Positions 1 through 64,000 of a stretch of 64,000 nucleotides of DNA are shown one piece after another. The notes beneath the pieces were generated by a model. It saw nothing but the letters and a program-made list of their open reading frames with translations, was not told the origin of the DNA and searched no databases. Made by a program: the position numbers and the translations under genes. Location: contig CP126191.1 of NCBI GenBank assembly GCA_030272155.1, forward strand, positions 3,122,501 to 3,186,500. Direction: 5' to 3'. Numbering within the stretch: the stretch's first letter is position 1; every line of letters begins with the position of its first letter. Source of the DNA: Tetradesmus obliquus. Lineage: Eukaryota > Chlorophyta > Chlorophyceae > Sphaeropleales > Scenedesmaceae.

Positions 1-16
1 TGCTTGCGCCTTGCAG

Positions 17-3000
17 GCGGCCCTGGGTGCAGCGCTAAGCGCCTTCAAGTCCGGCGCCATGGGCGAGGCAGAGCTGGTGGGCGAGTTTGAAGCCAAGCTG
101 CGGCAGCAGCTGGAGGCCACGTACCAGGAGGCGCGGCGCAAGCTGGCTGTGAGCGGGGAGCGCGTGGCGTCTGAGATGCTGGCTGCTGAGAGCGGCAAGC
201 TGCGGGCGCTGATGGCTGGGCCTGGCGCGAACGTTGAGGCGGTGGAGTCCGAGCTGCGCAGGTGAGGGGCGAGGCTTAAGCGAGCTGTAAGATGAAGAGG
301 AAGGGTCGGTTGCGTGCATACTGGGCATGGCTTTCTGGCCAGACTTGTTGAGGTTGCAGCGCCGACGCACGACCGCCCGGACGAGGATATCTGCAGTCAC
401 TCTTGTTCCCTTAGCCGCGGCTACCCCTGGCTGACGTACACGGCAGGCTATGCAAGCCCATTGCTCTGGCGTGCACAACACTACTCAGCCAAGCGCCTGA
501 GCAAGTCGTGTCGTAACACATGGTTTATTATTCTGCAATTTTGCGCGCAGGTTCCTTGACGAGTACGACCTCAAGGTGCCCAGCGGCCCCTACAAGTACA
601 AGAAGGCCGCGGAGTTCCTCATGAACACCACCATCATCGGCATCAAGGGCATCGTGCAGAACATACTCAAGGCCAAGGAGGAGGCCGCGGCCCGCGCAGC
701 AGCAGCAGAGGCCAAGGTGGCAGAGGTGAATGGCAGCACACCTGTTGCAAGGATGGGAGCAGCTGGCGAAAGACAGCTGTGTACGCAGGAGTGGGTCGCT
801 TGCAAGGTTGAGGCCTGTTCATACAGCAGCGCAAACTATCCATACTCTTGGCTGAGCGCTAGTTTACACCCTCCAGCACATCTGCACCCAGTGCTGCTCT
901 TGTGTTACCATTGTTCTGCTGGTTCATCCTGCTGCTTTTCTGTGCCCTCCCTTTGCAGCTGCGCACGGACCTAGCACGCCTGTCAGAGGCTGACAGCCGC
1001 GCGTCAGACGCAGCAGCGCAGCTCTCAGCAGCGCAGCAGGAGGCAGCGCGCCTGCGGGGCCAGTTGGAAGCTAAGGCACGCCACGTGTCCACGCTTGAGG
1101 CAGAGCTGTCCACTGCACGCCAGTCTGAGGCCTCAGGCTCCGCTGCGCAACAGCAGCTGCAGCAGCAGCTAGCTGCTGCCAAGGCTGAAGGGGACCGGCT
1201 CAAAGGGCAGCTGGGTGAGGTGGCGCGGCTGCAGCAGCAGCTGCAGGGCCTGCAGGGGCAGCTGCAGCAGGCGGGGCAGCGTGAGGCTGCTGCGCTTTCT
1301 GAGAAGGCTGCGGCGCAGCAGGAAGCTACGCGGCTTGCAGGGCAGGTGCGTGATCTCTGCATGGCTATCTCAGGGCTTTTGATACACGCGTTGCATTCAG
1401 CAGCCGCATGAGGCAGAGGTACAAAGATCGCATCCTTGCACTCGAGCTTTATGTGAACAGTTTATCCTGTGTGTGTCGTTACTCAAGCGTATGAGCTGGG
1501 TTTGCTGACACTGTGATGTGCCTGTGCGCTGTGTGTTTTGCTGCTTGCAGCTGTCGGCGGAGCAGGGCCGCATCAGCCAGCTGCAGGCAGAGAACGCTGC
1601 TGGGCGCACGGAGCTGGACAGCCTGCGCAGCACGGTTGCCGAGCTGCGGCAGCAGCTTGAGGGGGCACAGGTGTCAAAGGTAGGCACACGTGCTGCCAGT
1701 GCAAGGGTGCATAGGCAACTCCACGTGGTGGCAGTGTGCGTGGATCATGGGCATGCTGATTTGTCGGCAGTGCACTGGCCTCAAGCTCACCACAACCTGA
1801 CACTGTTAACAACTTGAAATAGTTGCAAGCCCTGCTGCCTTGCCACCTCTTCTCTCCTGTACTCGTCTTCAATGCGAGCTTTTCACAACACTGCAATGCT
1901 GCTTGGCTTCATACTGCCTGCTGCTGCTGCTGCTGCCAGGTGCAGGAGAGCCACCTGCAGGGCCAGCTGGAGGAGGAGCGCAGAAAGGTCACGGCACAGA
2001 TGCAGGTGCGCAACCCTGCAGGCAGCCTGGCAAACAATACCGCAGCAAGAGCCGGCTGGCACCTTGTTCAAGTTGCTGGGCAGCGCGTACCTGTGGCCCA
2101 TGCTTTGCATCAGCTGTGCTTGTCGTCCTTGCGCATGCTGGTGAGCTTATGTTCCCTGCAAACCCCGCGCTGCTGTTGTAGGAGATTGCCACACTAACAA
2201 ACGACCTGGTGAAGGAGCGCAACGAGCACGACAACACGCGCAACCAGCTTGCGCAGGCCAAGACGGCTGCTGCTCGCCCCAGCAGTGCAGGCAATGCAAC
2301 ACCAGCAGCTGGCTCGGGTGCTGCTCGCGTGACACCAGCAGCTGCAGCCGGCGCTGGCGGCAGGCAGCGCAAGCGGGCCCGCACTGCTGCTGAGGATGAG
2401 GATGACGCAATGGCAGGTGCGTCGGGGCGGCGTGCAGCAAGGTTCATTGATCACTTGCACAGACAGGACGGCATGTAAAACTTCTGACTAGCCATGCTTT
2501 TGACGGCTAGGGCAGCCTGGTATGCTTGCTGCTGCATTTGAAGTTTCTGTTACCAACTGTTGCTGCGTGTTTGCAGAATGTTGTACCTGACTGTAGTGAC
2601 CTCTACACGTTGCCAACTGCTGCCTGGCTGTTTTACGGCGGCAGATGCGGAGCAGCACACGCCGCTGCCGGCAGAGGCTGAGCCAGCAGCAGAGCCAGCC
2701 TCAGCAGCAGCAGCAGCTCCACCTGGCGGCACCGACAAAGACATCAACCCCGAGAAGATGACGGTGAGCGCCTGCCCAACTTGTCCTGGTTTGATGCCTT
2801 CTAATCCGGCTGCTGACCTGCCTGGGCTTCCTGGCTAGGGCCTGCAGCGACATTGTGTGTGCATGCTTTTCATGGTCAAACACTGTAGGCCCGCACTTTG
2901 CTGCACACAAGGTACATCGCTGTGTTTTGCTTTCTCTGACAGCTCTGACTCTCATCAAGACCCGTGGCATCAGAGGCTGGCCGTTTCAAGTGCCGTCTGT

Positions 3001-3234
3001 GGCATCAGTCGCTTGTGCTGCACTTGTTATCTGTTGTCGTTATCTGCAGTCGACTAATGATACCTGCTGCTCGCATTGCTGCTGCTCTGGCTGCTGCTGC
3101 AGATCCCTCAGCTCAAGGCATGGGTGACGGACAGCAGCCTGGAGGACGAGGAGTTCTTCAAGCTCAGCCAGAGCAGCAAGACCAAGAAGACCGACTGGGT
3201 CAAATACGTGAAGAAGAAGCTGGCAGCATGCTGA
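17..3234 (+). CDS. Guanylate-binding protein family GTPase, C-terminal part (5' end outside window)
   Basis: Exons 17-261, 551-725, 959-1345, 1551-1679, 1940-2005, 2182-2416, 2645-2763, 3103-3234 join to 1,488 bases with no stop until TGA at 3232. The first two exons resemble the helical C-terminal half of guanylate-binding proteins: the segment around residues 1-140 (FLDEYD, then YKYKKAAEFL) matches the position where plant GBPs have their helical bundle. Next come about 190 residues of Gln/Ala/Glu-rich coiled coil, an Ala-rich linker with a basic patch (RKRAR, a possible nuclear signal) and a short C-terminal SAP-like segment (PQLKAWVTD ... KKTDWVKYVKKKL). The GTPase domain itself would lie upstream and is not visible. 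In plants such proteins are dynamin-related GTPases. The family call rests on pattern recall; a generic coiled-coil protein is the alternative. Confidence 0.62.
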
Positions 3235-3823
3235 GCTAGCTCACCCTCGAGGGGCTGCGGCTGGGCCACCGCACTTGCTCATTGCGGAAGAGTGTTGTCT
3301 GCTAGTGCCCTGGTGTTGCATGCATAGACATATATATGTTTAAGCAATTCTGGTTGGTTGCATTGTCGCCTTTCCATCTCAACTGTTTTGCGTGTGCGCT
3401 GCACGGCACTGGTTTGAGACCATTGCAAATGTTTGGGCGCTGCGGGAATTGTGCAGAGCACTGGCTGATTGGCCGCAGCAGCGGTGAGCGCTGCTTAGCA
3501 ATATGCTGCGAGCTGTACAGCTCAAGCAGTGCAAGCCACCGCCGTACTTTGGTTGGATCCATGCAGCTGCAGCTGCCAGCTGGTAACAGCCTGACTATGT
3601 CAGCTTTGTATTGATCTACACTAGTATGCACAGCTGGCACCAGTCAAGCGGGGCAGGTCGCATGGATGTGCGTCACCGGGAAAAGAAAAGGAACAGAGAC
3701 TTTACACATCTTCAACTTCCACGCACATACGCATAGCATATGCTATTGCACAACTAGATCTACTCTAGAGTACAAAGCGCACAACGGGCAGCTCAGGGCC
3801 TGCCATGCAGCCAGCCATGCCTG
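3235..3823. other. Intergenic region between convergent genes
   Basis: 590 bases between the stop of the GBP-type gene and the stop of the giant minus-strand gene. It should hold both 3' untranslated regions. No coding pattern is seen on either strand. Confidence 0.6.
3702..3706 (-). terminator. Candidate polyadenylation signal of the giant gene
   Basis: TGTAA on the minus strand, about 118 bases after the stop codon at 3824. TGTAA is the usual poly(A) signal in chlorophyte algae. A five-base match is weak on its own. Confidence 0.4.
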
Positions 3824-6800
3824 CTACCTGCACAGCTGCTGCTGCTGCTGCATGTCGAGGTGCACCTGCGCCTGCTCTTCGACATCCTGGCGGCACATGG
3901 GGCAGGACGCACTGAAGTCACCGAGCCACCGTGTGATGCATTCCTGGTGGAACTGGTGGCTGCAAAACAGGGTGGCAACCTTGGCGTCGCCCTTGTACGG
4001 GTCGTGGCAGATGCTGCAGCATTCGTGGCGCAGCGAGACAGGCCTGCGCAGGCAAGGCAGGCTCGCCAGCACACCCTCCGACACCACCTTGCGCTGACTG
4101 GTCACCACCTTGCGCTGAACAGTCCCGCAGGAAGGGCCTGCGCCCCCACTGTCGCAACTTGAGGCCAGCAGCTCAAGAGTATGCGCAGCCTCTAGCTGCA
4201 CACTATCAGTGTTACTCTGCAACAACTGCCTCAGCACTGCTTCGCCACCTGCGGCGCGTACTCTGTCGCGGCCAGCAGGGCTGCCACTGCAAACAATGCC
4301 TAGTGCTCGCAGCGCCTCCAGCTGCGACCATGAATAGCTGCACCCCAGGATGCGCACTAGAGCCTCCACGCCGCCAGCATCAACAACAGCTGCCGTGCAT
4401 GCAGCGTCACCTTCAGCGATGATGCCCAATGCCCTGGCAGCGTGTTCAATTGTGAATGCGTTGCTGCTGCGCAGCAGCTGCACCAGAGCAGCCACGCCGC
4501 CAGCATCGCACACCGCAGCCTTGCCTGCAGCGTATTCTTCAGCCACATTGCCCAGGGCATAGGCTGCCCCCTGCACAGCTGCATCTGTGCTGCTGCCCAG
4601 CAGCTGCACCAACGCAGCCACACCGCCTGCATCACACACCGCTGCTCTGCCTGCGTCACAGACAGCCACATTGCCGAGAGCCCTGGCTGCCTCGCGTTGC
4701 ACTACTAGATCTGTGCTGTTGCTCAGCAGCTGCACCAGGGCTGGCACACCGCCAGCATTGCACACCGCTGCCGTGCAGGCAGTGCTTTCATGCCACCATC
4801 CAGCGATGATGCGCAGGGCGCTGGCTGCTGCTTGCTGCACTGAATGATCTGTGCAGCTGCTGGGCAGCAGCACAGCCTGCACAAGGGCTTGGCATGCAGC
4901 ATCAACAGCATCCAAATGGCGGAGGGCCAGAGCTGCATCGTACTGCACTGATTCATTTGTGCTGCTGCCCAGCAGCTGCACCAGTGCAGCCACGCCGCCA
5001 GCATCACACACTGCTGCCTTGCCTGCATCGCCAGCTTTAGCTATGCTGCTCAGGGCTCGCGCTGCATCTCGTTGCACTTCTGCGTCTGCGCTGTTGCTCA
5101 GCAGCTGCACAAGGGCGGGCACGCCACCAGCACGACACACCGCTGCGCTGCATGCAGCGCTCCTAGCCCAAGGATCTACTTCAACGATGGTGCGTAGGGC
5201 CATGGCTGCTGCTTGCTGCTTTGAATGATCTGTGCAGCTGCTGGGCAGCAGCACAGCCTGCACAAGGGCTTGGCATGCAGCATTAACAGCATCCAAACGG
5301 TGGAGGGCATCATGTGCCTCTTGCTGCACCTCTTCATCTGTGCTGCTACCTAGCACCTGAACTAGGGCTGCCACGCCGCCAGCATCCATCACTGCTGCCT
5401 GGCCTGCTGCATCGCCGCCAGCCACAACACCCAGCGCCCTGGCTGCGTTCTGCTGCACATCAGCATCTGCGCTGCCACCCAGCAGCTGCACCAGAGCAGC
5501 CACGCCGCCAGCATCGCACACCGCAGCCTTGCCTGCAGCGTATTCTTCAGCCACATTGCCCAGGGCATAGGCTGCCTTTTGCTGCACAGCTGCATCTGTG
5601 CTGCTGCCCAGCAGCTGCACCAACGCAGCCACACCGCCTGCATCACACACCGCTGCTCTGCCTGCGTCACAGAAAGCCACATTGCCGAGAGCCCTGGCTG
5701 CCTCGCGTTGCACTACTAGATCTGTGCTGTTGCTCAGCAGCTGCACCAGGGCTGGCACACCGCCAGCATTGCACACCGCTGCCGTGCAGGCAGTGCTTTC
5801 ATGCCACAATTCAGCGATGATGCCCAGGATGCTGGCTGCTGCTTGCTGCACTGAATGATCTGTGCAGCTGCTGGGCAGCAGCATAGCCTGCACAAGGGCT
5901 TGGCATGCAGCATCAACAGCATCCAAATGGCGGAGGGCCAGAGCTGCCGCGTACTGCACTGCTTTATCTGTGCTGCTGCCCAGCAGCTGCACCAGTGCAG
6001 CCACGCCGCCAGCATCACACACTGCTGCCTTGCCTGCATCGCCAGCTTTAGCTATGCTGCTCAGGGCTTCCACTGCATCTCGTTGCACTGCTGCGTCTGC
6101 ACTGTTGCTCAGCAGCTGCACAAGGGCGGGCGCGTCACCAGCACGACACACCGCTGCGCTGCATGCAGCGGCCCTAGCCCAAGGATCTACTTCAACGATG
6201 GTGCGTAGGGCCATGGCTGCTGCTTGCTGCTTTGAATGATCTGTGCAGCTGCTGGGCAGCAGCACAGCCTGCACAAGGGCTTGGCATGCAGCATTAACAG
6301 CATCCATACGGTGGAGGGCATCATGTGCCTCTTGCTGCACTGCTTCATCTGTGCTGCTACCTAGCACCTGAGCTAGGGCTGCCACGCCGCCAGCATCCAT
6401 CACTGCTGCCTGGCCTGCTGCATCGCCGCCAGCCACAACACCCAGCGCCCTGGCTGCGTTCTGCTGCACTTCAGCATCTGCGCTGCCACCCAGCAGCTGC
6501 ACCAGAGCAGCTACGCCGCCAGCATCGCACACCGCTGCCTTGCATGCGGCGTCACCATTAGCCACATTGCACAAAGCCCAGGCTGAGTTTCGCTGTACCG
6601 TTGTATCTGTGCTGCTGCTCAGCAGCTGCACCAGCGCCGCCACACCGCCAGCATCGCACACTGCTGCCTTGCATGCAGCATTACCGTTAGCCACATTGCA
6701 CAGAGCAGAGGTGGCAATTTGCTGTATAAATGCTTCCTTGCTGCTGACCAGAAGCTGCACCAGAGCTGCCACGCCGGCAGCACCGCACACCGCTGCCCTG

Positions 6801-8188
6801 CACACAGCGTCACCTGCAGCCACTATGGCCAGGGCCCAAGCTGCGTTTCGCCGTATACATCTATCTGTGCTGCCACCAAGCAGCTGCACTAAGGCAGCCA
6901 CGCCGCCAGCATCGCACACCGCTGCCCTGCATGCAGCGTCACCTGCAGCCACGTTGCCCAGGGCCCTGACTGCATTGCGCTGTATATACACATCTGTGCT
7001 GCTACCCAGCAAATGCACCAGCACAGGCACGCCGCCAGCATCGCACACCGCTGCCCTGCATGCAGCGTCACCTGCAGCCACGTTGCCCAGGGCCCTGACT
7101 GCATTGCGCTGTATATACACATCTGTGCTGCTACCCAGCAAATGCACCAGCACAGGCACTCCGCCAGCATCGCACACCGCGGCCTTGCCTGCAGTGTCAC
7201 AAGCCAGACCATTCAGGGCCCAGGCTGCAATGTGCTGCTGCAATGCATCTGTGCTGCTACTCAGCAGCTGTACTAGGGCAGGCACCCCGCCAGCATGGCG
7301 TACCACTGCCTCCACAGCAGCGGTATCTGCGGTGCTAGCGGGGTTACAAACCGGCGTAAATTTCAGGATCCAGAGCAGCAGAGTAGGTGAGCAGCAGAGT
7401 ATCCAGGCGACCAGCTGCGATGCTGCATGTGCGCTGCTGCCCACCAGGGCAGCCACGCTGCCCGCGCAGTGCACCGCTGCCTTGCATGCTGCTTCACCGC
7501 AAGCCGCAGTCTTGCCGAGGCTCCAAGCTGCCGCTCGCTGCACTGCTGCATAGGTGCTGCCCATCAACAGCCGCACCACTTTGTGGCATGCAGCAGATAT
7601 CTCACCCACAATGCGCAGGACGGGAGCTGCCGGCTGCTGCACCGCAGCATCTGTGCTGGTACCCAGCAGCTGCATATGAGCGTGGCACGCAGCTTGGTCA
7701 GCGGCGACAATGCTTAGGGCCCAGGCCGCTGCCTGCTGCACTGCTGCGTCTGCGCTGCTCTGTTCCAGCTGCACCAGGGCAGGCACGGCGCCAGCATCAA
7801 CCATAGCTGCCCTGCATGCAGCGTCACCTTCAGCGATGCCGCCCAGGGCCCTGATTGCTGCTTGCTGCACTGCTGCATCTATGCCAATGCCCAGCAGCCT
7901 CACCAAAGCGGCCACACCGCCAGCATCGCACACTGCTGCTTGGTCGGCTGCGTCACCGCAAGCCACGTTGCACAGGGCGCTGACTGCCGCCTCTTGCGCT
8001 GCTGTGTTATCGCTGTTCAGAAGTCCCTGCACCAGAGCAGCCATGCCGCCAGCGGACTGCACCACATGCATGGCACGCAACTTGTCCAGCGCAGCAGCTG
8101 CACTGGGCCTGTCAGCAGCACTGCTGCTGCAGCAGCTGCTCATCAGCTGCCAGTAGCCCTCAGGCAGCCGCTGCTGCCATGCGTCCCA

Positions 8189-8220
<32 letters not shown>

Positions 8221-9585
8221 ATGCTTGCAGCAGTGTCCCGTGCTCGTCCAGCAGCTGCAGGCTGTGCTGGACGTCGCTCAGCTGCTCTGCACTGCCGATG
8301 TCGTGCTCAGCCGGCACCCAGCACGCTGCCAGCTGCAGCATCAGCACGCCCAGGCCAAACACATCTGTTGCTGCACTGAACGGCGCTCCCTGCTGCAGCA
8401 CCTCAGGCGCTGTCAGCAGCGGGTGGCATAGGGTGCTGGTGCCGCTGACGGCATGCCGCCACGGACCCACCCAGCTCAGCTGCGCCAGCTGCTCCTGCTG
8501 CTGCTGCTGCTGCTGTTGCTGCTGTGCCTGTGGCTGCTCACTCGTCACCGGCTGCGGGTCCCGCAGCAGGTGCACTGTGCCTGCGTGCACGGCACAGTGC
8601 GCCACTGGCGGCTGCAGGCCATGCAGCGCTGCCAGTGCAGCAGCAACCTCAGTAAGCAGCTGCAAGGCACAGGGCCAGGGCATGCCTGCTCCTTGCCAGC
8701 CATCACCCAGCAAGCTGAGGCCCCTGCTGCAGTGCTGCTGCGTCTGCAGCCATGCGCCCAGCGTGCAGCGCGTCGGATTCTGCTGCTGCGGCAGCTGCAG
8801 CGGCGGTGGCGCTGCCTGCAGCAGCAGAGGCGGCTGCAAGCACAGCGCCTGGACTGGCATCAGGTAGCTGCTGCCAGGAGCCGATGCAATCCGCTGCCTC
8901 ATGGCTGACAGGAGAGCTGGCGGTGGCGGCTTGCTGGACATGGCTTCTGTTTTGCTCGCCCACAACAGCACAGGGTGCTGCAGCAGCATAACAGGCTGCC
9001 CTGCGTTAGGTGGCTGCTGCTGCTGCTCTGCCAAGCTGTCGCTGGGTGGGTATGCTGGCAAGCAGCACACCCAGACCGCATGCTCCGGCTGTTGTGACTC
9101 AGCCTCAAAAACCTGGCACCAGCTGCTGCCCAGGCATGTCTCAGCTTGCTGCTGCTGCACCAGCAGGCCTGGCAGTGCAGCTGCAAGGTCAGGCAGCTGC
9201 TGGCACACCACAAAGCCAGGAGGCCAGGCATGAACTGCTGCTACAATGCTGTCTAGCTGCTCGCACGTCTGCGTGCACAGCTGCTGCTCCATGTCCGCGC
9301 CTTGCTGCACCTGCAGCGCTGTGGCGTCCTGCTGTTGCTGCTGGAACCAGTGGTGGGTCAGGATGCCTTGCACGCTGCACGGCATGTGTGCTGGGCTGCT
9401 CCCAAGCAGCAGCTGCAGCAGCTCCTGGCATGCAGCGGAGCGGCCCTTTGGCAGCTGCATGACTGCCTGGCTGCTGCTGCTGCTGCTACTGCTGCTAGTG
9501 TCTGCTGGTGTCAGCTGCCCGCCCAGCAGCTGCAACAGCAGCTGCCCACAGGCGCGGAGGTCGTCAAGGCGCCCTTGCACTGCTG

Positions 9586-9618
<33 letters not shown>

Positions 9619-10427
9619 GTGCAAGGCCGAAGAGGGGACACGGCACCTTTGGCAGCGGGGGCCGCCCATCGCGCTCCTGCAGCCGCAAGCCAAGCAAGTT
9701 TGCCAACATCAACGTAGGCAGCAACCAGCACAACAACCGACTGGTGTTGTCAAACAACTGAACAAACTCCTCATGCCGCCGATTAGTGGGGACAGCAACC
9801 AGTGAAGCAGCTGACTACCGCTGCCATACCAACCCCTCACACAGTAACCTCGCCCACGCGCCTCACCTGCAGCAGTGTGTGCTGGATGAGCAGGCCGGCC
9901 AGCCCCTGGCTGTGGCAGTAATCCACCGCCAGCAGCACCTGCAGGCAACACAGCAGCGCAGCGTCAGCAGCAGCATCTTCATGTTGCAGCGGCAGCAGCA
10001 GCAGCAGCAGCGCACGCCAGGGCTCCTACCCATCCCTGACAGACCCTCACCTGCTGGAAAAGGCAGCGCGCCGCCGCCTCGCTCAGCTGCCTGCCCTGCT
10101 GCCGGCGCTGCTGCAGGTACTGCACCAGGCTGAGGGCCGCACAGCTCTCCAGCACCACCACAAGGTGGCCGGGCGTCAGGTGCAGCTCCCTCACACGCAG
10201 CACGCATGGGTGGTGCAGCAGCACGGACTTCTGCACCAGCCGCTGCAGCTGCGGTAGGTCCTGCAGCTGCTCACGGGGCAGCTTCAGCAGCAGCACATGC
10301 TCGCCGCTGCTGTTGCTGCTGGCCAGCTCAGTGCCAGGGGCGATGCTGCCCAGGCAGGCGATGGTCTGGTACAATTGCAGTATTTGCTGTTGGTGCTGCT
10401 GCTGCTGAGCTTCGGGGTGTGCCTGCC

Positions 10428-10462
<35 letters not shown>

Positions 10463-13400
10463 TGCTCGACATCCTGGCGGCACATGGGGCAGGCCGCACT
10501 GAATGCACCTAGCCACCTTGCAATGCACTGCTGGTGGAACTGGTGGCTGCAAGGCAGGCTGGACACCATGGCATCCTCCTTGTACTCTTCATGGCATATG
10601 CTGCAGCATTCCCGGCGCAGGGAGTCAGGCCTGCGCATGCAAGGTAAGCTCGCCAGCACAACCTGCAACACCACATTACGTTGGCCAGCTCCGCAAGACG
10701 AGCCTGCACTCGTATTGTCGCCATCTGAAGCCAGCTGCGCAAGAATACGTGCAGCCTCAATCTGAACACTATTTTTGCCACTCTTCAACAGCTGCCTCAG
10801 CACTGCGTCACCGCCTGCAGCGTATACTCTCTCGCGGTTAGCAGGAGTGCCACTGCAGACATTGCCTAGTGCTCGTAGCGCTTCTAGCCGTAACCATGTG
10901 CCGCTGTGCTCTAGCAAGCAGCCCAGGAGAGCCTCTACGCCGCCAGCGTCACAAATCAGCTCCTTGCAAGCAGCGGCACCTGCAGCAATGCTGCCAAGGG
11001 CCCAAGCTGCCTCTTGCTGCACTGCTGCATCTGTGCGACTATCCAAGATCTGCACCAGGGCAGCCACACCACCAGCATGGCACACTGCTGCCTTGCATGC
11101 TGTATCACCTTCAGCAATGCTGCCAAGGGCCTTGGCCGCCATTTGCTGCACTGCTGCGTCTGCGCTGCTGCCCAGCAGCTGCACCAGAGCAGCCACACCA
11201 CCTGCATTGCACACCGCTGCCTGGCCTACTGCGTCATCTTTAGCCACAGTGGCCAGGGACCAAGCTGCCTCTCGCTGCACTGCAGTATCTGTGGTACTAC
11301 ACAGCAGCTGCACCAGGGCAGCCACGCCGCCTGCATCGCACTTTGCTGCCTTGCACGCAGCCACAGTGCGCAGGGCCGAGCCAACCTCTTGTTGCACTTC
11401 TGCATCCCCGCAGCTACCCAGCAGCTGCACTAGGGCGGTCACACCGCCAGCATCACACACTGCTGCCTGGCCTGCTGTGTAGTCACATTGCACATTGACC
11501 AGAGCCCATACCGCCTCTCGCTGCAGTGCTGCATCTGTGCTATAGCCCAGCAGCTGCACCAGAGCCTTCACGCCACCAGCGTTGCACACTGCTGCCTTGC
11601 ATGCAGCGTCACCATCAGCTACATTGCGCAGGGCTGCAGCTGCCTCTTGCTGCAGTACTGTATCTGTGCTACTATTTAGCAGCTGAACCAAAGCGCGCAC
11701 ACCACCAGCATCACAAACAGCTGCCTGGCCTGTAGCATTACCTTCGGCAATGCTGCCCAAGGCCCTGGCTGCCTCACGCTGCACCGCTGTCTCCGTGCTC
11801 CTACACAGCAGCTGCACTAGGGCGGGCACGCCGCCAGCATTTAGCACCGCTGCCTGGCCTGCTGGGTCACCTTCAGCCACAATGACCAGGGCCCAGGCTG
11901 CCTCTTGCTGGACTATTGTATCTGTGCTGCTACTCAGCAGCTGCACTACGGCAGCGATGCTGCCAGCATCGCACTTTGCTGCCTTGCATGCAGCCACAGT
12001 GCGCAGGGCCCAGCCTGCTTCGCGCTGCACTTCTGCATCCCTGCAGCTGCCCAGCAGCTGCACTAGGGCGGTCACACCGCCAGCATCACACACTGCTGCC
12101 TGGCCTGCTGCGTAGTCACATTGCACATCAACCAAGGCACCGGCTGCCGTTCGTTGCACTGCAGCATCTGTACTGCTGTTCAACAACTCCACCAGAGCCA
12201 CCACCCCGCCAGCATCACACACCTCAGCTTGGCCTGCAACGCAACTATCCGCCACGCTGCCAAGGGCCCAGGCTGTTGCTCGCTGCACGGCTGGGTTTGT
12301 GCTGCTACCCATCAGCTGCACCAGGGCCGCCACGCCGCCAGCATCGCACACCGCTGCCCAGCCTGCTGCTGCGCCCTTAGCAACACTGGCCACGGCCCTG
12401 GCTGCGGCCTCCTGCACTGCTGCATCTTCGCTGCTACGGAGCAGCTGCACCAGCGCAGCCACGCCGCCATGATAGCACACTGCTGCAGCATCACCGCTGC
12501 CAGCAACATTGCGCAGGACGCTGACCACTTCCTGCTTCTCTGCTGGGTCTGTGCTGTTGTGAATTCGCTGCACCAGAGCAGCCAAGCCGCCAGCTGACTG
12601 CACCACACGCATGGCGCGCAGGCTCTCCAGTGCAGCAGCTGCACTGGGCCTGTCACCAGCACTGCTGCTGCAGCAGCTGCTCATCAGCTGCCAGTAGCCC
12701 TCAGGCAGCTGCTGCTGCCAGGCATCCCACTGCTGCTGCTGCTGCTCCAGTGCTGCCAGCAGCGTCCCGTGCTCGTCCAGCAGCTGCAAGCTGTGTTGCA
12801 AATTGCTGAGCTGCTCTGCACTGCCCATGTCGTGCTCAGCGGGCACCCAGCATGCTGCCAGCTGCAGCATCAGCACACCCAGCCCAAACACGTCTGCGGC
12901 TGCGCTGAACGGTGCTCCCTGCTGCAGCACCTCAGGCGCTGTCAGCAGCGGGTGGCACAGGGCCCGGGTGCCGCTGACAGAGTGCCGCCATGGGCCCACC
13001 CAGCTGAGCTGCGCAAGCTGCTGCTCCTGCTGCTGCAGTTCCTCCTGCTGCTGCTGCTGCTGCTGCTGCTTGTTGGCCAGGCTATGCGGCTCCCGCAGCA
13101 AGTGCACCACGCCTGCGTGCACCGCGCCATGCGCCACTGGCGGCTGCAGGCAGTGCAGCGCCGCCAGCGCAGCAGCAACGTCACACAACAGCTGCAATGC
13201 GCAAGGCCAGGGTGCGCCTGGCGCTGCTGCCTGCCAGCCATCACAAAACAGGCTGAGGCCACTGCTGCAGTGCTGCTGTGTCTGCAGCCATGCCGCCAGG
13301 GTACAGCGCATCGGCCCCTGCTGCGGCAACTGCAGCTTGGGCGGCGCTGCCTGCAGCAACAGAGGCGGCTGCAAGCACAGCGCCTGCACTGGCACCAGCC

Positions 13401-16400
13401 ACTTGCTGCCAGGGCTCGCTGCTGTGGTCAGCTGCCTCATGGCTGACAGGAGGGCCGGTGGTGGCGGCTTGCTGGACAGGGCCTCTGTCTTGCTCGCCCA
13501 CAACAGCACAGGGTGCTGCAGCGGTGTCACAGGCTGTCCTGCGTCCGGTTGCTGCTGCTGCTGCTGCTGCTCCTGCATGCTGTCCCTGGGTGGGTATGCT
13601 GGCAAGCTGCACACCCAAGCCGCCTGCTCCTGCTGTTTTGACTCAGCCTCAAAGACCTGGCACCAGCTGCTGCCTAGGCATGTGTCTGACTGCTGCTGCT
13701 GCTGCACCAGAAGGCCTGGCAGTGCAGCTGCAAGGTCGGACAGCTGCTGGCACACCACAAGCCCAGTCGGCCATTCATGCACCTCTGAAACAATGCTGTC
13801 CAGCTGCTCTTGTGTCTGCGTGCACAGCTGCTGCTCCACGGCCATGTCTTGCTGCACCAGCAGCCCTGAAGTGTCCTGCTGTTGCTGCTCAAACCAGCGG
13901 CTGCCCAGGATGCCTTGCACACTGCACGGCATGCGTGCTGGGTTGTTCCCGAGCAGCAGCTGCAGCAGCTCCTGGCATGCAGCGGAGCGGCCCTTCGGCA
14001 GCTGGATGACTGCCTGGCTGCTGCCGCTGCTGCCGCTGCTGCCGCCGCCGCTGCTGCCGCCGCCGCTGCTGCTGCTGCTGCTGATGTCCGCTGTAGCTAC
14101 CTGCCCGCCCAGCAGCTGCAGCAGCAGCTGCCCACAGGCGTGGATGTCGTCAAGACGCCCTTGCACTGCCGTGTTGCTGCTTCTGCTGTGCGCTAGGCCG
14201 AACACGGGACATGGCACCTTGAGCAGCGGGGGCCGCCCATTGCGCTCCTGCAGGCCGCAAGCCAAGCACAGACCGTTGGTCAGTTGGAGCGGCAACAAAC
14301 AGAACAGCTCACTGGTGCTGCCATGCGAGCACATCAAACAAACACCGCCCCAACACTCCTCACCCAAATACATCAAGAAACTCCTCTCACACGCCCCTCA
14401 CCTGCAGCAGTGTGTGCTGGATGGGCAGGCCGGCCAGCCCCTGGCTGTGGCAGTAGTCCACCGCCAGCAGCACCTGCACGCAACACAGCAGCGCACTGCA
14501 TCAGCAACAGCCTTGGTTTGTAGCGGCAGCAGCATCAGCAACAGCAGGGCGACATGGCATCAATACAGCTTGGGTGGGGCCTCACCTGCTGGAACAGGCC
14601 GCGCGCCGCCGCCTCATTCAGCTGCCTGCCCTGCTGCCGCCGCTGCTGCAGGTACTGCACCAGGCTGAGGGCCGCGCAGCTCTCCAGCACCACCACCAGG
14701 TGGCCAGGCGCCAGCTGCAGCTCCCTCACACGCAGCACGCCCGGGTGGCGCAGCAGCACGGACTGCTGCACCAGGTGCTGCAGGTCTGGAAGGTCCTGCA
14801 GCTGCTCACGGCGCAGCTTCAGCAGCAGCACATGCTCGCCGCCGCCTGCGCTGTTGCTGCAGCTTGCCAGCTCAGCGCCAGGGGCTATGCTGTTCAAGCA
14901 GGCGATGGTCTGGTAGGAACCTGCTGGCAGCAGAGGGGGTACAGGCATGCGCGTGTGACACGCCTTTGCATGGAGACATGTCACACTCATGTGCATGGAG
15001 GTGTGTGTCACACATTTGCGCGGAGGCGTGTCAGACACATGTGCATCATGCATGATGCAGGCGTGTGACACATGTGCGTGGAGGCAGCTCAGCAGTCAGC
15101 AACCTGCAGGGATGGTGATGCTTACCGTCCCAGCATGCAGTGTTGGCTGCCTCCTGGCTTTGGTCAAGGTCTCCTGCAGCGTCCTTGCTAGCCGCATTGT
15201 GTAATGCGCGCAGTCTCTCCAGTGCGGCGGATGCACTCGGCCTGTCACGAGCACTGCTGCTGCAGCAGCTGCTCATCAGCTGCCAGTAGCCCTCAGGCAG
15301 CTGCCGTTTCCAGGCATCCCAGCGCTGCTGCTGCTGCTGCTGCTGCTGCTCTAGTGCTTGCAGCAGCGTCCCGTTCTCATTTAGCAGCTGCAAGCTGTCT
15401 TGCACATCGCTCAGCTGCTCCGCACTGCCGATGTCGTGCTCAGCCGGCACCCAGCATGCTGCCAGCTGCAGCATCAGCACCCCCAGCCCAAACACGTCTG
15501 TTGCTGCGCTGAAGGGTGCTCCCTGCTGCAGCACCTCAGGCGCCGTCAGCAGCGGGTGACACAAGGTCCTAGTGCTACTAACAGCATGCCGCCAGGGGCC
15601 CACCCAGCTGAGCTGGGACAGCTGCTGTTGCTGTTCCTGTGGCTGTTCCTGTGGCCGTTCATTCTTCACCAGCTGCGGGTCTCGCAGGAGGTGCACTGTG
15701 CCTGAGTGCACGGCACAGTGCGCCACTGGCGGCTGCAGGACGTGCAGCGCCGCCAGTGCAGCGGCAACCTCACCCAGCAACTGCAAGGCGCAAGGCCAGG
15801 GTGCGCCGGGCGCTGCGCCCTGCCAGCCATCACCCAGCAGGCCGAGGCCCCTGCTGCAGTGCGGCTGCGCCTGCAGCCATGAGGCAAGTGTGCAGCATGC
15901 CAGCCCCTGCTGCGGCAGCTCCAGCTGCATTTGCGGCGGCGCTGCCTGCAGAAGCAGAGGAGGCTGCAAGCACAGCCCTTGCACCGGCACAAGCCACTTG
16001 CTGTCAGGGGCCGCTGCACTGAACTGCCGCATGGCAGACAGCAGGGCCGGCGGTGGCGGCTTGCTGGACAGGGCTTCTGCCTTGCTCGCCCACACCAGCA
16101 CAGGATGCTCCTGGGGCATGAGAGGCTGTCCTGTGAGTTGCTGCTGCTGCTGCTGCTGCTCCAGCATGTTGTCGCTGGGTGGGTATGTCGGCAAGCAGCA
16201 CACCCAAGTCACATGCTCCTGCTGTGGTGACTCAGCCTCGAACACCTGGCACCAACTGCTGCCTAGGCCTATGTTTGATTGCTGCTGCTGCACCAGCAGG
16301 CCTGGCACTGCAGCTGCAAGGTCTGAGAGCTGCTGGCACACTACAAGCGCAGGCGGCCAGGCATGCACTGCCGCTACAATGCTGCCTAGCTGCTCTTGCG

Positions 16401-16745
16401 TTTGCCTGCACAGCTGCTGCTCCATGTCCTGCTGTAAGTGCAGCGCTGCAGGGTCCTGCTGCTGCTGCTGGAACCAGCGGCTGCTCAGGATGGCTTGCAC
16501 GCTGCATGGCAGCTGTGCAGGGCTTCCGCCGAGCAGCAGCTGCAGCAGCTCCTGGCATGCAGCGGAGCGGCCCTTCGGCAGCTGCATGACTGCCTGGCTG
16601 CTGCTGCTGATGGCTGCTGTAGTCAGCTGCCCGCCCAGAAGCTGCAGCAGCAGCTGGCCACAGGCACGCATGTCGTCAAGGCGCCCTTGCAATGCTGTGC
16701 TGCTGCTGCTGCCGCTGCCGTCAACAAAGCGCCCTTGCACTGACG

Positions 16746-16778
<33 letters not shown>

Positions 16779-17877
16779 GCGCCAGGCTGAACAGTGGACA
16801 GGGCACCTTGGGCAGCGGGGGCTGCCCATTGCGCTCCTGCAGCCGCAAAGCCAGACACAGAACATCAACCACACGCGCAGCAACCAGCAAAACAACACTG
16901 CAAGATGTGTGGCACCAGCTGTCATCTAGCGTAGCAGGGTGAAGCATGCGTCATTAGACTGCATGACTCAGCGCGCCACTACAACTGGCGACACACAAAC
17001 CCGTCACACAAAGTCCTTACACCAACTCATCACAGGCCCGACCTCAACCAGGCTCCTCACCTGCAGCAGTGTGTGCTGGATGGGCAGGCCGGCCAGCCCC
17101 TGGCTGTGACAGTAGTCCACCGCCAGCAGCACCTGCACGCAAAACAGCAGCGCAGCGTCAGTAAAAAGTCCATGATGGCAGCAGTGCCAGCACCAGCAGG
17201 AGCAGCAGCAGGAGCAGCAGCAGGAGCAGCAGCAGGAGCAGCAGCAGGAGCAGCAGCACCTGTCATGGCAGCCGTACACCTGGACCGAGGCTCACCTGCT
17301 GGAAGAGGCAGCGTGCCGCCGCCTCACTGAGCTGCCTGCCCTGCTGCCGGCGCTGCTGCAGGTACTGCACCAGGCTGAGGGCCGCGCAGCTCTCCAGCAC
17401 CACCACCAGGTGGCCAGGCGCCAGGTGCAGCTCCCGCACACGCAGCACGCCCGGGTGGCGCAGCAGCACGGACTGCTGCACCAGGCGCTGCAGGTCGGGA
17501 AGGTCCTGCAGCTGCTCACGGGGCAGCTTCAGCAGCAGCACATGCTCGCCGCTGCTGTTGCTGCAGCTTGCCAGCTCAGCGTCAGGGGCGACGCTTCCCA
17601 GGCAGGCGATGGTCTGGTAGGGGCCTGCTGGCAGGCAGCAGCGGCGAGAGCATGTCACACACATGTGCATGGAAGAGCCGAATGCTCAGCAGGCTTTGCA
17701 GGGGTGCTGCTACCTACCGTCCAGGCTTGCAGCCGTGGCTGCCTCCTGGCTTTGTTCAAGGCCTCCAAGGATGGCTGGACTCCCCACTGCTGCCACTCCA
17801 GCCGTGGCGTTGTCGTTGAGTGGGACAGACGCGTGAGCTTCCTCAGGCTCCTGCTGCTGCTCGACCAACGAGTCCAT
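3824..17877 (-). CDS. Giant three-module pseudokinase / armadillo / RING-H2 protein (4,266 aa)
   Basis: Nine exons in transcript order: 17877-17718, 17624-17296, 17132-17061, 16836-15126, 14920-14586, 14473-14402, 14247-10051, 9938-9867, 9676-3824. All junctions are GT-AG, phases agree, and the sum is 12,801 bases. The start ATG (MDSLVEQQ) is the first in its frame. Three paralogous modules follow one another with no stop between them. Each begins with an SnRK2-like pseudokinase (YQTIACL ... VVVLES ... LAVDYCHSQG ... TLLQ ... FGLAHS) whose HRD is replaced by GLP or GLL and whose DFG Asp is Leu. A second pseudokinase follows, with HRD changed to HCA/HGA-type sequence and DFG to WVG, but with an intact TAPEVLQQG-DVFGLGVLMLQLA core. 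Modules 2 and 3 add armadillo repeats and a RING-H2 finger. Probable role: an E3 ubiquitin ligase scaffold using dead kinase domains for binding. Alternative: three separate genes with mis-joined ends, though nothing in the sequence ends them. Confidence 0.75.
4481..6500 (-). repeat. Two tandem copies of a 1,011-base block (eight armadillo repeats)
   Basis: The same order of eight distinctive armadillo units, including two atypical ones with LLPSSCTDHS, occurs at about 4481-5488 and again at 5489-6499. Matching landmarks lie 1,008 and 1,011 bases apart. Most differences are single bases, and one copy lacks a few bases near 4575. Confidence 0.85.
6901..7170 (-). repeat. Two near-identical 129-base armadillo units
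   Basis: The unit encoding VPVLVHLLGSSTDVYIQ is present twice in succession, 129 bases apart (43 codons). I see no base difference over most of its length, which suggests a very recent duplication or conversion. Confidence 0.85.
10477..14920 (-). other. Module 2 of the giant protein: pseudokinases, about 14 armadillo repeats, RING-H2
   Basis: Residues about 758-2140. The armadillo units have the consensus AGGVAALVQLLGSSTDAAVQ and about 42 residues each. The RING-H2 finger lies at about 10605-10477: CSIC ... C-S-H-QF-H-QQC ... CPMC, a Cys3-His2-Cys3 order with the conserved Trp after the sixth ligand. After the finger a Gln-rich tail reads on without stop into the first pseudokinase of module 3. 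Confidence 0.78.
14941..15080. repeat. Intronic imperfect repeats with CATGTGCATGGAGG
   Basis: Inside the intron 14921-15125, about four diverged copies of a 25-35 base unit containing GTGTGACAC and CATGTGCATGGAGG. A single copy of the same unit occurs in the matching intron of module 1 at about 17647-17672, so the two introns are homologous and one has expanded. Confidence 0.6.
15126..17624 (-). other. Module 1 of the giant protein: pseudokinase pair without armadillo or RING
   Basis: Residues about 54-757. The first pseudokinase ends at HWF-like 'SSRWF' with a Gln run. The second ends with an LPEGYWQLMSSCC ... DRPSASAALERLRAL block typical of kinase subdomain XI. Where modules 2 and 3 continue into armadillo repeats, this one passes into a linker, LDQSQEAANTACWDG. 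That linker nearly repeats the end of exon 1 (LEQSQEAATAASLDG) and splices straight into module 2. In module 1 DFG reads LFS rather than LFG. Confidence 0.7.
17198..17258. repeat. 12-base tandem repeat AGGAGCAGCAGC in an intron
   Basis: About five copies in the intron 17133-17295 of the giant gene. Confidence 0.85.
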
Positions 17878-18276
17878 TGTGCACGAGCTCAGTGTGCGCG
17901 CTTCTTCTGGCACAAATGGTCATTACCAGTACCCGTAATGTGCGGGCATCGCAGTGGATTAGGTTTGCATCTTCACTGACTTCAACATCAGGCAGTTTCC
18001 ATAGTGAAGCGCAGATCAAAAGCTGCTTCAACAACGTTTTGACGAATGGAAGGGGTTAGGACACGGCGATCGTGTTGTCACCGGTGGTTCGGCAGGTTGT
18101 CCCCCCAAGCTTCAGCGCGTCTTGATGGTAGGGTTGAGCACACGGATGGGTTGTCCATGACGTTGTTTGTGTCTTGGTGGCATTCTATCTTCAATTGCGA
18201 TTGCACGGGTATGTGATCAGCGGCCCGCATACGAATTCAGATCTGTCACCGTGTGAGCTCCCACCACGGCGCTTCA
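17878..18276. promoter_or_regulatory. Shared 5' region of two divergent genes
   Basis: 399 bases separate the start codon of the giant minus-strand gene from that of the plus-strand kinase. It must contain both promoters and 5' untranslated regions. No specific element was recognised. Confidence 0.5.
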
Positions 18277-20495
18277 ATGACATCTTCGACACCGTTTGCA
18301 ACAAACTATGAGTTCGACTTGGGTTCAGAGGAGCCGGCTGGAGAGCTGTGCGACGTGCCTCCGCCAGCACCAGCACCTCCTCCGCTGCAAGCACCACAGA
18401 GCAGCAGCAGCAGCAGCAGCAGCGACTTCGTCAAAATCGCCCTGCTGAGCAGTCAGGGCGCCTTCGCCCATGTGAGTCTGATATCCGTTCACACTGCTGT
18501 GAAAATAGAAAGCCTGCAGGCAGCTGCCGGTCAGCACCTCATGCTGTCCAACAGCTATCCCTGATGCACCCTCTGTATGCATCATGCCAGTGGCCATTGC
18601 TCATCCTACGCTGTGCTGCGTGCAGGTGTACCTTGTCCGCCACCAGGACGGCAGGAGGATGGCGTACAAGCAGATCACACGCAAGAAGGACCCCAGTGTG
18701 GAGCCAGCAAACTGCGCGGCTACCATTCAAGAGGCACAGGCGGAGGCGGCGCTGCACGTAAGATCACCTTGAAGTTGCAGGTTGAAGGTGCCTCACTGCG
18801 TGAATGCAGCCAGCAGCCCCCCTCCTCCAACGCTGCCGTGTAGCATGACACTGCACTGCACTGCACTGCACCGCACCGCAGGCATCGCTGAGCCACCCCA
18901 ACGTCCTGAAGTTTGAAGAGTTCTTTTGGGGCGCGGAGCTGGGCATGTTCCTTGAATACTGCAGCGGCGGTTCCCTCAGGAGTGGACTTGGCGAGTGCAG
19001 GAAGGGACCCAATTGCTTCAGCCGACTCAGCACAGAGATGCAGCTGCTGGTGCAGCAGCTGCGGCACTGGCCAGCCAGGCTTGAGCTGCTGCGGCAGGCT
19101 GCAGATGGCGTCAGCTACCTGCACAGCTTGGCAGACGGCGCTGTCCTGCACAACGACCTGCGCGCTGACAACATGCTGCTGCAGATCGGCGATGATGGCT
19201 CACACACGCTTAAGCTCGCTGACTTTGGCCTGGCCCTCAAAGTGCCAGCCAATGCAGAGCAAGAGGGCCGCGGCTGTGTGCGCGTGCCCAGCCGTCACGT
19301 CACCAACCCCCGCTGGGTTGCGCCGGAGGTCATCGCACACGCCAGCGATGACGGCGATGTTTCCTTGAGCCCGGCAACAGACGTGTACAGCCTGGCAGCA
19401 GTTATGTCTGAAGTCGTGACCGCACTGCCGCCGCTCTTCCCGTATCTGGATGACGCTTGCGTGGAGAAACACAACAGGCTCGACGTGAGCAGCAGGGCGC
19501 CGCATGTGCAGCCTGCCGAATGGTCTACCAGCAAAGTTTGTCCTCTTCAAGCGAAGAAACTCTTTACCCTGTGTTCACCACGCTCTTGATCAGGCACGTC
19601 ATACACGGATCGCTGGACTGCTTACATGCACCCCAACACCATCACTCTGTCAATATGTCGTGTATAATCAAGGCTCGTGCTGCTGCCCTGCCCTGCCCTG
19701 CCCCGCCCCGCCCCGCCCCCGCCCTGCCCTGCCCTGCCCTGCCCTGCCCTGCCCTGCCCTGCCCTGCCCTGCCCTGCCCTGCCCTGCCCTGCCCTGCCCT
19801 GCCCTGCCCTGCCCTGCCCTGCCCTGCCCTGCCCTGCCCTGCCCTGCCCTGCCCTGCCCTGCCCTGCCCTGCCCTGCCCTGCCCTGCCCTGCCCTGCCCT
19901 GCCCTGCCCTGCCCTGCCCTGCCCTGCCCTGCCCTGCCCTGCCCTGCCCTGCCCTGCCCTGCCCTGCCCTGCCCTGCCCTGCCCCGCCCCGCCCTGCCCC
20001 GCCCCGCCCTGCCCCGCCCCGCCCTGCCCCGCCCTGCCCCGCCCTGCCCCGCCCCGCCCTGCCCTGCCCTGCCCTGCCCTGCCCTGCCCTGCCCTGCCCT
20101 GCCCTGCCCTGCCCTGCCCTGCCCTGCCCTGCCCCGCCCTGCCCTGCCCTGCCCCGCCCTGCCCTGCCCCGCCCTGCCCTGCCCCGCCCTGCCCTGCCCT
20201 GCCCTGCCTGCAGGAGTTGTACTGCAAGCTCGAGCTGGAGGCAGCGGCCAGGCAGGGCACGCCCCACCTGCTGCGCTTCCCAGAGCCAAGCGAGAGGCTG
20301 CCCTGCCCGAAGGGCGGCGTGGAGTGTGCCGAGCCGCTGCGTGGAGTGTTTGAGGCGTGCTGCGACGTGCGCATCACCGCAGACCAGCAGGGGCAGCCGA
20401 AGGTTGCGCCGCCACCGGAGCAGCGGCGGCCGTCTGCAGACGAGCTGTCTGCTGCCCTCGCCAGCTGGCCAGACTGCAGCCTGGGCTGTGCCTGA
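18277..20495 (+). CDS. Protein kinase-like protein with HND catalytic motif (403 aa)
   Basis: Exons 18277-18471, 18626-18757, 18882-19484, 20214-20495 sum to 1,212 bases. The start is the first ATG in frame (MTSSTPF). A Pro/Ser-rich N-terminus precedes a kinase fold: LSSQGAFAHVYLV as glycine loop (lacking the usual second and third Gly), AYKQI with the ATP lysine, an EAALHA helix-C Glu, LEYCSGGSL hinge, HNDLRADNMLL catalytic loop (HRD changed to HND; the Asp and Asn are kept), LADFGLAL with intact DFG, then VAPEVI and DVYSLAAV. Activity therefore seems possible. The C-terminal 94 residues are divergent from usual subdomain XI. It is divergently paired with the giant pseudokinase gene but is not a close copy of it. 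Kinase family not assigned. Confidence 0.82.
19681..20211 (+). repeat. CCCTG pentanucleotide microsatellite in intron 3 of the kinase gene
   Basis: About 105 consecutive five-base units, mostly CCCTG. CCCCG variants cluster at the start, at 19984-20055 and at about 20140-20190. It makes up most of the 729-base intron and runs directly into the CTGCAG acceptor. The minus (template) strand is GGGCA-rich and could form G-quadruplexes. Confidence 0.97.
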
Positions 20496-20850
20496 TGCGG
20501 ATGTTTGATTTCAGGTGCGGGGGATTGTTGGTTGTCTTTTGGATGAAGGGGGTTGCAGCGGCAGCAGAAGCTGCCGGCTGAGCTACTAGCAGTAATGCAG
20601 CAGCTGTGCTTTTCACTACAGAAGGCTGCAGCCTCCTGCAGCTAGGCAATATTACTAACTTTGGTGCACTGACAAACACACATCTACTGTGCACCACTTC
20701 TGGCAGCAAGCCCATGATCTAAGCATGGCTGCAAACAGTGCCACGGGTTATGGAGTGCAATGATAGGGTCATGGCTGGTCATGGCCTTGCAGTGCAGGCA
20801 GGCTCTCCGCAGCATATTGGCAATGCTGTGTCACGCTTCTGCACACACAC

Positions 20851-20855
20851 TGTAA
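20851..20855 (+). terminator. Candidate polyadenylation signal of the kinase gene
   Basis: TGTAA about 356 bases after the stop codon. Chlorophyte poly(A) signal, weak match by itself. Confidence 0.3.
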
Positions 20856-20930
20856 GCTCCTTCACGTCTGCAGCTGACAGCTTGCATTCTATGCCCCGAA
20901 TGCTGCCTGCGCTTGTGCAGGGCACCGCAG

Positions 20931-21000
20931 CTGCAGCAGACGAGCCAAGCTGAAGCGATGATCGGCAGCATGCTGGCAGACTTTCCGAAGACCTGCTGCT
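20931..21000 (+). pseudogene. Decayed copy of subtilisin-like gene exon 5
   Basis: About 70 bases match 26635-26712, the exon coding AADEPKAKAMIDSMLAEFP of the downstream gene. Shared landmarks are GCAGCAGACGAGCC, GCGATGATCG and CAGCATGCTGGCAGA. The copy carries a small deletion and an early loss of frame, and lies 5.7 kb upstream of its source. Confidence 0.75.
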
Positions 21001-21073
21001 GTGATCTGCGCTATGCGAGATACGCAAGGTAAATCTAACGTACACAGACAATGTGCAGCTCAGCACATTCATA

Positions 21074-21142
21074 CAAAGAAAGTTGCCGATTGCATACATC
21101 ACAAGCATAAGCACAATGCAACATGATGCATACTCACATAGC
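21074..21142 (-). repeat. Dispersed repeat, copy 1 (reverse)
   Basis: Reverse complement of the unit beginning GCTATGTGAGTAYGC and ending CGGCAACTTTCTTT. Pairs with the copy at 22808 over about 65 bases with few differences. Confidence 0.75.
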
Positions 21143-22671
21143 TAGACGGCTCCCCAGGCTATCAAGGCTTCACTACAGCAGCGCTAGGTTGAGCCGATGC
21201 ACGCATGGTGCCCTGGTGTGTATATGACATTTTGCCGTTCCGAATTTACAAGTCAATGTCTCAAGTAAGCAGCACGGCAGCCCGCCTTGCTTGCGTACGC
21301 ACTTGCAGTGGGCAGTGCTACGTCCATTGCAACACTGCTCCAGCATGCACTGCTGTTGGCATGTTAATGGTTGACTGCTGCTTTGAAGCCGGCAGCAGTA
21401 TGATGTCTGGCTCAGGCTGCTGGCCTGTTTGACAAGATTTTGCGCCACTGAACGGCATCAGCCATTGCATTTGGGGTTGGCACATGTTACAGCATAGCAC
21501 AGGCGATGGAGGTCATTGTGTTTGCAGTTGCCTCGTAGCTACATCAACTGAGTGTGTGCGTCAACATCATGATGATCATCTTCGTCAAGATGTTTCTAAT
21601 AAAACCATAGCTATGACCCGGCTGCAGAATTGAGGCCATCAGGCTCGGTGGGAAGGGAATAGAACGGGAGCAGTATCTGAGTGATGTGACCAAGCTCTGT
21701 GTCTGCGTAAATGCAACTGTGAGTGGGTGCATGGCACCGCAGGACCCTGCACGTATGGGACATGGAAGTCAACAGCAGTATGGACTGTCCATGATGCAGC
21801 ACCTTTCCCATGCTGATGCGGATGGGGGTGCTGCACCAAGGTGCAACCCGCGATGTTGATGTGGATGAAGAACTGTACATGTTAGTGTTCCGTAGGGCGC
21901 ATGCAAGCCTGTGGTCATGCTGCACACGTGCTGCAAGTGAGCCAGCTGACATGCAGTGCAGCACAGCTGGCAATTTTGGTGTGGTCCAGACAAAACGCAA
22001 CTGCAGTTTGTCTGCACAATACACCACGCATGCGTGTTTGTTCCTGTTGGCCTTCGATTATCAACCGTGTCGCGCCACTGGCCGCGTCCATGCCAGTGTG
22101 CTGCCTGCTGCAGCCTCAGCAGCGCACTGTTTTTTTTGCGTGCATTCCCCTTGTCTTGCTTGGCTGCTGATTTGGCCACCTTCTTGGCACTGCCAGAGCT
22201 GCGGCAGCTCTGCCCGCTGGCATGTTGGCGGCTGCAGTGTAGCATGCAGCCTGGACGACAGTAGCACAGGCCTGGGACTGTTGCTATGGCTTAAATGGTA
22301 ACATGATGATGATGAGGCCTGGGACTGCACAAGCAAGACAGTAGGCTCACAGGAAGACAGTGGTGTACCATCTTGATTTGGACGTGGAGCACTGCTGCTA
22401 GTGACTGTGGGTGCGTCCCCGCTGCTTCAGAGGTACCAGCAAAGTCAAACGGTTTTTTGCAGCAAAGGAGAGACTGCTCAGCATCTCTTGCAAAGCTCAG
22501 CACAGCAGGCATGCCTGCACGCAATGCTGTACTAGTAGCTGCCAGCCTGCACAACTGGCAGAATGCAAGGCTGCCAACTTCTTTTTTTTTGTTAGGGAAT
22601 ACTACTGGCTCGCTACCACAGCACAATTGGGCAAGGCTGCCAACTTCTGGCTGCTCATTCAAAAGAGGCAA

Positions 22672-22673
<2 letters not shown>

Positions 22674-22710
<37 letters not shown>
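22674..22710. repeat. CAG microsatellite
   Basis: About 12 CAG units in non-coding sequence. Confidence 0.95.
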
Positions 22711-22713
<3 letters not shown>

Positions 22714-22807
22714 CACTCAACAACTTGTTGAACCGCGTCTAGCAAAAAAAAAACTCGTCTAGCACTGTGTGGCCCCTGCTGCAGTCTGGAACCAGGTGCG
22801 TTGTATG

Positions 22808-22875
22808 CTATGTGAGTACGCTTCATGTTGCATTGTGCTTGTGCTTGTAGTGAATGAAATCGGCAACTTTCTTTA
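22808..22875 (+). repeat. Dispersed repeat, copy 2
   Basis: Begins GCTATGTGAGTACGC, followed by CATGTTGCATTGTGCTT. Same unit as at 21074-21142 (opposite strand) and 44770-44842. Confidence 0.75.
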
Positions 22876-22978
22876 TATTGTATATGTATGCGTGCTGGCC
22901 TGCTGAATACGTCGTCTGCGTGCTCCAGCACTGCTGGATCACATTATGTGTTTCAGGTGTTGGCCAAACGCTGAAGAA

Positions 22979-22980
<2 letters not shown>

Positions 22981-23009
<29 letters not shown>
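22981..23009. repeat. CAG microsatellite
   Basis: About nine CAG units in non-coding sequence. Confidence 0.95.
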
Positions 23010-23825
23010 TGGAGATTTGAACAGGCTATTGGGATTTCAGGCGGCTTCTTGCGTGGTGGACAGCTCAGCTGCTGCAGCCTAGTGAGTGCTTGGCACAACG
23101 TAAGATCAGCTCTGCTGCAGTTGCATTACTGCACCTGGCGACCACCGGTGACACTGGCGAAATCGTTGCACAAGAAGCACAACCCCTCCCGCTTGCACCA
23201 ATCAAACAAATGGTATGTGTAGACGCTGATCAGTCGCACGAACTGACTGTTTGTGGTTGTGATAAACTGCGCGCCAGCGTAATGAACGCTGCAGGTGGAT
23301 GATCATACTGCATATATGGGCACATTGGCAGCAGCAATAATAGCAGATCACTCAAAAATGAGTGTTGTACTGCTGAGCTCCGTCAATGTACACGCGTGGC
23401 AGAAGAAAAGGCTCGCGACACTATTAGCACCTGATCCGGGCGGGCGTCACTCTTGTTGCACCTCCTTCTCTCATACACGAGCAGGTCACGTACAAGACTC
23501 GGTTTAGAAGTTGCCATTGTTGTGGCTGCGTATCAGCTGCAGCTCCCACTCAAAGGACGACTACAGAGTGCTAAATCCTTTGGCAGGCACCGCGACTCGT
23601 GATAGTTGAAGCGGGTACGAATGGTCATCTTAAGCGCATGCGGAGTCTGCTGTCACTTTGTTCTGCTTTGCAATGCTCTAGTGGTCGCGCCTGTTATGCA
23701 GCTGGGCTGTTCACTACGCACTGCACGTTGATTGCTGAACCGCAGCTCAATAATGCGAAACGAATGAAACAATATTCTTACGCACAGTGTATGTTTACGC
23801 CGCTATTTCGCAGCTCGACCTCTCC

Positions 23826-25935
23826 ATGGACGCCATGTGCCAGCACCTGCAGCTGTCTGCTGCGTTGCTGCTGGTGCTACTGTCACCTGTGCTGGTCCAA
23901 GCTGGCACCTTCAGCCCAACAATCGCCAAGGCAGCTGCAAACAATATCCCAAGCAGGGGTGTCACTCTGCAGGACTCCGCAAGAGCTGCATCAGCTCAAA
24001 ACTTCACCTGCAGCCGTGATGATGACTACTTGAACAAGCCAAAGTAAGTGCTGTGTGCAGCTGATTAGCACGTACGCCTTCTGATGTTGCAGCACGCCAT
24101 CATCTCTGACTTCAGCACAGCTTGCACAGCTGCCAAAACAAGTACTGCCATGCATGGTGGCAACCCGCGTCTGCCCTAACCTCACCCCTGTCACGCGCTG
24201 CACACTCCACAGCTGCAAAACACTTGCCCCTGTACATGTTGTGCCTGCAATCCTGGCTGCTGCAGCCGCGGCTACGCAGATGATTAGAAATTGTTTGCAC
24301 CGCAACACTCCCAGCACGTTGCTAAAGCTACGCTCCTGATTGTCTGCTGCCGCTGCTGCACATGTTCTCTCAACTGCTGCAGCCGCGGCTACACAGACTA
24401 CGAGAACTTTGTCGGCCGCTGGAGCGAGGGCCAGGGCTGGTATGTGGCTGCGCTGCAAGCTGACAAAGAGAAGATTGCCAAGGCAGCAGACCCCAGCAAG
24501 GTTATGATGTGCCTGGTAGGCGGAGGCTGCGCAAACAACGGCGCAGATGAGTCCACAGGTGCGCGCCTTGTGCTGGCGCTGGTGTCGGTGTTGGCACTGC
24601 TTGCTGCTGCTGCTGCTGCTCCTGCTCCTGCTGCTCCTGCTGCTGCTGCTACTGCTGGTGCTGGTGCTTGTCCTGCCACGTGCAGTCAGCAACAGCTGCA
24701 TTTGCTATGTCCTGACGGGTTTGCTCGACACCGGTGCCTGTACGATGTGCCTGTATATGCGAAGCTGTCAGACAGTGCTTCCCTGCATGAAGCATTGTGC
24801 CTCCGCCAAATATATTGCAGTTTGTGAGAGGTGGGCTGTTGTGGCTGGGCTGGGTGGTGTGACAGCATGCTGCTGCAGTTACGACACAATGGGCCCTGCT
24901 ATGTTGTGCCAGTTATTGGTCGCTGTGGCAGGCGGCGCCGTGTTACTGGGCTGCGCTGTGGATCATGCCTTGAGTCGTCATCTACATAATGTTAAGAATA
25001 TTGACTATGAATTGCTGTTGTAGAATAGTCTACATTATCAACATTGAATGAAACCCAAGTCAAGGCATGATTCAAGCATGAGCTGTGCACCATGCTGTGG
25101 GTGACGCTGCGACGCACAACCTATCCTTGCAGGCATGACTGGCTGCGAGCCTGGGCCGCGCCCTGGCAACCCCAAACAGAACACCACGTGCAAGAGGTCC
25201 TGGCGGAAGATGCTGGGTTTTGCGGCCAATGCAGTCTGCAGCATGGCAGCAATGATGGCTGCACCGCGCAACGGCGGTACTGGCCCAGACGCCAAGGGCC
25301 TGGTTGGTATCTGGCCAGGCGCCCAGCTGCACATGTGAGTCAGCGCCGTGATATATATCCATAATTATCCATGATTAATTATCATATATGGGATTCAGCA
25401 TGCGTGCGTGTGAACATGCTGGAGTGAATGAGTGAGTGAGTGAGTGAGTGAGCGAGTGAGCGAGTGAGTGAGTGAGTGAGTGAGTGAGTGAGTGAGTGAA
25501 TGAGTGAGTGACTACCCAGGCAGCTCTGCAGCTCCTGCGTAAGTTGAGGCTTGAGAGGGTGTGTGTGGTACTGCATGTAGGTTGCTGAAGAGCATGCTGC
25601 CCATGCCTGCAGCCATGCCAAGCCCGTGCAACCCCGCAGTGCAGCAACCGGCATGAATGCTTGGAGCACACCGTGTGGCACACCTAGATCTGCTGCGAAA
25701 GCGCTCACCTTCGTGCAAGTGCAGAAGCTTTCACGCCAGGGCACTATACACTCATGCCAGACAACCCATGCCATCACTTTGGCAGGATGCCTGCCGCAGC
25801 AGCCAGCAATACCAGGGGAGCTCCGCTCACTGCAATAACCTGCCGCCGCGCTGTTGCTGTTGTGCCTCTGCTGCTGCGCGGCTGTGCTAATCTTTTGCTG
25901 CAGTGTATGCGCCTTCCAGGATGACATCACAATGA

Positions 25936-25967
<32 letters not shown>

Positions 25968-27693
25968 AGTGTCAATGCCTTCCAGGATGACATCACGGTT
26001 CCATGGACCAGCGAGTTCCTGCAAGTGGGCTACACGGAGTGCCTGGCTGAGTTTAGGGCACGGAGGGCTGCCGGCAGGCCTGACCTGAAGCTGCTGCTGT
26101 TCACACAGGCGAGTACTGATCAATCTTTAAAAGCAGCCTAGGCCAGCTGTGCCTTGTGAGTCCTGCTTAGCTGCTGCAGCGCAATTGTGCGAGGTACACG
26201 CGTGTAGCCTGCTGCAGCAGCTTGGACATGCATGCCTCGCTGGGGCTGGACAAGCTCACAGCATTGTCGGTGCAGCAGCAAGCCCTGGCTAGTCCTGCAT
26301 GGGGCGAGTGCGTATGCTCGAGTGCACGCAGACACTTGCATTCTGCCTTTGATCAAGGCTAAGCTGCCATGGCATGCTTTTCATCACAGACCTTTGGAGT
26401 CAAAGCAGGGTGCTGAGTGCAAAACAGGGATTGTGTTCAGTGGTGACAGCTCGCATACTGTCTGTCCACACACAAAGCATCCGTTGTTAGTTGTGGCTCA
26501 TGCGGGGTTGGCTAGTGCGCCAGAAAGTTGACTGGCGCGACAAACGCGTCCCAGATGGTGCCAAGGCTGATATCAAACCACGTCACCTTGCAAACGCCGT
26601 GGCTGCTGCCCACACTCGCAGGGCGTCATGGACGTTGCAGCAGACGAGCCCAAGGCAAAGGCGATGATCGACAGCATGCTGGCAGAGTTTCCAAATGATG
26701 TACTGCTCTTCTCACAGCTCTACGCAGACCAGAGCCCAGGCGTAGACACATACACAGACAAGGTGCGGCCTTGTCCCGTACTATAGAAGGGGTGCTGACA
26801 CGAGCACCTGCTGCTGGTTCCAGATTTGGTGCTTGCTCGAGCCGATGTGTGTCTTGCCGCGTATGTGAACATGGTGGCAGCAACGCTGCGGCCCTGCACC
26901 CATCTCGGCAGGCCTGTGCTGATCATGGCGCCATGGAAGGTGTTTTGTTGCAGTTCAGGTAGGCCTTGGCCATTAGTTGACGAGCGCGAATCGATTCAAA
27001 ATCCTGACTCCGTCAACTGCATCTGCTGCACCTGCTGCAGAACTTCCCAAGCACGGAGCCAGCCTACATTGCTGTGGGTGGCGTAGATGAACGCGGCAGC
27101 AGGACCCCGCCACCATATGTGGGGCCTGAGTATATGTCTGGGTTGGGCCCAGCACTCGACTTTGTTGGCCCCGCATGGATGGTCCTCACCTATCCTACTG
27201 GTGACGAGACTACCGGCGGCTTTTACGACGAGGGATACATCTCAACAGACCCAGACATCAATCCAGTAGACTACCCCAACATGATCCGCCTGCCGATCCT
27301 GCGGTACAGCCGAACCAACATGTCCAGGGTGGGTACTGCTGCATGCAGCAGAGGAGGTGCTACAAGTGTAGCAATCGTCACTGGGTGTCGTGCACCTCAG
27401 TTACTGTACCCAGCACTTGACCTGCCGCATTGAAGTAGCACCTTTTACAAGAGTGCATGCCAGCGCTGCAGTTGCAGACAACAACACAGGAGCCTCACAG
27501 GCAACAGCATCTCCCAGCTGTGCCTCTTGCAGAGCGCGCAACCTTGCTGCCGAGCGCCTGGGTGTCGGCCGCTGTTGCGCATATGCCTAAACATCACCCA
27601 CGGCTGCTGAATACATGTACAGCTGTATGCTGCCCCTCTAATCACCCTTGTATCAACAATCTTGCCACAACTGTGTGTTTGTTGCTGGTGCTG

Positions 27694-27730
<37 letters not shown>

Positions 27731-30430
27731 GCCTTGCAGGGGCCAGTAACTGGCGGCATAGTGGACTGCGGGGATGGGACAAAGCCGTGCGCTGGTGAGC
27801 TGCGCTGTTTAATGCAGTAGCACAATGCTTGGTCACATGAACGGTCACACCCACATGCGGGGACTTGCGGTGCTGAAACACAGGTCCAACAGCAACATGC
27901 ATCAACAATGGGTGAAATTTCATCTGTCTGTTGCACACTGTCGGGGAGTGGAACGAGACGCTGCAGCGTGCCTGCCACTGCCATGCTGGCAGCAAGCTGC
28001 AAATCACTACTTCACGCATTCTGTGATGCTGCTGCCACATCCAGGTGCAGAGATGATGATGAGTTTGATGATGATGACTCATTAACGAGCTATGGGGCCT
28101 ATGCCTGCATCCACCACTGCGCTGCATTCAGGTGCTAAGGGCAAGATCTGCTTGGTGGACTGGTTCGTCGGCATCATGAGCTCACCAGACAACAGTTCGT
28201 ACGGCAAGCTGGGTCACATCGCCACAAACTGTGTGGCTGGCGGTGGCGTGGGTGAGCTGCTTGTGCCTGAACACAGCTTCATTGTTAGCAGTCACCAAAG
28301 TAGGGCCACGGGCCCACCCAGAAAGGAGCCAGAGAAGGCTCATGGGGTCTGTATTGTACTGCAACAGTGTGCGTGCATGACTTTGGGTGTGGCTGCCCGC
28401 ACGCCATGCGTGACATGATGACTGCTGCGGCCCAGCCAGCCGCTGCGACAACAGAGTGAGGCTCGTGATGTGGTTAATCACCGCACTAGGGACAAGGAGC
28501 TTTACCCAAGAGTCGTGTGCTAGAGACTGCATGGCTTTTGCCAGCGCAGCTGCCTGCAGCGCTGCTGTGCTCCTGCATGCGGGCTACTGACATACATATA
28601 TGGCTGTCTTGTTGGTGGTTTAACTGGAGGAAGGGAGCGTCACATGTGGGTCCTGGCACCGTCGTAGAGTGTATGAGCCACAACAAAGTGAGAAACTCAT
28701 GGTCAGTTGCTGCAATGTCGCGGGTTTACTGTGAACCGCAGGTGTCATCATGGGCAACAATGCTGAGACAGATGCTGCAGGCTTCTGCAACTCATACAAC
28801 GTAAGCGGCTGTCGGCTGCCAGGAGCAGTTGTTTGCCCTTGTGACTGTCCATTGTTGTGTGGTTACTGCCATGGGTGCTCACAGCTCATACTGAGCCGAA
28901 ACAGAACATGCTCGCTCTTGCAGTGAGTTGTGACTTGTGGCTTGCTTCTGCTTGTCCGCGCTAATCTCGACTGTCATTACTGCTGCGGCGCGCGCCTCTG
29001 CAGATGAACTACCCCGATGATCCTGAGGGCATCTACCCACCAACGCGCCCTGATGGCCTCTACCCCACCACCATCTTCATGTCCAGGTGTGTGCTCTGCT
29101 GCTCACGCCGGCTGGTGTTGCTTGCCCCGGTGTCGCTGCTGCGGTTGTTGAACATGCAGGCTCAGCGCTCGCAGTACCTGTTATGTGTTGGATGGGGTGG
29201 CAATGCCGGCCAAGTGCATCCCACAATGCTTGCAACCCTGCAGGGCGCAGCCTGCTTTGGCAAGCCTGCACTGCTGCTGCTGCTGTGTGTGCAGCGCAGA
29301 TGCTCGAATGCCACTGAATGTTGCAGCACAGCTTGCAGCTGCAGCATTGACAAGAACTCATGCATAGCACCCCGCAGCCACCTGAAACGCGTGCCAAGTT
29401 AAATGCGGCTGCACTGTGGTCGAGACCACGCCAGCAGCCACTTACGGCGGGGCTATCATTATTATCACTGCTGCCATGCTGCTGTGCCGCCGCCGGCTGT
29501 GCAGGCGCAACTTCCTGCACCTGAAGCAGGCGGTTGCAGCCGGGAAGGTGAAGAGCGCCACCATCAGGGGCAGGCAGGCCGACCCGCTGCAACTCACGTT
29601 TGTGGATGACTTGCATGTTGCCGCTGGAGGAGTGATGGCTGCCACAGCAATGGTCTGGAGCGCACACCCGGGTGAGACTGATTGCAGCAATCTGCATGCT
29701 GCTAGCAAAGGCTGCATTATAGCAGTGGCGCAGTACCGACAGCCGCAGCAAATTGAGTAAACCACAAAGCCGTCGCTGGTTTGGCTGTGGATCCAAGAGG
29801 CACTGTATGTGAATCTTGGCAAGCCCCCACAGCTGCAAACATGTTGCTGTGGTGCCGACTGTTATCCGACACCTCTGCTGCTGCCGCTGCTTTTGCTGCC
29901 GCCGTGCACCCGTGTGCGCTGCCACAGCCTGCACCGGTGCTCAAGTGCGCAAGGCTGTGGAGCTCACTGCAACCAACAAGGGCAAGCGCAACAACGAAAC
30001 TGGCTGGGGCATGCCACAAGCTTTGGCGGCACATGAGTACCTGCTGGTAAACCCTTGCACTGCTGCTGATGCTTTCAAGCTGGATGTGAGTTATGCTGTG
30101 GTCAGGAACAGCAACAAAGATGGCAAGGCTTGCCATGGGAGCACAGTGAGGGTCACCGCAACTCTGACATCTGGCGGCAAGCCAGTGGCTGGCCAGGCTG
30201 TTACAATTGTCATTAACGAGCCCTGGATGCTGCTGGCCTGCAAGCAGAACAGCCGCACCGCCTGCAGGTACACTTTCACTGGGAAGACAAATGCTCAGGG
30301 AGCCTTCAGCATGTCTGGCAAGGTGCGAGTGAAGGGTGGCAGTGGCGTGGCCGTTACTGTTTGGGCCAAGACCTTCGTCCCGTCCGGACAGGTCACCTCC
30401 CAGGTAGTGTCCATTCCAATCGCGCGCTAA
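23826..30430 (+). CDS. Secreted subtilisin-like (S8) protein with PA domain, catalytic triad apparently lost (716 aa)
   Basis: Twelve exons: 23826-24043, 24383-24558, 25133-25334, 25970-26108, 26622-26762, 27041-27328, 27740-27794, 28132-28251, 28742-28800, 29004-29086, 29505-29671, 29928-30430; sum 2,151 bases. Residues 1-25 form a signal peptide (LSAALLLVLLSPVLVQAG). The fold is recognisable from KGLVGIWPGAQLHIV (the VGVAPG strand after the His motif), AYIAVGGVDERG, a PA-domain block (VDCGDGTKPCAGAKGKICLV ... NCVAGGGVGV) and AAGGVMAATAMVWSAHP, the helix after the catalytic Ser, followed by GWG ... AAHEYLL and a C-terminal beta-sandwich. Where active enzymes have HGTH, oxyanion Asn and GTSMA, this protein has CSMA, LYAD and TFVDD, so all catalytic positions seem replaced. 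The intron after exon 4 starts with GC. Likely a non-proteolytic wall or extracellular protein (inference). Confidence 0.78.
24256..24297 (+). repeat. Ghost copy of exon 2 start in intron 1
   Basis: Resembles 24373-24414 (acceptor plus first bases of exon 2; shared GCTGCAGCCGCGGCTAC), 117 bases upstream of it. The ghost keeps the AG but runs into TAG after eight codons. Confidence 0.8.
25427..25512. repeat. GAGT tetranucleotide microsatellite
   Basis: About 20 units of GTGA/GAGT with a few GAGC variants, in intron 3 of the subtilisin-like gene. Confidence 0.95.
25897..25931 (+). repeat. Ghost copy of exon 4 start; in-frame alternative acceptor
   Basis: GCAG followed by a close copy of the exon 4 start (CCTTCCAGGATGACATCAC) lies exactly 66 bases before the real one. 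The two are separated by a CTG run. Use of this acceptor keeps the frame and would add 22 residues including a run of nine Cys. Confidence 0.85.
27698..27730. repeat. CTG microsatellite just before an exon
   Basis: About 11 CTG units forming the pyrimidine tract of the acceptor at 27739. Confidence 0.95.
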
Positions 30431-32779
30431 ACGCACAACATCCTGGAGCCAATCCTGGCTGCAGCAGGCCTGCAGTGCTGTCAGAGAAGGTGATGGCATG
30501 TGAAGACTCAGATGTCCGTTGGTAAACAAAGCCTGGCTGCAGGTGTGCAGGGCATGGCCCTGCAGAATGTCCGTTGTTTGCGTAGGGTCTCGCTGTTCAT
30601 GCTGCATGGAGCTCAGGACAATGTTTGCACTGTTGACTCGCGCTGAGTGCGACAACACGATACAGGGACACTGCCATGATGTGGATGAAACGCGTGCTGT
30701 GATTTCCAGTGGTGTGCTCTGACAGACACAGCATGCAGTTCATACGATCAGGGATGGCCGTGAGGTGCATGAGAGCCTCATATTGCATTCCAAAACAACG
30801 TGCAACCTTATATGTGGATGGAACTGTCAGCACAGCTGCAGAAGCAGCTTTGTGCTGTTGGTCGGCAATGTCATCAGCTGGCTGGCTCTTATGGAAAGTG
30901 CTCAGGGACGGCCTGCAAACAATGCAGATGCTTGGCTATTATGGCATGTGCTCAGCGGTTGCCAAAACGATGCAATTGCTTGATTTCTTACCACAGTTTG
31001 ACTTGGACATACACCTTCTTGAGTGCCTGCAAGAATGACAGCGCTTCAATTTGTTGAGTTCGACTACTTGCTTTTGAAGCAACACAGGCTGAGTGCTGTG
31101 TGATCTGCAGTGGAATGCGCTTGCGCAATACATTGCTTTCAGTACTTCAGCAGAACCCTACGCTGCGAACCTCTGAATTGCTGCTGCAGCGTCGCTAAAG
31201 CTCGCATTACGCAAGCTGGCGTTGACGTGCTGTGTGCATGTGCCGGCGGGCTTTGGTGTGAAGCTTCTGTTATGGCCCTGATGGAGTCAAGACTGGGCAT
31301 GTTGCTGTTTGTATCAGATTACACGGGGGCTTCCTCGCGGTGTGGTTGTGCTGGATCATACATGTGTGCACCAGTGATTCACTAATTGTACTGCTTCAGT
31401 GTTCCTACTTCCATGCCAGGTGCAACTGGCATATGGCAACATTCAGCTGTACGGTGCATAGCTGCATCATAGTACCTTTCGGCTTCTGCTACTTACTACT
31501 ACCTGAATTTGCTTTGGCGAGTGACAGCGTCAGCACGCACAAATCCACTGTAAGACTTGGCATGCCATACGGCACGTGCCATGTGCACATGCAAGCAGTA
31601 CACGTGGCCACGGGTGTTGCCCATGGGTGTTGCCGTACCGCCGTTTTGCTGGTGCTTCTTACTGCTTGAGTTTGCTACGGCTGGAATCGCATCAATGCAT
31701 CTAATATCAGAGCGCGCAAGCGCTGGTACCAGGGTTTGATGTGTGTCTGGCCAGTCGGTGTGGCTGTGACAGCTGGCCCTGCTTAGGGGTGATTTGAGTC
31801 TGAACGTGCTGTTGCAGCTAGGCAGCTCAGCACAATGCCACCTACTATTTGCTTAGCTTTTCCGCACCAGGCCATGACTTATGAGATGGCAGCACGCCCG
31901 GTTTGACTCCCTTGTTTTGAACACTTCACAGTCCAAAAAACATTGCCTGCCAGACAGATGTGCTCAGTTCCAATGCATTACAAGATGGATCCTGGCCTTA
32001 AGCTTGATGCCACATCCTGTGCAGAATCAACAGCACATGCCTGGGCCGTGCATCCAGCACACTTGTACCAGGATGCGCATGCAGCTGCAGGGTCTTTTGC
32101 ATAACTGTTTCACACGTGTGCTTGCCACGGCATTGCATACAGAGTGCCTCATGTCCAAAAGTGCGGCCAGCAGCTAATTCGAAGCAGCACCTGCCGCCAT
32201 GAGCAGCGCGCCATGCGAGTGCACTTGCGACCTAAATCGCGCGGCACTATTCCGTGATTGACAGCAGCACGTCTTCTCAACACCAACCCACATCTGGGTT
32301 CTGGCATCTAGATGCCAGGCGGGCGAATATCCTTAGTAAACCCGCCAATGGCAAGCACCTCCCATTTGCCATGCAACCGCTAAGCAGCCATCAGCTGATG
32401 TGTCAGGTGCACACTGGCAGCAGCAACGCACGCTGCACCCCAGCAGCAGGCACTCGCACCAACCACCGCAGCAGGCCATGCAACAAGCCACATCCTGGCA
32501 CTACACGCCAACTGCCTGTACCGAGTACCCTGACCAAGCTGAACGCAGCGCCTGGACAATACAGGCACAATCTACAGCCCAGTCAAAAGACAGCGCAGTA
32601 AGCTACGCGACACTGAGCTACGCAGCCTAAAAAGCAGTTGCGCAAACCAGGTGGAACTGTACAGCTTCCACGCACGCCGCACCACTGGCCTCCTCGATCC
32701 ACTGCAGCCCACCCTGCCCTGCCCCAAATCACACCAAAGCACCCACGCCTCAACCCTACCCCTGCACCCTGCACTCCCC
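30431..32779. other. Gene-free region
   Basis: 2.3 kb between the stop codons of two convergent genes. It includes both 3' untranslated regions. No coding pattern, RNA gene or tandem repeat was recognised. Confidence 0.55.
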
Positions 32780-35700
32780 TCACAGCCCCATCCTGCAGAT
32801 GGGGTTGCTCTTGACCATGCTCAAGCTGACCTTGTGCCCAAACAGGTCCCTGATGTTGTCAATGCCGTACAGGATCATGGTGGGCCGCTCCAAGCTGAGC
32901 CCCCAGGCAATGACATTCACATCTGGGGGCAGGCCCATGGGCTGCAGCATCTCAGGTCGGAACATGCCGCTGTTGCCCACCTCCATCCACTTGCCCAGCT
33001 CGCTGGAGTAGCTGCATGGTGGAAGGGATAAGACAGATGACGAGTACAGCAGCAGCAGTGGTTCTTCAGAGGCGAGGCAATGATGAGTGTGATGCAAGGC
33101 ACGGCGGAAGAAGAGCACTGCGGCTCAACTGCAACAGATGCTGGAACAGCAGACATAATCTTGAGTGGCGTGCCACTGCAGCTGCACGCCAAAGCGCATC
33201 ACGGCCCAACACTGCCGCTGCAGCACAGGGCCAGCATGCACACGCTTGGCTGAGCTGTTGATACAACTGATCGGCTCACTCAGCTGGGCCTTGCACAGCC
33301 TGGTGGCGAAGAAAAAAAAAGGAACATAAACACAAACAAACAAACACACAAACAAACAAACAAGCAAACAAGCACGGCAGTGCCCCTCACCCGAAGATCT
33401 CCATGCTGGGCTCCGTGTAGGGGTTGAAGGCCGGCTTGAAGCGCAGCTCCTTCATGCCCAGCCGGCTGAAGAACTCCTGCAGGGGGCAGGGCGGGACACA
33501 CATATACACACAGTGGGACACACAGACGCCAGGCACAGCTGGTTTGGCGAGAAGCACTTGGCCTGGTGTGCGGGAGCGCGGCCATGCCACTGCTTTCCCC
33601 ATATGCATGCATATTGACGCTAACAAGCTTTTGTAGCCGACACGCTGGCACAAGCAATCCCTGCAGCTGGCATGAAGCCAGCAAGGCGCAACCTTTGTCA
33701 CTGCAACTCGATCAACACAGTTCCTGATGTGTCCCACCTGCAGCGTGGCGATGAGGTGTCCCAGGGTGAGCCCCCTGTCACAGACCAGGCCCTCCACCTG
33801 GTGGAACTCAGCCAGGTGGGTGCGGTCCACCGCCTCGTTGCGGAACACGCGGTCAATGCTGAAGTACTTGGCGGGCCTGGTGCGGTGGGTGGTGTGCAGT
33901 GTAGTGGCATCGCAGCGCAGCAGCGAGGGTGCAGCACAGGTGAGGATTGGGCTGTGGCACTGACCCTGAGACAGATTGATGCTCATGCTTGCAGCGTCAT
34001 ATGCACAGGGCAGCAGTCTGTGGCTGAGGCCAGGGTTTGCAGGTTGCAGCAGGTTGCTGCGAGTGTGGTGATTGGGTGCTTCCACTGCTACAATCAATGC
34101 GCATCGAGACATTCACAGCAGCACATGTGTTCACCGACTCCCCTCCTGCAAATCGTGTTGTCGCGCTCACTTGAAGCCCTCCTGAGCCAGCTTGTACAGC
34201 ATGCGGCTGCTGACTGCGGTGGTGTGTGTGCGCAGCAGGTTCTTCTGCGCCTCGGACCGTTTCCAGCAGTAGCCGTAGCCAGCGGAGCCGTGGCCGCCGT
34301 GCTCGTGCACCGCCTGCAAGGAAATCATCATTATAGGTCCATGATGAGGCCAGGAAGCGTGGATGCGTTGCTGCAAACTGTGCAAAGGGCAGCTTCATAA
34401 CTTTCACGACAAGCCTTGCAGCACGCACGAGAAAAGGTTGCAGCCAGCGCGACATACAGGAGTGCCGAAGACATGAGAAAGCAGCAGCGCCGCACCTTGA
34501 CGCGCGCCAGGTAGTCCTCGGGGAAGGTGTCGCTGGCTGCTGGCTGAACGCAGGCGGCAATTTCAAACGAAAGAGCGCACTACAGCCTAACACAAAACCA
34601 AAGCCTTCACACACCTTGACGCGTGCCAGGTAGTCCTCGGGGAAGGTGTCGCTGGCTGCTGGGCTGGTGAGGAAGAAGGTGTCGTGCGCATCACGCGCGG
34701 GGTGCTGCTGCGGCTGGAACAGGGAGTCAAAGTTCCAGAAGCTTGACTCCACGTAGTTGTTGGTGGGCATCTCCTGGAAGCCCATGGCCACAAAGATCTT
34801 GCGGTACTGGCTGCGCACCTGCAGCGCAAAACATGCGTGGTTTGTGTGGAGTCAACATGCTTGCGGTAACACTGCATGCGTACCTGCCTTGCATGAGGTT
34901 TGCTGTGCATGCAGTGTTGCTTGCAGGAGCATGGTTTGTTTCGGTGAGCTTTGTTGCGGTGCTGGCTGCGCACCTGCAGGTGCGTAGCGCGTCTGCATGC
35001 GCGTGCGCATGTGTTTCATTGCTTGCCGGTGTCTTACACACGCAGCAGCATTCACGGTGAATGCAGGCAAACCCAAACACACTTCAGGTGACTTCAGACA
35101 TACTGTGTTGTAGTTAGGCTGGCGCCCCGCTGCGTGTGAGCACGTAGGAACAGAATTGCAGACAAGCCACAGGCACAGCCGCAGGCTCACCTTCATGAGC
35201 GGGTGCAGGTGCCCCCCGCTGGGCGGTAGGCCCATTGAGTTGAAGTTGAAAGGCTTGAACTCCTCACTGCGCCAGGAGCCACTGCGGACACGCAACAGCA
35301 GCAACAATAACGTGTTGTGAATGCATGGTACTTAGGCAAGCAGACTGTGTACGTCTAAGTGCCTGCATGTCCAGCAAGCCAGCAAGCACCAGCACGTCTG
35401 CTGGCAGCTTTTTCCAAGCGCTGGCCAAGCAGTCATTACAACAGCATCGGCACCTTCATTTGCAACTGCGTTTGACCGGCAGCCTTGCCACACACAGCTG
35501 CCGCTGCTGCTGCTGCTGCTTGTAGATGCGGTGTTGCTGCTGGTTCTGCCGCACCTGGCGATCATCTCGCTGGTCAGCTCTGTGGCCTGCTTCTTGCGCT
35601 GCGTGGCAAACTTGGCACCCTTGGACACGCGGTACGTCTTCCAGGTGCTGCAGGGAAGCAGCGGCGGCAGCAAGAAGGCACAGGTTGTGTCAGAATTGCT

Positions 35701-37424
35701 AGCAGCACCTACGCCAGTTGACCGTGTGTTGAGCTGGCAGCAGCTGCACAAGATACACGCCTGCCTCCTTGTTCGTCTACTGCATGCAAGCTGGATGACT
35801 GCAAGATACATGACAACACATCAAGCTGCTGTTCAATGCTCAGGTGTTGATTTGCAGAAGCTGAAGGCGCACTCACTCCAGCTTGATCAGCTTGCGCTTC
35901 TTCAGGGCGTCAGCCTCAGCCTTGGGCAGCTCATTGCCAGCAGCAACAGCAGCCAGCTGCGCCTGTGCGCCATCTGTCACACTGTCCACCTGCACATGAT
36001 ACCAGCGGATGCAGGAGCCAGCAGCCAGTAAGTGTACATATGTATCTCCGGTAAGCCTGCTGCCTGTCAAAGCAAAGTAGCTGGGCAGCCACCGGGTGCA
36101 TGCACGGAGTGCATCGTTCTGGCAACAGCCACAGCATTTGCTGCGCCAGAAGGTACAAGCCACAGGGCATCAATTGCAGCTGACAGCTTCTGCTGCCGAA
36201 TGCTCCTGCCATTTGCAGTGCGGACTGCAGCAGCAGTGTGGGTCCCTCTGCTGTGCTTGAAGCATCAGCAGTGCACCTCCTGTCACAGGACCCGCAGTGC
36301 GCAGCAGCGAAGCAGCTGTGACAGGCAGTGCTGCTGCAGCCAGAGCAGCTGCCATCGCTCAGCATTCCCTGCTATCCTACTATCTGTTGCTGCTGAATCT
36401 GCTGCTGCTGTGGCGCACCTTGCGCACTACGCGTGGCTCGCCTGCTGACTTGTCCAGCGCCACCCAGCGCTGCTGCATGGCCTGCTTGAAGCCCACGTCC
36501 GACACGTCACCAGGCAGCTGAGACTGCAGCCGAGCAACAGCACATGGCCAGCAGCAGGCGCACAACAGCAGGCAGCAGCAGCGAAGCATTTTTTTCAGGA
36601 GACGCCTATGTGCAGCCCGGCACCTTGGAATCTAGCTGCGCACGCGCTACATGAGTCCAGCTGCCTGGCACGCCGTTGCTTTGGAGAACCCGCCCGTCAC
36701 TCCTTACTTGGCACACAAGAAACAGCTGCACGTGACTGCTGCTGGGCACCATGGTATTTCATACGCATACTGCAAAGCAGCTAATCAGCAAATACAAGCT
36801 TCACAGCAACAAGAAGCAAGCAGCACACCTTCAGCTGCGCCAGTGTGATGCCGTCTGCAGGCACAGCATTGAACAGCTGCACCTCTGGCGAGCCTGCGCT
36901 GAGGTAGGCCTGCGCCTCACTGGTCAGCACAAAGCGCGAGTGGCTGATGTCCTGCAAGCAGCAGCGGCACGAGACAAAGCACATGTTGCTGATGCAAGCA
37001 GCGGCGGCGTGAGGCCAAGCACAGTTGTGCGGAATGCCAGATAAGGTCAACGACTTATGCACTACATGTGGATGCCACTGCAGAAGGTGACAGATGCTGG
37101 TGCTGTTGGTGAATTGAACTTTCAGGCGTAGGAGGGTTTCAACGTAGGGTCTTGGCAACCTTTACCCAGACTGCCGCTGTGTTAGGCGCAGATCGTGTTG
37201 GTTGCTGCTGTTGTGTGCTACAGCCCCTGGTGACAAGTTCTGCAGGCCATTGACAGCGGGCCCACCTCTACTGTAATCATCTCAGCAGCCTCTAAACTCT
37301 TGATGATTCCAACGACTTTGAGGTGGTCCTGGCCCACTGCTGTGGCAAAGTCACCAGAGTCTGGGATGCCATCTGCCGAGTCTGCCAGCTGCTGCAGCAG
37401 TGCCTGCTCTATGTCGGCAGCCAT
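32780..37424 (-). CDS. FARSA: Cytosolic phenylalanyl-tRNA synthetase alpha subunit (495 aa)
   Basis: Charges tRNA-Phe with phenylalanine as an alpha2-beta2 enzyme. Eleven exons in transcript order: 37424-37266, 36951-36829, 36523-36419, 35989-35877, 35647-35555, 35281-35191, 34818-34615, 34313-34171, 33876-33738, 33476-33391, 33011-32780; sum 1,488 bases. The N-terminus has the winged-helix tRNA-binding region ([10 protein letters not shown] ... [11 protein letters not shown]). The catalytic core shows motif 2 ([23 protein letters not shown]) and motif 3 ([19 protein letters not shown]), with [14 protein letters not shown] between. Length is close to the usual ~500 residues of eukaryotic cytosolic enzymes, and no transit peptide is seen. 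It shares a 394-base 5' region with OEP80. Confidence 0.95.
33332..33374. repeat. CAAA-type simple repeat in an intron
   Basis: Repeated ACAA/CAAA units in the intron between the last two exons of the synthetase gene. Confidence 0.85.
34496..34543 (-). repeat. Ghost cassette: intact 48-base copy of exon 7 end
   Basis: In the intron 34314-34614 of the synthetase gene, a copy of the last 48 bases of exon 7 lies 119 bases away. It is preceded by AG and followed by GT, is in phase 0 at both ends, and encodes the same 16 residues (PAASDTF ... LARVK). The only base difference seen is synonymous (GCA/GCG). Confidence 0.9.
34950..34979 (-). repeat. Ghost copy of exon 7 start in intron 6
   Basis: CTGCAG-GTGCGCAGCCAG recurs about 156 bases upstream (in transcript sense) of the real acceptor at 34818, with 2-3 changes over 28 bases. 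It keeps the AG and the first codons VRSQ. Confidence 0.85.
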
Positions 37425-37818
37425 ATCGCTGCCAATTGTCTCAAAGGTTGTTTTATGTAGCTAATACGCTAATAGTTTGCAGCAGGTAGCGATCAAGCAG
37501 CAGTGGACAGCTATCAGATAGAAAATCGCGTGGTGACCTTGTGCCGTAGCGTTCCCTGCAATCAGTGGCTCGAAAGAGTAACTGGTCATACATGGATGGT
37601 GAAGTTCAGAGTCTCCGTATGATCATTGGTGGGCGCGTCACTTGCAAAACCTCAGCAGTACGGCCCCTAGGAGGAAGAGCTCAGCCAAGCCGCAGCAAGC
37701 ACGTTGTATTTACGTATCGACCATACGTACGTGTGCTTGCAGTCCAAGTGGTTCACTCTCTGCTGCTCTCTACTACTGCTGCGTCCTGTACAGTTGAGGC
37801 AACATAGCATGCTTTGAC
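37425..37818. promoter_or_regulatory. Shared 5' region of FARSA and OEP80
   Basis: 394 bases between divergent start codons; somewhat richer in A/T than its surroundings. No specific box was recognised. Confidence 0.5.
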
Positions 37819-40800
37819 ATGGATCAACTGCTAAAGTCCCTAAACGACTTGCACCAGGCAGCAAGCAGCGTATGTCTGCACTTGCAGCAGCTACCTGCTA
37901 GCCTGACACAAGTTGGAAGGAGCAACAACCCCAGCAGCGCTAGCCCATATGCGCTGATTAGTACTCGCAGCTGCAGTCACAGCAGAGCCTGCAGCCAGGG
38001 AAGCGGCAGGCGCATCCACTTTGCACCTCCGTTTGCTGCAATCAACAATGCTTTTACTGCCCAAGGTAGCGGCGCAGGGGGCCAGGCAGCTGGCAAAGGT
38101 GGCAGATCAAACGGCAAGGGCAGCAGCAGCAAGCAGGAGGAGGAAGATGAGGAGCGTATACTGATCAGCGAGGTATGCAGTAGAATGTTGCTGCTGTACA
38201 AAACGGCTTGTTGCTGAGAGTTCTACTGCTGTGCGAGAGCATCAAGCCATACTTCTGAGGGCACGTAGCTGCTGCAGTTGATGTTGAAAGCAGCGCGAGC
38301 ATTCATGCGTGCATGCATGCAGCTGGGACGTGCACCAAAGCACTTGCCCTGCAGTCTGGGGCCGCCAAGCTGTGCAGACCGGCCAGGCATTTGGCATCTT
38401 GTGCCTTTTGTTAACATGTGCTGTGACAAGCTTGCCGCCAGCAAACAACTTTGTTTCGCATCCTGTTCCTCCAGTAATGCTTGCACCATCCTGCTCACAC
38501 ACACAGTGCTATGCAGCACACATCGGCACACTTCAAAACACAGCAGCAGCACCACCTGCAGGGCTGGAGCCACTGCAATCACGGCTTCACCTATCCCACA
38601 TCCACTTAATCTCTCTTGCTGCACCTTGCCCCTCCCCCCCCTCCCAGGTTGAGGTGGTGGGGGTGTCAGAAGATCTTAAGCGCATCGCATATGACGCGCT
38701 GACCACGCGGCCCAACTTTGCCTACACGCTCAAGGAGGTGCAGGCAGACCTGAAGCGCGTGTTTGCCACCGGGTGGTTCAGCAGCTGCGTGCCAGACGCA
38801 GAAGATACTCGCGATGGCGTGAAGCTGGTCATCAAGGTACGCAAATAGGCTGCAGGGCATGCTGGCGCGCATTGCCTTGCATTCTTCGCTGCTTGCTTTG
38901 CCGCTTCTCCCTGCCGCCTCACCCCGCTGCCCCTCCCCCACGTGGCCGCCGGCCCAAGCTGCTCAGTCTGGCGGGCATTGCGGTGCGGTCGTTGCGCGCT
39001 CACTGGATCCCTTGCTCCCTCGTGCTAGTTACTCGCCCTGCTGCCAGACGGGTGTTGGTAGTACTGCGCTGCTGCACTGTCTCGCTGCCTCTCCTGCCCC
39101 ACACTTGCTGCTCATACTCATTGCTGCAGGTGGCCGCCAACCCTGAGCTGCGGGTGTGGTGGCATGCACTGCTAACCAGCCCTCTCCCTGCTCACAGCAT
39201 ACCTTGTTCTTTTTCTTATTTGCTCTTTGCTTGCTCTTTGCTCTATGTGCATTGCTGCAGGTGGCCGCCAACCCTGAGCTGCGGGGTGTGGTGGCGCGCG
39301 GCGCGGACGCACTGCCCACGGCGGTGCTGCAGAAGGCGATGCGGCCGCTGTACGGCGGCCCGCTCAACTTTGTGGCCTTCAGCAGGGCCGTGGAGCGGCT
39401 GGACGGCTGGTACAGGGAGCGCGGCATACTGGGCCAGGTGCGGCGCTGAGGTGGTATATGTGTCGTGCAGCGCCTTTTGAGGGAAAAGCAGCTGAGCATG
39501 GTGTGGAGCAACGCAGAGCAGTTGGCACATGTGCTGCACTGAGCAGTTGGGCACAGATTGGTGTGTTGAGCAGCTAGGCGCTATGCCCCAAAGGCTGCTC
39601 GCTCGCGTTCTTCCTTGCTTGTTTGATTGATTGCGTGTGTGCGTGGGAGAGTGCATGCTCGCTTGCTTGCTTGCACGCTTGCTTCTGTGCTTGCTTGGCT
39701 GCTTGGCTGCTTGCTAAGCTTGCTGTGCATGCTGCTGCAGGTGATTGACTTCAATTTTGAGGGAGGCATCGTGGACCTGACTGTGGGCGAGGCTGCAGTG
39801 GGCAGCATTGAGCTGGCCTTCCTGGACCCCGCCACCAACAGGTGGGGCTGGCAAGTGCGCTGTGTGGTGGTGCCGTGTTGTGGCAGCTGTCTCTGTGCAT
39901 AAGCTAGGTGCTGCCGGCAAGCAAACGCCTGCGTATTGTGCAAGTGCATGTGGACTTCCTGGACCCTGCCACCAACAGGTGGGAGTACTGTGCCGTGTCG
40001 AAATGCTGCATTGCTGCTGCGGTGGCATCAGCCTGGCAGAGTCTGACAGAGCTTGGCAAAGTTTGGCAGAGCATGGAAGAGTTGTGTGCTGCCTGCGAGC
40101 GTTATGCTTGCATCTTGCGCATGTAGTCCTAAGCTACTGTTTGGTGCACAGCATTGGTTGCGGCACCGTCTGGGACACCGTTTTGATTCCTCTCACACTC
40201 CTGCTTTTCACACTCACACTCTCCTTTTCGCTCCCTCCTTGCAGCCCCAAGGCGCAGGGCGCCACCAAGCCGGGTGTGATCCGGCGCCACCTCACCACGC
40301 AGCCGGGGCGCGTGTACAGCCTGCGCCAGGCCAAGGCCGACATCGACAGCGTGTACAGCACGGGGCTGTTTGAGGACGTGAACATCGTGCCGCAGGAGGC
40401 GGAGGACTCCACTGAAACACAACCCAAAGTGAGGCTGTGATGCACACGCTTGCTGCTGTTGCTGCTGCCGTGTTTCAAGTGTTTTGTTACCTTTTGGACT
40501 GCACTGAAACACAGCCCAAGGTGATCATACTTCCGGCATATGTGGCTGCAGTGGTGTAGGGGTTGCACACGCGTACCTATGTACTGGCAGATGGATAAAT
40601 AATAGTTTATGGTGGACTGCACACAGACGCAGCTCACCCACATGCTCTGCCCTCCCTCGCTGCAGGTGGACCTGACGGTCAACCTTGTGGAGCGCAAGAC
40701 TGGCGGGCTGGGCGCGGGCACGGGCATCAGCGCTGCGGGGCGCGGCAGCGGCAACATGCCGGGCTTTGTCGGCAACTTTACATACAGGTGGGGCTGCGGC

Positions 40801-43599
40801 TGCGCTGGCTGGCTTGTCAGAGTCATACCTGGTCTATTTGTGGCATGTTTGCCATGTTCAGAGTTCTGGCTTTGCAAGCGTACTCCTGGTATGTTGCGCT
40901 CCAGCTTTGCAAACAAGTGTGGGGCACGTCTGGACATCGGCCAGTCGCCGTCATAGCACACTGTCGACCCAGCAGCGCACTCAAGCAAGATAAGCGTACT
41001 CGCCTGTTGCAGCTGCTGCTGGTATTGTCCAATCCTGCACACACACACTGTGCACGCTTGCTCAGTTCATCCCGCTGCTGCTGCTGCTGTCGCCGTTGCT
41101 GCCGCTGCTGCTGCCGCTGCTGCTGCTGCTGCAGCCAGCGCAACCTGCTGGGGCTGAACCAGAAGCTGTCTGCGCTGGTGGAGCTGGGCCAGGCTGACAG
41201 CCTGTTCAGGCTGCAGTGGGTGGACCCATGGATCCGTGGCGACCCCAACAGGACAAGCATGACCCTCAGCATGATGAACACGCGGTGAGGCGGCTGAGGG
41301 AGGTGGAGCAGGGAAATGCTTGTCTTGCTGCTGCTGTGGTTGCTGGAATAGGGTGTGTCTGTGCTTTATTAATTGTGCTCATTTGTTGTGCGGCCGGGTG
41401 TGCTGCATGACACCTCGCACCGCATGCACCAACGATTTGCGCCACCAGCGTCTGCACCCTGCTGCTCATGTGCGTGACACCCCTGCTCATGTGTGTGTGA
41501 CACCCCTGCTCATGTGTGTGTGACACCCCTGCTCATGTGTGTGTGACACCCCTGCTCATGTGTGTGTGACACCCTGCGCTTGCATGTGACACCCCTGCTC
41601 ATGTATGTGACACCCTGCTGCTCATGTGTGTGACGCCTGCTGCAGCACGTCTGCTGCCGGCATCCACGGCAAGGCCCTGGAGCCGGCTGCATCAGCTGCT
41701 CATGTGTGTGACGCCTGCTGCAGCACGTCTGTGACACCCTGCTCACGTCTGTAACATCCTGCTGTGTGTCTGCAACGCCCGCTGCAGCACGTCCGCTGCC
41801 GCCATCCACGGCAAAGCTTTGGAGCCGGATGCATCGCCAGCAGATGCTGCTGCTGATGCGCGTGGTGCTGCCGGTGGCGTGACGCTGGGCCGCCTGGTGG
41901 CTGGCACTGAGTGGAGGCGGCCCCTGGCAGCAAACTGGAGCGGCATCGCAGGTGCATGTGGTGTAGTGTGCTCTCATGGCAGTTTTGCCTGCTGTAATGT
42001 GCAGAAAGGTCCCACGCTGTTGTGCTGAAGCTGCTGTTTGGTACATAGTCGAGCGTACTGCGGCAGCAGCGCTTGCAAGCCTTGTCATGTGTCCGGCATT
42101 TACCAGCTGCAGTGCACGACAGCCGGTACGTGGGATCAAAACAGCAAGCTCATGCAGGTGCACAACAGCATCAGCATCTTCTCACACAAATGCAGCCCAC
42201 TCCTGTTGTTTCAACTATGCACATGTCTCAAATCTGGCTCGCAGGCCTGACCTGGCAGCGCAGCTGCTGCATGGACAGCCACGGCACGCCGCTGCTGAGT
42301 GATGCTTATGGCGCGCCGCTCACCTTCAGCGGACGGCCCAGTGACAGCATGATGCTGGGCGTCATCAGCGGCTCCTACAGGTGCGGGATTACTGCGCATT
42401 TCTTTTTCAGTCGCTCAAGTATGGACTGCATGTGCCTGTGCATGATGCTGGGCGGTCCGCAGCTCCTACATGTGCAGGATAACCGTGTTCGCAGATGGAC
42501 GTCTGTGCTTGTCCGAGGTTGGAATGCAAATGCATGTGTGAGATGGCAGCAGTTCCACTTTCAAGTTCAGCTGCGCGGCTGCATGATCATATCACTGCCT
42601 CTCTTGCAAACACCCCAAGCATTGCGCCGCTGCTTCTCCGCGCCACATGACTCATGTGTCACCACATCCCACTTACGCCGCAATCCCTACTGCAGCGCCA
42701 ATGACGGCAGCTCTATGGGCATCTCCCTAGAGCAAGCGCTGCCGCTGCACCCCGCCTGGCTCAACTTCAACCGCCTGCGGCTGCGGCTGGAGCAGCCAGT
42801 CACGCTGGGCCCGCTCACCCTGCAGCTGCGGGGCAAGGCAGGCAGCGTGTATGGGGACTTGCCACCATACGAGGCTTTCCCGCTGGGTGGCACGAATAGT
42901 GTGCGTGGCTATGCGGAGGGAGGTGTGGGCTCGGGGCGGCACTTTGTGGAGGGCACGGCAGAGCTGCGGTGAGGCTGGTTGGCAGAGGTAGATGCAGTTC
43001 TTTTGCGCCAAAGACAATACTGCACCTGCATCTAACACCTGCCGCTGCATCTTTTGCATCGCATGCTACAAACCAACAACAGGTTGCTGCTGGCCAAGCC
43101 AATGCATGATTGCTGCCGACACCTCTTTGTAAGGTGTCTTCCCTGCTGCTGCTCGTTTGATGTCTGTTTTAGGTGGCTGCTGGCCAAGCCGGTGCATGGC
43201 ACGCTGTTTGCCGACTATGGCAGCGACCTGGACTCGGGCGAAAGTGTGATTGGGGACCCCGCAGGCACGCGCGGCAAGCCAGGCAGGCAAGTGGTAAAGG
43301 CGTGCTGCGTAGTGCTGCACGGGCAGGGCAGGGCGGGGATTGCTGGTGGGGAGAGCGTGATGGGGGACCATGCGGGCACGCCAAGTCAGGCAGGCAAATA
43401 GCGCCTTATTTTGGATGCGTAGTGCTACATAGGTCAGGGCGGGGATTAGTGGCAGCACTGGTGGCATGGTACTGCGCATCTTGTGCGGTTGTGCTGCATG
43501 CGCGGCATGCTGCGGCGTGTTGCAGGTGTAGGAGCCTCTCAATGTTTGGCTGACTCGACCACTATCCGACAACACCGCTGCTGTGCTGCTTGCGGTCTG

Positions 43600-43662
<63 letters not shown>

Positions 43663-43782
43663 AGTGGCTACGGCTGTGGCGGCGGCATACGCATTGACTC
43701 CCCGCTGGGCCCTGTTCGGCTGGAGTATGCTTGGAACGACCAGCGGCGGGGCCGCTTCCACGTGGCTCTCGGCTACGACTGA
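37819..43782 (+). CDS. OEP80: OEP80, Omp85-family outer envelope protein of the plastid (693 aa)
   Basis: Essential insertase-type beta-barrel of the chloroplast outer envelope, BamA/Toc75 family. Twelve exons: 37819-38172, 38648-38836, 39261-39437, 39741-39841, 40245-40428, 40666-40787, 41135-41284, 41788-41951, 42245-42380, 42696-42968, 43173-43286, 43665-43782; sum 2,082 bases. After an N-terminal targeting/low-complexity stretch ending in [11 protein letters not shown] come the POTRA domains ([15 protein letters not shown]-like [19 protein letters not shown], then [21 protein letters not shown]). The barrel follows, with the Omp85 signature [18 protein letters not shown] near residue 600 and a C-terminal strand ending LGYD. 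The ERILISEV start of the first POTRA is like plant OEP80 rather than Toc75. The last intron starts with GC (AG-GCAAGT). Six of its introns and its 3' flank carry ghost copies of exon edges. Confidence 0.92.
39121..39172 (+). repeat. Ghost copy of exon 3 start (OEP80 intron 2)
   Basis: GCTGCAG plus GTGGCCGCCAACCCTGAGC occurs 131 bases before the true acceptor, nearly identical over about 45 bases, including a GT where the copy could be left again after eight codons. Confidence 0.92.
39946..39984 (+). repeat. Ghost copy of exon 4 end (OEP80 intron 4)
   Basis: TTCCTGGACCCTGCCACC then AACAG-GTGGG recurs 137 bases after the real donor at 39842, with the GT kept. Confidence 0.9.
40497..40526 (+). 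repeat. Ghost copy of exon 5 end (OEP80 intron 5)
   Basis: CACTGAAACACAGCCCAAG followed by GTGA lies 92 bases after the real exon end, with three base changes. Confidence 0.85.
41461..41640. repeat. Minisatellite in OEP80 intron 7
   Basis: About eight copies of an 18-21 base unit CTGCTCATGTGTGTGACACC. The unit resembles the GTGTGACAC repeats in the giant gene's introns. Confidence 0.9.
41638..41697 (+). repeat. Ghost copy of exon 8 start (OEP80 intron 7)
   Basis: GCTGCAGCACGTCTGCTG and GCATCCACGGCAAGG match the real acceptor and exon start 142 bases downstream. A third short partial copy (GCTGCAGCACGTCTG) sits near 41718. Confidence 0.9.
42438..42478 (+). repeat. Ghost copy of exon 9 end (OEP80 intron 9)
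   Basis: CATGATGCTGGGCG and AGCTCCTACA recur 93 bases after the real copy. The donor region is degraded. Confidence 0.75.
43075..43107 (+). repeat. Ghost copy of exon 11 start (OEP80 intron 10)
   Basis: AG-GTTGCTGCTGGCCAAGCC precedes the real AG-GTGGCTGCTGGCCAAGCC by 90 bases. Confidence 0.88.
43345..43398 (+). repeat. Ghost copy of exon 11 end with GC donor (OEP80 intron 11)
   Basis: GTGATGGGGGACC ... CAGGCAG-GCAAAT matches the real exon end 107 bases upstream, including the unusual GC in place of GT. Confidence 0.85.
43601..43664. repeat. CTG microsatellite acting as acceptor tract
   Basis: About 20 CTG units directly before the last OEP80 exon; the run itself ends in the acceptor CAG. 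Confidence 0.97.
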
Positions 43783-43828
43783 AGCAGAGTTACAGCTTTC
43801 ACGTTCTACAGCATCATGTGCTTGCCCC

Positions 43829-43925
43829 GTGCGGCTGGAGTGTGCATGGAGTATGTATGGAGTATGCATGGAATGACTAGCGGCGGGGCCGCTTCCATGT
43901 GGCTCTGGGCTATAGTTTGAAGCAG
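43829..43925 (+). repeat. Ghost copy of last OEP80 exon in the 3' flank
   Basis: AGCGGCGGGGCCGCTTCCA and the following bases, to just past the stop, recur about 137 bases downstream of the real copy. A GGAGTATG sub-repeat is also present. It is not translated because it follows the stop. Confidence 0.9.
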
Positions 43926-46900
43926 CAGAGGTGGAGGCAGTGCCTGAGTGTCCCCTTCTATCGGGCTGTCCTGGTTGTCGCTTGTGACTAGCCGGTAGGG
44001 TCTTGCTCAGTCTGGTGATGCAGACAAGGGGAAGAGCCATATGGAGATGCATCTCTGAGGGATGCAGCCGTTGGCGGAGTGGCGCTGGATAAGGGCTAGT
44101 ATACCGGGCTACCTATGCCTGCCGGCAAGATGTGCGGCCTTTGTGTGTGTGATGCACGGCAATATGGCAATGCCACACTGCACAGCTTGTGGTGCATGCA
44201 TGATGCACATGCCTGCTGCACTGAGGCCCTTTATTGCTGCTCAGGCACTGGACGCAGGCACCAGCAGCTCTTAACATGGCTGTCATTGGCATGTGCTGCT
44301 GGCATAAACCAAGATTGGTGCTTGATGATCTGCATGCATCCATCAGCTGTTGCCTGGACAACTTGCCGAGTCATTGCTGGGCACTGCTGATGTGATGACT
44401 ACGTGTACTTCTGTCATGTAGGGTGTTGTTGCTTTCAGGGCCTACAAGCCAGAGCTGCTTGACATGGTTCTACTGTTTGTTGGCGTCAGGTGTAACTGTG
44501 CAACTGTATCTCTTTTTGGGAGTAGAGGTGGTGCAGGGTGAAGATCATTATGTTACTGGTCACCTCAGCCTGTTGAGGTTGACGCGTGTGGTAGGCCCAC
44601 CAGACCCTAGTATGCCATACCAGTGGCCCTAGTCTAACTGCTGCTCAGAAAGTGAGCACGGTGCCGGCCTGCATTACAGAAATCCTACAGCTGCCAACAA
44701 CTGCATGGCAGGCACTCCCTCGCATTCGCATCGCAGACAGATCCTGTGCATGATCCTGTGTCCCTTCTCGCTATGTGAGTACGCAGTATGCTGCATTGTG
44801 CTTGTGATGCTTGCCTGCATGCACGCTGTAACTCTTTATACTGTGGCTGAACCCCAAATAGAGAGGCAATAATAGTCGTAGTTTCCGCTCCGTACGGGGC
44901 GCGGTTGCCGATGCCGATGACAAGGTATGGCTTACAAGAAGACTATCATTATTATTATTATGTGGCTGAAACCCTGGACAGCAGTCACCTTGCTGGCAAC
45001 CACGACCCACACTCACGATATGTGTGTTACACACGGGCCACAGCCCTCAGCACTCCGAGTAAGTGGATGCACCAGATGACCGTGCAGGCAGTGCCTGCAG
45101 CGGTGCAGATGCACATCACCAGCAGCAGTGTCACACATGCATTGTGTTGCGCAACAAAACAGTAGTAGTACCCGCAAGGCAGACATGCGGCGCCTGGGCA
45201 TTCAGGCGACGAAATAGTACTGCAAGCACTACCAGCAATGACTGCCGCTTCGCACCACGACAACCAGCTGAGTTCATGAAGATCAGGGCAGCTTCTAAGG
45301 TGTACATCTTTTGCGCCTGCAGGCTTCCCTGAGCTCCAACTCACAGCAGTTTGAAGAAATGAAGGCACAGTGCAGCATGCAGCGCTGTGCGCACTGTGCA
45401 AGCACACCAAAGTGCAGTAAATGCGACTCAACCCCATACATAGCTCATGTGGAGGGCCCCAAAGGGGTCGCTGTTCCACGGCACGCAACACACACATAGG
45501 ACTGATGAAGACAGGCTCGCTCCTGAAAGATCACAGCACCGCAGCAACACGACAGCATGCATTCGTGCAGACACTCATGCAATCCCGCCTTGTCAGCACC
45601 ACACAATGCACTCAGCTGCCGCCAGCATCAACAAATGCTGCGGTGCAATGATCTGGGAACACGCAGCAGTGCCCTCTTCCCGCTGCTGTGCAACATGTCC
45701 CTGCGTTTAGGAACCACAGCGCCAGCTTGCACCTCCGTACGCTCACTGCACTTAAGTTCAGAAGCACTGCCCGCCCAGCAGTGATAACAGCAACCCCAGA
45801 GAAACGCAGCATCCCCAGCATACTCCTCTACCAAGTTTTATTGACGACCAAGCAGACCCCCTAGACCTCACATCCGCACCAGGCAGCACATGGAGCCGTC
45901 ACAAACGGCGCCCATCTAGCAATGAACGCAGTTGCTGGGTAGCCAACTCGAGCCACACATAGCCTCAGCCGCCAACAGTACATCGCGACCCCGCCTCGAC
46001 ACCTGCACTGAGCATAACGTCTGCTGCACGTGCAGTCACGGTGAGGCTCTTGCTTGCCAGAGTGCAGGCTGCCAGTGTGCTGGTGTATGTGGCCGACTCC
46101 TGCTGACAGTGATAGGATCAAGTGGCAACCATATCACAGCTTGTTTGCTGGTGCACGACTGAGTTTTTGTTGGCTGACATTGGAAGTGCGAAGATGCAAA
46201 CTCTGGACCCATGCGTACCCCAGTTTGCTGGTGATGACCATGCCAACGGCGGAGAGCGCGCCACAACACTTTCAAACCCAGACCTGCCAGCAGGCAGTTG
46301 CCGTGCACAGCCAAGCCCCATAAAGTAGACAGTGCACAATCATACGAGATACGCAAGGAGCAGGTGCTGTCCGTGCCAACACCAACAAACAATGCAGAGT
46401 GCACCATCCCAATTGAATTTGTTTTTATTTTATTTTCATCACCAAGTCACACTCTTGATGTGGGTGCGTCGCACACACCCAGAAGCCCCGGGCCAAGACA
46501 GACGTAGCGCACCCACAACCAGGGCTACAGCCACTGTAGTGAGCCGTGCAGCTGCTGCCTTGAGCAGGCCCACCACATATCACCACAACCAACCAAGCCA
46601 GCAAGTCAAGCAGCACTGAGGCGGGCCAGCACTCTCCATGAAAGAACAGGTGCCTGATGTATGCACCCTGGCCTTGTGGCAGGCAGATGCCTCAAGGACA
46701 GACAGCATGGCAAGCTGCAGCCAGATGCATTGAGGCCCCCAGACACAATAAGACAGTACAACACACGACACCCTGCCCAGCTGAGAAGAGATGGCAGGGA
46801 GACGAGCACACATATGCTTCTACACACACAAGCATGCCAGCCACACGCATGAGAGATGCTGCAGCAGCGGCGCCCAGCAATGTGCACAACGGCCTGCTTG

Positions 46901-49585
46901 CATGCGTGCTGGCAAGCCAGCATGCAAGCAGGCGGGAGTCACCAGTGGCGGAAAGGTGGGTGCTGTGCTGCTGAAACTGTGCCAAGCGACAGAGCAACAA
47001 GCGTTTGAGTCAGCAATGTACAAATCAGTGCTGTGAAAAGCGACACAAGTGCAGGGCTGGCCTGCCGACCAGGGGCAGTGGCTGAACAATATCACGCAGT
47101 AAACCTGACACGTGTTAGGCGCTAATCGCAAGCCCAGTAGTGCTGCTGCACAGCTGTCACCGGTGGCACTCGTCTGTCAGCCACTCAAGCACGCACATGT
47201 TGAAGTATTGAGCCGCGCATTGCTGCAGCACGGCCAGCGCCTGATCAAGCTCCATGCACGCGACAAACCAAGGCAACAACGCGCACGCAAGCTAGCCGGG
47301 CAAAGTGGTGGAACGCAAGCTGTGACAGTGCTGGTAGTCAAAGTTGGAAAGAATGCCACCGCTGAGAACGCAGCATGATTAGCTGCACGTGATCTGAGAA
47401 CAGGGCAGCGTTCACCACAGTCTTCAATGCACTGGCGCCACCTAATACAATGCAACCTTCGCGCCGGTACAAGTGCCTCTTCTGGAGCGCTTTGACCATG
47501 CACGCATTGCCATGCAGTGCTAGGATGCGCTGGTTTGGGCGCCCGTACAATTCAAAGGACCAACGAGAAAAGATGGTTTGCTATGTGTAAGCTGCCACAC
47601 AAACATATATACCATGCATGGAGGTGGTCTGCGGCCCTCCCTTTTTCTCTCCCACCCCACAGCAGCATCTGAACACAACACACAACACCACCAACAGCAG
47701 CACCAGGCAAAGTATAACCGTGTCAGTGAAGCCACCAGCAGCATCCGGCAAAATACAGACCCGTTAGCGAAGCCACAGCGCAAACAGGCCTGCAGGGGTT
47801 CTGCAGCCGGACATCGTCTGACATAACAGCATATCTTTCAGATTCCACAGCAATGCTGCCCTCAGAAGAGAACCCATCACACGCCACAGCAGGCATGCAC
47901 AGCAGCTGCCTGCATATTTAAAATCTAAGCTGATCATCAAGGGTGTATTAAGCTCTAAACAGCTGTTGAGATGTATGCGTATGCAATCTGGCAGCATAAG
48001 AACAGCCGGCAACATATCATGCATCGATGCGCGGCAGCCAGTCAAGCACAGCGTGTGACAGCCAGTCATGCAAATCGCGGCAGCCGGTGCACAGCCATGG
48101 GCGGTGTGGCAGTCATCATGCATCTGTATGCCACATGTCCTGAGGCTCGTGCAGGGCGCTGCAGTCTGGCAGTCACCTGAGCGTAGCCAGCAAAGCAGAA
48201 AAGCAAGCATGAAGAATATCAAGCGTGCTCATCTCGCCACAGTGTTATGAGCCCTTCCAGTGGGCATCACTCTAATGAGCCATCTGAGCACGGGATCCAA
48301 GCAGCAAGCACTGCAGTCCATGGCAGCCATGCCTGCACAGCAATCCAGCTGCTTTGCAGGCGCAGCGTAACAAGGCGCCTTCAACGGCGTTTATGACGGG
48401 CAAGTAGCGTGGGCGCTGCATTTCGTTCCACAGCATACATACTGCACACATAACAAGTAGTCATCGCGCAACGCCTGGGCTCTGCCATGCACTGTTTGCG
48501 TGCATGCTGCAGGCTGCCCAGATCCGTGAGCTGCACCTTTTCAAACACCCCACAGGCAAGCTTTAAACAGCTCATGGGCAAGTTGTAAACAGCTCCTTTC
48601 AGGGCCCTTCGCATTTGCACGCAGCACAAGAATACACAAAACATGTGTCAGACTCATCACACACACGTAACCGGCCAAAGTTAGCCTGTTATCACGTGCG
48701 CTGAAGCCACAGTGCTGATGATTCTATCGCTTCAAACCGGCCTCAAAAAGAACTGATACACACACACCCCGACTGTACCCCAACATGCATCTACTACTGC
48801 ACCCCCACACGCATCCCCAGTGTAACCCCCACATGCACCACCAGTGTAATACCAAGGCAGCCAGGGCGCTGCAGCTTGAGCGTTGTTACCGACCAAACAC
48901 TGCTGAGAGCTTGTCAGCACGAGCAGCAGTGAGGACTCCACACCTCAAAGATAGCATGGAGAGGTACACATAAAAGGCAGGAGTACACCCATTCCTGCAC
49001 AGGGTGCTGTTGTTGTTCATCTCAAGTTGGTGTATGTTTATCGTATATCCCAGCAAAGCTGTAACAAAGCTGTGACAAGCGAGGCATTGTGTAATGTTCA
49101 CTCACAGTGAGCATAAAGCAGCGCAGCAGGCGATGCACATGGCAATGCCGCTTTCTTGCCTCTCAGACCATCAGAAGAGACCAGCGGCAAAGACCGTTAG
49201 CGCAGCAACATCCAAAACCACAGCGCTGCATAGCCATGCATGCCTGCACTGCTGCAGAGCCACGTCCAGCACTTGATGCAGAGCACGCAGTGTGACCCAA
49301 CCAAGTGCTGCCCACCACAACAGTCGAGCTACAGCGCTGTCTTACCTAGGCAGGCAACAAACAGCATAACAGCAGACGCTACATGCACACGAATAGCACA
49401 CTTTCCATCGTTTTTGTTTCAAGTTGTCACACAGCAAATAACGAAGCAGTGCTGCAGCCTCACATCAGCTGCAGCAGCCCCTCACTGACTATGCTCTGCA
49501 GCCCAGCCAGCTGCTGCTGCTGTTGCAGCCGCTGCTGCTGCTCAGACACCTGCTGCTGTTGCATCTGCATTTGCATTTGCTGCTG
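43926..49585. other. Gene-free region
   Basis: 5.7 kb with only short, unconvincing reading frames on both strands. It holds one dispersed repeat copy (44770-44842), an ATT run near 44946 and scattered CAG/CTG. Part may be the 3' untranslated region of the Gln-rich gene. No tRNA or other RNA gene was recognised. Confidence 0.5.
44770..44842 (+). repeat. Dispersed repeat, copy 3
   Basis: GCTATGTGAGTACGC then GCTGCATTGTGCTTGTGATG and CTTTATACTGT: same start and order as 22808-22875, more diverged in its second half. Confidence 0.65.
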
Positions 49586-51661
49586 CTACTGCAAGTAGCC
49601 GCCAGCTTCAAAGACATCTGTGATCTGGCTGGAGCTACCTGCACCATCCCAGCCTGCAGTCCCCACAAGTGTGCCTGACATGTCACGCAGCGCTGTAGCT
49701 GCATTTGACCTTAGCTCTGGCATCAGCAGCTGCTGGCTGTTGCTGATGGTGTTGTTGCCAAAGCTGCTGCTGCTCCTGTTGCTGCTGTTGCCAGCAGCGG
49801 AGTTAAAGGCCAGGCTCGTCACCTGCAGCGCAGCACGTGCTGCAAGGGCCTGCTTCATTGCTTCCTCATGTGTCTGAGCAGCAGCATTGCATGCTGCGGC
49901 AGCTGCCGAGTTGCCGGCTGCTGCTGCTGATGCCGCTGTCAGCTGCTCCCTCAGCTGCACAGCACGCACAAGACAAGCAGTGTCAAAAGGCGGGCGATAG
50001 ACATGCGCCGCAAGACTACCATAGTATTCTTGTTGCCTGCATGCGTCAGTGCAGACGTGCAGAGAATGCAGCGCTGCTGTTACGCTATGCTGTGACTGCA
50101 TTGTCCTCATGTGCAGTAGCACCCCACACTTGATTGCTCACCGTAAGCAGCCTCATAATCTCTTCATCGAGTACTCCACACAGAGGGGTGCCAGAAACAG
50201 GAGGTGACGTGCCGAACAGCGCCCCACTGTTACTAGCACTGTTGCACACACCCTGCAGCAGCACCGGCACGCGACTGCTGCTGCCAGCAGCAGCAGCAAC
50301 AGGTGACATATCTGCCGTCAGCGACATTCCGGCCAGCTGACTCTGCAGATCCAGCAGTGATGACTCAGCTCCAGGCAGCGGAGAGCTGCCCTGCCCTTGC
50401 TGATACTGCTGATACTGCTGCTGCTGCCCTGTGTGTGCGCTGCTTGCACCATGCCAAGGACGCTGTGCTGCATTGCTGCTGCTCCTGCCACCGCTGAGTG
50501 CATGTGGCTCAGCCAATGCCCCTCCGCCGGGAGCCGTGCTGCCCCCACGGGGCGCGATTGCATAATCTTGATGCCATGCACCCGAGTAGGTCAGATCGCC
50601 GCTAAGGCTGCTGCTGAAGTCCTGCAGCAGCTGCTGCTGCTGCTGCTGCAATGGCAGCAGCTGCTGCTGCTGCTGCAATGGCAGCAGCTGCTGCTGCTGC
50701 TGCAATGGCAGCAGCTGCTGCTGCTGCTGCAATGGCAGCAGCTGCTGCATCAGCTGTGGCTGATTTGCTGCAGCCAGGAACGGGGAGCTGCTGCTGTTGA
50801 TGGCCCCCATGGCGCTGCCGCTGCTGCCGTCAAACGCGTTGATGCTGCTGCCACTGACCATGGCTGGCGCAGCCAGCAAGCCACCTGGCAACAGCTGCTG
50901 CTGCTGCTGCTGCTGGGCTAGCCCGCATCTGGCCGGCATGTTTGGTATGCTGCTGCTGCGCTCGCATGGCAGCAGCTCCTCTAGCTCCAGTGATGGTGTG
51001 TTCGAGAGAAACTTCATGCTCGGGGCCTGCCTGGCAGCCAGCATGTTAGCCATTCTGTGGTCCTGCTGAGGGCTGCTGCCATACAAGCCCGAGCCCACCT
51101 GCTGCTGCAGGAGCTGCAAGCTGTTGCCTCCATGCTGCAGGCTGAGTTCAGCGAACATAGGCTTGCACGCAGCAGGCACAGGGCTAGCGTAACCGCTGCT
51201 ACCCCCAGCACTGCCTGCCTGCCCTACTGCATTGCACTGGCTGCTGAAGGGCCATGCATCCAGGCCAGGAGGCATACCCTCCATCTGCATGCATGTGCCG
51301 GACGCCGACAGCCGCGTGCTGCACTCCTGCTGCTGCTGCTGCTGCCACTGCAGCAGGCTGTTGCTGGGGTCTGACTTGTGCAGCTCACTCTGCAATGCGG
51401 CAGCTGCAGCAGCGAGTGCTGAGGTGTGCTCAGCAAGGGCATTCGGGGAGCTCCTGGCACGCATCCACGGGATGATGTTGGCGGTGGGCGCAGGAGGGCT
51501 GCAGGCGGCAAGCTCAGGCAGCGCATCAAGCGATGCATCCCAGTGGCGAGCACGCTGCGCTGTTGTCACGGCAGCAGCATTGCAGCTGCTGCCACCGCCA
51601 GGGGAGCTGCGCAGCTGCTGCGGCGTCGGCACCCCACCGCTGCCATGGGAGCCAAACACAA

Positions 51662-51693
<32 letters not shown>

Positions 51694-52172
51694 AGCTGCT
51701 GCCGAGTTGCTGCAGAGGCTGTAGGAGCTGGCGGTGGTGGCGGCGCAGGTGGCAGGGGCCTGAGTGTGCTGCCAGCGCCACCACCACTGCTGCTGCTACT
51801 GCGGTGGACGACACCACCCACTAAGACATCGCCTATGCTACCTGTTGCGTTGCTGCTGTTCTGAGCCTGCCAGGAGCCAACGCGTGATGAACTATACGCC
51901 TGCGCAGGATAACTGCTGCTGGGTGCTACATGCCTGCTGCTGTGCTGCTGTGGGTGATCCGCGCTTGGTGCTGCTACTGCTGCTGGCGGTGGCGGTGGAG
52001 GTGGGGGTGGGGGTGGAGGTGGTGGCCTAGGGTATGTAACACTAGAAGTACGGGGCAAGAACACACCAGTACCCTTAGGCGCTGCCTTCGGTTCTGGGTC
52101 AGCCTGTTCTCCGATTTTGTGGCTGGGAGAGGCTTCTGTTGTCGAGCTCGTGCTGGGGTTGATCTCCGCCAT
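49586..52172 (-). CDS. Gln- and Pro-rich protein of unknown function (799 aa)
   Basis: Exons 52172-50142 and 49954-49586, 2,400 bases, GT-AG. Start MAEINPST; an ATG four codons further upstream (52184) is an alternative. No known domain was recognised. Visible features are a run of about 14 Pro near residue 50, several Gln runs, four tandem LLPLQQQQQ units (50631-50750), a less biased segment (RHWDASLDALPELAACSP ... NIIPWMRARSSPNALAEH) that may be a conserved core, and an Ala-rich coiled-coil-like stretch at the start of exon 2 (LREQLTAASAAAAG, EEAMKQALAARAALQ). Such composition is common in algal transcription or RNA-regulatory proteins, but that is not evidence of function. Confidence 0.65.
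50631..50750 (-). repeat. Four tandem LLPLQQQQQ-coding units
   Basis: A unit of about 27-30 bases (CTGCTGCTGCTGCAATGGCAG on plus) repeated four times within the Gln-rich gene. Confidence 0.93.
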
Positions 52173-53270
52173 TGCAACACACATGAGTTATTTTAAACTA
52201 GTTGGTCTGCTGTGACAGGCTATGGGGCTATTCTTCGGCTCTATTTAACGTGTGTGTAGCTCGTGTCGCGTTGCAGCTATCACAGAAGGTACAGCATAGG
52301 CTATCAGTTCCAATCCAGCAGCTTTAGAAGCAACACATGAGTGCCCTCAGGACATAATAGTTAGTCTCTGCACGTCCGTGGCAGGAACTCGTCCACACCT
52401 CGACCGGGCACAATCTACCAAGAATCAAGATATTGTGCTTGCCCGATCCGCTGAAGCGTCTGCTGCCATATACTTCTTGCAATAACTCGACCTTACGGTG
52501 ATGATCATGCATGATGATGATGATGTTCATGAACACTGCCCAGGTGGTACATGTGCTGAACGTTGGGATGTCAGCTATAGCTGAGGGTAGCTACCCAAGA
52601 CAGCTGACATCCTTCGAATACAGCCGCTGGTTGTACATTTACCCGGGTTGCATGTCATAAACCATTAATGCTCAGCGTGATTACTCAATGTTACGGCGTC
52701 GCGACGGTGGTAATGACTGTGGCGCCGCTGCGAGGTCGACATCAACCCCTGCCTGTGGTCCATGGCCCTTGAGCCAGCCTTCAGCCGCTGCAGTGCGACG
52801 AAATGAGTTACATGATAAGTGGTTGAATGTGTCTCTGTACGAACCAGACGTGTGCAGCTCATGGAAAAGCGCACGCAACCCCAACAGTGTGAAAGCCCCT
52901 GTCACGTGGTGTGTACAGCCCCCCTCCACCCTCAACTGTAACAAGTCTTCTTCTTCTTCTTCCACCCTCCCCTCAGGAGGCTCTGATGATCAGCAGTCCA
53001 TCACCCAGTGGACGCGCGCGCTGAGGAACGGGCACGACGCATGCTGATGTGAACCGCAGCAACTGCGCAGTTGCAGCTGATGCAGCAGATGCATGGCTAG
53101 ATGTGCACACCTCCAGACCACAAGCAGGGCGGGCGAGCTGCTGCTGCACTGTACCACCACTGTACCACCATTACAATACACCGTTGCGCCAACACATCCC
53201 TGTGATCTTTGCAGTACAAGCATCACGCCTTGCTGCCCCAGGTGCCCAAACTCCTTCACAACGAAACCCC
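52173..53270. other. Gene-free region
   Basis: 1.1 kb between the start of the Gln-rich gene and the stop of the HAT-repeat gene. Contains a short GAT/ATG repeat near 52510 and a CTT run near 52946. No gene recognised. Confidence 0.5.
53171..53175 (-). terminator. Candidate polyadenylation signal of the HAT-repeat gene
   Basis: TGTAA on the minus strand about 100 bases past the stop codon. Confidence 0.4.
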
Positions 53271-56200
53271 TCACACGCTCTGCGGGCCCTTGATCCGCTG
53301 CTGCGCTGCCTTTGCCACCTCGAGTGCATCACGCGTCAGCTGCTGTGCGCGCTGCTCCTGGCCCGCTGCTGCCTCTCGCTCCGCCCATGCCTGGTACAGC
53401 GGAGGGTGCTGGTAGCTGGCAGGCACGCTTGCACCCGCCTGGAACAGCTGACGGGCCCTGTGCAGATTGCCTGCCTCGTCCCATTCTAGCATAGCCCACT
53501 CCATCCAGAGCGGCGCGTTCCTGCAAGCGCGACAGCGGCAAGAAGCAACGCCAGGGCACAGTCAGACCACACGCACTGCATGCGTAGCATGCAATGGCGG
53601 CAAAGACGGCATGTGCGGCCGAAAAAATCGACTGCTTGTCTTGGGTCAAAGAAGACCGAGCTCAATTACGCGCTGCGTCCTCACAACAGCAGCAGGGCAT
53701 GCGCAAGGGAGGCAGTGCATGCAGAAGATTAGCAGACAACTTGCCAAGCCCAAGGCCAGTGTTGTTCCTAGCATCCTTTGGAGCACCAGCAGGACTCGTC
53801 GCATAGCTTGATCTGTGACTAAAGACTGCCACAAATGGTCGAGGGCTGGCGGCTGGCATCACACTGCCGATTCTCTGCTCAATCACACTGGCGCTGAACC
53901 CCCAGGCTCCACACCCCTGAGCTACGGGCTTCAAGAGCCTGAGCGCAACAAGCAGGACCGCCTCGCACAGACATCTCGCCGCACCCCACAGCATCCGCCA
54001 AAGACCCATCCAACCCATTTGCATGTATACAATCTGTTACAACCTCTCCACACACACTTTCTACACCTGCGGCCACCGCACGCACCTGGGGCAGTAAGCA
54101 GTAGCCTGCTCATACAGCCTCCGAGCAGCGCGCACATCCCGCAGGTCGTGCCAGGTCATGGAGGCCCATGCATACCAGATGTGAGGGTTGCCAGGCGCGC
54201 AGGCCGTGCCGCGCTGGAAGCAGCGCGCAGCAGCCGCGTAGTTGCCCCTGCGCCGCTCCAGCACAGCCCACTGCAGCATGCGGCAGCAGCACAGCAACAC
54301 GACGCGCAGCAGGGAGTATGAGTGGGCAGCCCAGTGGTGCACATATTGCATCGAATTCATTACCAATTCACACTGAACTGTCATCTGAGAAACACGAGTT
54401 TCATTCGTCAGCCCAGTGTCACACGCTGCCGGCCTGCCTCCACTCCAACACGAGGTCTTCAAAGCCCTACTCCCAGACAGCACAGCACACCATGATGCAG
54501 CGCTGCCACCCACCGCAAGCCAGCTGCGGTAGTCCCTGGGCGCCCGCGCCACCGCCCTGCCCAGTAGCTGCGCAGCAGCGCTCGCATTGCCCAGCCGCCG
54601 CTCAAGCAGCGCCGCACTGCGCAGGAAGCGCGCAGTGGGCCGGCGGCTAGCCAGGCCTGCTGCCAGCACCTCACGTGCTGCCCCAGGGTCGCCTTGAAAG
54701 GCAAGCAGCTCGGCCAGGGCACCGTAATTCAGCAGCGCTGGCTCGGAGCCTGCAGTAGCAGCCGGGAGCGGCGGCGGCAGCGGCAGCAAGGCAGGATTAT
54801 GCGCTGCAGCCGAGTTGGGTGGTCCAGCAAGGAGCAGTTAGGGTGTGCATGTATGTTGTTAAGGTGGCGCGCAGCGCACCTGCTGCATGCGCCTCATGCA
54901 GTTCAAACTGCACAGTGTGCAAGAGCTGCACACCTTAGACATTACAAGCCACGCTGCTGCACGTCACGCCACACACTGCACTGGTGCATGCATACTGCCA
55001 GCACACGCGGAGCGAACCTGCCTTCCTGAAGCTATTTTGCAGTACACAACAGGCCCTTCATCAACAGCTTGCCAGCCAGCCCCACCTGGTGCCCTCATGC
55101 CCTTCTCATACCACTGCCGAGCCAGCACCAGCTGCCCCTCCTGCTGCGCCAGCAGGCCCCGGCTGTAGCACAGGAAGCCATTGCCAGGCTGTAGCGCCTC
55201 CAGCGCCTGCAGCTGCTGCTCAGCTGCAGCTGTATCGCGCCGCTGCATGTGCAGCTGCACCAGCGAGTGCAGGAGCCGGGGGTTGCGGGGGTCGAGGTGC
55301 AGAGCTGCATTGTAGAGCTTCAGCGCGCGAGGGAAGTTGCCGGCACGCGCCTCCATTGCTGCTGCACTCGCGAGGGCAGGTACGTGCTGCTGCAGCCCTT
55401 GCGGTGGGATGGGGTATGTCGGCAGGCGCACCTGCTGCTGCTGTTGCTGCTGTTGCTGTTGCTGCTGCTGTGTGGGGTCCGGCTGAGGTTGCGGTTGCTG
55501 CTGCTCCTGCTGCTCCTGCTGCTGCGACAACTCTTCGCCAATTGCTGCTGCCTGACTTCCAGCTGCTGCTGCTGCTGCTGCTGTTGCTTGTTGTGGCAGC
55601 CTGTTGGTTGGACCCATGCTGTTCAGCATAGCTACCAACTGGTCAAGCTGCTCCTGCAGCTCTGCTGACAGGGGTGTATCGCTAGCACCATCAGAGTTCA
55701 GCTGCCCGCTGCTGCTGCTGCCGTTGGTGCTGCCAGCCTGAAACGCTGCAGCAGCAGGCATTGAATTGCCAGGCACCTGCGCAGCAGCTGCCTCACCTGC
55801 CGCTTGGTCACTACTGCTGCCTACTGGATCACCCAATTTCTCCTCAGCTGAGGTTGCCTGGCTGGCCTGTTTGGGCTGCCTCCTCATCCGTCTCACGCGC
55901 GGTGGTGGCTGCTGCTCTAATGCCTGAGCAGCTGCATCTACCTGCTGCTGCACCTCTCCCTGCAACTGATCAGTGCTCTCATCAGCCTGCTGCTGCTGCT
56001 GCTGCTGCTGCTGCAGTGCTGTGTCCATGAAGCCCAGCACTGCCCTTGCTGCAGGAATGCGCTGCGCCTGCTGCTCCAGCGTCACCCACTGGTTCAGCAG
56101 CTCACGCCGAGGGCCCAGCTGCACCAGTGCTGCGCGGTACACCTGGCGCGCTGCAGCAGAGTCGCCCAGCGCCCAGCGAGCCTTGCCGAGTGCCTGCAAG

Positions 56201-57744
56201 CAGCACGAAACAGGGTGACAAAGGGAGGCAGAACACAGGCTACAGAGTGTTGGGGCTGGTAAAGTGGGCAGGTACACACAGGAGGAGGGTGTGCAGCAAC
56301 AAGTGAGTCAGACCCCTGCATGCGAAGCGTCGAGCTGCACACAGATGCTTGAGCCTGTATGCGCAGCTGCAAGCAAAGGCGCCTTCAATACATCTGCTAG
56401 CCCTAAGTTGTAGCTCCTGACACATCACCATGGCAGCAGCTGCGTGCCTGCTAAACCGCACAGCAGCTGCTCCGCCAACCTCACACCAAACTGCCACTGC
56501 ACTATTGCAGAGCAAGCGACATTGACCTAATCTTAGCATGTGCCGCCTGCTTTGCTGGCATCGTGGCCACTGCGCAGCTCACCATCCAGCTGGGCAGGTG
56601 CTGCGGGTCTGCTGCCAGCGCCTGCTCCAGCAGCTTGATGGCCAACAGCCACTGCCCTTCACACGCCTCCAGCTCAGCCCAGGCCTGCAGGACACCAGGC
56701 AGCACAGAGTTCGGCAGAAACGCAGAGGAGCAACAGCAACCTGAGCAACACGGCATGCACATCAACACTTGCAGGAGTGCTGCTGGGCTGCAGCTGATGC
56801 ATGGCATATATGTATGGTTGCCTGCGAGCGTGCACACGTACACCGTTTGCAGCTGGAATGCTCTGGCAGAGGGATGTTTGCCGCTAGTGTGCCTGCTGCT
56901 GCTGATGATGAAGCGCAGCTGCTGAATACCCACGAACGAATCCATCAGCAGCAACTGCTCCAGCTGCGTGAGCTAGGTCTCTCACGTGTAAGTTTGGCAC
57001 GTGGCCAGGGCAGCGCTGGTGAGCCTGCTGGTGCAGCGGGCGAGCCTCCCACGGCCTGTTACGCTCCGCCTCAAGCCTCGCCCAGGCAACATATGCAGGC
57101 GCATGCTGGGGGTCTGCCGCAACTGCCTGCCTAAAGAGCTTCACAGCAGCTGCAGCGTTGTCAGCAGCTGCTTCGAGCAGACCCCAAGCAGTCAGCACCA
57201 CTGCGTTGGTGGGCTGTGCTGCTGCAGCGCGCTCGTAGCACTGCTTGGCAGCTGCTGTGTTGCCAGCGGCTACGTGTGCGGCTGCGGCTGCTGTGAGCAG
57301 GTGCACATTGTGCGGCTTTTCCTGCAAGGCTGGGCTCAGCAGCTCAAACGCCAGGTCAGCATCTCCAAGTTTCGCTGCTGCGCTGGCAGCTGCTGTGACG
57401 AGGTGCATGTCGTGTGGAAAGCGCTGCACACCCCCCAGCAGCAGCTGCAGAGCCAGTTGTGGGTTGCCAGACAGACGCGCTGCCTTCGCTCTGCGCTTGA
57501 TGGCCATTCCCTCCGGGTCCACCCAGGTTTTGCGAGCTTTTGTGCCATTGCTGGCAGCCAACTGCTCTGCCTGCTGTCCTGTGGGCACTACAGAGGCTGT
57601 GCATGCAGCAGCAGGTGCATACCTTATCCTGCTGCCTTTGCTGCTGAGCCTGGTGACAGCACATCTGCTGCTGTGCTGTGGGGGTTGCTGCTGCTGAGCA
57701 TGCAGACAACGCTGGCGACCCAGCCCCGCCTTAACCAGACTCAT
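53271..57744 (-). CDS. HAT/TPR-repeat protein, probably organellar RNA-binding (879 aa)
   Basis: Six exons in transcript order: 57744-56986, 56684-56583, 56193-55086, 54749-54514, 54270-54086, 53520-53271; sum 2,640 bases. The N-terminus (MSLVKAGLGRQRCLHA, then many Ser, Arg, Ala and few acids) looks like a plastid or mitochondrial transit peptide. About ten or more half-TPR units follow, with the pattern W-x-x-WA-x-LE ... A-x-x-L-x-x-A ... P (for example AWAELEACEG, WAVLERRRGNYAAAARCFQRG, IWYAWASM, LWMEWAMLEW). This arrangement is that of MBB1/HCF107-type HAT proteins, which bind and protect chloroplast mRNAs; the match is by architecture, not by proven orthology. An insert of about 190 residues with Gln runs (about 55380-56030) splits the repeats. 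Upstream, a 415-base region is shared with the PsbP-domain gene. Confidence 0.78.
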
Positions 57745-58159
57745 TGGCAGTTTTCAAAGCTTCAGCATCATGCATGCAATTCAAGTGAGTTGACAACCAC
57801 TGCGTCAAGATCGCCGGAGGTCACTGGGCACCTGCAACGTCGAGCAGAAGTAGTGGCCAAGACACAATACGTTTATGACATCGTAAAAGACGGTGTATTT
57901 AACTGTGTGCTTGCCCTCCATGCTGCTTCACGTCTTCACCCGATCTCCTCCCGCTGACACAATGACAACCTACAGACCTGGGGAGGCACCAGGGAGGGGT
58001 CTATACCGGCCTCAACTTGCGGGTGCAGTATACGAGAAGTCAACAGCTCATGCTAAAACATGATTACTGAAGTTTCGTACGTGCTCTATCCGCTTGCAGC
58101 ACTTGTACCCACTGCCACTGCCTGTACATCACACACACCAGCTTGCAGTGCAGGCCATC
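57745..58159. promoter_or_regulatory. Shared 5' region of HAT-repeat and PsbP-domain genes
   Basis: 415 bases between divergent start codons of two genes likely to serve the chloroplast. No specific element recognised. Confidence 0.5.
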
Positions 58160-60522
58160 ATGAGGACCAGCAACATGTCATTAATGCAACGGCAATCTCA
58201 AAGCACGCAATGTGCCTTTAAACAAACAGGGCGGGCCTGCCAAGCCGTCAGCACAGCCAGGTCACGCAGACTACGCCACACAGTTCAGGCCACAGACCCG
58301 CAGCAGCAGCAGCAGCAAACAGAGGATGCCCCTGGCCAACCGGGTAAGCATATTTTGAACTGCTGTGACTGACTCTGCAGTATGATGTGTACGTGATGCC
58401 CTGTAGACATCCTCAAATGGATGATTTCCATCGACATCTATGATACTTCTGTGTGGTGTGGTAGATGGTAGCATCTGCACTCATGCTGTGTTCGCTGGCA
58501 CATATGCATCTTTGCATCAGCGGGGCTGCAACTACCGAATTGTCAGCTCAGCCGCCGCAATTAACTGTCATACTAGCTGTCTTCAATGTCATCAAAAGGC
58601 AATAGGCTGGCACACTCACATCTATAGGCGCCCATGTATCCGCCTGACTGCCATTCATCTTGTGTTGATTCCTCTGCACAGCACCTGCGCGGCTCAACTT
58701 GGCAAACCCTGCAGAGACGATCGTGTGGGGAGGCAGGCTGCCCAGCACCCGGCGGCTGACACTCAGCGGCTTGGCAGCGCTGGGCATAAGTGAGCAGTTG
58801 CTTCGTACATACCAGGCAGCATGGCAGCGGTGACACCACGCGCAGGCAGACAGCCTGGCGGTTGCCGTTGTGTTGCGGCAATTGTGTCACAGCTGCAGCT
58901 CTAGCAGGTGCTGTGTGGCATCTGCTTCACCAGGCAGCTGGAGTGTGCCAGGGCTGTGATGTGCTAGCCGGTTTTAGGTGCACAAGGCGTTACCAATGTC
59001 ATGGCACACATGTGCTTGTAGATGCCTGTGTACAAACTTTACACATGGGGCTGGCCGTCGGCAATGTATTTGCAAGAACAAGCAGCACAGCACATAATGC
59101 ACAGCCCCCACACAGCAACTTAGCCGTCCCAAATTGACACAAATAGCCAATTAATCAACACTTCCAGCAGGCCATACTGCTTAGCACTGCTGGCTGCCTC
59201 TTGCTGTGCCTGTAGCACTGGGCGGCAACCTGGGCGGCGTGACCAGCTGGCTACTAGGCCTGGACAGGGGCCAGCTGGCTGCCACGCTGCACGCAGACGT
59301 GCTCATACCGGTGCTGGGCTACAAGCGCTGCCTGGATGCTGGCAACGGCTACGGTGAGGACGCTGCCAGCGTGGGCAGCAGCCGGTACAGTAAAAAGACC
59401 TGCAGGAAGCACACTTTGTGATAGCACAATTGAGCACAGCTCACTCACATGTCTAAATGGGGCCTGGTAAAGCAGCAAGGACGGCAGCCACGTGATGCCG
59501 CCATGGTGCTTGCCATGCTGAATGCCTTGACAGATGCTTGTCGTAAGCTTATAATTGTCTGGACAGTTTTAGTATGACCAGCGGTCGTCGGGACCTGTTG
59601 TAGAGTGCAACAGCTGATCTCCATTCGAGTGGTAGCCTTATCAATGCCGAGGCACGACAAGAAGCTTACTGCATAATACTCAATGCCTGTTAGACACCTG
59701 CAACAATGTGCGCTGCCTGCAGAGTTCCAGTACCCTGCGCAGTGGCTGGCCGATCAGACGCTGCTGTACCGTGCAGCGCAGCGCGCAGAGGCCGCCCGCA
59801 GCCTAGATCCTCAGCCGCTGCGGCAGAAGCGGAAGGACGTAGTCGAGCCCTCAGCTGCATTTGGCCCAGCAGGCAGCACCGGCGAGGAGAATATCAGCGT
59901 AGTAGTGGCGCCAATCTTCCAAGGGTTCAAGCTGGAGAGCTTGGGCGCTGCAGATGCAGCGGGGCGTTACTTTCTGGACAACATCGTCGCTCCGGCTGGC
60001 TCGGACAAGACGGCGACGCTGATCGCTGCACAGGAACGGTGAGCACGTGGGGCCGATTGATATGCGGCGCCAGCTGCCCTGTGCACAAGCTGGGTTCTGT
60101 TCTTGGCAGCCCCTGCACTGTAGAAGCCGACACACCCAGCACAATTGGCAACTCTGCTGTCATATCTTAGACACACCTGTCTTGATACTGTGTGCCCACC
60201 GCTTGCATCTTGCATCGCCTGCCACACTTTGTATTCACATTGTGTGCCTCACTTGTGTCCATATTATGCGCCTAATGCGAATTTGCTCTGCAGGCGGGAC
60301 ACAAGCGGTGTGCTGTACTACCAGCTGGAGTTCACAGTGGAGTCTGCGAAGTTCAGCAGGCACAACGTGGCAGTGCTGGCCTCACGCGATGACCTGCTGT
60401 ACACGCTGAATGCACAGTGTCCAGCCAGCAGGTGGCAGCAGGATGGCCAGCAGCTGCTGCATGCCGCAGCGTCATTCAGGTTGAGTGGGTCACCCAGCCC
60501 GCAGTACCCTGGGTCCCTGTAG
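58160..60522 (+). CDS. PsbP-domain protein of the thylakoid lumen (324 aa)
   Basis: Five exons: 58160-58343, 58682-58789, 59216-59353, 59723-60038, 60294-60522; sum 975 bases. The N-terminus is a basic transit peptide (ACQAVSTARSRRLRHTVQA) with a short Gln run, followed by a twin-arginine and hydrophobic stretch (STRRLTLSGLAALGI), as expected for Tat import into the lumen. The PsbP fold is seen in EFQYPAQWLAD, ENISVVVAPIFQGFKLESLG (NVSVVV-SP motif), GVLYYQLEFTVES, RHNVAVLASRDDLLYTLNAQ and the final SFRL strand. It is a PsbP-domain relative rather than the oxygen-evolving-complex PsbP itself, judging by the diverged N-terminus and the 100-residue insert before EFQYP. The next gene on the same strand is another PSII lumen factor. 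Confidence 0.88.
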
Positions 60523-60876
60523 CGCTGCAAGCCGCTGACAGCGGCTGTGATTGATTATGTGCTGCTGTTGTTGCTCAACTTTAGCGCTTGATGCACAGCA
60601 GAGAATTGGCTTTGTATATCCTGAATGGTTGGTGTCCGTGTGCTGGGCTTTGGGCATCCCTGTAAGCGTGCAGCGCCTGGCGATCAAGCCCTGGTCAACA
60701 GAAGTGATCTGTCACCTGTCATGTCATTGCACATGTCAGGTAAAGGCAGCCCTGCACTGTTGTGGCAGTCCGTGCTCACACGTTCAAGCTCAGCCAAACA
60801 CAGCTTCGTTTGTGAGAACGTTTGAGAACTGCGTCACAGAGCTGTACAGAGCTGATCACTGCCCAGCCCAGTCACC
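60523..60876. promoter_or_regulatory. Spacer between PsbP-domain gene and psb27
   Basis: 354 bases holding the 3' untranslated region of one gene and the promoter of the next. No element other than the TGTAA was recognised. Confidence 0.45.
60661..60665 (+). terminator. Candidate polyadenylation signal of the PsbP-domain gene
   Basis: TGTAA 139 bases past the stop codon. Confidence 0.45.
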
Positions 60877-61827
60877 ATGGCCACCCTGTCAATGAACAAA
60901 TGCTTTCAAATGAACAAGCAGGCTGCTAGGTGATTTGTTTGCACTTTCGGAGCCTTAAATGCGCCGATATCGAGACAGATCGCCTCTCACACAGCCACTC
61001 GTTTTGCAGGCCCGCTCGTTCAGCCGTGGCCAAGCCTCGCAGCGCCGTGGTTGTGCGTGCAGCACAGGTAAATTCACAATGGCGGGCACGTCGCTGGCTG
61101 ATCAGCGCAGATCCCAAGCCTGAACAAGCAGCAACGTCAGCCGTGCAAGGCCCGAGATGCCTGCGCCTGACTGGGATTCGTCTTGCAGGACTTCTCGGCT
61201 TCACGCCGTGAGACCGTGGCAGCTGGCACTGCCGCTCTGCTGGCCGGCTTCCTCAATGTGGCCCCTGCACAGGCCTTCCTGGGCTTTGGTGAGGGCCAGG
61301 CCCGGGCAGAGGCTTACAAGACCGAGACGGTGCGTACCAGCACGGCATACTAGACATTAAAGGGGAAACGTGCATTTCAGATTGCCTTGGGCTGGCCAGG
61401 CCGATCACAGCAGGCTGTAGTTGACCCACAGCAAGCCTCGCTGTATATGCGCATTGGTGTGCAGCAGTGGTGCACTTCTGGCGAACTGGTTAATGTTAGC
61501 AGCACTTTAGATGGCAATACCGCACAAACTTGCATCAGTTGTGGCACTTTGACGGTGTACCTGTTCGGCTGGTGGGGGGATTTGACCAAGCCATTGGACA
61601 GCTGCGAGCGAGGGAAGCACATGCCAATACAATGTGTGGTGGAACTCATCCAATCCAGCGCACGCTCCATGCTGTCTACCTCCCTCTGCGCTGCTGATGC
61701 TCATGCTCATGCTTCTGCTGCTGCTTGCTGTGTCGACCACAGACCGGCATCCTGGCCAAGGTGAACACGGTGCTGGCGCTGGACAAGGACGACCCAGCCA
61801 AGGAGGACAGCGTCAAGGCGGTGAGGC

Positions 61828-61859
<32 letters not shown>

Positions 61860-63341
61860 GGTAGGCATGAGCAGCAGTCGCAGGAGGGTGTTGCAGCAGG
61901 CAGTTGTGCCACATAAGAGTGGTGGGTGCCATACAGCATGTGCATGTTGTTGGAAGTGGCAGTCCTGCAAGTAAGCAATTGTTCTGTACGTCGTGCTGAG
62001 GCTGTCATCAGGGGTCGAGGGACGGCTTAAAACTCCGCACTTGTTGCTTGTGCGGCCTCTGCCGCATGCTCTGCATCAACTTCTGCATGCATCCAATTCA
62101 AGGCCAACAATCAGCACTGCAGCAACCACCGCTCGCTGTCAGGCCACATGGCCTGCTCAGAAGCTGTGGTGTGCCACACCGCCAGTGGCGTGCCAGTGGC
62201 ATTTCTGGGCTTGTTTGTTGTCAGGCTGCCACCTAATGCATCCTGAACTCTTATCGCTGCCTGCAGCTGCGCAAGGACATCAACTCATGGGTGGCCAAGT
62301 ACAGGCGTGATGACAAGTTCTCAGGCAGGCCCTCATACAGGTGAGCCGGCCGGCAGCGCGCTGCTGTGAGCTGATATAAAACTGCAAGTGCAGCAGTGCA
62401 GTAGCTGGTCAAAGAGGCTGCCACCTCAGCAGCTGAAGCCGCAGTGGCTGGCAACGTCGGAATTATAGGCGGCAGCCAAAAGTTTCTGCCACAGGCCTAC
62501 GCGTGCCGCTGGCAGTACTTGACGTCCCTTGGTGATGAACTCAGAGCCTATACAATGTGTCTTATACAGCACATGAGTTACCTAATCAAGGCTTGCCGGT
62601 ATCAGTGCTGGTGCGGCTGGCAGACTCAACAAAAATGTGTCCTTTTACAAGATCTGGGTCGTGGCTGGGCTGCCACTTTCTTGAGTGTCAACCGCGGGAG
62701 GTGTTGCCAGCGTGTTTTGTTGAGGAGCCCCTACATTATACAGTGGGTGCATTACATCACAGCGCTCTGAACTTCACAGCGTTAGCTCATGTCGCAACTG
62801 GCATGTGGCACGACTGCACTGACATGCTGCTGCTTTCTCTGTGTACGTGTGCTGCATGCGGTGTGTGTGTTTGCGCCTGCAGCAACACCTACTCTGCGCT
62901 GAACGCACTGGCAGGCCACTACAACAGCTTTGGCGCAACTGCACCTATCCCCAAGAAGCGCCTGGACCGCCTGACAAAGGTGAGAACATATGCATGCACA
63001 ACAGACACGAATGTCTTGCATTTAGCAGGTTGACATGTCGTCCTTGATTGCCGCTCCTTGCTGCTGCTGCCACTTCAGCAGAACATCAGCACAGTTGCTG
63101 CTCGAACCAGAGCAGTTGTGTGGAAACAAGCCAGCAGCCAGGACAGCAGGAAGGCAGACTTTGTTTCACTGCACTTCGTCTGCTAGGTTGCGGTGCTGCT
63201 GATCACTGCAGCCATCCCGCCGCATCGTCAATGCACCCTTTGCTTGTCTTCAGTCACTGATATCCGTTACTGCTGCCCCTTTTCTGTTTCATGTTGCAGG
63301 AGCTGGCTGATGCAGAGCTGCTGCTGAGCCGTGACCGCTAA
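60877..63341 (+). CDS. PSB27: Psb27, photosystem II assembly/repair protein of the lumen (180 aa)
   Basis: Binds CP43 on the lumen side during PSII assembly and repair. Seven exons: 60877-60929, 61010-61067, 61189-61329, 61743-61820, 62267-62340, 62883-62979, 63300-63341; sum 543 bases. The start ATG in GTCACCATGG gives MATLSMNKCF; it was chosen because only this frame, in phase 2, joins the next exon. A basic transit peptide (ARSAVAKPRSAVVVRAAQ) and a lumen signal (RRETVAAGTAALLAGFL ... APAQA) precede the mature protein. The mature part shows the family pattern VNTVLALDKDDP, INSWVAKYRRDDKFSGRPSY, YSALNALAGHYNSFG, TAPIPKKRLDRL, and ends LLLSRDR. Length fits the family. Confidence 0.95.
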
Positions 63342-63971
63342 ACGGCTGTGGGCGACGCTGTTGTGCTGGGTGCTGTTCCTCTGCTCATGCAGCTGCAGGC
63401 CATGAGACATGACAATGCTGCAGCAGCGCTGTGTTGAATCGGAGCCATGCTGCAATAGATGCATGGTGTTTCTGTCATATATGCATGGAGGGAAGACTGT
63501 GCGTTTTGTGTTGGTCGATTTTGAGCACAGGCCACCTCCAAGAGAGCCCTGGTACCGTGTCAGGCAGAGCTCCGAGGCTTTGTGACGACAATTATTTCAA
63601 AAGTAACACCGAGTGCAGCGGCATGGCGTCTTTGGACCAACAATGCAACAGCATCCAGCGGCGGGCGCAGCCACGGTGTCAGGCAGACCAGGGCGCCTTT
63701 GCATGCGAGTGTTTGTCTGCTGCTGTTCACACACTCAGTGTCAACAACGCTTAAGGGGCGTCACCTAAACCCTGCGATAACAGTGACCACTGCAGTGAGT
63801 ACATAAGCTGCTGCGATGGCGAGAGTCACCAGCCTGAGCTCTTGGCACCAAACGCTGTCATCTGTCCTCGATCGTGGACAAGGTTCGCACCAATAATTTT
63901 ACCTACGTTTTACATCGCAGTGGGCTGTGCCACAGATAGTTCAACAACACCCGTTCGTGTGATGTGCTGCC
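63342..63971. other. 3' flank of psb27 and intergenic sequence
   Basis: 630 bases without coding pattern. Confidence 0.5.
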
Positions 63972-64000
63972 ATGGCCGCTAATGGAGGTAGTCGAAAGCG
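63972..64000 (+). CDS. Possible start of a further gene (truncated by window end)
   Basis: ATG in the strong context CTGCCATGG opens MAANGGSRK and stays open to the last base. Too short to identify; it could equally be chance. Confidence 0.3.

Follow-up and report, generated by a model that had tools for sequence, protein, structure and literature searches.

A Tetradesmus obliquus locus reads as three in-frame pseudokinase modules, two with armadillo arrays and RING-H2 fingers

The minus-strand locus at positions 3824..17877 of the window, the 64,000-nucleotide stretch of Tetradesmus obliquus DNA that was analyzed, holds three paralogous modules in one frame and raises the question of whether these belong to a single gene and, if so, what kind of protein that gene would specify. 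Module 1 consists of two degenerate kinase domains (PK1 and PK2) without armadillo (ARM) repeats or a RING, while in modules 2 and 3 an armadillo array and then a complete RING-H2 finger follow the degenerate kinase pair. The features are as follows, in plain coordinates of the window.

3824..17877, minus strand: whole gene, nine exons, 4,266 aa, from the exon join with its terminal stop; start and stop identical in the deposited model OEZ86_011067
17877-17718, 17624-17296, 17132-17061, 16836-15126, 14920-14586, minus strand: exons 1-5
14473-14402, 14247-10051, 9938-9867, 9676-3824, minus strand: exons 6-9
15193..17718, minus strand: module 1 PK1 (SnRK2-like pseudokinase, residues ~54-310) and PK2 (TKL-like pseudokinase, residues ~376-735), with no ARM and no RING
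15127..15192, minus strand: junction 1-2, the end of module 1 PK2 continuing in frame into an ancestral first-exon tail (GDLDQSQEAANTACWDG)
12613..15129, minus strand: module 2 PK1 and PK2
10714..12612, minus strand: module 2 armadillo array, 15 units (Pfam Arm 5.5e-98; unit HMM)
10480..10605, minus strand: module 2 internal RING-H2, C3H2C3, residues 2108-2149 (zf-RING_2 2.7e-10; pattern)
10372..10479, minus strand: junction 2-3, RING tail and poly-Q followed at once by the TACCAG codons (10371) of module 3 PK1
8072..10371, minus strand: module 3 PK1 and PK2
4145..8071, minus strand: module 3 armadillo array, 31 units, some of them partial (unit HMM)
3893..4018, minus strand: terminal RING-H2, residues 4203-4244 (zf-RING_2 6.5e-9; pattern)
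3702..3706, minus strand: poly(A) signal TGTAA, 118 nt downstream of the stop codon

The nine exons (17877–3824) total 12,801 nt, exactly the 4,267 codons (4,266 plus stop) given in the initial annotation, and its further claims of canonical junctions and of modules unseparated by a stop hold as well: all eight introns are GT-AG, and the sole stop in the joined exons is the terminal one. The longest stop-free run extends for 1,996 codons; when the locus was simulated 200 times under a first-order Markov model, the longest run obtained was 648. The spliced exons and the T. obliquus match led to rejection of a prokaryotic or viral origin. Judged from sequence, this is probably one nuclear T. obliquus gene that arose when a pseudokinase-pseudokinase-armadillo-RING module was duplicated in tandem and the copies were then joined by two in-frame fusions, and its product is most likely a RING-H2 ligase scaffold.

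Both domains of the pair show sequence homology to kinase domains. PK1 is SnRK2/SnRK1-like, with a Pfam Pkinase match of 3.8e-8 for module 1, the sole complete PK1 submitted to Pfam, and a PK1 profile built from the three modules and two relatives matches SRK2I at 3.2e-11. PK2 matched Pfam Pkinase at 5.9e-8 (module 1), 3.7e-11 (module 2) and 4.3e-7 (module 3), the last falling slightly under the Pfam cut-off; PK2 alone gave a best E of 0.059 against PDB sequences. Homology to kinase domains is read from these Pfam and PDB sequence matches, the fold itself not being seen in an AlphaFold model of the kinase-like region (pLDDT 31, with 559 of 570 residues below 50, from a 3-row alignment). The aspartates of the HRD and DFG motifs are lost from PK1 and PK2 in all three modules, as judged from motif strings placed via PDB alignment for PK1 and by eye for PK2, and the six degenerate kinase domains originally proposed are upheld.

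Armadillo units numbered 46 at i-E < 0.01 (15 in module 2 and 31 in module 3, some partial), close to the "some 44" first estimated, although this count is partly circular because the unit HMM was built on 23 units from these same arrays; Pfam Arm recognized 14 stretches in module 2 and 22 in module 3. The module 3 array contains two tandem duplications, one of 1,011 nt (6541-5531 versus 5530-4523, identical at 978 of 1008 sites by direct alignment) and one of 129 nt (7186-7058 versus 7057-6929, 126/129 identical).

That two modules end in complete RING-H2 fingers was confirmed, as all eight C3H2C3 zinc ligands are present with full spacing in both and zf-RING_2 scores above its cut-off in each; the internal finger has AT5G66160, RLIM and RNF13 as its PDB relatives. 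RINGs that bind E2 are expected to carry I after C1, W after C6, P between C7 and C8, and Arg after C8. By this rule both fingers have the I/W/P contact residues and the Arg, within the motifs CSIC, RWL and CPMCR that they share. The dN/dS between the two RING regions is 0.42. An AlphaFold model of the ARM tail and RING from a 2-row alignment (pLDDT 66) did not show the RING fold, at least 22 of the 42 RING residues scoring below 50.

The junctions bear most directly on whether the modules form one gene. At junction 1-2, conservation in module 1 PK2 ends about nine codons before an exon-1 remnant, the residues passing from the LDQSQEAANTACWDG stretch to SYQTIAC, and behind the remnant comes a homologue of intron 1, which OEZ86_011067 splices likewise; the region is identical to the gene's own exon 1/intron 1 at 83 of 109 positions (blastn). 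At junction 2-3, a poly-Q tail passes into YQTIAC, with 36 codons from the module 2 RING to the exon-2 homology of module 3. Alignment with the gene's exon 2 places the start of this homology 5 nt inside that exon, with exon 1, intron 1 and the stop all missing, and the sequence preceding module 3 yielded no homologue of exon 1 or intron 1. The pentamer UGUAA is reported to be present in 66.4% of S. obliquus mRNAs (PMC1868727). On the coding strand between 3400 and 18000, TGTAA occurs at three sites, in intron 3 (17021), in the CDS (7348) and past the stop (3706), and only the last avoids both introns and CDS; none of the three lies at either junction, and a TGTAA signal there was rejected. 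The TGTAAC at 7348, within the module 3 ARM array, could cause an early end of some transcripts. Neither a stop nor a poly(A) signal separates the modules, an intact first exon and a gap large enough for a promoter are likewise absent between them, and both junctions look fused. This anatomy, together with a deposited model that spans all three modules, sustains the reading of one gene, while the earlier suggestion of an array "caught in the act of fusing" understated the case, since both fusions look complete at the DNA level.

Relatives of the modules occur in the same species. T. obliquus OEZ85_007902 (P0004, 1,968 aa) shares the PK1-PK2-ARM-RING order, with 56-77% identity in the five best segments and a similar exon-1 tail motif ahead of PK1; it differs in having a single module, in the splicing out of its PK2 C-lobe in the deposited model and in the placement by that model of a TKL kinase with catalytic motifs present in front. 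T. obliquus P0009 (738 aa) and OEZ86_009144 (P0010, 391 aa) match module 1 as PK1-PK2 units with the same lost catalytic motifs, but are single units without ARM or RING. The JGI-sourced P0007 and P0011 have a degenerate TKL-like PK2 downstream of a kinase C-lobe; neither ARM nor RING-H2 was found in them, and P0007 departs further in a weak U-box match (16 bits versus the 21.4 of Pfam) between its two kinase domains. P0013 and P0016 contain a PK2-like part by Pfam, P0005 and P0006 matched via ARM repeats and were excluded from the family comparison, and P0014, P0015 and P0017 are homologue matches outside it. In three length-limited searches, which scored the 7,971, 1,644 and 7,991 candidates sharing most words, no other triple-module protein was present among those scored, leaving the triple fusion in one deposited genome only; this absence is weak evidence because candidate scoring and protein length were limited.

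The deposited model differs from the full 4,266-aa reading: OEZ86_011067 (T. obliquus, 3,211 aa), although it has the same first and last codon and spans all three modules, contains five extra introns. The stretches removed include the internal RING and junction 2-3, so that its path leads from the module 2 ARM array directly to module 3 PK1 and leaves one RING. It is unlikely, but conceivable, that the gene is fused and its mature protein follows this model, losing parts of the kinase-like domains and the internal RING by splicing and keeping one terminal RING; all five extra gaps preserve the reading frame and run from a GT donor to an AG acceptor, and the related OEZ85_007902 likewise jumps after the same QLSW motif. 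However, the skipped stretches show the evolution of coding sequence, with dN/dS values of 0.10–0.59 among modules (boundaries set by eye on module 1 coordinates and perhaps a few residues off), and G occupies +5 in just one of the five extra donors versus eight of eight in the nine-exon reading. On the other side, speaking against the favored reading, a crude count of module-unique changes gave ratios of only 0.62, 0.75 and 0.43, by a method that inflates replacements. The deposited model is also inconsistent: modules 1 and 3 lack stretch 198-484, of which module 2 retains about half, the PK2 C-lobe is missing from module 2 alone, and of the two RINGs only that of module 3 remains. P0004 retains the 198-484 equivalent and the RING, yet skips the PK2 C-lobe, and P0009 retains both kinase stretches. 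P0010 lacks ~338 residues that P0009 retains despite 93-96% identity in the remainder, which suggests a habit of the annotation pipeline. The skipped stretches were rejected as true introns on dN/dS and donor quality, and may be alternatively spliced. The claim of two RINGs in one chain stands insofar as the nine-exon reading encodes both, but is not certain because the deposited model omits the internal one.

Two or three separate genes, wrongly merged, would comprise a kinase-pair gene (module 1) and pseudokinase-ARM-RING genes (modules 2 and 3), and the existence of P0009 as a stand-alone PK1-PK2 protein and of the single-module P0004 lends this some plausibility, as does the stop at 15046 that is met when exon 4 is read through unspliced. 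We nevertheless consider such a merger quite unlikely, given the shortness of the gaps, the lack of an in-frame stop or TGTAA at either junction and the missing exon 1/intron 1 homologue ahead of module 3.

That the assembly wrongly merged or copied distinct loci is very improbable, for although the array is repetitive, with its near-identical 1,011-nt duplication, and the locus was seen in one genome only, both junctions are in frame, the deposited protein sits on an 11.1-Mb contig (though probably of the same assembly), and duplicated reads are disfavored because divergence is too large between modules (5-27% of nucleotides per 60-codon block) and between their aligned introns (26-48%).

For the single fused gene, tandem duplication of the pseudokinase-pseudokinase-armadillo-RING module would have been the first step; one fusion would have set module 1 onto the tail of the former first exon of module 2, and another would have joined the module 2 RING tail directly to module 3's second exon. 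P0004 and P0009 show the parts as separate genes. In the predicted protein, the armadillo arrays and degenerate kinase pairs may hold partners or substrates while the RING fingers recruit ubiquitin-charged E2, and a function as a multivalent ubiquitin scaffold is reasonable from the domains encoded. A fuller version, which we hold tentatively, is that the mature mRNA yields one 4,266-residue multivalent ubiquitin ligase that has six pseudokinase domains, ~46 armadillo units and a pair of active RING-H2 fingers separated by ~2,050 residues, that the pseudokinase pairs serve for regulation or docking in an E3 family of Scenedesmaceae, and that the locus records the stepwise conversion of an array into a giant protein. 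The locus keeps scars of two fusions, a leftover first exon in one case and a missing exon and intron in the other, which makes it well suited to studying whether the fusion of gene arrays gives rise to giant multi-RING proteins and whether RINGs that share a chain might cooperate.

No description of a pseudokinase/ARM/RING protein and no mention of the locus prefixes OEZ85/OEZ86 were found in the open literature searched (PMC, CC0, CC BY, CC BY-SA), and a term search of the main text of a Sphaeropleales paper (PMC12571836) gave 0 occurrences of armadillo, ubiquitin and protein kinase. The initial assertion that no comparable E3 had been described requires qualification, since MAP3K1 and KEG combine kinase, repeats and RING and the kinase pair forms a family in the same species. 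MAP3K1/MEKK1 is described as carrying SWIM, RING, ARM, TOG and kinase domains in one chain, its RING having E3 activity (PMC8750206); it thus resembles the algal protein in uniting RING, ARM repeats and kinase, but differs, as described there, in its functional kinase placed after the other domains, its SWIM and TOG domains, its one RING and its order. The algal kinase domains have lost their catalytic residues, and no SWIM was among the 25 of 31 Pfam matches listed. Arabidopsis KEG, with RING, kinase, ankyrin and HERC2-like repeats (PMC11020294), is similarly a RING E3 with a kinase domain and repeats able to bind substrates, but in that account its RING comes first and it has one kinase domain with ankyrin and HERC2-like repeats. 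The algal RINGs follow the ARM repeats, no ankyrin was among the matches listed, and RING-H2 stands in place of the plant U-box/ARM arrangement, with no PF04564 U-box among the Pfam matches listed. The predicted protein is most likely a pseudokinase/armadillo RING E3 scaffold, a variant among multidomain RING ligases, and would link paired degenerate kinases with ubiquitin ligase domains in green algae. It also has at least two kinase domains in tandem with at least one degenerate, as in plant tandem kinases; in the wheat disease-resistance protein Lr9/WTK6-vWA, two kinase domains, one possibly a pseudokinase, are fused to another domain (PMC10260399), but that domain is a vWA instead of ARM/RING, and in the algal gene both kinase domains are degenerate.

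The giant gene on the minus strand of the window (17877-3824) is real and unusual. Rebuilding the nine exons proposed in the initial annotation gave, as claimed, 12,801 nt that encode 4,266 residues and hold one in-frame stop, at the end, and all eight introns of this nine-exon model are GT-AG. Because the longest stop-free frame at the locus spans 1,996 codons, against 377 on average and at most 648 in 200 first-order Markov simulations, the long frames at this locus are real; a frame by itself is no proof of a protein.

Module 1 consists of two degenerate kinase domains, PK1 and PK2, which in modules 2 and 3 are followed by an armadillo (ARM) array and a RING-H2 finger. PK1 resembles SnRK2/SnRK1 kinases (SRK2I match, 2.7e-11; profile match, 3.2e-11). 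PK2 matches Pfam Pkinase in modules 1, 2 and 3 (5.9e-8, 3.7e-11 and 4.3e-7, respectively) and is TKL-like by our reading; searched alone against PDB sequences, it had no match better than E 0.059. With motifs placed by alignment to a PDB sequence for PK1 and by eye for PK2, both kinase domains lack the HRD and DFG aspartates in all three modules. Module-derived patterns located the PK1 HRD region in four of seven relatives and the PK2 HRD region in five, none of which has the HRD aspartate. Because these regions are likewise altered, the kinase pair had probably degenerated before the fusion took place.

With an HMM trained on 23 units of the same arrays, module 2 yielded 15 ARM units and module 3 yielded 31 (i-E < 0.01), while Pfam Arm stretches number 14 and 22. 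Both RING-H2 fingers described initially proved complete by the C3H2C3 pattern, and the solved structures closest to the module 2 RING are those of AT5G66160, RLIM and RNF13. AlphaFold gave confident ARM-tail helices and recovered neither a RING nor the kinase pair. The module 3 array is broken at window 7313-7393 by a non-repeat tract, SPTLLLWILKFTPVCNPAS, which contains TGTAAC (7348) and could be a decayed ARM unit or an unannotated intron.

When residues 20-1440 of the giant protein were searched against ~5.8 billion proteins (1,644 scored candidates), the sole protein returned at E <=0.001 was the deposited Tetradesmus obliquus model OEZ86_011067 (3,211 aa, 99% identical), which assigns the window to T. 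obliquus (Chlorophyceae, Sphaeropleales). It matches the giant gene exactly in six blocks with the same ATG and stop, covers the three modules, and splices junction 1-2 (module 1 PK2 end to module 2) as in the nine-exon model. Residues 198-484, 1049-1146, 1310-1443, 2035-2293 and 2327-2603 are absent, and these omissions remove the internal RING and junction 2-3 (module 2 RING tail to module 3 PK1). Against the nine-exon reading stand a jump at one and the same QLSW motif in deposited module 2 and in P0004, a T. obliquus relative (OEZ85_007902), the prospect that the deposited model has further data behind it, and possible alternative splicing. However, three lines drawn from the sequence favour the nine-exon model. 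First, dN/dS among modules in the omitted stretches is 0.10-0.59: 0.30-0.39 for 198-484, 0.36-0.41 for the equivalent of 1049-1146 and 0.10-0.25 for that of 1310-1443 (0.41-0.54, 0.44-0.59 and 0.13-0.30 with both-Q/S codon columns removed), and 0.42 for the RING part of 2035-2293 (one pair). Second, G occupies donor +5 in 8/8 introns of the nine-exon model but in only 1/5 of the extra donors. Third, the deposited model skips equivalent stretches inconsistently, omitting 198-484 in modules 1 and 3 while keeping about half of it in module 2, and retaining the RING in module 3 but not in module 2.

Conserved Q/S-rich coding stretches are spliced out by OEZ86 gene models at two loci (P0010 versus P0009; P0008 versus the window). 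About 338 residues present in P0009, a T. obliquus kinase-pair protein, are dropped in P0010 (OEZ86_009144), the remainder being 93-96% identical; this inconsistency too favours the nine-exon model. Such splicing may reach more genes of the OEZ86 annotation.

At junction 1-2, the last conserved module 1 PK2 residues are followed, about nine codons on, by sequence that shares homology with the end of exon 1 and with intron 1 of this gene (83/109 nt identical). Module 2 therefore probably began as a gene in its own right, whose first exon was later joined in frame onto module 1. Junction 2-3 has a CAG-rich RING tail, after which homology to the gene's exon 2 sets in at TACCAG, 5 nt past the acceptor of the former intron 1. 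In the spliced reading neither junction contains an in-frame stop, and no space for a 3' UTR and promoter is left at either. According to an excerpt of one report, UGUAA is the Scenedesmus poly(A) signal, occurring in 66.4% of S. obliquus mRNAs (PMC1868727). Scanning the gene strand from 3400 to 18000 found three sites in all:

17021, gene strand: UGUAA in intron 3
7348, gene strand: UGUAA in the coding sequence
3706, gene strand: UGUAA 118 nt past the stop

Two thus lie within the gene, versus ~5.5 expected from base composition. The site at 7348 could end transcripts early and weighs against a strict single-product reading.

Because the modules differ by 5-27% of nucleotides per 60-codon block and their aligned introns by 26-48%, the duplications that made them are judged not recent. 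The module 3 ARM array holds a 1,011-nt tandem copy with 978/1008 sites identical and a 129-nt copy with 126/129; growth of this array is read as late. Replacement/silent ratios of module-unique changes (0.62, 0.75 and 0.43 by a crude count) are consistent with weak to moderate constraint on each module.

Among relatives, P0004 has a single PK1-PK2-ARM-RING module with a TKL kinase ahead. Its residues 1-260, before that kinase, had no Pfam match at E <=0.1 and look helical by eye, perhaps akin to the helical bundles found in MLKL-type proteins. P0009 and P0010 carry the kinase pair only, like module 1, PK1 is present in P0012 from Scenedesmus sp. NREL 46B-D3, and the JGI-sourced P0007 and P0011 contain a kinase C-lobe and PK2. 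Between these two domains P0007 has a sub-threshold U-box match (16 bits versus 21.4). From this one weak match, the degenerate kinase couple may have joined ubiquitin-ligase domains on more than one occasion, and such recurrent pairing would be the best clue to function.

The giant gene most likely encodes a fused giant E3 scaffold, a predicted variant among multidomain RING ligases. Its ARM arrays and pseudokinase pairs would most likely bind partners and substrates, and its RINGs would most likely recruit charged E2. In KEG and MAP3K1, as excerpted accounts describe them, substrates are bound by repeats or a SWIM domain and ubiquitin is transferred by the RING (PMC11020294, PMC8750206); by analogy, the giant gene product would at best work like these. 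When tested for membership, the giant protein fell outside MAP3K1, KEG and the plant U-box/ARM families.

A divergent protein kinase gene (seen over window 18283-19589, + strand) has a Pkinase match of 4.9e-21 in ORF 18849-19589. By our reading of the sequence, ~400 bp separate its apparent start from the ATG of the giant gene. Given this proximity, the two genes may have a common bidirectional promoter. Window ORFs 34000-34851, 42049-42972, 54967-56307 and 56887-57753 match the tRNA-synt_2d (class II, Phe type), Omp85 and TPR families.
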